From: Thermoplasmatales archaeon SM1-50
Lineage (GTDB): Archaea; Thermoplasmatota; E2; DHVEG-1
Reading direction: 5' to 3'
Assembly: GCA_001595945.1 (NCBI GenBank)
Contig: LSSI01000073.1
Location: 1-35,327 of the forward strand
Length of the DNA: 35,327 nt
Shown: positions 1 to 35,327 of the stretch, piece by piece
Layout of the letters: each line of letters opens with the position of its first letter
How positions within the stretch are numbered: the first letter of the stretch is position 1
The notes under the pieces: model-generated
Databases searched by the model: none
Seen by the model: the letters and a program-made list of their open reading frames with translations, nothing else
What the model was told of the DNA's origin: nothing
Translations under genes and position numbers: made by a program

Positions 1-2480
1 GCAACAGCAACCTTAACTGGTGATATCTGCGCAGGACCACTTTCTGGTGAAAAGATCTCAGTCACCGCGACATCATGCATCCAGGGATAATGCAGTAGAA
101 GATCTTTGGCTAGGAGATTGTTGGCGGTGTTGTTATCAAGGGTGAGTTGTGACTCTGCAAGAACCGTGTAGAGAATGTCTGCGTTCTCCGCTGTTCCCAA
201 ATCAGAGGGTGTCCAATCAGGATAGATAAGGTTCAAGGTGTCTCCAGCATCGATAGCAACATATAAGGTCTGATCATATTCTGTGGTATCAAGTTGATAC
301 ATTTTGATCTCATCAAGGTACCAGTAGTAGATTCCCGCTGAGGTTCCGCTGAACTCGAAGCGGATCTGGGTTGCATTCCCAACAAATGCTGACGCATTAA
401 GGACATATTTTGCTGCGGGAATATCAGCATTAACTGGATTAGACCATGGAGTGACATCGGTCCAATTCGCAAGTGTATTGCCACGAATCAGTACTTTACA
501 GTTGGATCCACCATAGTTGCTATCAACCATACTTCTGAATTCAACGACTAGCTGGGTGTCTCCCGTGGTGTCAACCGCCGGGCTTTGCAGATACGCGTAA
601 TTACCCGTAATATATGAGTAATATAGTCGTGCCTCAGGGGAGGTTCCTCCAGCGTTTGAGGTGGTTACCCGTCTCCATTCATCGACTTGTTCCTGTGTCC
701 ATCCGGTTGGTGGGAACGTGGTTGAATCAAAGTATTCCGCGAAATATGGCTTGCTGATGACCAGTTTAACCGGGACACTTGTCTCATCGTTCTGCCCGAT
801 GTTACTGACAACCACTTCAGGGGTGAACACTTGTGCATTCCCGCTGACTGGTGACACGATAGCATCCACAGATATATCGTGGAAGTATCCAAAGTGAAGG
901 GTGACGAATTGTGATTTGAAATCGTTTGCGGTGTAGTTATCACCAACAAGCATTGTTTCAGCTTCCACCATGTAGTCAACATCAACATTTTCTGCAACAC
1001 CATAATCAGCAGGTGTCCAGGTCGGGAATATAACATTCTGAGTAGCACCGGATGCGATGCTGCTGATATTCACCGTCTGGTTGTATTCCAAAATCGGGTT
1101 GACCAACCGGATCAGACAATCATCAACATACCAGTAGTTGATATTGTAACTATATCCAGAGAATGTCCAGCTGATGTATAGATTCGGTGATCCCACACCT
1201 TGCGTGGTGTTTAACGGGACAGTGACCATTGTTGCTGGGACACTGCCGGTTGGGCTTATCGACCAAACTGTCGTCCAGTTTGACGCATCAGTGGAGGTCT
1301 CAACCTTTAATGTATATGGTGTTGTATAGTGATTCACCATATGTCGGAACTGTAAATTCAAATCAGTATAACCTGTTGTATTAATTGGATAAGTGTACAA
1401 ACGGAAATCACCGGTTTCTGATGGCGAATAATAGAATCGTGCCTCAGGAGCAGTTCCTCCAGCGTTGGCAGTGTTTACTTGACTCCATTTGGTGTTGGTT
1501 CTTGTCCAATTAGCTGGCGGGAACGTGCCGTATGGCTCAAAGTGTTCCTCAAGAAGGGTTGTGTACGCATATTTGGTGATCTTCAGATTCACGGGGACAT
1601 TTGTTTCATCATTCAACCCGTAGTTTTTCACAGCTACCTCAGGATCCATTACTGATCCCGGACCAGTAGCTGGTTTGACAATCTGTTGAACACCTACGTC
1701 ATGATCATACTGAACGGTCATCTCAACAACGGCCTCAATAACCCAGTTCGCGTTAAAACCAGATGCATAGAGCTCTGACCATCCACTACCGTATTCAATC
1801 CAGTCTCCTTTTCCCACAGCAGCAGGACCAGCGTCAACACCAAGTGGGTATTCACCTGCGGCATGGGTTTGCTGCACAGAGACCCAGATATCAGCGGTGA
1901 TAGGCAGATCAACATATGTGGTTAGATTGGTCCGTTTCATTCCAGCTCCGGTTACGGTAAACGGTACATTAGCAATCTCAGCTCCAGGGGCTGATGCTGT
2001 CCCTGCAGCATAGATTTTGATGTTCCCGGAATGCGTCCCTGATTCCCAATGATGCCAGTTCACTGCAATAATCGAATACCCACTATATCCAGATTGCTCC
2101 GTCGGGGTAAGTCTCATTGCACCCTGAAAAGTTCCACCAGCAGTAAGACCAATGGCATTCACAGCAGGACCAATATGATAATAGATCAGCTGCTCGAATG
2201 GATTTAAAGGAGCTGGCTCCGCCACTGCAACCTGTAATTGTTCATTTTTTTCATTTTCAATAAGGCTCGTGGGCGCATATGCCATTGCTAACGGACTTTG
2301 TGATCCAGCGGTTTCGACATCCTGATTAGCAAAAGTGGCTGTGTTTACTGTCGTTGCGCTATTGGAAGCGAATCCTGTAGAGGCTGCACTGCCTAAAAAC
2401 AAAGCAGCAACGAGGATCGCTGTCAATAGAGACATTGTCTTCGCTAGCTTAGATTTTCCTAAACTATGTTTGGTTTTCAT
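1..2480 (-). CDS. Large secreted repeat protein (adhesin-like), C-terminus beyond window
   Basis: An open frame runs on the minus strand from ATG at 2480 to base 1 without a stop, so at least 826 residues are encoded and the C-terminus is missing. GAGGT lies about 9 bases before the ATG. Residues 1-38 form a signal peptide (basic stretch, then a hydrophobic core LLTAILVAALFLG). Residues about 70-255 form a beta-rich domain I cannot name. After it come tandem units starting at H260, H534 and H802. Each unit opens with a CARDB-like Ig domain (HDVGV/HDISV/HDVAV, then V.NYG.NDET.VPV) and continues with a jelly-roll-like domain of the choice-of-anchor J type (FPP.nW, aGGtaPEaRfyYS, WY.DD/WYLDE). 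Such proteins are usually surface adhesins or carbohydrate/protein binders. It lies on the same strand as the two secreted peptidases, which suggests a shared extracellular role. Secretion and the repeats are clear; the exact function is unknown. Confidence 0.85.
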   Translation of the reverse strand, partial: MKTKHSLGKSKLAKTMSLLTAILVAALFLGSAASTGFASNSATTVNTATFANQDVETAGSQSPLAMAYAPTSLIENEKNEQLQVAVAEPAPLNPFEQLIYYHIGPAVNAIGLTAGGTFQGAMRLTPTEQSGYSGYSIIAVNWHHWESGTHSGNIKIYAAGTASAPGAEIANVPFTVTGAGMKRTNLTTYVDLPITADIWVSVQQTHAAGEYPLGVDAGPAAVGKGDWIEYGSGWSELYASGFNANWVIEAVVEMTVQYDHDVGVQQIVKPATGPGSVMDPEVAVKNYGLNDETNVPVNLKITKYAYTTLLEEHFEPYGTFPPANWTRTNTKWSQVNTANAGGTAPEARFYYSPSETGDFRLYTYPINTTGYTDLNLQFRHMVNHYTTPYTLKVETSTDASNWTTVWSISPTGSVPATMVTVPLNTTQGVGSPNLYISWTFSGYSYNINYWYVDDCLIRLVNPILEYNQTVNISSIASGATQNVIFPTWTPADYGVAENVDVDYMVEAETMLVGDNYTANDFKSQFVTLHFGYFHDISVDAIVSPVSGNAQVFTPEVVVSNIGQNDETSVPVKLVISKPYFAEYFDSTTFPPTGWTQEQVDEWRRVTTSNAGGTSPEARLYYSYITGNYAYLQSPAVDTTGDTQLVVEFRSMVDSNYGGSNCKVLIRGNTLANWTDVTPWSNPVNADIPAAKYVLNASAFVGNATQIRFEFSGTSAGIYYWYLDEIKMYQLDTTEYDQTLYVAIDAGDTLNLIYPDWTPSDLGTAENADILYTVLAESQLTLDNNTANNLLAKDLLLHYPWMHDVAVTEIFSPESGPAQISPVKVAV
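78..881 (-). repeat. Protein-level repeat unit 2 of the large secreted protein
   Basis: This is the second full unit, about 268 codons, starting HDISVDAIVSP at residue 534. It repeats the order NIGQNDETSVPVKLVISK, FPPTGWTQEQVDEWRRV and NAGGTSPEARLYYS. A third unit starts at base 77 (HDVAVTEIFSPESGPAQ) and leaves the window. Confidence 0.8.
882..1703 (-). repeat. Protein-level repeat unit 1 of the large secreted protein
   Basis: This is the first full unit, about 274 codons, from H260 to residue 533. It has a CARDB-like part (HDVGVQQIVKPATGPGS..., NYGLNDETNVPVNLKITK) and then a choice-of-anchor J-like part (FPPANWTRTNTKWSQVNTA, NAGGTAPEARFYYS). It is homologous to unit 2 at protein level but diverged in DNA. 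Confidence 0.8.
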
Positions 2481-2791
2481 AAAATATTACCTCGCCTTAA
2501 TCTACTTTAATGCGTTTGGTATTAATAAACGTTTCGCATTCAATATATATATATTAATATTTAAAATAAAATAAGGATATAGACATTATCACTTCTAAAA
2601 AATTCGATTAACAAACAACTGCATTCACCGTTTCTACTATCATTATAAAATATTGCTTTTAGAAATCACTTTAAATCAACCAAGCGTCTCCACAGATTCC
2701 CTACTAACTGCTTGATTCCTTATATAATATACATAATATTAATTATAATGCACCGCACCATAAAATGAAAAAAAAGAAAAAAAGAGGGCTA
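2481..2791. other. Intergenic region, 311 bp
   Basis: This AT-rich stretch holds no convincing gene. It carries the upstream region of the repeat-protein gene (minus strand), including an alternating TATATATATA run around 2541-2556 and the GAGGT ribosome site near 2490. At its far end is the T-rich downstream tract of the C25 peptidase gene. Confidence 0.5.
2763..2783 (-). terminator. Poly-T terminator after the C25 peptidase gene
   Basis: On the minus strand the first 30 bases after the TAG stop are nearly pure T (two runs of seven and eight T split by a C). This is the usual archaeal intrinsic termination signal. No hairpin is needed or seen. Confidence 0.5.
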
Positions 2792-5158
2792 CTACCGCAG
2801 GTTCAAGACAAAAGGGCCAAGCAGGAAAGTAGTCATCGTCTTTTCGATCTCATCAGCAGTGACAATAACATCCACCGCGCCAAAACCAAACAAAAAACTG
2901 GTTTGCACTTTGGGACTAAATCCAGGTAAAATCTTGGAAAACGTTCCTGTGGTCTGTCGTCCTAGGAGAACCAGCCCACCATCAAGAGAAATCGACCAGG
3001 AGACATTCGTTGCCTCTCCAGCACCAACGTTCTTTATCTCAGCGGCGATACTTCCAAAACCACTCATAATCGCACCAATCTCGATACGAGGTATCGCAAG
3101 AATATGAATGGTGGATGCCTCGGACCAATCGCTTTCTAATCCTTCGCTACTGTTATCCTTTGCTTTTACGGTGATATTATACTCCCCAACAAAATTCCAG
3201 GTATGGTTAAACTCAACGGTTTCTCCAGAGGCATATGGTCCAAGCCAGTCACTGATCGAATCTTCCCAGGAAATCATGTAGAACACGTCATCATTCTGTG
3301 CATCAGTGGTACTGGTCGTAAACGAGTATTCAATGCCAATTTCACCCTCCGATGGCCCGTTTGGTTTCTCAGGGATTTCAGGGGGTGTATTAACGCTTGT
3401 TGGTGTCCCACGCCAGACCTTCACCGAGGAATCTCCAAGAACATTGTATGCTTCAAAGTAGTACTGGGTCATCCCACCACCGCTATAATATTGATAAAGA
3501 TAATATAACCCCATGTTTGTCATACCACCAATCGTTTCAAGGTTATCCTCCCACCAGGCTTTAAACATACGTTTTTCTAAGATGTCATCCTCATCCCAGT
3601 ATGAATAATCGCTTGCGCCCCAGAAGGCAAGACCTCCTTTATTTTGAGCACGCAGCCAGGTTTCTCCAAAGCATTCGCTGACTGTAAACTGACCAGTAAG
3701 ACAAGCGTGACTACAAACAAAGGGATACATACCCTCGTTTATCAAAGCATTCACATTTGCCTGAGAGAACGGTGGCCCATCCGCCCAACCTGTAGTGCTT
3801 CCATGACCAGAATAAATCGCAAGACTACGACCATCGTTTAATGCAGCGCTCACCTGAGCAGTAGTCGCCCCATAGTAACTATATAATTTATCACATGTAT
3901 AATTATGAGGATTCAAATACGTATCAACAACATAATTATGTGTTCCCTCAGAAACAAGATGATTATCAGAGGATGCCAAAAACACTGCTTTCTTAATCCA
4001 TGATTCATTTATAAAAACACCTTGCTCATAAAAAACTGTTTTATCCACCATCGCAGTGACCTGCTCTGAGGTTGATGCTGGGAACCTACTAATGATGATA
4101 TCAGCAAAATAGTTACCCGCATCAATAGTGACATAGTATAAATCGGTACAAGTCCCTGTTTTAATCCCAGTCCAAGAGGGGATTTGCGCAGCATCACCAA
4201 CAAGCAAGACATACGCAGGAGGAACAGTCCAATTTTCATATGCATCAATGATATACGCTTTGATATTCTCTTTAGTCGGACCACCAGGGAGATCCACTGT
4301 CTTGGTCACTGTTACAGAAAATCCTAGTGCGTTTTTCCAATCAGAGAGCGGTTGGATCGCGTCATAAAATGCAGTATCAACGATAATTAGATATCCCTCT
4401 TGTCTCGGCCCCATTGTAGTAGTACCCTGTAAATCACCATAGTTGATGAACGATGTTTTAAAGAGGTTCTCAAAAGAGGATGAGGTATACCGATCGATTT
4501 TTTCAGCCGTCATTTGCAGATTACTACCAGGCAGGTTGACACGCACATCACAGTGAGTCATAATTCGCAGTTGCCCAGATACAGGATTGTATTGCACCGG
4601 CGAAATTTCCAGAAACGCAATATTACGTCCTCGCAGCTCACCAAGGACACGGACATCAGCAATCACTGAAGGCAAGAACATATCTGTCGTATAGTATACA
4701 TCATCTCTGCAAAACGAAACAGTCGCACCCTCGACCTTCACAAGCGAGGGTTGCACCGGGAGAATAGACGACGGGAGCTGCAAGTTTTCCAAAGAGGTCG
4801 TCTCCCACGAAACCGTTTCAATAAAAATTTCAGGACTTGCACCAGAGGGAATCTCTAAAAATCGAGAGATGGTTGGAAGTTGAGCTTCACCAACTACTGT
4901 GGATACGCCTTCCTCAGGTAGTTGAAGCGTGGCAAATAATTCTCTTTCAATAATTTGGCTGCCGAAAACAAGACTAGGTGGTGTGATAGTGACCGTAATA
5001 TATGGAACATTTCCATTATGAAATGTCGTTTTCACCGTGTCAGAAAAAACAGCATTCGATGGATGGGATGGTTGAACAGCAGTGACAACCGTTGAAAACA
5101 GAAGTATCAGTGTTACAGTTGCTTGAATAAACATATTTTTCTTACTATTCCATTTCAT
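2792..5158 (-). CDS. Secreted gingipain-like cysteine peptidase (family C25)
   Basis: 788 residues. An N-terminal hydrophobic segment (about 10-28) is a signal peptide. Residues about 45-235 resemble the C25 propeptide. The catalytic region spans about 250-585. The dyad is visible as His452 in YSGHGSTTGW and Cys486 in SHACLTGQF, 34 residues apart; in gingipain RgpB the pair is spaced almost identically. A PKD-like beta domain follows (about 595-688), then a C-terminal domain (692-788) that is plainly homologous to the end of the neighbouring M14 peptidase. Gingipains cleave extracellular proteins after Arg or Lys; the specificity here is not readable. A GGGGAT ribosome site lies just before the ATG and a TATA box about 60 bases upstream. 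The family call is firm; an extracellular protein-degrading role is the natural inference. Confidence 0.9.
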   Translation of the reverse strand: MKWNSKKNMFIQATVTLILLFSTVVTAVQPSHPSNAVFSDTVKTTFHNGNVPYITVTITPPSLVFGSQIIERELFATLQLPEEGVSTVVGEAQLPTISRFLEIPSGASPEIFIETVSWETTSLENLQLPSSILPVQPSLVKVEGATVSFCRDDVYYTTDMFLPSVIADVRVLGELRGRNIAFLEISPVQYNPVSGQLRIMTHCDVRVNLPGSNLQMTAEKIDRYTSSSFENLFKTSFINYGDLQGTTTMGPRQEGYLIIVDTAFYDAIQPLSDWKNALGFSVTVTKTVDLPGGPTKENIKAYIIDAYENWTVPPAYVLLVGDAAQIPSWTGIKTGTCTDLYYVTIDAGNYFADIIISRFPASTSEQVTAMVDKTVFYEQGVFINESWIKKAVFLASSDNHLVSEGTHNYVVDTYLNPHNYTCDKLYSYYGATTAQVSAALNDGRSLAIYSGHGSTTGWADGPPFSQANVNALINEGMYPFVCSHACLTGQFTVSECFGETWLRAQNKGGLAFWGASDYSYWDEDDILEKRMFKAWWEDNLETIGGMTNMGLYYLYQYYSGGGMTQYYFEAYNVLGDSSVKVWRGTPTSVNTPPEIPEKPNGPSEGEIGIEYSFTTSTTDAQNDDVFYMISWEDSISDWLGPYASGETVEFNHTWNFVGEYNITVKAKDNSSEGLESDWSEASTIHILAIPRIEIGAIMSGFGSIAAEIKNVGAGEATNVSWSISLDGGLVLLGRQTTGTFSKILPGFSPKVQTSFLFGFGAVDVIVTADEIEKTMTTFLLGPFVLNLR

Positions 5159-5213
5159 TCTTCGTATCCCCTATAAATTACTCTTATATCAATAATTAAC
5201 ACTAACAAAATTC

Positions 5214-5226
5214 ATATTTATATAGG
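5214..5226 (-). promoter_or_regulatory. TATA box for the C25 peptidase gene
   Basis: On the minus strand CTATATAAATATG lies about 56-68 bases before the start codon. This puts the expected transcription start (about 25 bases downstream) near 5190 and leaves a short leader carrying the GGGGAT ribosome site. Confidence 0.4.
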
Positions 5227-5290
5227 TATCGCCTCTATGAAAAGACACAAGCTGGTTATTTATAAACAAATTAGGGCATCAATAAAAGAA

Positions 5291-7654
5291 TTAATGTTGA
5301 ATAAAAACGAACGGGCCGAGAAGCACCGCTGAAACAGTTTTTTCAGCGGTATCCGCAGTCACAATTATCGTTATCTTTCCAATGCCAAAGAGAAAACCGG
5401 TTCGTATCTGAGGGCTGAATCCCGGTTGTATCTTTGTCAATGTTCCAGTGGTGTTTCGCCCAAAAAGAACCACTCCATCGGTAAGGGAAATTGACCACGC
5501 TACATTCGATGCTTCAACAACACCGGTATTTACCACCCTCGCGGTTACACCGAATCCACCAGTAATTTCTCCGATCTCGAGATGAGGGGAATCATCGATT
5601 TGAACAGTAAGGGGGACAGACCAGCCACTTTCAAGACCAAGGGTATCCTTTGCCTTAACTTTCACAGTATAGGTACCTGCCATGTTCCAACTATGCAATG
5701 TTTCAATAGGAACACCAGAATCAAACGGACCAAGCCATTGGCTTTGCGTGCCATCGCCCCAGGACCACTGGTAGAAAATTTTCCCAGATTCAGGATCGGT
5801 TGTTGTAGTTGTATATGGATAATCGACGTTCGTTGTACCGATGATAGGACCTGTAGGTTTAACAGGGTTGTTTGGAGGTTGGTTTGCGTTCGCAGCAGCC
5901 AGGTTCTCCACTGCATCGATATCAACACCAGGGTTAAGATCACTAGGATTGCCGTCTCCATCATCAACGATCTTCACATAATGTGCTGACTGTACTGAGC
6001 CACTAGCAAGATCGAACTCTGCTGTTCCCATTCCGGTTCCAAGAAACACCCAAGGACCCTCCCAAGAATCTGATACGTACACGGAGTACCCATCGCTTGT
6101 TGGTCCTGCCTCATATACCTTAAGATCGTTTTCATCAGGGAGATCTGTCACGGGGTCAAGCATATCCAAAATAATGTATCCTGTAACACCAAGCGATGCA
6201 CAGACTTCATCAGGAGATCCTAGCGACGCGATACCTTCAGTTGGGTTGTTCGCATAATTATCAGAAGGAGCATAGTACGCGCACGTTGTCACTTGGTACG
6301 CATAGTACTGATTCGAGGGTTCCAATGAAACATTTAACACCGTTGGATTTCCGGATTCAACATCAACACTGTAAATTTCTTCCTCGAAACCATTTGCTTG
6401 AAAATGAACGACGTAGCTCCCTGGAAGTAGGACGCGATGGTAATCCCCGACCTCAGGATCGGAAAAACAAGGCCAAAACGCTTCTTCGACCCACACAGTC
6501 GCAGCGATGGGCAGACCTGTATTTTCGTTGGTTATGACACCCGTCAGACCCATGTCTGCTGCTTCGATAATCTCCATCATCGCATCACGATTCAGGCCCC
6601 ATGCTTGAGGGATATTCGAGTTTTGCACTTCAATCGTCCAGTCAATATCACCACGGCAGCCATAACTAAAATCATTACAATCCCCTAAGGTCTGGTACCA
6701 ATCGTATCCCTCAACAACCCAGTACCCATTATGAGAACCATATTGATTGGAAAGATACACGACGGCTGCGTTATCAGGCACCGGTTGTGTTTTATGATTC
6801 CAGATATAATTTACAATATCACCTGAGGTATGAAATGACAAGGACAAGACGTAATTATTGAGAAGAGCGTTGTTTCTCATCGCCTGTGTCTCTGGTTCAG
6901 AATAGGGTGTTGAACTCTGCGGCATGTATCCGTAATTCCTATTCAAATCCACCCCATGGGCATTGTATCGAGTACCTGCTTCCCGTCCATCAGGGTTCAC
7001 CATGGGAATAACCCAAATCTCCCGGTTATCTACCAAAGCAGTAATCGCAGGATCGATGCTGTAATTCTGAACTAAATGATAGGCAAGTAAAAGAGGTAAC
7101 TCCGCGGACATATATTCATTGCCATGATGAAGACCGCAGATGCGCACCTCTGCTTCATTTTCCTCTGAATCAGGGTTGTCCGTTATTTTCAAACCCCAGA
7201 TGGTTCTTCCCTGCACGCTTTGACCAAGGCTATATAAACGTGAAATGATAGGATAATTACTTGCGATGTTCTGAAGTTCGGTGGTCATTTGAGTATATGA
7301 GTGAAAATCACGTTCAAAGGTAGGAGAGTATTTCCACCCGTGTTCTTCTGCAAAATCGTCCGGTACTATTTCTGGAGAATACCCCATTGCTGATAGCCAG
7401 CTGAATTCCTGGGTTGAGATAAGGGCAATCACAAACGCTCTTGATCGATCAATCTTCAAAATAGTGATTTTATTCTGAATAATTTCATCAAGACTGTTTG
7501 ATTCTGTAAGAGGAATAGAAACAACGATAGAATTTAAAGAATAGTTTGTTATTTGTTGTGCGGTAAGAAGTCCACCTGCTATGAGAGACAGCATCAGGCT
7601 AAAAAAAACACAAAAAGAATAACTTTTCCTTAATAATGAACTATTTCTATTCAT
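5291..7654 (-). CDS. Secreted zinc carboxypeptidase (family M14) with PKD and shared C-terminal domain
   Basis: 787 residues, signal peptide about 10-32. The M14 catalytic domain spans about 110-365. Zinc ligands are His177 and Glu180 (GLHHGNE) and His275 (LSFHTSG). Substrate residues Asn238-Arg239 sit in GVDLNRN and the catalytic glutamate is Glu342 in DWTIEVQ. Then come a carboxypeptidase regulatory-like beta domain (about 370-445), a discoidin-like region (about 456-585), a PKD-like domain (about 596-688, SWGDG) and the C-terminal domain (691-787) shared with the C25 protein. A GGGGGAT ribosome site precedes the ATG. The enzyme would release C-terminal amino acids from peptides outside the cell, complementing the endopeptidase 132 bp downstream. 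All M14 catalytic residues are present, so I expect activity. Confidence 0.9.
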   Translation of the reverse strand: MNRNSSLLRKSYSFCVFFSLMLSLIAGGLLTAQQITNYSLNSIVVSIPLTESNSLDEIIQNKITILKIDRSRAFVIALISTQEFSWLSAMGYSPEIVPDDFAEEHGWKYSPTFERDFHSYTQMTTELQNIASNYPIISRLYSLGQSVQGRTIWGLKITDNPDSEENEAEVRICGLHHGNEYMSAELPLLLAYHLVQNYSIDPAITALVDNREIWVIPMVNPDGREAGTRYNAHGVDLNRNYGYMPQSSTPYSEPETQAMRNNALLNNYVLSLSFHTSGDIVNYIWNHKTQPVPDNAAVVYLSNQYGSHNGYWVVEGYDWYQTLGDCNDFSYGCRGDIDWTIEVQNSNIPQAWGLNRDAMMEIIEAADMGLTGVITNENTGLPIAATVWVEEAFWPCFSDPEVGDYHRVLLPGSYVVHFQANGFEEEIYSVDVESGNPTVLNVSLEPSNQYYAYQVTTCAYYAPSDNYANNPTEGIASLGSPDEVCASLGVTGYIILDMLDPVTDLPDENDLKVYEAGPTSDGYSVYVSDSWEGPWVFLGTGMGTAEFDLASGSVQSAHYVKIVDDGDGNPSDLNPGVDIDAVENLAAANANQPPNNPVKPTGPIIGTTNVDYPYTTTTTDPESGKIFYQWSWGDGTQSQWLGPFDSGVPIETLHSWNMAGTYTVKVKAKDTLGLESGWSVPLTVQIDDSPHLEIGEITGGFGVTARVVNTGVVEASNVAWSISLTDGVVLFGRNTTGTLTKIQPGFSPQIRTGFLFGIGKITIIVTADTAEKTVSAVLLGPFVFIQH

Positions 7655-8089
7655 AGAGTTTAAATATCCCCCTTCATATTTAATTTAAATATTCTATTCT
7701 GCATATTGTATTGTTTTTTTAATTAAACGAAGAACGAGTTTAAGATTCGTGTTCATTTAATGCAAGTGTGTTGTCAAACCCTATAATCCTATTATTATTG
7801 ATATGTTATATTATATTATCTATATAGGGACTACCCCCATATATACATATCGTTGTTCACCATCCTCTCAATAAATTGGGAATATCTCACTGAAATTTAC
7901 TAAACTGTTTTTATTATAAGGTGATCTTGCTTATGATTGGTTTCAACAAACAAGTTCTATTAGAATACTCAGAGTAGCCGCTATAGGATATTTATACGAA
8001 AGTAAGGCATTTAAAGCACCAAAGCATTAGGTAACATGGAGATGTAACCCACAAAAATAGAATAGTTTAGAGGGTTATGATGGGATGAT
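7655..8089. other. Divergent intergenic region, 435 bp
   Basis: No gene is seen. The left end serves the M14 gene (minus strand; AT-rich TTTAAATTAAATATG around 7678-7693). The right end has TATTTATAC at 7989-7997, a plausible TATA box for the plus-strand 8090 gene with a leader of about 70 bases. The middle (7800-7850) is very AT-rich with repeated TATATTAT motifs. Confidence 0.5.
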
Positions 8090-9304
8090 ATGCTGGATAC
8101 TGCTGATGTTTGTAAAAAAATTATAGAGACAATAATTGATATAATCGGAAGAAAAACATCACAAGAGTATGCCGCAGTAACTATAAGAAAGCTTTTAAAA
8201 AAATTACAACGAACCTATCCTTTTTTACAATATATTGAAATCAAAAATACTCGCTCTTTGGAACTTGAAGATACTGTAGCAGTAAATGAATCAATCAATG
8301 ATGTTCATCCAAAAAAAATTGGAAAAGCCTTAAAAGAAATCATGAAGGTTCTTATGAATTCGCTGGGAAAAACTGCAGGTTATTTTTTTATTAGAGAAAC
8401 GCGAGAGAAAATAGGTATCAAATATGATATAATTCTCCAAAAAAAGATGGATGTTGATTTAACATTTATGCAGTCTACCTACCTAGTGGAAAAACAAATA
8501 ATAAATCTCTGTGATATTCAAAATTATGATATAATACGACGTTTTATAAAAACTCTCATTGACGTAGTAGAGAAGCAAACATCAAAAACTTTTGCCATAC
8601 GGTTTATTGCACAACATGTTGATGCTTTACGAGAATCACATCCATGCTTCAGTTATATCACAATCACCGATGTTCGTGAAACCCTTGGATCTGAAGAGGT
8701 AGTCGTCCAGCAGGAAATCAACAACATTGATAAACAGGAAGTAGGGAAAGCGATCAATGCAATCCTCAAAGATATCGAGCAAACACTTGTAGATCTTGGC
8801 CGGAATTCTATCGCAGGTACACTAAAAATGCATCTGACCATAGAATATCTTGCGAAACTACGGAATATGGGGGTTATTATTACTCCATACAATGTGAGCT
8901 ATAGTGCGATGTTTATTGAGGTCATCAAAACATTAATCCATATTATTGCAAAGACAAGAAGGGAAAATGATGCTATTCTCACGATCAATGAAATTCTCAG
9001 AAAAATAGATAACACATATGAATTCCTTAGACAAATCAAAGTAGAGCCGGCAGCAAATCAAGATGATCTTTACCACATTGTGATTACACGCGACATCGAT
9101 AGAGTCAGCGAAGGCGATGCTCGACGAGCAATACAAGAACTCCTTGAGAATATTATAGAATCCCAAGAAAGAGAATTACGCGGTGAATTCATTCAAGAAT
9201 TTAAGCAATCTCTAGATAAAAAATATCTTTCACGGATTGAGGAACTCGGTGTTAATCTTCATCTAATTGAGTTACATCAAGTACTATTAAATCAAAGAGA
9301 ATAA
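8090..9304 (+). CDS. Triple-repeat protein of an unrecognised ~125-residue domain, beside a histidine kinase
   Basis: 404 residues, soluble, no signal peptide or membrane segment. It consists of three copies of one domain: about 1-130, 143-272 and 273-400. Each copy starts with an amphipathic helix (I..II.TLI.II), then A...I..IL..L...Y.FL..I.I, an acidic link, (N/R)(E)I(N/D).V....G.AI..IL..I..S, and ends (F)FI.E....L...YL..I..MGV.L. Copies 1 and 2 keep IN.V/IN.I and the MDVDL/MGVII tail; copy 3 ends ELGVNLHLIEL. A single-copy homologue lies at 22440-22889. I do not recognise the family. It precedes the kinase gene by 84 bp on the same strand, so a role as sensory, scaffolding or output partner of that kinase is a reasonable guess. 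The start follows GGGATGAT; the other nearby ATGs are out of frame. Confidence 0.85.
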   Translation: MLDTADVCKKIIETIIDIIGRKTSQEYAAVTIRKLLKKLQRTYPFLQYIEIKNTRSLELEDTVAVNESINDVHPKKIGKALKEIMKVLMNSLGKTAGYFFIRETREKIGIKYDIILQKKMDVDLTFMQSTYLVEKQIINLCDIQNYDIIRRFIKTLIDVVEKQTSKTFAIRFIAQHVDALRESHPCFSYITITDVRETLGSEEVVVQQEINNIDKQEVGKAINAILKDIEQTLVDLGRNSIAGTLKMHLTIEYLAKLRNMGVIITPYNVSYSAMFIEVIKTLIHIIAKTRRENDAILTINEILRKIDNTYEFLRQIKVEPAANQDDLYHIVITRDIDRVSEGDARRAIQELLENIIESQERELRGEFIQEFKQSLDKKYLSRIEELGVNLHLIELHQVLLNQRE

Positions 9305-9388
9305 AGCAATAATATGAAATAAAAATCGTATCAAATATGATAAAAAAAGAAAAAACCATCAAAAGCTAGAATCTGAAAAAAAGTATAT

Positions 9389-10867
9389 ATGACATGCAAA
9401 AATAATATCCCACCTAAAATCCCTCTTAAAAGATTAATAGAGCCTCAAAGAACCATGAACGATTCCTTCGAACTGAAAAAATTTATATTCGGTCGAATTG
9501 ACGTAAAACTTACATTACTCTTTCTTTTAGTAGGCTTGATTGCCCCAGGAATCGGAATCGGATATTTCTATTTAATCGCAAATTCATTTTTGATTGAGAA
9601 TTCAGAATTCTTCCGTCAACAACAAATGCTTTTAAATGCCTCTGCTCTCCTTATCATTCTACTTATCGCAGTCAATACGATGATCATCGGATTTTTAATA
9701 TCTCGTTCGTTTTCAAAACCAATCCGCCACCTCTATAAAGCAACACAGGAGCTGGAGAAAGGAAATTTTAACGTCAGGACAAATATAAAAACAAAGGATG
9801 AACTTGCCCAACTAAGCGATGCATTTAATCGAAGTGCTTTTGCATTAAGTAACATGGAGCAAGAACGAATCAATCTTGATAAATCAAAATCAGAGTTTCT
9901 AAGCATCACCTCTCATGAATTACGTACTCCAATCACGCCTCTTAAAGTTCAATTACAAATGTTACAGCAAGAATATTTCGGTAAGCTTACAGAAAAACAA
10001 AAAGAAAGCCTTGAGGTGATACTCCGAAACACGGAGCGGCTTAACAAAATTATAGAGGATTTCCTTGAGGTATCACGCATCGAAGCTGCGCGACTAAAAT
10101 TCATATTTAGATACACCAATGTATCAGACATAATCAAAGAAACCGTTAAGTTTATGAACGGGTTTGCAAAGCAAAAAAACATCTCGCTTATGATAATCTG
10201 CGGAACACTTCCAAGCATCGAAGTAGACCCAGACCGAATTAGTCAAGTCTTACGAAACCTGATTCATAATGCCATTAAATTCTCCCCAGAAAGTAGCTCT
10301 ATTGAAATCGGTGCACAAGTGAAAAAAGACTTCATTCGATTCAGCGTAAAAGATAAAGGAGTTGGATTGAACGCAGACGACCAAATCCGTATATTTGAAC
10401 CATTTTACCAAGTCAATGGTTCACCGAGTAAAAGTTATGGGGGAACCGGGCTTGGATTGACGATTTGTCGAGGTATCATCGAAGCACAAAAAGGAAAAAT
10501 ATGGGTTGAAAGCACCCCTACTGTCGGCAGCACATTTTATTTCACCATCCCTCTCAGACCAGTGTATATTATCGACCCCATTAAAATCCTTTTCTCAAAG
10601 AAAGAAGACATTGAAAAGAAAATACATAACGAACTGATGAACACCCTTGGACCAATGGGTGAAATCGAGTTTAACGAATTGAAACAAAAGCATTCTCTGA
10701 ATAAGGATGATCTCTTTGAATATGTTGCCACGTTGGAAAAACAAAGCATCCTTCGCCATATACATGCAGAGAAATTAAAAAGAAATATTGGAAATATTTT
10801 TTGTATAGAAGATCAAAAAGAAGAAAAATTACAAATCCATAAAGAACTACCAGGAGATAAAAGGTAA
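9389..10867 (+). CDS. Membrane sensor histidine kinase with extra C-terminal helical domain
   Basis: 492 residues. There are two membrane segments (about 41-65 and 82-104) with only a short loop between them, so no sizeable external sensor. A HAMP domain follows (about 103-155), then the dimerisation/phosphoacceptor domain with His176 in SHELRTP. The ATPase domain has an N box (Asn294 in LIHNAIKFSP), G1 box DKGVGL (322-327), F box IFEPFY and G2 box GGTGLGL (351-357). All catalytic elements are intact. Residues about 395-475 extend beyond the usual end; LGPMGEIEFNELKQKH followed by LEKQSIL resembles a winged helix. Met23 (9455) is an alternative start, since neither site has a clear ribosome site. 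No response regulator lies in the window. It ends 4 bases before the HAMP-PAS gene, so the two are surely co-transcribed. Confidence 0.9.
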   Translation: MTCKNNIPPKIPLKRLIEPQRTMNDSFELKKFIFGRIDVKLTLLFLLVGLIAPGIGIGYFYLIANSFLIENSEFFRQQQMLLNASALLIILLIAVNTMIIGFLISRSFSKPIRHLYKATQELEKGNFNVRTNIKTKDELAQLSDAFNRSAFALSNMEQERINLDKSKSEFLSITSHELRTPITPLKVQLQMLQQEYFGKLTEKQKESLEVILRNTERLNKIIEDFLEVSRIEAARLKFIFRYTNVSDIIKETVKFMNGFAKQKNISLMIICGTLPSIEVDPDRISQVLRNLIHNAIKFSPESSSIEIGAQVKKDFIRFSVKDKGVGLNADDQIRIFEPFYQVNGSPSKSYGGTGLGLTICRGIIEAQKGKIWVESTPTVGSTFYFTIPLRPVYIIDPIKILFSKKEDIEKKIHNELMNTLGPMGEIEFNELKQKHSLNKDDLFEYVATLEKQSILRHIHAEKLKRNIGNIFCIEDQKEEKLQIHKELPGDKR

Positions 10868-10871
10868 GGAA

Positions 10872-12035
10872 ATGAAATTGAAATGGTTACTGACCGTTAT
10901 GTGCCTAGTGATTTCATTAATACCTATTGCTATGATCATTGGGTTGCAGGGTCTAGAGATAGCTACAAAATTTCTTAGTTTGATCATATTTGTCACCCTT
11001 ACAATTGCATTCATCGTCTCATATTTTATCTCCATACCACTTGTAAAACTAACAAAGAACATTGATGAAATCAGCAAAGGTAATTTAGATGTTGAGCTGG
11101 AGAAAAGTGAGATATATGAAATCAATAATCTAACGAATTCCTTAGACCGGGTAATGGCAAGTCTAAAACTAGCTATCAACAAAGTAGGTGTGCAAAAAGA
11201 CGAGATATTTGAAAATGCGATAAAAGCAAAAGAGCAGGTGGAACAGAATTTCGAGAATTTGCTAAAAAAAATAGATGGATGGATCTGGGAGACTGACGAA
11301 AAAGGAATATGTACACTCTGCTCGAAAAAAGTAACCGAAACACTTGGCTATTGCCCAAAGGAACTTATTGGGAAAGATATATGTGGGTTCCTTCACTCTG
11401 ATGATGCAAAGAAATTAAAAGAAAATATTTTTACGATTTCCCGCGACAAGCGCACTGTCACAAACAAATTAGATTTATACTGGAAAGAGAAAACAAATAA
11501 AGAGCCAGTTTGGGTTCGCACATTTGTCATCCCCGTGTTCAACACCACAGGTACTTTCCAAGGTCTACGGTGTTTTAGTAGGGATGCAACCGATTATAAA
11601 GCCACAGAAAATACGATAGCAGAACTTCAAAAAAAAATAGGGGAATTAAACAAGCAGTTACATGAGATTAGCAGACAACCGGATAAACAATCCTCTTTGT
11701 CAAAACCTATCAACGAGACAGTAACAAAGCAGGAGTTTGATTATATGATTCTTTTTGATGAAAAAACAAAAATCGTTGATTGCACTGACGATATCGAGAA
11801 GAAACTTGGATATAGTAAAAAAGAGATGTTATCACTTACTTTTTCTGATGTCGTCTACCTTGAATCGCCTAACAATATTAAAGCGAGTTTAGAAGAAATC
11901 AAGAAACAAGGAAACAAATATATAAAGGACATTCATAAGAAGAAAGATGGTTCATCGATTTTTGTTAGTGAACAAATCAGGTATCTCAAGGATCGAAACG
12001 TGTTCATCTGTATGGTGAAACAGGAAATTTTTTAA
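10872..12035 (+). CDS. Membrane HAMP-PAS-PAS sensor protein lacking a kinase domain
   Basis: 387 residues. Two membrane helices lie at about 5-25 and 34-54. Then come HAMP (about 52-105), a coiled coil (about 105-130), PAS domain 1 (about 130-242, starting DGWIWETDEKG and ending in a PAC-like FSRDATDYK), a coiled coil (243-268) and PAS domain 2 (about 290-385, LGYSKKEMLSLTFSDVV). The protein stops at the end of the second PAS; no His-kinase, cyclase or methyl-accepting domain follows. The start has a good site (AAGGTAAGGAA before ATG) and lies 4 bases after the kinase gene. The upstream kinase has membrane and HAMP parts but no PAS, so the two may form one receptor through HAMP/coiled-coil contacts. 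That partnership is inference. Confidence 0.85.
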   Translation: MKLKWLLTVMCLVISLIPIAMIIGLQGLEIATKFLSLIIFVTLTIAFIVSYFISIPLVKLTKNIDEISKGNLDVELEKSEIYEINNLTNSLDRVMASLKLAINKVGVQKDEIFENAIKAKEQVEQNFENLLKKIDGWIWETDEKGICTLCSKKVTETLGYCPKELIGKDICGFLHSDDAKKLKENIFTISRDKRTVTNKLDLYWKEKTNKEPVWVRTFVIPVFNTTGTFQGLRCFSRDATDYKATENTIAELQKKIGELNKQLHEISRQPDKQSSLSKPINETVTKQEFDYMILFDEKTKIVDCTDDIEKKLGYSKKEMLSLTFSDVVYLESPNNIKASLEEIKKQGNKYIKDIHKKKDGSSIFVSEQIRYLKDRNVFICMVKQEIF

Positions 12036-12135
12036 CGGTTCTTAGAAGAGATCCCTTTCATCTATTATAAGATAGACTTTTTCTTAGTTAACCATCAACT
12101 ATTTATGGGGATGTTATATCAGGAGTTTTGAGAAA

Positions 12136-13344
12136 ATGACAATAAAGGCATCGAAGCGTGCACAAGGCATTGAGTATGCGATTCGGGATGTCCTGCTCCC
12201 AGCTCGGCAGTTAGAGAAAAAGGGAATTACGATTTTGAAATTAAACATCGGTGACCCAAACGCATATGATTTCGATACACCACAGCATATCAAAGATGCG
12301 TTATATACAGCAGCAAACGAACAGCATAACGGCTATGCACCTTCAGAGGGGGTGTTGGAATTACGTCGTGCAATTATTGAGAGGGAACGGACCAGAAATA
12401 ATATGTCCTATGAACCTGATGATATCTGTGTGACGACCGGGGTGACGGAAGGCCTCCAGATGCTTCTCAACGCGTCTCTAGAACCAAAAGACGAGCTATT
12501 GATTCCAGGACCTACCTACCCACAGTATAACGTGATAACAAAGTTTGCCGACGCTAAACCAGTTGCATATCATTGCATTGAAACGGAGAACTGGCAGCCA
12601 GATATCGATGATATCCAGAACAAAATTACAGAACACACCAAAGGAGTTGTTCTTATTAATCCAAATAACCCCACTGGTGCATTGTACTCGAGGAAGGTGA
12701 TAAAGGAGATCCTTGATATCGCGGGTGAACATACTCTTATGGTTATCTCTGACGAGATCTATGATGATCTTACCTTTGATGGTAAACAATACGCGACAGC
12801 ATCTCTTACAAATGATGTTCCTGTCATAACGTTTAACGGATTTTCAAAAGTATACGTCATGCCAGGCTGGCGTATCGGGTATACCATGTTCAAACATACT
12901 GGAGAGCTTGATGAAATCCAAGATACGTTCCTGCGTATTGCGCGATCACGTCTCTGCGCAAACTCGGTCTGTCAACAGGCATGTATCCAAGCACTGCGTG
13001 GTCCACAGAATCATATTGAGCAGATGAATGAGAAATTACGAAAGCGACGTGATTTCTCCTATAAACGTCTGAACGAAATAGAAGGCATTTCCACGGCAAA
13101 ACCGGATGGAGCGTTTTACATCTTCCCTAAAATCGAGGCAATGGGGAAAGGACCTTGGAAGAACGATAAGGAATTCGTGCTTGATTTATTACAGGAAGCA
13201 CATGTGCTTACAGTAAATGGGTCAGGGTTTTGCGAAACATATGGGAAAGACCATTTCCGAGCAGTGATTCTTCCACCGATGGAGACGTTGGAGAAGGCGT
13301 TTGATGCGATGGAAGTATTTATGAAAAAAAGCTTAAATCACTAA
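12136..13344 (+). CDS. Class I/II PLP-dependent aminotransferase (alanine/aspartate type)
   Basis: 402 residues, full length for fold-type I aminotransferases. The PLP-binding lysine is Lys238 in FNGFSKVYVMPGWRIGY. Other signature residues are YAPSEGVLELRRAI near 67, PGPTYPQY (125-131), NPNNPTGALYS (175-185), SDEIYDDL (205-212) and a C-terminal Arg in HFRAVILPP. The GWRIGY form resembles the AlaA/archaeal AspC group that transfers amino groups between alanine, aspartate or glutamate and 2-oxoglutarate or pyruvate; the exact substrate cannot be read. The gene lies upstream of the 2-oxoacid ferredoxin oxidoreductase on the same strand. Together they would turn amino acids into oxoacids and then acyl-CoA. 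AGGAG lies 11 bases before the ATG. Confidence 0.92.
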   Translation: MTIKASKRAQGIEYAIRDVLLPARQLEKKGITILKLNIGDPNAYDFDTPQHIKDALYTAANEQHNGYAPSEGVLELRRAIIERERTRNNMSYEPDDICVTTGVTEGLQMLLNASLEPKDELLIPGPTYPQYNVITKFADAKPVAYHCIETENWQPDIDDIQNKITEHTKGVVLINPNNPTGALYSRKVIKEILDIAGEHTLMVISDEIYDDLTFDGKQYATASLTNDVPVITFNGFSKVYVMPGWRIGYTMFKHTGELDEIQDTFLRIARSRLCANSVCQQACIQALRGPQNHIEQMNEKLRKRRDFSYKRLNEIEGISTAKPDGAFYIFPKIEAMGKGPWKNDKEFVLDLLQEAHVLTVNGSGFCETYGKDHFRAVILPPMETLEKAFDAMEVFMKKSLNH

Positions 13345-13383
13345 TACAGCACCCAGCGGAATTCCAATATCATGATTGTTTTC

Positions 13384-13391
13384 TTATAAAT
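13384..13391 (+). promoter_or_regulatory. TATA box upstream of the 81-residue protein gene
   Basis: TTATAAAT lies 47 bases before the ATG at 13438. Transcription is expected to start near 13412, which leaves a short leader containing the ribosome site GAGGGT. Confidence 0.4.
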
Positions 13392-13437
13392 AAGAATATA
13401 ACTTACGAAATGATTCTCTTTTACGAGGGTTACTAAA

Positions 13438-13683
13438 ATGCAGGATAAAGAACAAAACATGTTTGATAGACAAAAATTCCTTGATTATAAAGCCATGGAG
13501 ACCAAACTGTATGGAGAAATGCTGAAATTATGTCGTTTTTATCAAAACAAGCTAAGTCTTATCTCCATTTTGGGTATTTTGACGCTGGTCAGTCAAGAGA
13601 TAAAAGAGTTAGATAAAACAATTCTTAAACACATTGATGGTGAAACCATCGACGATCAAGATCCGATGAATCGATTAATGTAA
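13438..13683 (+). CDS. Small helical protein of unknown function
   Basis: 81 residues with a good ribosome site (GAGGGTTACTAAA before ATG) and its own TATA box, so it is probably real. The sequence is predicted mostly helical: a charged N-terminus, a middle stretch (KLSLISILGILTLVSQEI) that could be a buried amphipathic helix but is marginal for a membrane span, and an acidic end. I do not recognise the family. It stands alone between the aminotransferase and the thiamine-binding-type gene. Confidence 0.6.
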   Translation: MQDKEQNMFDRQKFLDYKAMETKLYGEMLKLCRFYQNKLSLISILGILTLVSQEIKELDKTILKHIDGETIDDQDPMNRLM

Positions 13684-13742
13684 ACGGTTTTCACGTTTTT
13701 CGGTGTAGTATTTTTGTTTTTCTGAGGTGAAAACGAGTATTT

Positions 13743-13753
13743 TTTTATAAAAG
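13743..13753 (+). promoter_or_regulatory. TATA box for the 13859 gene and perhaps the oxidoreductase genes
   Basis: TTTTATAAAAG stands out in a T-rich stretch that also serves as the downstream tract of the preceding small gene. It lies about 105 bases before ATG 13859. The following genes are tightly spaced (33 bp, then overlaps), so this promoter may drive all five. Confidence 0.4.
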
Positions 13754-13858
13754 GACATATATTAGAATAAATATTATATATAAAATGTAGTAGATAGAGT
13801 GATTTTTTATCAAAAGGTTAATGAAGAAAAGATCGTTGGAGAGAATGAAGGAAATTAT

Positions 13859-14146
13859 ATGATTATCGCATCACTTAGCATCGCACCACTTGGAAAGGGT
13901 ACTAGCGTAAGCACCTATGTAAAAACCGTCATAGAAATCCTAAAAAAAGAGCACGTGACATTCCAAACAAACGCAATGTCAACCGTTATTGAAACAAAAG
14001 ATCTTGAAACCTTGTTTGAAATTGTTCAAAAAGCACATATAGCTGTAGTAGCTGCGGGAGCAGAACGAATTATAACAGAAATAAAAATTGATGATCGGAG
14101 AGACAAACAAGTAACCATAGGCTCAAAACTCGAATCTCTGAAATAA
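13859..14146 (+). CDS. MTH1187/YqgV-family protein (thiamine-binding fold)
   Basis: 95 residues. The N-terminus MIIASLSIAPLGKGTSVSTYV and the later VETKDLETLFEIV-type segment match the small ferredoxin-like MTH1187 family (Pfam thiamine-binding, formerly DUF77). The family usually starts MI(V/I)A..S..PLG.G.S, so ATG 13859 is chosen; an in-frame GTG at 13799 would add 20 residues with no family counterpart. GAAGGAAA precedes the ATG. Members bind thiamine-like ligands and have no known enzymatic activity. Its place 33 bp upstream of a thiamine-diphosphate-dependent oxidoreductase is suggestive but not proof of a link. Confidence 0.8.
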   Translation: MIIASLSIAPLGKGTSVSTYVKTVIEILKKEHVTFQTNAMSTVIETKDLETLFEIVQKAHIAVVAAGAERIITEIKIDDRRDKQVTIGSKLESLK

Positions 14147-14179
14147 TCATATGAAGATAAGAAGCTTCAAAACAGTTAT

Positions 14180-14800
14180 ATGGGACATCTTCATTTCGAG
14201 TTGCGGGACGGTAACATTGTGTCAACAAAATCCTTAGTCGAAATATGTTTCCACGGACGAGGCGGACAAGGAGCAGTCACTGCGGCTAACCTTCTTGCAA
14301 GTGCGGCTTTACAAGATGGTAACAAAGGTGTACAAGCCTTTCCCTTTTTTGGCGCAGAACGACGAGGCGCCCCAGTTAGAGCATTTACCAGGATCTCTGG
14401 AGAAGAGATACACTTACGAAGCGAAATCTACAACCCTGATATCGTGATTGTTCTCGATGAAAGTATCATGGAGCTTGTCGATGTGATTAAAGGATTGAAA
14501 GACAATGGAAAAATCATTATCAATACTAGAAAAAAACCAACGGATTTTGAGTTCTTTCATCAGTATAATGTCGCGACTGTCGATGCAACTGGCATCGCCC
14601 TTAAATATGATATTCTTGTCGGGGGAATCCCTGTGGTCAACACCCCCATTCTTGGTTCGGTACCAAAAATATTAGATCGTGTCACACTACAATCAATACA
14701 ACAGGTAATAATTAGGAAATGGACTGGGAAAAAAGAGCTTAGCGAACGTAACGTGAAAGCAACACGAGATGCATATGATCAAACAGAGGTGAGTGTTTGA
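14180..14800 (+). CDS. porG: 2-oxoacid:ferredoxin oxidoreductase, gamma subunit (pyruvate/2-oxoisovalerate type)
   Basis: 206 residues from ATG 14180. The conserved region begins only at about residue 14 (VSTKSLVEICFHGRGGQGAV), so GTG 14219, preceded by GGACGGTAACATT, is an equally good start. Gamma-subunit signatures are GRGGQGAVTAANLLA, FPFFGAERRGAPV and a Rossmann-like VIVLDESIMELV. This subunit helps form the CoA-binding part of the complex that oxidatively decarboxylates a 2-oxoacid to acyl-CoA and reduces ferredoxin. The gene order gamma-delta-alpha-beta is that of four-subunit archaeal POR/VOR enzymes. It overlaps delta by 4 bases. Confidence 0.9.
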   Translation: MGHLHFELRDGNIVSTKSLVEICFHGRGGQGAVTAANLLASAALQDGNKGVQAFPFFGAERRGAPVRAFTRISGEEIHLRSEIYNPDIVIVLDESIMELVDVIKGLKDNGKIIINTRKKPTDFEFFHQYNVATVDATGIALKYDILVGGIPVVNTPILGSVPKILDRVTLQSIQQVIIRKWTGKKELSERNVKATRDAYDQTEVSV

Positions 14801-15072
14801 AGAAATTTTCTGTTGAAACCAGTCTGTCCTACCCAAAAAAAGGCGCAATGGGAAAAACTGGTAGCTGGCGTGTGTTCAAACCGATTCTTGACAAAAAAAA
14901 ATGTGTCAAATGTCTCCGGTGCTGGATCTTCTGCCCAGAAAGCTCCATTCATCGTGAAAAAGATGATTCTGTAAGTATCGACTATGAATTCTGTAAAGGC
15001 TGTGGCGTATGCGCCAATGAATGCAATGTCAAAGCAATTATCATGGAACGAGAGGAGGCGAAGAAAAATTGA
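14797..15072 (+). CDS. porD: 2-oxoacid:ferredoxin oxidoreductase, delta (ferredoxin-like) subunit
   Basis: 91 residues, the normal delta-subunit length. Two classical [4Fe-4S] motifs are present: CVKCLRCWIFCPE (from about 36) and CKGCGVCANEC (from about 66). These clusters pass electrons from the catalytic beta subunit to ferredoxin. Translation starts at TTG inside a TTGA overlap with the gamma stop, which indicates translational coupling. The N-terminal GAMGKTGSWRVFKPILDKKKC is typical of this subunit. Confidence 0.93.
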   Translation: MKKFSVETSLSYPKKGAMGKTGSWRVFKPILDKKKCVKCLRCWIFCPESSIHREKDDSVSIDYEFCKGCGVCANECNVKAIIMEREEAKKN

Positions 15073-16223
15073 CGATTATGATAGATACCGGGAACCGGAT
15101 TGCAGCAAAAGCAGCGATCATGGCCAAACCAGAGGTCGTAGCAGCATACCCGATTACCCCGCAGACGACGTTGGTCGAAGCGATTGCCGAATATGTCGCT
15201 CGCGGAGAATATAAAGGAGAGTTTATCTGCGTAGAAAGTGAGCATTCTGCGATGTGTGCCTGTATTGGAGCAAGTGCTGCGGGCTCACGTACGTTTACAG
15301 CCACCTCCTCCCATGGATTATTACTGATGCATGAGATGCTCCATTGGGCTGCTCTCGCAAGACTGCCTGTAGTAATGTGTAACATTAATCGTGTCATAGG
15401 GCCAGGATGGAACATTTGGACAGATGAAAATGACTCCATCTCACAGCGTGACACCGGTTGGATTCAATTCTACTGCAGCAGCAACCAAGAGATTTTCGAT
15501 ACTGTGATACAATCATTCAAGCTTGCGGAGCATGAAAAAATCGTACTACCGGTGATGATAAATCTTAATGCATTTATCCTGTCTCACACCTCCATGCCGG
15601 CGGAGATTCCTGAACAACGAGTTGTAGATGAATTCCTCGGTAAGCATATAGCACACTGGAAAAGCGATATCGACAACCCAACGACATTTGGAAACATCAT
15701 TGGTCCTGCATACTATTATAAGGTCCGACGGGCGATGCAACAGTCACACTTACGTGCAAAAAAACTAATCCCCCAGATAGCGAAAGACTGGAAAAAATCT
15801 TCAGGGTACTTTCATGGTGATCTACTTGAATATTATAAATGCGAGGGAGCTGAAGATATTCTCTTATCCATGGGTGCGATTGGTGCAGAAAGTAAGATTG
15901 CTATTAACGAGCTTCAGAATGAAGGACAAAAGATTGGTCTTGCCCGTGTTCGAGTATTACGGCCATTTCCCACAGAGGAAATCATCAAATTAGGCAAACA
16001 AGCGAATCTTATAGTAATTGATAGGAATATCTCGGTTGGTTTAGAAGGCGTGCTCTTTAACGAGGTTAAAGCAGCCTTATTCGGCACATCTGATATTAAA
16101 GCAACAGGCTTCATCGCAGGTCTTGGCGGAAAAGACGTCACTTATAAGGACATCAAGAGCATGTGCAGAAAAGCGATACAAGGAACAAGTAAAGCCCAAG
16201 AATGGTATGCGATGGAGGACTAA
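15069..16223 (+). CDS. porA: 2-oxoacid:ferredoxin oxidoreductase, alpha subunit
   Basis: Alpha subunit of about 384 residues. Key stretches are AAYPITPQTTLVEAIAEYV, VESEHSAMCACIGASAAG, TATSSHGLLLMHEMLHWAA and the POR/VOR-type DSISQRDTGW. The start is set at TTG 15069: it overlaps the delta stop as TTGA, exactly like the gamma/delta junction, and GAGGAGG (15052-15058) sits 10 bases before it. ATG 15078 is possible, but the site would then be 19 bases away. An upstream in-frame ATG at 15021 lies deep in delta and is unlikely. Whether the substrate is pyruvate or branched-chain oxoacids cannot be decided by eye. Confidence 0.9.
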   Translation: MTIMIDTGNRIAAKAAIMAKPEVVAAYPITPQTTLVEAIAEYVARGEYKGEFICVESEHSAMCACIGASAAGSRTFTATSSHGLLLMHEMLHWAALARLPVVMCNINRVIGPGWNIWTDENDSISQRDTGWIQFYCSSNQEIFDTVIQSFKLAEHEKIVLPVMINLNAFILSHTSMPAEIPEQRVVDEFLGKHIAHWKSDIDNPTTFGNIIGPAYYYKVRRAMQQSHLRAKKLIPQIAKDWKKSSGYFHGDLLEYYKCEGAEDILLSMGAIGAESKIAINELQNEGQKIGLARVRVLRPFPTEEIIKLGKQANLIVIDRNISVGLEGVLFNEVKAALFGTSDIKATGFIAGLGGKDVTYKDIKSMCRKAIQGTSKAQEWYAMED

Positions 16224-17138
16224 ATGATGAGGTTAAAAGATTTTCCGGTTGACGAGTGCCTTCTTCAAGGAAACGCAGCATGCCCAGGATGCCCGGCAAC
16301 AATCGGACTACGCCTGGTGTTAAAGGCACTAGGAAAGAAAACGATTATGGTTGTGCCTGCGTGTTGTACGTCAGTCATTGAAAGCCTCTACCCTCACACC
16401 TCGTTTGACATCCCGGTTATGAACATTGCTTTCGAGGCAGCAGCAGCAGGTGCATCCGGTGTGGAGGCATCGTTACGGCAGCAGGGACGGACTGATATTA
16501 CTGTTGTTGCCTGGGCCGGAGACGGAGGAACGTACGATATCGGTCTCCAGGCACTCTCCGGAGCGCTTGAACGAGGCACCAACTTTATTTACATTTGTTA
16601 CAACAATCAGATATATTCCAATACAGGTATTCAACGTAGTGGAGCAACCCCGTATGCCGCGTGGACAACAACCACCGTTGGCGGGAAAAACGAGCTTCGT
16701 AAAGAGATGGGCGATATCATCCTTGCCCATCACATCCCATATGCAGCGCAGACTTGCATAAGCTACCCAGAGGATGTTTTTAGCAAAGTAACAAAGGCAA
16801 AGAACATCAAAGGACCCAAATACATAGAAATCCTCGCACCCTGTCCGCCTGGTTGGCGGTTCAGCATGGACAAGACCGTAGAAATGGGACGTATGGCAGT
16901 TGACTCTGGTGCCTGGGCATTGTGGGAATGTGAAAATGACAAGATGATATTTAATGGTAAAAGCAAGCTTATCCTAGAGAAAAAAATCCAGCGGAAACCC
17001 GTGGAGGACTGGATAAAGTACCAGGGCCGGTTTGGACATCTTTTTAGACCACAGCGAGATGAGAAACGACTTAAAGCAATCGAAGAATATGTAGATAGTC
17101 TTTGGGATCGTTATCGGAAATGTTATCTAGGGAAATAA
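16224..17138 (+). CDS. porB: 2-oxoacid:ferredoxin oxidoreductase, beta (TPP-binding) subunit
   Basis: 304 residues, standard beta-subunit length. The thiamine-diphosphate motif is AGDGGTYDIG (98-107) with the closing ICYNN (124-128). Cysteines for the [4Fe-4S] cluster are Cys20 and Cys23 (NAACPGCPA), Cys47/48 (PACCTS) and a later one in LAPCPPGW. SNTGIQRSGATP is the typical POR/VOR stretch before the metal site. The gene begins directly after the alpha stop (TAA ATG); GGAGG lies upstream within alpha. A second ATG at 16227 is also possible. It ends 5 bases before the convergent pantoate kinase gene. Confidence 0.93.
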   Translation: MMRLKDFPVDECLLQGNAACPGCPATIGLRLVLKALGKKTIMVVPACCTSVIESLYPHTSFDIPVMNIAFEAAAAGASGVEASLRQQGRTDITVVAWAGDGGTYDIGLQALSGALERGTNFIYICYNNQIYSNTGIQRSGATPYAAWTTTTVGGKNELRKEMGDIILAHHIPYAAQTCISYPEDVFSKVTKAKNIKGPKYIEILAPCPPGWRFSMDKTVEMGRMAVDSGAWALWECENDKMIFNGKSKLILEKKIQRKPVEDWIKYQGRFGHLFRPQRDEKRLKAIEEYVDSLWDRYRKCYLGK

Positions 17139-17143
17139 GGAAG

Positions 17144-18016
17144 TTATCGTTCATGTAAAACCCGTGCACCTTGCTCATCAATCATACAACAATACACCTT
17201 TCCAAATTGTGAAAGAATTTTACAGAGTGCCAAGGTATCTCCCACCGCAAACACGGAGTTACCCAGCATACACATGCTTGCCATACCTCTTCTGTTTGCT
17301 GAGTTTACTACTTGAAGTGTTTTTTTGTCAGCGATACCAATATTTTTTGTAAATTCCAAACCAAGAGTTAGCAGAAACTCAAGTGTCGGTTTTTGCAATA
17401 GTTTTTTTGTACAATATCTCCCATATGATACAATCTTGTTAAGCTTTGTTGTATCGGTAAGAATTTTTTTTGTCTCAATCTTCTTCCCAATTACACAGAG
17501 AACAATTTCGTATTTGCCAGGGATATGTTCAAGCATTCCCCATGGCGGTAACCCTGCCTTACGTCTGATCTCAATTCCACCAAAGCTACTGGCAACCACA
17601 TCACCAAGTCCCGTATGTGATGTTATCTCAGCATAATGCGCAGCTTTTACTGCGTCCTCCCTAGGAAGATTAAGAAGATCAGAAAGCGCAAGGGCTGCAC
17701 TTAATGCTCCAGCTGCGCTCATACCAAACCCTTGGCTTATCGGAAGATCCACCACCGTATTAACTGTAATTCCAATTGATGTATCACCAATGAGATAATT
17801 CAATGCTAGTTTTGTAACCGCTGCAGAAGATGGTTTACCATTGACATGAACAGAGATAGTCCGTTGGGATGCAGGTGTTACCATCACACGACTAACTGCA
17901 CCCATGGAAAGAGCAATGCCAGCACCACGGGAACCACACCGGTCCATCCCTTGTTTGGAGTATACTGGTTCAAAAAACGCAGAAATATGCCCAGGTGCAA
18001 ACGCAATTCCCTTCAT
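17144..18016 (-). CDS. Pantoate kinase (archaeal PoK, GHMP superfamily)
   Basis: 290 residues. The opening FAPGHISAFFEP and the GHMP phosphate-binding loop PISQGFGMSAAGALSAALAL (92-111) match archaeal pantoate kinase (COG1829). In archaea this enzyme phosphorylates pantoate before condensation with beta-alanine by phosphopantothenate synthetase, replacing bacterial pantothenate kinase. THTGLGDVVASSFGG (133-147) is another family stretch. It lies 16 bp downstream of CoaBC on the same strand, so two steps of CoA synthesis form one operon. The neighbouring oxidoreductase uses CoA but is on the opposite strand. Confidence 0.92.
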   Translation of the reverse strand: MKGIAFAPGHISAFFEPVYSKQGMDRCGSRGAGIALSMGAVSRVMVTPASQRTISVHVNGKPSSAAVTKLALNYLIGDTSIGITVNTVVDLPISQGFGMSAAGALSAALALSDLLNLPREDAVKAAHYAEITSHTGLGDVVASSFGGIEIRRKAGLPPWGMLEHIPGKYEIVLCVIGKKIETKKILTDTTKLNKIVSYGRYCTKKLLQKPTLEFLLTLGLEFTKNIGIADKKTLQVVNSANRRGMASMCMLGNSVFAVGDTLALCKILSQFGKVYCCMIDEQGARVLHER

Positions 18017-18032
18017 ACATCTCGTTGTCCAA

Positions 18033-19229
18033 TTATTGTATTAAATCAAGAATAACTGACGCAAGTTCTTCTTTTTTTCCTTTCCGCCAAATAGCTTTTC
18101 CATTTTTCGAAAGAAGAAGAACCTCATTATGCTCACTTCTGAACCCAGTAAGCGTATTACCAACAGCACCGTTGAGATGATATTTTGTCAGAAGTTGTTG
18201 CGTTTTTCGTTTCACATCGGTCTTCCGATCTTCTGTTTTAAATGCAATGACACATGCATCCGGAGCTTTTAAACGGATTAGCTTAAGAACAACCGGTGCC
18301 TGGATACAATCAATCGAAAATTTCTTTTTACCTGAAGGAATCTTTCCTTTCTGTTTTTGTGGGATATAATTCGCAATCGCTGCACAGACAATGATACAAT
18401 CGTAACATTTCAATTTCTTATTTTTCAATAAATTAAGAAGATCACCGATCGTCTCGAAGCGTTTGAAAGGAATAAACGAAGGAACAGGTTCTGATGCAGA
18501 TCCGTACCACAGTTCCACCTGAGCACCTCGCTCAAAGGCATTGATACATAACGAGACCGCTGTTTTTCCAGAGCTACGATTCGTAAGCACCCGGATATCG
18601 TCAATTGGTTCAGCAGTCGCGCCACCAATGACAAGTATCTTTTTATTAAATAAATCTTGTTTTCCGATTGTCCGAATAACGACTTCCACGATCTCAGAAA
18701 CAGTAACAATCTTTGCCTTAGTGCCAGAAATGTTCGGATCAAGAAAGAGCACGCCATGGTTCTTGCAGATGTCAATATTTTTTTGAACAATTCGATGGTC
18801 ATACATCGACAGATGCATCGCAGGAACACAAAGGATCGGTACCCCTGAACCAATGGCAGTAGTAGCACAGGTAGTTACTGGTGTATCATCGATACCATGG
18901 GCAATCTTTGAGATTGTATTCGCGGTACAAGGGGAGATCAAAAGAAGATCAACAGGATCTGTCACCAGCCCGCACCAGGACACATGCTCCGTCTGACCTG
19001 AAAGTTGAATCACAGGAGTATTCCCAGAGGCAAATTCTAACGCATCAGGATGCAGAATTCTAGTCGCCGCTGGCGTCATGACCGGGTAGACAACCGCGCC
19101 ATGACGAATAAGCTCCCGAGCCAATTTAACACATTCAACCGCCGCGATACTCCCAGTCACCCCAAGAACAATGCGTTTATGAAGAAGTGTGTTATTTTTT
19201 TTCCCGCGTAATTCCTTTGCAGGATGCAT
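18033..19229 (-). CDS. coaBC: Phosphopantothenoylcysteine decarboxylase / phosphopantothenate-cysteine ligase
   Basis: 398 residues, bifunctional. The CoaC part (about 17-190) is a flavoprotein decarboxylase: IVLGVTGSIAAVE at the FMN site, catalytic His82 in EHVSW, Asn104 in SPCTANTISKIAHG (the PASANT-like motif) and AMHLSMYDH (substrate clamp region). The CoaB part (about 195-398) has GGATAEPIDDIRVLTNRSSGK, AAIANYIP and an AFKTE loop. It joins cysteine to 4'-phosphopantothenate and then decarboxylates the product. At the place of the bacterial active-site flap cysteine I see SGTKAKIV with no Cys, which I believe is usual in archaeal versions. The ATG is 18 bp after the USP stop. Confidence 0.93.
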   Translation of the reverse strand: MHPAKELRGKKNNTLLHKRIVLGVTGSIAAVECVKLARELIRHGAVVYPVMTPAATRILHPDALEFASGNTPVIQLSGQTEHVSWCGLVTDPVDLLLISPCTANTISKIAHGIDDTPVTTCATTAIGSGVPILCVPAMHLSMYDHRIVQKNIDICKNHGVLFLDPNISGTKAKIVTVSEIVEVVIRTIGKQDLFNKKILVIGGATAEPIDDIRVLTNRSSGKTAVSLCINAFERGAQVELWYGSASEPVPSFIPFKRFETIGDLLNLLKNKKLKCYDCIIVCAAIANYIPQKQKGKIPSGKKKFSIDCIQAPVVLKLIRLKAPDACVIAFKTEDRKTDVKRKTQQLLTKYHLNGAVGNTLTGFRSEHNEVLLLSKNGKAIWRKGKKEELASVILDLIQ

Positions 19230-19247
19230 TTCATCACAATTCTTTTT

Positions 19248-19688
19248 TCATCGTACGACCAGCACTGATCTGCTTGCATGGCGTACAACCTTGTCTGTTA
19301 CACTCCCAAGTAAAAATCTTCCCTCTTTACCGTACCCCTTATAACCGACAAGGATAATATCACTTTCATATTTTTTCGCAACAAGCAGAATCTCATCAGC
19401 AGGGTCACCTGCTTCAACTGCGATATCGACCTTACCTATTTTTCCTTCTAGATTTTTTGCGATTTTCCCAAGACTTTCCATTGCCTTTTCCTTAAAGTTC
19501 CCAGGGGTTACAACAGTACTTAAATCAATAGTTGGTAGCAGCATATTGGTAAATGTTGATTCAACTAATGCAGCAGGGATGACCGTTAGGATGACAAGTT
19601 CATCATCAGGAGTTGAACACTGAACTGCTACATCAATGGCCTTGGTTGAAGCTTCTGATCCGTCATAGGCGACAAGTAGTCGTTTCAT
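19248..19688 (-). CDS. Universal stress protein (UspA family)
   Basis: 146 residues, single USP domain. LLVAYDGSEASTKAIDVA opens the fold and the ATP-binding signature G-x2-G-x9-G(S/T) appears in GYKGYGKEGRFLLGSVTDKV near the C-terminus, so this is an ATP-binding type. USPs act as small nucleotide-dependent stress factors; no partner can be named. It lies 18 bp upstream of coaBC on the same strand, so it is probably in the same transcript. Confidence 0.9.
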   Translation of the reverse strand: MKRLLVAYDGSEASTKAIDVAVQCSTPDDELVILTVIPAALVESTFTNMLLPTIDLSTVVTPGNFKEKAMESLGKIAKNLEGKIGKVDIAVEAGDPADEILLVAKKYESDIILVGYKGYGKEGRFLLGSVTDKVVRHASRSVLVVR

Positions 19689-19821
19689 AATTCACCACAG
19701 TGCTGCTAGTAATGAGGAACTGACTAAAAAAGATTGTGTATTCTCTCTTTAGGCAAAATAAAAGGATATGACTTTAAAAAAACCGTGTAAGTATCTTTTC
19801 ATCTTGGGGAGCCGTTGAGAC

Positions 19822-20331
19822 TTATTTACATAAATATAAAAGAAAATCTGAAAGGGGTAGACCATTCTCCCAACGCATGATAAAATTCCCACTTTTACTT
19901 AGGGGAAGCTTTGGGAGTCGATTATGCAGAATCCTAGCTCGTCCTTCAAGATGATGAATCTCCATAGTGAATAACCGCCAGCAATCGCCACCATGGCCCT
20001 TCAATCGAAAACCATAGATTGGTAAAGTTTTTGTTTTCTCACATTCACGCTGCATTTTTTCCGCTTGTCGTTGCAATTTTCCATCAACACTACTGAAATG
20101 CAACTTGTCTGTATTACTTGCTTTAATTTCCATTAGAAAAGAAACATCTCCTCTAAGAGCGACTAGATCAACCCCAAATGAGCCTGCAGCTCGTACAACT
20201 ATAAAGGGCTTTTGCTTGGTAAGATAGTAATTTCCTTTCTCTAACGTAGTGCATGTCTTTGTCACCTTAGAAAGAATCTTTTCATCTCCCTCTAGAATAC
20301 CCTTTAATTCCCGTTCATACACACTGCTCAT
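19822..20331 (-). CDS. hjc: Holliday junction resolvase Hjc-type nuclease, with insertion
   Basis: 169 residues; typical Hjc proteins are about 120-140. The nuclease core has Glu8 (YERELKGIL), Asp55 (AAGSFGVDLVAL) and Glu68-x-Lys70 (FLMEIKAS). The 13-residue step from Asp to Glu equals that in Pyrococcus Hjc as I recall it. The distance from Glu8 to Asp55 is about 23 residues longer, from an insertion between the first helix and strand (about 16-42), and the C-terminus is also extended. Hjc cuts four-way DNA junctions symmetrically during recombination. It is divergent from the CBS protein (81 bp apart). Confidence 0.82.
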   Translation of the reverse strand: MSSVYERELKGILEGDEKILSKVTKTCTTLEKGNYYLTKQKPFIVVRAAGSFGVDLVALRGDVSFLMEIKASNTDKLHFSSVDGKLQRQAEKMQRECEKTKTLPIYGFRLKGHGGDCWRLFTMEIHHLEGRARILHNRLPKLPLSKSGNFIMRWENGLPLSDFLLYLCK

Positions 20332-20412
20332 ATGAAAAAGGTAAAATACCTCGTAATGTTTTAATGTTTGGGATTGGAGCTTTCAATCAATCAGTAATTT
20401 GGTGGATAGCAC

Positions 20413-20967
20413 ATGAGCAAAGATGTTCTGGTCAAAGAAATCATGAAGACAAAACTGGTGATTGTGCAACCATTTATGACGGTTTTAGAAGCAGCGCGAA
20501 TTATGAGAGACAACAAAATCGGTAATGTGATTATTTCTGAAAGAAACCATCCAATTGGAATACTGACCGAAAGCGATATTATCAGAAAGGTTGTCTGTGA
20601 AGCTAAAAACGCTTCTAATGTGCTTGTTGAAGAGGTCATGAGCAGCCCTATTGTTATCGCAGAGCCATACATTACCCTCCAAGAAGCTTTGAAAATCATG
20701 GGAAAGTCCAATATCAGAAGACTTCCCATTGTTGAAAACAACGAACTTGTTGGCATTATCACGCAACGTGACATTTCACGAATATCACCAGCATTAAGCG
20801 AAATCGCTTATGAATGGTCAAGCATAGAAACGAAAGACGAGAAATACGTACAAAGCCGGATATTTTCTGGAAAATGTGAGGATTGCAATACATTGTCAAC
20901 ACGTCTGAGAAGTATTGATGGCCGGTTACTCTGTGAAGATTGCATTGACGGTTTGAAGTATGAATAG
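20413..20967 (+). CDS. CBS-domain pair protein with C-terminal zinc ribbon
   Basis: 184 residues. Two CBS motifs form a Bateman module: about 5-62 (VKEIMKTKLVIVQPFMTVLEAA, IGILTESDIIRK) and 70-126 (VEEVMSSPIVIAEPYITLQEAL, LVGIITQRDISR). A linker follows, then a zinc-ribbon-like end with CEDC at 155-158 and CEDC at 174-177. Such modules sense adenine nucleotides; the ribbon suggests binding to a protein or nucleic acid. GGTGGAT precedes the ATG. It is followed 35 bp later by a four-CBS protein on the same strand. The function is unknown beyond nucleotide sensing. Confidence 0.88.
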   Translation: MSKDVLVKEIMKTKLVIVQPFMTVLEAARIMRDNKIGNVIISERNHPIGILTESDIIRKVVCEAKNASNVLVEEVMSSPIVIAEPYITLQEALKIMGKSNIRRLPIVENNELVGIITQRDISRISPALSEIAYEWSSIETKDEKYVQSRIFSGKCEDCNTLSTRLRSIDGRLLCEDCIDGLKYE

Positions 20968-21002
20968 TATTTTTTAAGAAATAGAATAGGAGGAAGACAG
21001 TG

Positions 21003-21782
21003 ATGAAAGTAAAAGAAATAATGACGACGAAAATAATTTCAGTAGATAAAGATGATAGCCTCAAACGTGTGCTGGATCTTATGAAAAAGAATGATATCAC
21101 GAAGATACCAGTTCTTGAGGAAAAAAAATTTTTTGGTCTTGTGACAGACAATGTGATTGCATATAAGCTTGGCTCGATTCGGAAGCGTGGCGTGACCGCG
21201 TCTCGTTTACACGCTTCATCTGTGACGGAGAAACTGGTAAAAACCATATCTCCTGAGGAGGAAGTAAAAAACATCTTAAAATCTGTTGGTGAGCCGGGAC
21301 CAACGATGCTTCCTGTCGTAGAGAAAGAAAAACTTGTTGGTGTAATAACAAAAGCTGATTTATTACCATTGGTGACAAGTAAAAAACAACTTCATTCTAT
21401 TATGCAAAAAAAAGTCCATGTCGTAAGTCTTGATGATAGGGTGGTTCATGCAAGACGGATTATGATAAGAGAAAATGTCGCTCGTCTGCCGGTTCTAGAG
21501 GATAAAAAACTTGTTGGGATCATCTCTGATATTGAGATTGCCTTAGCGTTTGCATTATTGAAAAAATCATATTCATTGGGGAGACAAAAGCATCATCTTG
21601 ACGAATTACTAATAAAGGATGTAATGCGTTCCTCGGTGGTTTGGTCAGATCCAACAATGAGCATTTTTAATGCAGCGCAATTAATGATGAATCATAACAT
21701 CGGAGCATTACCGCTGTTAGAAAACGATAAGCTCGTAGGAATGGTAACAAGAACAGATTTATTACGGACAATTGTGATGTAA
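21003..21782 (+). CDS. Four-CBS-domain protein
   Basis: 259 residues made only of four CBS motifs: about 1-55 (VKEIMTTKIISVDKDDSL), 70-128 (PGPTMLPVVEKEKLVGVITKADLL), 130-180 (MQKKVHVVSLDDRV, LVGIISDIEIA) and 203-259 (IKDVMRSSVVWSDP, LVGMVTRTDLLR). This makes two Bateman modules, probably binding ATP/AMP-like ligands. AGGAGGA (20988-20994) is 8 bases before ATG 21003 and only 5 before GTG 21000, so ATG 21003 is preferred. It probably forms one transcript with the CBS-zinc ribbon gene upstream. Confidence 0.88.
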   Translation: MKVKEIMTTKIISVDKDDSLKRVLDLMKKNDITKIPVLEEKKFFGLVTDNVIAYKLGSIRKRGVTASRLHASSVTEKLVKTISPEEEVKNILKSVGEPGPTMLPVVEKEKLVGVITKADLLPLVTSKKQLHSIMQKKVHVVSLDDRVVHARRIMIRENVARLPVLEDKKLVGIISDIEIALAFALLKKSYSLGRQKHHLDELLIKDVMRSSVVWSDPTMSIFNAAQLMMNHNIGALPLLENDKLVGMVTRTDLLRTIVM

Positions 21783-21816
21783 AAAGCTTAAAGTAACCAA
21801 GACGATTTACTATTGC

Positions 21817-22206
21817 ATGGCTTATCATATCCCCTCTGATAATGAGGTCCGTGGTGCGGTGCGCAAGGTTTTTCAGAAGTATCATACAGTGACATCACAA
21901 CATAAATTAAAAAAATTCGTGGAAAAGGAGCTACGTACAAAAAAAAATAAGTTCCATGTTAGTGTGCAGAGATTAAGAATGCTTGTTATAAATAGCGGTT
22001 TAGCCCATGTTGAGATCCGTACAAGAGAAGGAAATCCAGATAAGATTCTCCATAAGTGCCCGGTCTGTGGAGGGTCGTTACAGCGAGTGAAGAATCAGAC
22101 GATTTATGGTGGTGAGGTAACCTTAGAGTTCCGATGCGACGTCTGCGGGTATTGGACAGGTAAGAAAAAGAAGATACCAACGTTGTATGTATTTCACCCG
22201 AAGTAA
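21817..22206 (+). CDS. Winged-helix/Zn-ribbon protein (COG3364-like)
   Basis: 129 residues. The N-terminal half (about 8-66; VRGAVRKVFQKYHTVTSQHKL then VSVQRLRMLVINSGL) looks like a helix-turn-helix. The C-terminal half is a zinc ribbon with Cys81/Cys84 (CPVCGG) and Cys107/Cys110 (CDVCGYW). The pair matches an uncharacterised archaeal family, which I recall as COG3364. DNA or RNA binding is likely; no target is known. It starts 34 bp after the four-CBS gene. A T-run follows the stop. Confidence 0.85.
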   Translation: MAYHIPSDNEVRGAVRKVFQKYHTVTSQHKLKKFVEKELRTKKNKFHVSVQRLRMLVINSGLAHVEIRTREGNPDKILHKCPVCGGSLQRVKNQTIYGGEVTLEFRCDVCGYWTGKKKKIPTLYVFHPK

Positions 22207-22210
22207 GATG

Positions 22211-22217
22211 CTTTTTT
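22211..22217 (+). terminator. Poly-T run after the Zn-ribbon gene
   Basis: Seven T residues follow within about ten bases of the TAA at 22204-22206. This fits an archaeal oligo-T terminator closing the CBS/Zn-ribbon gene group. Confidence 0.35.
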
Positions 22218-22439
22218 TAATTAAAACAAATATTTTAATGATGTTTTTTATGTCATCCGTGATAGCATATAGGAAAAAATTTTAGGTAAAAATCCTCAAA
22301 CTTTTGAAGAACCACAAGTACCAGAACAGAAATTATATTATGTAATCTTGTCAACAGATCTGCCAAAATAGTAACTATTGATTTTTTAAAATGTTGTTTG
22401 TATTACATAATATCAAATATAAAAATATGGAGAAAAAAA

Positions 22440-22889
22440 TTAGGATTCTTTTTTTCTTTTACGAATCTCTTCATGTAATCTTGATATATCACTTTCTAGT
22501 TGCATTAAACCAAGATCCACACCCATTTCTTTAATGATATTGAGATGATCGTCACTGAGTTTATTGCGTATTTCTTTTATGAAAAAATGTCCAGCATTAT
22601 CCCCCAGTGAGCGATTCATAGAATCGATAATGGAATAAATCGCTCTTCCTAACTGGATCGGTGGAACGGTATTAATTTCAGACATGACAGTAATAAAATC
22701 GCCTGTGTCTTCCTTATAAAAATTATTGTTGATGCGAACATGTTTTAAAAATTTATATTGCGTTTCTAAATGTTTCATAAGATCTTCAATGGTCATAACC
22801 GTATAAGGGAGATCGGTTTTTCTACTCGAAATCGAAATTAGTGTTCGTAATACGCTTTTCATAATTTCTGATTTTTCTGTCAACGGCAT
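22440..22889 (-). CDS. Stand-alone copy of the repeat domain found in the 8090 protein
   Basis: 149 residues: a single domain plus a charged C-terminal tail. It aligns along its whole length with each repeat of the 8090-9304 protein. It has the opening helix (IMKSVLRTLISISSRKT), Y.FLKHVRINN, MSEINTV, GRAIYSIIDSMNRSLG, then AGHFFIKEIRNKLS and MGVDLGLMQL. It is closest to repeat 1 (AGYFFIRETREKIG, MDVDLTFMQS). The tail (about 130-149) is a charged coiled-coil-like helix. No function is known to me. The gene stands alone and is convergent to the Zn-ribbon gene. The separation from the kinase cluster shows the domain is a free-standing unit. Confidence 0.82.
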   Translation of the reverse strand: MPLTEKSEIMKSVLRTLISISSRKTDLPYTVMTIEDLMKHLETQYKFLKHVRINNNFYKEDTGDFITVMSEINTVPPIQLGRAIYSIIDSMNRSLGDNAGHFFIKEIRNKLSDDHLNIIKEMGVDLGLMQLESDISRLHEEIRKRKKES

Positions 22890-23075
22890 ATCCCATCTCT
22901 CGTCGATAATTTATAATTTTTTGCAATTAGGCGCAATAATTGATGAAACATATATATTAAAATCTTTGCTGAATGTATGCAACAGTGATTGTTTCGGCAT
23001 GTGGCTCTTTGAATTCATGAAATAGGTTTTTTGTTATAAGATATTGCATATCCGACAAAAAAAATGATTAATGGA

Positions 23076-23612
23076 TTATTTTTTCTTGATTTGTTTTTTA
23101 AACATCAAAGCGAAAAGTGCCATAAGAAGAATGATTATTTCAAAACCAGGTGTCGAGGTCGTGGTTTTACCATTTGCGATGGTTAAAGTATATACATAAA
23201 AACCAGAGTTAGTAGAATCTTGGTTAACATAATGGGATGCTGGTCCAAAGCTTATATTGAGAGGTACATCCCCAGAAAGTATCGTTGGCCAGTTTTCAAA
23301 AACAAAGGTTTTTTCCTCATTTGGTTGCAAAGAATAGCTCAGAGGCTGCATCGTAAGATTCCCGCTCCCTTCAGGTTCTTGGAATTTTACAGAAATGGCT
23401 GATGAAATAGTATCACCCGTGTTACATAATAGAACACGAATCCTATATTCTCGTATGATTGTTTCTCCTACAGGAGGACGGATTTTTATCAACTCCACAG
23501 ACACATCCTTGATTGAGACATTTGATTGGGCAACACACACTGGATTAAGAAGGAGAATAAAACATATACTACCCAGAAGCTCTATTATTAATAACCTTAT
23601 ATTTGATTTCAT
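23076..23612 (-). CDS. Surface protein with PGF-CTERM archaeosortase signal
   Basis: 178 residues from ATG 23612, chosen because GGTGAGG sits 6 bases before it; an upstream in-frame ATG (23636) lacks a site. A hydrophobic signal sequence covers about 5-30. A single CARDB-like beta domain follows (about 35-145; VSIKDVSVELIKIRPP, RVLLCNTGDT, SLQPNEEKTFVFENW). The C-terminus is a sorting signal: a TTTSTPGFE motif, a hydrophobic helix (IIILLMALFALMF) and a basic tail KKQIKKK. This is the PGF-CTERM pattern processed by archaeosortase A. The protein is therefore probably lipid-anchored on the surface. A TATA-like ATTTAAATA lies about 37-45 bases upstream. Its role is unknown. Confidence 0.85.
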   Translation of the reverse strand: MKSNIRLLIIELLGSICFILLLNPVCVAQSNVSIKDVSVELIKIRPPVGETIIREYRIRVLLCNTGDTISSAISVKFQEPEGSGNLTMQPLSYSLQPNEEKTFVFENWPTILSGDVPLNISFGPASHYVNQDSTNSGFYVYTLTIANGKTTTSTPGFEIIILLMALFALMFKKQIKKK

Positions 23613-23988
23613 ATGATGCCTCACCATAACGTGCAATTAAAAGTAATGTATTTAAATTTCATCCTACAATAGAAAACACCCCGTATTATAAAAATCCTGA
23701 TTTAAATACTTCAATGTTCTTAACCATCAGTCCATACATTGTATATAAAATAGAAAAAGGAAAGATTTAAGAGTAACGATATTAGCAGAATGGGGATACA
23801 AAAAGGTATTGTAGTTTTGGACAGAGATCCAAAGATACCGAATCATCATACAAGAAATACAATTGTCATCAGAGCTTTTCATTATCCAAATAGATGATTT
23901 ATAACACGATACGAAAGTGTATATCGTCCGGGCGGAAAAAAATCAAGTAATAAGAATGTTTGAAGTAAAAAAAAGACCTACTTTGAAT
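23613..23988. other. Intergenic region, 376 bp
   Basis: It contains the promoter of the PGF-CTERM gene (minus strand, around 23649-23657). One ATG-started frame of 35 codons (23790-23897) lacks a ribosome site and family features, so I do not call it. A GC-richer patch (GTCCGGGCGG) near 23927-23936 stands out but I cannot explain it. Confidence 0.4.
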
Positions 23989-24348
23989 TTAGAACCTTTT
24001 CTTGTTATCTCGCAAACCTTCAACTATTTGCTTACCGAAATCGGTAAGTCTATATAATTTTATATCTCGATGTTTTCCTCCATCGATTTGTTCAACGAGC
24101 TGTAAACTGATAAGAGATTCATCGTCACGATATCTGGAGTTCATGCCACGGATAGCACCAATCACATTGGTTGGTGTGGTTTTTACGCTAAAGGCTATCT
24201 CAGAGGTGTAACTCCCACTCGGACTAATCTCAAACAGATACTCAGCTATTTTTTTCCGTACGCTACTTCTCCGAAGTGACCTGATAATAAGAGGCTTTAG
24301 TATCTCTGGAGAAATCGCTGCTTTTGTTTCACTCTGCATCCCATCCAC
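23989..24348 (-). CDS. Winged-helix transcriptional regulator
   Basis: 119 residues. A helix-turn-helix lies at about 24-70: RRSSVRKKIAEYLFEISPSG then YTSEIAFSVKTTPTNVIGAI, followed by a wing with LQLVEQIDGGKHRDIKLYRLTDFG. This is the pattern of small archaeal wHTH proteins common in Thermoplasmata and methanogens. It probably represses or activates nearby genes; no target can be named. It is on the same strand as the PGF-CTERM gene, 377 bp upstream of it. ATG 24348 or the internal ATG 24339 may be the start. Confidence 0.8.
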   Translation of the reverse strand: MDGMQSETKAAISPEILKPLIIRSLRRSSVRKKIAEYLFEISPSGSYTSEIAFSVKTTPTNVIGAIRGMNSRYRDDESLISLQLVEQIDGGKHRDIKLYRLTDFGKQIVEGLRDNKKRF

Positions 24349-24646
24349 GAAATCAATATAGCGAATCGCATCGTAATTAATAAGCTAATCGATTTAAAAT
24401 AAAAAAAAATGGACCAGGCCGGGCCCCCACTGACCTATAAGATATTTTTACTTTCGTTTGAAAGCACTTTTTTGACCAAACCAAAGTTAAGTTCTTTCTT
24501 ACTAAAAGCCTTCTTTTTTTCTTTTTTTGTAATCACTGTCAAACTTGATGAAGATGGCGAGATCCCGATGCGACAGGTTTTGTTCAATAGCATGAATTTT
24601 GCTGTGACTTTAGCATCGAATCAAAAGAGAGATATTTCAGGGTGGT
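24349..24646. other. Left edge of a gene-poor, possibly acquired stretch
   Basis: It begins with the regulator's upstream region, then a poly-A run and an isolated GC-rich patch (24411-24435) that resembles a tRNA 3' end. From 24409 one frame stays open for 94 codons (to 24693). Its second half (VKLDEDGEIPMRQVLFNS) looks protein-like, but its first half is translated poly-T and the tRNA-like patch. It may be the remnant of a gene; I do not call it. Confidence 0.35.
24410..24423. repeat. Degenerate copy of the tRNA-Val 3' end (possible attachment site)
   Basis: TGGACCAGGCCGGG matches the tRNA-Val 3' terminus at 27992-28005 (TGGGCCAGGCCGGA) at 12 of 14 positions and in the same orientation. 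GC-rich words of this length are rare in the surrounding AT-rich DNA. If real, it and the tRNA copy bracket about 3.6 kb containing the recombinase fragment. The match is short, so chance cannot be excluded. Confidence 0.35.
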
Positions 24647-24961
24647 ATGAGCAAACTGGCAAAGAAACTCCTGCTGAAAATAAAGGATGTTGATAAACAA
24701 TACGATTTTTTTATGTACACAATATTTTTTCCTATTATATATGTAATACGTATGTTATTTACATTGAAAATAATGCTAGATATTCTTCCTGTTGCTTTCC
24801 TTACCCTCTGTTGCCGAAAATTATACTGGAATCGGCAAACCTTTATACGTGGTTGATTTACCCATCCCTTACAAAATGGGTACGTTTCCATAATCGGATT
24901 AATAGGAGGGGTTTTTGTTCCGATTTTGGGAACATTAGACAGTTGGTACTGGGGAGAATAG
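24647..24961 (+). pseudogene. Small membrane protein gene interrupted by one in-frame TGA
   Basis: The frame starts at ATG 24647 and meets TGA at 24854-24856 after 69 residues. In the same frame it continues with plausible protein (FTHPLQNGYVSIIGLIGG, then VFVPILGTLDSWYWGE) to TAG at 24959-24961, 104 residues in all. Hydrophobic stretches lie at about 26-42 (FFPIIYVIRMLF) and 78-92. I do not recognise a family. A single nonsense change is the simplest reading; sequencing error or recoding are alternatives. Confidence 0.4.
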
Positions 24962-24973
24962 ATAAGCTCTGAG

Positions 24974-25153
24974 ATGGATTGGTTTTTCTTCATAATTTTT
25001 TTTATTGTCAGTCTCATTGGATTAACTCCTGGTTTCAAATCAAAAGAAAAGGATTTTTTTGGCTATTATGCTATACTAATCGGTTTTATTGATATTCTGT
25101 ATAATGGTTTTTTCTTCTTTTTCGGTCTTGGAGCTTTTATTGAGACTCATTAA
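24974..25153 (+). CDS. Very small two-helix membrane protein (59 residues)
   Basis: An ATG-started frame with two clear membrane helices: about 3-18 (WFFFIIFFIVSLIGLT) and 32-55 (YAILIGFIDILYNGF, then FFFFGLGAF), joined by a short charged loop (FKSKEKDFFG). The protein is too short for most gene callers. No good ribosome site is visible and the DNA is T-rich, which favours chance hydrophobic frames, but the helix-charged loop-helix layout is gene-like. It follows the TGA-interrupted membrane frame by 12 bases in the same direction, so the two could have been one transcript. Function unknown. Confidence 0.4.
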   Translation: MDWFFFIIFFIVSLIGLTPGFKSKEKDFFGYYAILIGFIDILYNGFFFFFGLGAFIETH

Positions 25154-25594
25154 ATCGTGTAACTGCGTTCCCACCCTGTTTTATTTTATTTTTATTGGTC
25201 CCAAACATTTAAATGAAACCATCTTTTAATTGATAAATAACCTGTCGGGGCTAAAGTTTTCTTTCTCCCATTGAAAATCTTAAAAAATGACCTAAAAACG
25301 AGTTTGTTGAATCGTATACATTACTCTTTCTTTTTTCTTTTTTTTCTATTCCAAATAGAACTTTGCCAGAATCTCCCTTTTCCATTTCCTGATTTTTCTC
25401 GTCCGTGGGAATCCAAGGTGATAGAATGATGAAAATTTCTTTTTTTTATACACACATTACACACATAAAACTTTCTATTTATATAAGTAGTATGGTTCCT
25501 CGTTTACATTTTTTAGGCATTAAACAAGAACCAACGGGATACTTTGAAAAAGAGGAAGTGTATCAAAATATGTTATAATAATCTGTCTAAACCG
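25154..25594. other. AT-rich intergenic region, 441 bp
   Basis: I find no gene. There are long T-rich runs and one strong orphan TATA box (TTTATATAAG, 25478-25487) that fits no called gene. The only frame after it (28 codons from 25492) starts before the expected transcription start. Confidence 0.45.
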
Positions 25595-25786
25595 CTATTT
25601 TGTTGGTGAATTTACTTTTTGGATATAGATGGAATTATTTTTAAAGACAATCCAGCGAAGTTTTTCACCATCCTTTAATTTAAGATTTTCTACCACTTCA
25701 GCTGGGACCGTGATTCTTCTCCGCGATCCACGAATGGTTATTGCCGTTTCATTTATCGATTTGACTTTATCTAAATCAACTTTCAT
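25595..25786 (-). CDS. AbrB/SpoVT-like DNA-binding protein
   Basis: 63 residues from ATG 25786; an in-frame TTG at 25801 would add five. The swapped-hairpin AbrB fold is readable in ITIRGSRRRITVPAEVVENLKLKDGEKLRWIVF and ends in a final strand IYIQKV. Such proteins dimerise and bind DNA as transition regulators or as antitoxins. No toxin gene lies beside it, so a stand-alone regulator is more likely. It lies inside the putative integrated stretch. Confidence 0.8.
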   Translation of the reverse strand: MKVDLDKVKSINETAITIRGSRRRITVPAEVVENLKLKDGEKLRWIVFKNNSIYIQKVNSPTK

Positions 25787-25925
25787 ATGCTGTACTCTCA
25801 AGCACTAAACGAAAAAGGTACCATAAAAAGTTTGTTATTTTTTCAATACTTGTTGGTAAAAATAGTGGTTCACGTCAATTAATTTTTTTGTTAAAAAATC
25901 CTTACTTTGATGTATTCACTCTATT

Positions 25926-26168
25926 TTATATCCATTTCAGTAGAGTTCCAGTGAGTGTTTTGGTATCAATGACACCCTTGGTAGCTCAAATCTTTTTTAT
26001 CACGATTTCTCCAAGTTTTTCAAAACTCTCGGTCTCTATTCTGGCGATTAAATCATATTCGCCAAAAAGTGGGTGTAATCCCATGACTTTCGGCTCTTTC
26101 AGTAGTGTGTTATATACAACATGTTTTAACGTGGGTACTGTATTGATTAACACATAGGCTATAAACAA
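25926..26168 (-). pseudogene. Lrp/AsnC-type RAM ligand-binding domain gene with in-frame TGA
   Basis: The frame starts at TTG 26168, with GAGGTG 9 bases before it, and reads as a stand-alone RAM domain: AYVLINTVPTLKHVVYNTLL, GLHPLFGEYDLIARIETES, LGEIVIKKI. TGA at 25986-25988 stops it after 60 residues. The same frame resumes exactly as the family does, ATKGVIDTKTLTGTLLKWI, and ends at TAA 25926. The TGA falls where the family usually has a polar or Arg residue, consistent with CGA to TGA. RAM proteins bind amino acids and modulate Lrp regulators. It lies 27 bp downstream of the TauE gene on the same strand. It is either a recent pseudogene, an assembly error or a recoded UGA. Confidence 0.75.
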
Positions 26169-26195
26169 TGCATACGCACCTCTATTTTTTTTGAA

Positions 26196-26990
26196 TTAAG
26201 GGATAATATTGATTACTTTCGCTAATGTTAGAATCCCCATCAGAATTGCATAAATGGGGATAACAATACGCCACATTTTATTTGGTAACACTCTTACCAT
26301 ATATGGTGAGATAATAGCTGCAATGAACCCACCAGTAAATATCGATGGGAGTAATAGATAATCAACCGTAACACCATATGATGTAATAAACACAAATGAA
26401 GCGAATCCAACCACAGAGACGATTCCCTCGGCAAGAGATACGATTGCTGTAGCTGTTTTTTCATAGATTCCAGAAAACAGTTGCCCCATCATCACTACTG
26501 GTCCATATCCACCAGCGCCAATTCCTTTGTTAAATCCAGCAAGAGCGGCAAATCCAGTTAATAACCTCGGTCGATACCTTGATGTTTTTGATTTCAGTCG
26601 AACCATTCCAATAAATCCCATGATCAAGACAAGAATTCCAACATAAGTTTTAATAAATGATTTTGGTAAATCCAGCGCAGCATAGGTTAGAACAACAGAG
26701 AGGACAATAGCAAAACAACCAGTGACAGCAATCATCCCTGTTATTTTAGTTTCTTGATTGTATGGTTTCTTTAGAGAAAAGGAAACATTTTCAAATTCAT
26801 GATGAAAATAACTCGAGGTAAAGCCAGTTATTGCTTCAGATAACAATAAAATAGGCACAACTTGTAAGGGATCATAGCCCAATAGGAATAACAATGGGGT
26901 CAGTCCCGTACCAAATCCCATGCCTGCTGATGAATCCATGGTTTCAAACAAAAAGGCAAGCACGATGATAAGTGGAAATAATTCCAACAT
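26196..26990 (-). CDS. TauE/SafE-family membrane transporter (anion exporter/permease)
   Basis: 264 residues with about eight membrane helices. The N-terminal half carries AFLFETMDSSAGMGFGTGLTPLL, the family's glycine-rich motif. The second half repeats it as LTGFAALAGFNKGIGAGGYGPVV, showing the internal duplication typical of TauE/SafE (DUF81) permeases. Members move sulfite, sulfonates, sulfoacetate and similar organic anions; the substrate here is unknown. It follows the 55-residue membrane protein by 32 bp and precedes the RAM-domain gene by 27 bp, so the three form one transcription unit. Confidence 0.88.
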   Translation of the reverse strand: MLELFPLIIVLAFLFETMDSSAGMGFGTGLTPLLFLLGYDPLQVVPILLLSEAITGFTSSYFHHEFENVSFSLKKPYNQETKITGMIAVTGCFAIVLSVVLTYAALDLPKSFIKTYVGILVLIMGFIGMVRLKSKTSRYRPRLLTGFAALAGFNKGIGAGGYGPVVMMGQLFSGIYEKTATAIVSLAEGIVSVVGFASFVFITSYGVTVDYLLLPSIFTGGFIAAIISPYMVRVLPNKMWRIVIPIYAILMGILTLAKVINIIP

Positions 26991-27022
26991 AACAACATCA
27001 ACTTTAATTTTTCATTTTTTAA

Positions 27023-27190
27023 TCATAACACAATCGTGAAAATGATCATGACGCTGATATAGAATCCTATCGCATATCCAACTCGTTTGAGTGATTCTTT
27101 TTTTATTTTCATTCGTTCGAAGATTGAATATTCAGCATCTAAAGCCTGGGCAAGTAGCCCGATTTGAATTACATTTTCATTTTTATCCAT
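27023..27190 (-). CDS. Small single-helix membrane protein
   Basis: 55 residues from ATG 27190, chosen because GAAGGT lies about 7 bases before it; the longer in-frame start at 27214 has no site. The N-terminal 35 residues are charged and helical (LLAQALDAEYSIFERMKIKK). One C-terminal membrane helix follows (YAIGFYISVMIIFTIVL). I do not recognise the family. Being first in the unit with the TauE-type transporter, it may be a small accessory subunit or a regulator of it. The palindromic sites upstream (27249-27296) probably control it. Confidence 0.6.
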   Translation of the reverse strand: MDKNENVIQIGLLAQALDAEYSIFERMKIKKESLKRVGYAIGFYISVMIIFTIVL

Positions 27191-27248
27191 ATTTATACCT
27201 TCTTTTTTTCTCAATAATTATAATATAGCGATTCATTTATTTAAAACT

Positions 27249-27296
27249 ATTGGTATATTTCCAATTAATAATGGTTTTTAACCAAAGTTATTGGTT
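27249..27296. promoter_or_regulatory. Cluster of palindromic TTGG/CCAA boxes upstream of the TauE unit
   Basis: Three perfect inverted repeats lie within 48 bases: ATTGG-7-CCAAT (27249-27265), TGGTT-3-AACCA (27272-27284) and AACCAA-5-TTGGTT (27280-27296). They share the TTGG half-site and lie 59-106 bases before the 55-residue gene. This looks like a multi-site operator for a dimeric regulator, possibly the Lrp/RAM or AbrB type proteins nearby. The binder is not known. Confidence 0.45.
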
Positions 27297-27504
27297 TGAA
27301 TATTATTTAAACCGATATATTTGAAAATTGAGAAAACAAATTAAATCTCTAATAGTAAAGCCCCTCAATAAACATTGATGAATTGATGATTTTTTCCTGT
27401 TGATGGTGAATAAGTATTCAATCAAAACTTGATCTTTTTATTGATAAAACCAGTCCAAATTATCATATTGTGGTATTATTAGTAAATAATGCAGGGGAAG
27501 AGAT

Positions 27505-28032
27505 TTGAATCCATACAACAAGAAGATACTCTCATCTGACAAATACAAGACTCCGAGGAATTACAGAGACAATTGGAGGCTTAAGGTGGCAAACAAAAAT
27601 TCAGGTGATTCTTTCTTCCTTCAATCTAGTGGAAAACCAATCACAGAGAAATATGTGAGAGACCACTTGTCAAGTGCTGGAAAGAAGATCACTGGAGACC
27701 CACATTTCACACCTTATCACATGAGGCACACCTTTGCAACTTTCTTGTATCAGCATACTAAGAATCTCAAGAAAGTATCAAAGAAGCTTGGTCACACAAA
27801 GACAGCAAACACGGACAAATATGTTGAAATTGCTGAGGATCTGGAAGAACAGTTCAATGGGAAAAACCTGTTCAATATTGCCCTCAAACCACATAATTTG
27901 ATTGTGGGAGGAAAACAAAATGAACAGGTCACTTTGGTTTACCCACAAAAAAGACCCTCAAATGAAAGTAATTACTCCGAGAAGAAGGTAGTGGGCCAGG
28001 CCGGATTCGAACCGGCGACCTTCGCCGTGTGA
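27505..28032 (+). pseudogene. 5'-truncated tyrosine recombinase (integrase) running into tRNA-Val
   Basis: The frame opens at TTG 27505 after an upstream stop and keeps only the C-terminal part of the catalytic domain. It has HFTPYHMRHTFATFLYQHT (box II Arg, with Tyr where His is usual), KKLGHTKTANTDKYVEI with the nucleophile Tyr, and a helical end DLEEQF. The N-terminal arm-binding domain and the first catalytic Arg are missing and not found upstream, so this is a fragment. The last 12 residues (GQAGFEPATFAV) are simply tRNA gene sequence in translation. Codon use (many AAG, GAG, CTC and few A-runs) differs from its neighbours, which suggests foreign origin. Integrases beside a tRNA 3' end are the hallmark of archaeal integrated plasmids and viruses. 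Confidence 0.8.
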
Positions 28033-28065
28033 GAGCGATGTCATAACCAACTAGACCACTGGCCC
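27992..28065 (-). tRNA. tRNA-Val (anticodon CAC)
   Basis: On the minus strand the gene reads GGGCCAG for the acceptor 5' strand and CTGGCCC for the 3' strand, then discriminator A. The D arm is GTC...GAC. The anticodon arm is TCGCT/GGCGA with loop CTCACAC, giving anticodon CAC (valine). The T arm is GCCGG-TTCGAAT-CCGGC. It has 74 bases, no intron, and CCA is not encoded. Its 3' end overlaps the end of the recombinase frame. Confidence 0.95.
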
Positions 28066-28308
28066 TTTATTCTTCTATGTTTTATGTTTTGGTAAGATAA
28101 CGCCTTAACTGATTCGTTCTTTTTGCTCTTCTAATTCTATAATAACACGAAATCAATTCCTGTTTTAAATGTTTTTCAGATCGATTTTGATATTCCTGAA
28201 AATAATTTTTCAACTAACCATTAGCTGCTTCCAAGCGAAAAATTCTATAATGAGAGTGCTAGAAACAAATAGTTTTATAAATCAAAACTTTTAAGGGTAT
28301 CAAGTGTA

Positions 28309-29607
28309 TTATCTTATAAATTTTGTATAAATTTCCGAAGTCCTTTCCGCAATGGTATCCCAGTTAAACTTTTCAATTACTTGTTCCCTCGCATGATAAC
28401 CCATTTGAATTCGTTGTTCTTTTGATTCTAAGAGTTGTTTGATTCCCCATGCGATATCTATTGGATCGTATGGATTGATATGTCTACCGCACTGATCCGC
28501 CCCGGATGGGATGACTTGTTCTCTCATTCCATTTATCCCACGAGCACCTACAACAACAGGCTTTGACATAGACATGGCCTCTGTACAGACGATGCCAAAA
28601 GGCTCATAAAGAGAAGGAAGTACCACAACATCACTTGCTGCATAATGTAATATCCGTTCTTCCTCACTAACAAATTCATTTCGTAAAATAATCTTTGTTT
28701 GTAACCCCAAATCTTCAACCATGCGACGAATGTCAGCCTCCATGTCACCGACGCCAAGTATTACTAATTTTGTCTTCGGGAAAATCTTTAGCACATGAGG
28801 CATTGCTTGTACAAGCTTATCGATGCCTTTTACAGCTACAAGACGGCCGACAAAAAATAACATCGTCTCATCTGGGCGTATCCCATATGTAGCTCTGAGA
28901 ATAGAAACGGCCTGAGAACTGATACGATTAGGATCATATTTCTGAGGATCAACCCCATTCCAGCATACTTGTATCTTTTCAGCGGGAAAACCCAGTTGGT
29001 GGAGCTCATTTTTCATAGCATGAGAAACAGTAATAATACCATCTGCCGTTTGTCCGCCTTCATATTCGATATTTTTTATGGTTTGCGATCCACCTCCAAG
29101 CGATCTGCCGTTTTCTGTAGAATGGATATGAAAAATCAAGGGAAGATTTAATTCTTTTTTAGCTATCATTCCACCAATGATACCCAACCAATCATGTCCA
29201 TCGATAATATCAAAAGATTTTTCATTTGTTTTTACTATTGTATTAACGAGTTGTGATGCAGAGGAGATATTATAGCTAATGACATCAGCAAAAAACTTGA
29301 AATGTGATCCCCATGAACGAACATCCTGATTCGCGAACAAAGTAAAACTCGATGAAAGGTCGATTAATTTCGGTCGATAGACATCTACGCCCTTCCATTT
29401 TTCTGACGGGGGGTTTGAATTATCCTTGTTTAATGTAAAAACAGTAACATCATTTCCCAAAGAAACTTGTTTTTGTAACAATTCTGTTGCAAATGTTCCT
29501 AATCCACCCCAAATCGTTGGAGGAAATTCCCAAGAAAAATGAATAATTTTAATTGTTTGCGCTGTAATTTGATTACGTACAAGATTCTCGTTTTGTTGTG
29601 CTCCCAT
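28309..29607 (-). CDS. GT4-family glycosyltransferase (GlgA/starch-synthase-like)
   Basis: 432 residues from ATG 29607; GGTGAT sits 6 bases before it, while the longer start at 29640 lacks a site. It has a GT-B fold. The N-terminal half has IIHFSWEFPPTIWGGLGTFATEL (the glycine-rich loop of glycogen synthase-like enzymes) and IDGHDWLG. The C-terminal half has FFVGRLVAVKGIDKLV and EPFGIVCTEAM, the E-x7-E motif for the nucleotide sugar. The acceptor is not readable; glycogen or maltodextrin synthesis, or another glucosyl transfer, fits. It is divergent from otsA (156 bp apart), which places it in the trehalose cluster. Confidence 0.85.
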   Translation of the reverse strand: MGAQQNENLVRNQITAQTIKIIHFSWEFPPTIWGGLGTFATELLQKQVSLGNDVTVFTLNKDNSNPPSEKWKGVDVYRPKLIDLSSSFTLFANQDVRSWGSHFKFFADVISYNISSASQLVNTIVKTNEKSFDIIDGHDWLGIIGGMIAKKELNLPLIFHIHSTENGRSLGGGSQTIKNIEYEGGQTADGIITVSHAMKNELHQLGFPAEKIQVCWNGVDPQKYDPNRISSQAVSILRATYGIRPDETMLFFVGRLVAVKGIDKLVQAMPHVLKIFPKTKLVILGVGDMEADIRRMVEDLGLQTKIILRNEFVSEEERILHYAASDVVVLPSLYEPFGIVCTEAMSMSKPVVVGARGINGMREQVIPSGADQCGRHINPYDPIDIAWGIKQLLESKEQRIQMGYHAREQVIEKFNWDTIAERTSEIYTKFIR

Positions 29608-29722
29608 CTTCATATCACCAGCAAAACGAATATAAATCATTATTAATAAAAGAATCGTATTTTTTATTCATTATCATGAAAAAAAAGTAAAATCTGTAGA
29701 AAAATTATTAAAGATTCTTTAG

Positions 29723-29731
29723 TTTATAAAT
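29723..29731 (+). promoter_or_regulatory. TATA box for the otsA-otsB unit
   Basis: TTTATAAAT predicts transcription from about 29750, only some 14 bases before GTG 29764. That makes longer N-termini for OtsA impossible if this promoter is used. Confidence 0.4.
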
Positions 29732-29763
29732 TACGTGGGATTTCTATAAGCAAGAAGAAACTA

Positions 29764-31164
29764 GTGTTAGTTTCAAACAGAGAGCCATATATTCACAAAA
29801 AATCAAAAAAAAATGAAATCGTATGTAAAAAATCTATCGGCGGTGTAATCTCTGCTCTTGATCCACTCATTAGAAAACATAAAGGACTATGGATTGCTTG
29901 GGGAAGTGGGAATGCTGATTTTCTAGTAACAGATACACATAAGAAAGTTAAAATCCCTCCTGAGAATCCTTGCTATGAATTGAAACGAATCCCCTTGACA
30001 AAAAAAGAAATCGAGAATTATTATCATGGTTTTTCTAATCGTGTATTATGGCCATTGTTTCATTTATTTATCGAAAAAATGCAACCTAAAGAGACCTATT
30101 GGAACACCTATTGTAAGGTAAATAAAAAGTTCGCACAAAATATCTTAAGTGAAATAGGAAAAGATGATTTTATTTGGATTCATGATTATCAATTATCACT
30201 TGTCCCTTTTTTTATCAAACAGAGAAAACCTACTGCAAAAATCGCATTTTTTTGGCATATTCCTTGGCCGCCATGGGAAATCTTTTGTACTTTACCTTGG
30301 AGAGATGAACTGCTTAGTGGACTCCTTCAGTCAGATTTTATCGGATTTCATACCTTTTCGTATGTATCAAATTTTTTAAACTGCGTAAACAGAAAACCAG
30401 GGGTGAAATTAAACATAAAAAAGAAATTAATACATTATGAAAAACATACAACAAAAATCAAGCATTTCCCTTTAGGTATTTGCTATAGTGAATATCATCA
30501 AATTGCACATTCTTCAGCGATGTTAAAAAAAGCTGCACATTTAAAGAAGCTCTATGGGAATAAAAAACTCGTCCTTGGGATTGATCGTCTTGATTATACA
30601 AAAGGAATTTTAAATAGAATTAAAGCCTTCGAATTATTACTTGATGAAAATCCAAAATATCGAGAAAAAATCGTTTTTGTTCAAATCGCTTCTCCTAGTA
30701 GAAACAAAATCGAGGAGTATTCTTTGATGAAAAAAGAAATTGATGAGGCGGTTGGAAGAATCAATGGAAAATACAGAAACGAGACTTGGACTCCTGTTAT
30801 GTATTTTTCAAAAGAAATCTCACTTACTTCATTATTAGCCTACTATTGGATATCGGATATTGGGTTATTGACTCCACTGCGCGATGGTATGAATTTAATT
30901 GCGAAGGAATATATCGCATCAAATAATGAAAACACGGTGTTAATCCTGAGCGAGTTTGCTGGTGCTTCCGAGGAACTCACAAATGCCCTTACTGTCAACC
31001 CCTATGATCTTCATTCAATTGCCAGGGCGATTAAAAAAGCAGTTGATATGCCTTCTGATGAAAAAAAATACCGATTTCAAGCAATGAGACAAAAGGTTAA
31101 AAACCATGATTCTGAATGGTGGTATAGCAACTTTTTAAAAGAATGGGAACACGTCTATGCCTGA
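29764..31164 (+). CDS. otsA: Trehalose-6-phosphate synthase (GT20)
   Basis: 466 residues. It forms trehalose 6-phosphate from a nucleotide-glucose and glucose 6-phosphate. GT20 signatures are LVSNREPYI and KKSIGGVISALDPL at the sugar-phosphate site, WIHDYQLSLVPFFI, FFWHIPWPPWEIF, GIDRLDYTKGILNRI (donor-binding Arg and Lys) and LTPLRDGMNLIAKEYIA. The start is odd: no in-frame ATG exists, and GTG 29764 gives an N-terminus beginning right at the first beta strand. The upstream frame is open but would lie before the predicted transcription start. The stop overlaps otsB by 8 bases. Confidence 0.93.
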   Translation: MLVSNREPYIHKKSKKNEIVCKKSIGGVISALDPLIRKHKGLWIAWGSGNADFLVTDTHKKVKIPPENPCYELKRIPLTKKEIENYYHGFSNRVLWPLFHLFIEKMQPKETYWNTYCKVNKKFAQNILSEIGKDDFIWIHDYQLSLVPFFIKQRKPTAKIAFFWHIPWPPWEIFCTLPWRDELLSGLLQSDFIGFHTFSYVSNFLNCVNRKPGVKLNIKKKLIHYEKHTTKIKHFPLGICYSEYHQIAHSSAMLKKAAHLKKLYGNKKLVLGIDRLDYTKGILNRIKAFELLLDENPKYREKIVFVQIASPSRNKIEEYSLMKKEIDEAVGRINGKYRNETWTPVMYFSKEISLTSLLAYYWISDIGLLTPLRDGMNLIAKEYIASNNENTVLILSEFAGASEELTNALTVNPYDLHSIARAIKKAVDMPSDEKKYRFQAMRQKVKNHDSEWWYSNFLKEWEHVYA

Positions 31165-31960
31165 TTTTCTTTTCAATCATTCAGACGAAATATATAAAAA
31201 AATCTTAAAATCAGACGTTATCTTTATATTCTTAGATTATGACGGAACTCTTGTCTCCTTTAAGGATTCTCCAGCTAAGGTAATCACACCAGAGAGGATA
31301 AAAAAAGTTTTAAGACTCTTGATACAAATCCAGAAAATAAAGGTAATTATTGTCACCGGAAGAACGCTTGAAGACATAAAAAAATTGTTACACGTAAAGC
31401 GATTGTCGTTTATTGCTTTGCATGGACTATACATTGACTCCCCCGAAGGAGTGCAATTTCAGCGAAAAACAGCACAAAAAACGCGTTCTCTTATCACAGT
31501 TATTAAAAAAAACATGCACTCGATACTAAAAGAGGAGAAAGGAGCATATCTCGAGGATAAGGGACTCACGGTCGTCTTTCATTATCGTCTTCTTCCAAAA
31601 AACAGAATACGGATTCTACGAGAAACATTCAAAACCATCGTCCGTGATTATGACAAAAAAAAAATATTAGAGTTTATCAATGGCGCAAAGGTCATCGAAG
31701 CAAGACCGAAAGGATGGAACAAGGGAAATGCAATAGAACTATTTCTTAGTCATTTTGCGAACACAAAAAAAATACTTCCAATCTATATTGGTGATGATAT
31801 CACTGATGAGGATGCATTCAGAACCTTGGCAAAAAAAGGGATTACCATCCATGTTACACATGAAAAAAAAAGAAAAACAGCAGCCCATTATTGGGTTAAA
31901 AATCCAGAGGAGGTCGCCTTCTTTCTTGAATCTCTTGCTCAAAAAGTAAAACAAGTCTAA
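31157..31960 (+). CDS. otsB: Trehalose-6-phosphate phosphatase (HAD superfamily)
   Basis: 267 residues, the usual length. HAD motif I is FLDYDGTL with nucleophile Asp27 and Asp29. Motif II is in IVTGRT, the lysine region is EARPKGWNKGNAIELF and motif IV is YIGDDITDEDAF. It removes phosphate from trehalose 6-phosphate, completing the OtsAB route. The ATG overlaps the otsA end by 8 bases, so they are coupled. A T7 run follows the stop. Confidence 0.93.
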   Translation: MPDFLFNHSDEIYKKILKSDVIFIFLDYDGTLVSFKDSPAKVITPERIKKVLRLLIQIQKIKVIIVTGRTLEDIKKLLHVKRLSFIALHGLYIDSPEGVQFQRKTAQKTRSLITVIKKNMHSILKEEKGAYLEDKGLTVVFHYRLLPKNRIRILRETFKTIVRDYDKKKILEFINGAKVIEARPKGWNKGNAIELFLSHFANTKKILPIYIGDDITDEDAFRTLAKKGITIHVTHEKKRKTAAHYWVKNPEEVAFFLESLAQKVKQV

Positions 31961-31967
31961 TCTCACA

Positions 31968-31974
31968 TTTTTTT
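31968..31974 (+). terminator. Poly-T terminator after otsB
   Basis: Seven T residues begin about eight bases after the otsB stop at 31960, the archaeal oligo-T signal that would separate otsAB from treT. Confidence 0.4.
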
Positions 31975-32033
31975 GTTAATTTTATTGTAATCCCAACTAC
32001 TGAAATACTCATAAATATAAGTAAAAAAAGATA

Positions 32034-32060
32034 TTTTTATAAGGCGTACGTTTAAATATA
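32034..32060 (+). promoter_or_regulatory. TATA boxes upstream of treT
   Basis: Two good candidates, TTTTTATAAG (32034-32043) and TTTAAATATA (32051-32060), stand 45-71 bases before the ATG. They give treT its own promoter after the otsB terminator. Confidence 0.4.
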
Positions 32061-32104
32061 AAAATAAATATGCCTACGTCAAAGGATGTGCTAGGAGATA
32101 TTGT

Positions 32105-33325
32105 ATGACAATATTTGCGATTAAATCACTTGATAAATATCAGGATATCATCGGCGATCAAGCTATTCAGAAAATCCGTGATGAAGCATCTGTTCTATCA
32201 GAAAAAAGAATGGTTCACATTAACTCGACGTATCAAGGAGGTGGGGTTGCAGAGATCTTAAATAGTCTCATAATCCTTTTAAATGACGTTGGAATCAAAA
32301 CCGATTGGAGAATTTTACATGGGAATCTTGATTTTTTTACTATCACAAAAAAGTTTCATAATGCACTTCAAGGGGAACGAATCAATCTCTCTGGAAAAAA
32401 AAAGGAAATTTACTATATCAACAATGTGAACAATGCAATTTTTTCTCACATCAATCATGATTTCGTCGTTGTCCATGACCCACAACCATTACCAATTGTT
32501 ACCTGTTACAAAAAAAGGCAGCCTTGGGTCTGGCGATGTCATATAGATATTTCTACTCCTATGCGAGAGATATGGGATTACCTCAAGATGTTTATTCTAA
32601 AATATGATGCTATGATAATTTCGATGGATAAATTCAAACCAAGAGATATCCCGGAAAGAGTGATGCCACAGTACATCATCCAGCCATCCATTGATCCGCT
32701 AAACCTTAAAAATAGGGATATACCAAGTGCCACAATCTCAAAATATCTCACAAAATATGGGATTGAACAGAAAAAACCACTCATCACCCAAATCTCACGA
32801 TTTGATAAGTGGAAAGATCCAGAAGGAATTATTAAAATATTTAAAATGGTTAAAAAACAAGTTGACTGTCAGCTGATATTAGCTGGTTCGATGGCAACAG
32901 ACGATCCAGAGGGACAGGAGATATTTGAACATTTAGAAAAACTTATCGAACAAGAACAGGATATACGACTCATCATTGATGCCCCAGATATCGTGATAAA
33001 CGCACTACAGCGAGCCTCTTCCGTAATCGTCCAAAAATCAATAAAAGAAGGGTTTGGGATCACAGTTAGTGAAGCCTTATGGAAAGGAACGCCTGTTGTT
33101 GCTTCAAACGTTGGTGGAATACCATCTCAGGTAATCAATGGAAAAAATGGTTATTTGGTTAATCCGAAGGATTATGTTGGATTTGCGGACAAGATTTCGT
33201 ATCTAATAAAAAATCCACACTTGGCAGAAGAAATGGGCAAATTTGGAAAACTTCATGTGAAAAATAATTTTTTAATTACGAGACATCTTTTGGACTATCT
33301 CCGATTAATGAAAAAAGTAATCTGA
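32105..33325 (+). CDS. treT: Trehalose glycosyltransferring synthase TreT (GT4)
   Basis: 406 residues, matching the TreT family of Thermococcus, Pyrococcus and Thermoproteus. Family stretches are HINSTYQGGGVAEILNSLI, GIKTDWRILHG, FFTITKKFHNALQG, VVHDPQPLP, WRCHIDIS, ISRFDKWKDPEGII and EGFGITVSEAL (E-x7-E donor motif). TreT joins a nucleoside-diphosphate glucose to free glucose, making trehalose in one reversible step. AGGAG precedes the ATG by about 8 bases. It follows otsAB by 144 bp with its own TATA box and a terminator between. Having both routes side by side suggests trehalose is important as an osmolyte or carbon store. Confidence 0.93.
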   Translation: MTIFAIKSLDKYQDIIGDQAIQKIRDEASVLSEKRMVHINSTYQGGGVAEILNSLIILLNDVGIKTDWRILHGNLDFFTITKKFHNALQGERINLSGKKKEIYYINNVNNAIFSHINHDFVVVHDPQPLPIVTCYKKRQPWVWRCHIDISTPMREIWDYLKMFILKYDAMIISMDKFKPRDIPERVMPQYIIQPSIDPLNLKNRDIPSATISKYLTKYGIEQKKPLITQISRFDKWKDPEGIIKIFKMVKKQVDCQLILAGSMATDDPEGQEIFEHLEKLIEQEQDIRLIIDAPDIVINALQRASSVIVQKSIKEGFGITVSEALWKGTPVVASNVGGIPSQVINGKNGYLVNPKDYVGFADKISYLIKNPHLAEEMGKFGKLHVKNNFLITRHLLDYLRLMKKVI

Positions 33326-33365
33326 GGAATACATTTTTTAATATCGCTTTAGATTTTTCCGTTTG

Positions 33366-33611
33366 TTAGTTTAGAGTTTCTTCGATGATGACGACATCTT
33401 TTACGGAGGATAATGATGCAAATGGGAAGATGATTTCTCCAAGCTCCGTTACAGTATACTTTTGGAGATTTGTTTCTTTTGACGGTTTTATTAATACCGA
33501 GACAATTTCTCCTGAAACAGCATCCTTTATAGATTTCTCTATAATTCCAATAATAGTCCCCTTTGTATTTAAAACCGTCTTTCCAATTAATGAATTAGAT
33601 GCTTCTTCCAT
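33366..33611 (-). CDS. PRC-barrel domain protein
   Basis: 81 residues. A single PRC-barrel is visible: SLIGKTVLNTKGTIIGIIEKS then GEIVSVLIKPS and FPFASLSSVKDVVIIEE. Small PRC-barrel proteins are common in archaea, where some act in cell division (CdpB type) and others in RNA processing or remain unknown. AAGGAAAGGAT precedes the ATG. It is convergent with treT (40 bp). The fold is clear; the role is not. Confidence 0.82.
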   Translation of the reverse strand: MEEASNSLIGKTVLNTKGTIIGIIEKSIKDAVSGEIVSVLIKPSKETNLQKYTVTELGEIIFPFASLSSVKDVVIIEETLN

Positions 33612-34020
33612 ATCCTTTCCTTCGAATATATTTCTGTCAATAGAGTTTCCTCTTATAATTTTTTCTATTATTCATAAAATGTATGATAAATTCCCTAAAA
33701 AAATAAATAAGTATATTATTCAACACTTATAGTTTTTCCAGTTATATATTCCATGTATTCACTGGCGGAGACATTGATAATTCGACTAAAAATATAGACC
33801 TTTAAGGACTTTCTACAGTTTGTAAAAATATATTCCATATAGGAGAAATTAAATCAAAAAAAAAAAATAGACTAATTAATTGCTTACAATAATCAGTATA
33901 ATTTCATAGTAAGATAAATATTTATTATTCATTCTAACATTCACAGAAAATTCTTCAGAAGGAAAACCTTATCAAGTATTATGAACATAACGTAAAAAAA
34001 AAACAGCAACAGAGGGATTC
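33612..34020. other. Intergenic region, 409 bp
   Basis: No gene is seen on either strand. The left part is the upstream region of the PRC-barrel gene (minus strand). Poly-A runs lie near 33856 and 33993. The right end carries GAGGGATTC before the TTG start of the next gene. Confidence 0.5.
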
Positions 34021-34407
34021 TTGTTGACAAAATGGAAGTTGTTTAACCGTTTGAAAACAAAAGAACCACCACAAGCAGAAATAACAATACAAAAAAAAGA
34101 AAACCAAACCTCTGAAGAAAAACAAGGGGCAAAACAAACTGGAAAAGAACAAACAGAAATTCCAGTCAAAGTATACGATGAAACACTCTATTCGAAGGGA
34201 TCTAAATTAAAACAAAAGTCAACAACAACGCCAGAGAAAAAACGATCATTAAAGAGAACCAGTTGGGAAAATGCTGATACAATCGAACAAAATATTGACG
34301 ATATGAGACACAGTCAAACAGAATCAACAGCTGGCGGTAATCAAAACAAAGATAACATCGAAAAAAAAGTCGATTACATCCTATTGAAGAAAAAAAGTAA
34401 ACTCTAA
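34021..34407 (+). CDS. Charged, low-complexity protein of unknown function
   Basis: 128 residues beginning TTG TTG; GAGGG a few bases upstream makes the second TTG (34024) as likely a start. After MLTKWKLFNRLKTKEPP the chain is rich in Lys, Glu, Gln and Thr and probably disordered, ending VDYILLKKKSKL. A short basic-hydrophobic N-terminus could sit on a membrane or bind a partner. No family is recognised. The consistent frame and ribosome site favour a real gene. It lies 73 bp before aTrm56 on the same strand. Confidence 0.55.
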   Translation: MLTKWKLFNRLKTKEPPQAEITIQKKENQTSEEKQGAKQTGKEQTEIPVKVYDETLYSKGSKLKQKSTTTPEKKRSLKRTSWENADTIEQNIDDMRHSQTESTAGGNQNKDNIEKKVDYILLKKKSKL

Positions 34408-34480
34408 CAAAACCACTTTGATATCGGATTACTTTTAAAACTCTTTTTCTTTTCTGTTTTACAAGAACGGATTGGATATC

Positions 34481-34996
34481 ATGATAGTAGTATTACGACT
34501 CGGACATCGAATCGATCGTGACAAACGGATTACCACACATGTTGCATTGGTCGCACGAGCATTTGGTGCTGACGTCATCCTAATCACCACGAAAGATGAA
34601 AAAATAAAGAAGAATATTCAGGCTGTCTGCAAACGGTTTGGCGGAAATTTCCAGATCCAAACAGGCGTCGATCCTAAAAAAACCATCAAATCATGGACAG
34701 GATCCATCGTTCATCTCACGATGTATGGAGAGGAGCTGGAAAAAGCAGTAAGCCGCCTTGATGCAACTCGTGATCTGCTAGTTATTGTTGGGGCTGAAAA
34801 AGTACCTCCCTATTATTACCAGGTTGCTAATTTCAATATTTCAGTTGGTAATCAACCGCATTCTGAGGTTGCTGCATTAGCACTGTTCCTTGACCGATTT
34901 ACCAAAGCTACTTGGCAAAAAAAAGAGTTCCATGGAAACATTCAAATTGTTCCTTGGGTTAACGGTAAAAAAGTTCTTTCAAAGGAAAAAACATGA
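34481..34996 (+). CDS. trm56: tRNA (cytidine(56)-2'-O)-methyltransferase aTrm56 (SPOUT)
   Basis: 171 residues from ATG 34481; the family begins M.VVLRLGHR, so the in-frame TTG at 34472 is not needed. Signatures are VVLRLGHRIDRDKRITTHVALVARAFGA, IVIVGAEKVP-like knot entry (LLVIVGAEKVPPYYY) and the trefoil-knot end SVGNQPHSEVAALALFLDRF. It methylates the 2'-OH of C56 in the T loop of archaeal tRNAs. Its 3' end overlaps the HD-domain gene by 4 bases (ATGA). Confidence 0.92.
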   Translation: MIVVLRLGHRIDRDKRITTHVALVARAFGADVILITTKDEKIKKNIQAVCKRFGGNFQIQTGVDPKKTIKSWTGSIVHLTMYGEELEKAVSRLDATRDLLVIVGAEKVPPYYYQVANFNISVGNQPHSEVAALALFLDRFTKATWQKKEFHGNIQIVPWVNGKKVLSKEKT

Positions 34997-35327
34997 ACAC
35001 GATTCCAAATCCTGGACAATGCCTGCGATTATTAAAAAAAGCTGGGTGTTCCAATGAAGTCATTGTTCATTGTAAAGCAGTACGAAGGGTCGCTGTGAGG
35101 ATAGCGAAGAAGGCTCATGCGAATATTGAGCTTGTCGAGACAGGCGCTTTGCTTCATGACATAGGACGGTCAAAGACCCAAGGGATCATGCATGGGGTTG
35201 AAGGAGCAAAAATCGCTCGTCAGGTAGGTTTACCAGAATGCATCGCTAATATCATCGAAAGACATTTAGGCGCCGGGATACCAAAAGACGAAGCAATCGC
35301 GTTAGGCTTACCACCAAAAGATTATAT
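34993..35327 (+). CDS. HD-domain phosphohydrolase, C-terminus beyond window
   Basis: At least 111 residues, starting at ATG 34993 inside the aTrm56 stop (ATGA). HD metal ligands are visible: His26 in VIVHCKAVRR, the His-Asp pair in TGALLHDIGR and His in IMHGVEGAKIA, with IIERHLGAG after. These TIGR00295-like archaeal HDIG proteins often sit beside aTrm56 or are fused to it. They hydrolyse phosphate esters, substrate unknown. Tight overlap suggests joint translation with the methyltransferase. Confidence 0.88.
   Translation, partial: MNTIPNPGQCLRLLKKAGCSNEVIVHCKAVRRVAVRIAKKAHANIELVETGALLHDIGRSKTQGIMHGVEGAKIARQVGLPECIANIIERHLGAGIPKDEAIALGLPPKDY

Follow-up and report, generated by a model that had tools for sequence, protein, structure and literature searches.

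The window analysed here is a stretch of 35,327 nucleotides, contig C73 in the 2.09 Mb draft genome of Thermoplasmatales archaeon SM1-50. An open reading frame at positions 8090-9304 on the plus strand encodes a protein of 404 amino acids that consists of three diverged copies of a helical domain of about 135 residues, which we term DOM. By profile, the copies R1, R2 and R3 cover residues 1-137, 140-274 and 268-404 (positions 8090-8500, 8507-8911 and 8891-9301, plus strand). Their mean identity to each other is 21-23% among 30 such triple proteins, in which the architecture of about 404 residues is conserved. A first-pass annotation made from the letters alone had described three tandem copies; this count is correct, but a fourth copy in the window was overlooked, a single-DOM protein of 149 amino acids encoded at 22440-22889 on the minus strand, where it has no two-component neighbour. 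Used as a query, this separate protein recovers all three repeats (R1 with E=1.2e-20, R3 with 1.2e-9 and R2 with 8e-5), and the repeats are therefore not a profile artefact. Two further DOM proteins, each with a C-terminal extension, are encoded elsewhere in the source genome. In three genomes, G000 (window 8090-22889), G006 (L039) and G010 (L053 and L092), a triple and a single-DOM gene occupy opposite strands at a distance of 12-16 kb.

The triple gene is followed by a histidine kinase gene (9389-10867, plus strand). Its product has a membrane N-terminus, HAMP (2.2e-11), HisKA (3.9e-20) and HATPase_c (1.8e-29) domains and a conserved C-terminal extension, and it lacks a PAS domain, as had been noted. 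The next gene (10872-12035, plus strand) encodes the kinase-less HAMP-PAS protein of the earlier description, a membrane protein with a weak HAMP match and two PAS domains. It occupies the same position in orthologous clusters and is a candidate sensor partner. The kinase extension (10544-10864, plus strand) comprises about 100 residues after the HATPase domain with the motif LGPMG..EFNELK.K.AL...DL. It has no match in Pfam or the PDB; 12 orthologues share it in conserved form, whether or not a triple gene adjoins them. Beside the signalling cluster, two adjacent large peptidases are encoded on the minus strand (2792-7654), a gingipain-type C25 peptidase (2792-5158) and an M14 carboxypeptidase with PKD (5291-7654); a gene of the size of the M14 gene adjoins the cluster in the relatives L041 and L052, too. 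The source genome contains three HisKA kinases, two of which adjoin DOM genes.

No receiver (REC) domain was found on the window contig. The orthologous clusters L041, L046, L048, L051, L052 and L053 have a REC-only gene oriented divergently to the triple gene, and the corresponding site in the window is the intergenic stretch 7655-8089, where we searched for a receiver remnant and found no trace. Since the orthologous clusters carry the receiver and this stretch is empty, the absence of a response regulator is a local loss. The earlier statement that the cluster has no response regulator is accurate for the window contig and does not describe the system, because relatives have a REC gene beside the triple. 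The source genome has other receivers, none of which belongs to the clade of triple-linked RECs described below. At L039 in G006 (13892-16653) a frameshift interrupts the kinase, and of the divergent receiver a fragment of 67 amino acids is left. An assembly error is a possibility; this state is possibly an intermediate of the receiver loss seen in the window.

Scans of DOM against Pfam, NCBIfam and PHROGs matched no family, and 61 members compared with Pfam-A gave nothing approaching the cut-off. MoaD, CtsR_C, DUF5751 and HEF_HK were rejected as names for the domain, their matches being weak, at chance level and inconsistent between members. A PDB sequence search found no relative and gave a match to a designed helical pore (E=0.78). 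Structures were predicted for the single DOM and for one DOM protein with a C-terminal winged helix (L116). With an alignment of 27 rows, AlphaFold2 modelled the single DOM at pLDDT 87.8 and pTM 0.81, with eight helices (6-21, 27-41, 46-50, 70-74, 77-94, 97-110, 113-121 and 126-148) and two short strands (51-53 and 66-68). Foldseek matched this model to nothing in the PDB at better than E=0.8; matches to ferritins were rejected (TM about 0.2). Against viral structures nothing above TM 0.39 was obtained among the matches listed, and a scan of viral contigs revealed no DOM relative. DOM proteins are not response regulators themselves: they have no Pfam REC match, the model has a different fold, and among the DOM proteins examined there is no DOM-REC fusion. 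The known archaeal output domains of the HalOD, MetOD, NitrOD and TackOD groups that have a Pfam model were not matched either. Hence the domain is as unrecognised as the first-pass annotation had it, in profile libraries, PDB sequences and fold comparison of the single-DOM model, and the profile scans did not place the repeats in any described family. DOM would add a protein family without recognisable relatives and possibly with a new fold.

With a 61-row profile, DOM was detected in 36 of the 45 genomes examined in the window's archaeal family (Thermoprofundales/MBG-D type). No match came from 35 genomes elsewhere in the same class or from the 248 other-family genomes among 293 drawn evenly from the phylum Thermoplasmatota. 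An alignment of DOM-winged-helix proteins served as query for a pattern scan across 84,980 species genomes, the sole scan beyond the phylum, with a sensitivity below that of the profile; it returned 25 loci. All of these are in MAGs labelled Thermoplasmata, Thermoplasmatota or Euryarchaeota. A pattern scan of genome contigs with the triple protein as query gave no match, its peptide patterns being probably too specific. Named carriers include Thermoplasmatales archaeon SG8-52-3 and isolate 3300003432D, both classed as Thermoprofundales (MBG-D) (PMC6461988). The nine genomes of the family without DOM still carry kinases and receivers, so that co-occurrence of DOM and two-component genes at the level of genomes is uninformative.

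After deduplication the family comprises 30 triples, 38 DOM-winged-helix proteins (including a few truncated forms), 13 singles and 2 doubles. The C-terminus of the DOM-winged-helix proteins is a winged helix by predicted fold, which makes DNA binding a putative function. In the L116 model (pLDDT 72) DOM is followed by a three-stranded sheet and a helix and then by the winged helix, and Foldseek relates this C-terminus to the DNA-binding domains of MarR and CggR with a probability of 1.00 at a best E of just 0.02. A profile search with the C-terminus gave no significant match. The likeness to MarR and CggR is confined to this predicted part of the relatives; neither of the window's own DOM proteins, the triple and the single, contains it.

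In a tree of 143 DOM copies, the winged-helix copies all fall in one clade (support 99), and R1, R2 and R3 group by copy position across proteins and not within a protein (9 label changes versus 85 after shuffling). The triple form thus most likely goes back to a single event that predates the radiation of the family. Four polar positions, R23, R/K24, T25 and E106 (single-DOM numbering), show conservation across winged-helix copies, singles and R1, whereas R2 and R3 have lost them; R23 and E106 are present in all 30 R1 copies, and the window's R1 retains the complete motif. One canonical copy is thus kept per protein. R2 is the most diverged copy, and R3 has a conserved set of its own that includes N125 and H127, a histidine found in 87% of triples and not conserved in other DOM copies. 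A helical domain that adjoins kinases and receivers could be a relay domain similar to histidine phosphotransfer (Hpt) proteins. We regard this as very improbable, since no histidine column exceeds 25% over the 143 copies, and the model combines its helices with two short strands and has no Hpt structure among the top fold matches. These results largely refute a canonical DOM as Hpt; the histidine of R3 leaves room for a narrow version that concerns this copy.

Gene neighbourhoods connect DOM to two-component signalling. In six genomes for which receivers and kinases were listed in full, 13 of 25 DOM proteins are encoded less than 2.5 kb from a kinase or receiver gene versus 1.06 expected. This is 12 times the expectation, and none of 200,000 simulations reached the observed number; the statistic was built from receiver and kinase search matches. 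Four layouts recur. In the first, to which the window's cluster belongs, the receiver is divergent from the genes for triple, kinase and HAMP/PAS protein. In the second, kinase, REC and triple genes follow each other in one direction, and most co-directional REC-triple gaps measure -7 to +40 bp. The third has the order REC, kinase, DOM-winged-helix with gaps of 4-11 bp between kinase and DOM gene (L057, L061-L063, L066, L074 and L080). In the fourth, DOM genes have no two-component neighbour; some of these triples lie beside Lhr-type helicase and HMG-CoA synthase/thiolase-like genes, and some DOM-winged-helix genes adjoin deoxyhypusine synthase. At L154 (5172-5861) and L036 (7374-7781) the gene order is kinase, REC, triple, REC, and at L154 an extra DOM fragment of 94 amino acids follows the second REC.

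The first-pass annotation had proposed a signalling partner domain beside kinases. The association with two-component genes is borne out, and a lack of association between homologues and kinases, for which the neighbourhoods were checked, did not emerge. Among the DOM-winged-helix proteins 18 of 38 have no two-component neighbour; the same applies to 10 of 30 triples and to 10 of 13 singles. With about half of the DOM proteins in this situation, DOM is not simply a kinase partner. Among the 20 triples that are linked to two-component genes, 18 have a REC gene within about 0.7 kb, counting one fragment. The other two are L044, on a contig that stops 248 bp upstream, and the triple of the window, whose receiver has been lost. 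The constant neighbour of the triple is a stand-alone REC, not a kinase.

The phylogenies of the neighbours differ in depth. Compared with 39 background RECs from six genomes, the triple-adjacent RECs form one clade (4 label changes versus 16.3 after shuffling, 0/500); the REC profile was made from DOM-linked RECs and the background was drawn with the Pfam REC model. The triple-adjacent kinases belong to at least two deep clades split by branches with 100% support, and the kinases beside DOM-winged-helix genes add several more. In the close relative G005 the kinases are retained at L140 and L141 and both DOM genes are gone; L140 has the same kinase without a triple. One REC clade, several kinase clades, triples with a REC and no kinase (four in the stretches examined) and the DOM-less kinases of G005 together point to the receiver as the putative partner of DOM, as judged from gene linkage. 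The same observations make it unlikely that DOM contacts the histidine kinase itself as an adaptor, inhibitor or sensor subunit, with the receiver as an operon bystander. Such a contact would nevertheless explain why DOM adjoins a kinase with no receiver nearby in the window and at L082, L086 and L088, why gaps between kinase and DOM gene are often below 12 bp, and why triple and kinase persist in the window after the loss of the receiver.

Most receivers in these genomes are stand-alone proteins (48 of 58 REC matches in six genomes lie in short stand-alone frames) and need an output partner in trans. We consider it an even call that DOM is a lineage-specific helical interaction domain of one Thermoplasmatota family that reads the state of REC-only response regulators in trans, with the DOM-winged-helix proteins as a split output and the triple as a hub or modulator. 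The kinase would phosphorylate the REC-only protein, and phospho-REC would dock on a canonical DOM copy. In the DOM-winged-helix proteins the docked receiver would control the DNA-binding domain, so that receiver and output of the response regulator are separate proteins. In the triple protein the docking site for the receiver would be R1; the altered R2 and R3 would probably form a scaffold or a second interface, so that the protein would act on this REC as a hub, sink or modulator. The most specific version, in which a new fold reads phosphorylated stand-alone receivers, the split response regulator separates REC from winged-helix output, and an ancient three-copy hub modulates the same receivers, is tentative and somewhat more likely wrong than right. 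Binding of DOM to REC, its dependence on phosphorylation and the direction of regulation are what we infer beyond the linkage itself. The window's genome keeps triple and kinase without a receiver of the triple-linked clade, and this, together with the many DOM genes that have no two-component neighbours, weighs against a flow from kinase via REC to DOM.

These solitary genes could also be explained if DOM sensed a ligand or mediated dimerisation in one-component regulators and the adjoining two-component genes were simply other regulators. Nearly half of the DOM-winged-helix proteins and the majority of singles are solitary, some contexts are metabolic and conserved, such as deoxyhypusine synthase or the Lhr helicase/HMG-CoA synthase-like genes, and the four conserved polar residues could line a pocket. 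We judge this reading improbable, since the linkage far above expectation recurs with distant kinases and the triple is accompanied by a conserved REC subfamily in different operon layouts.

The proposed route from kinase via REC-only protein to DOM agrees with a published account in which protein-protein contacts are the main mode of action of archaeal two-component systems (PMC5847659). Stand-alone receivers make up about 40% of archaeal response regulators, and for most of them no function has been inferred (PMC5847659). The output domains HalOD1, HalOD2, MetOD1-5, NitrOD1-5, TackOD1 and AcidOD1 resemble DOM in their narrow range, several copies per genome, many stand-alone forms and ties to two-component systems (PMC5847659). 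However, these domains were defined by fusion to REC (PMC5847659), whereas DOM is unfused in every protein examined, has no Pfam match and occurs in an ancient triple and in winged-helix-fused forms. In the methanogen systems FilI/FilR1/FilR2 and LtrK/LtrR an archaeal kinase likewise signals to a winged-helix/HTH regulator, and FilR2 is REC-only; FilR1 and LtrR combine REC and the DNA-binding domain in one protein (PMC5847659), unlike the DOM system, in which the two are on separate proteins. Receiver and DNA-binding protein are also paired in Thaumarchaeota, where REC-only genes occur divergent from genes of ArsR-type HTH proteins, but these pairs involve another DNA-binding family and no DOM and are reported as occasional (PMC5847659). 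New here would be a two-component system whose output or adaptor domain is separate and had not been described before. One REC subfamily accompanies DOM in combination with distantly related kinases, and another version of DOM is fused to a putative DNA-binding domain; the domain thereby offers a concrete, testable answer on the function of REC-only proteins in an abundant sediment lineage. It may be a missing link from archaeal signalling to gene control.

A possible target of the DOM-winged-helix regulator comes from a comparison of L141 in G005 with L063, L057 and L074. G005 has neither the DOM-winged-helix gene nor the convergent gene for a NosD/PKD surface protein of about 1225 amino acids at this locus but retains REC and kinase; the regulator may act on the surface-protein gene.
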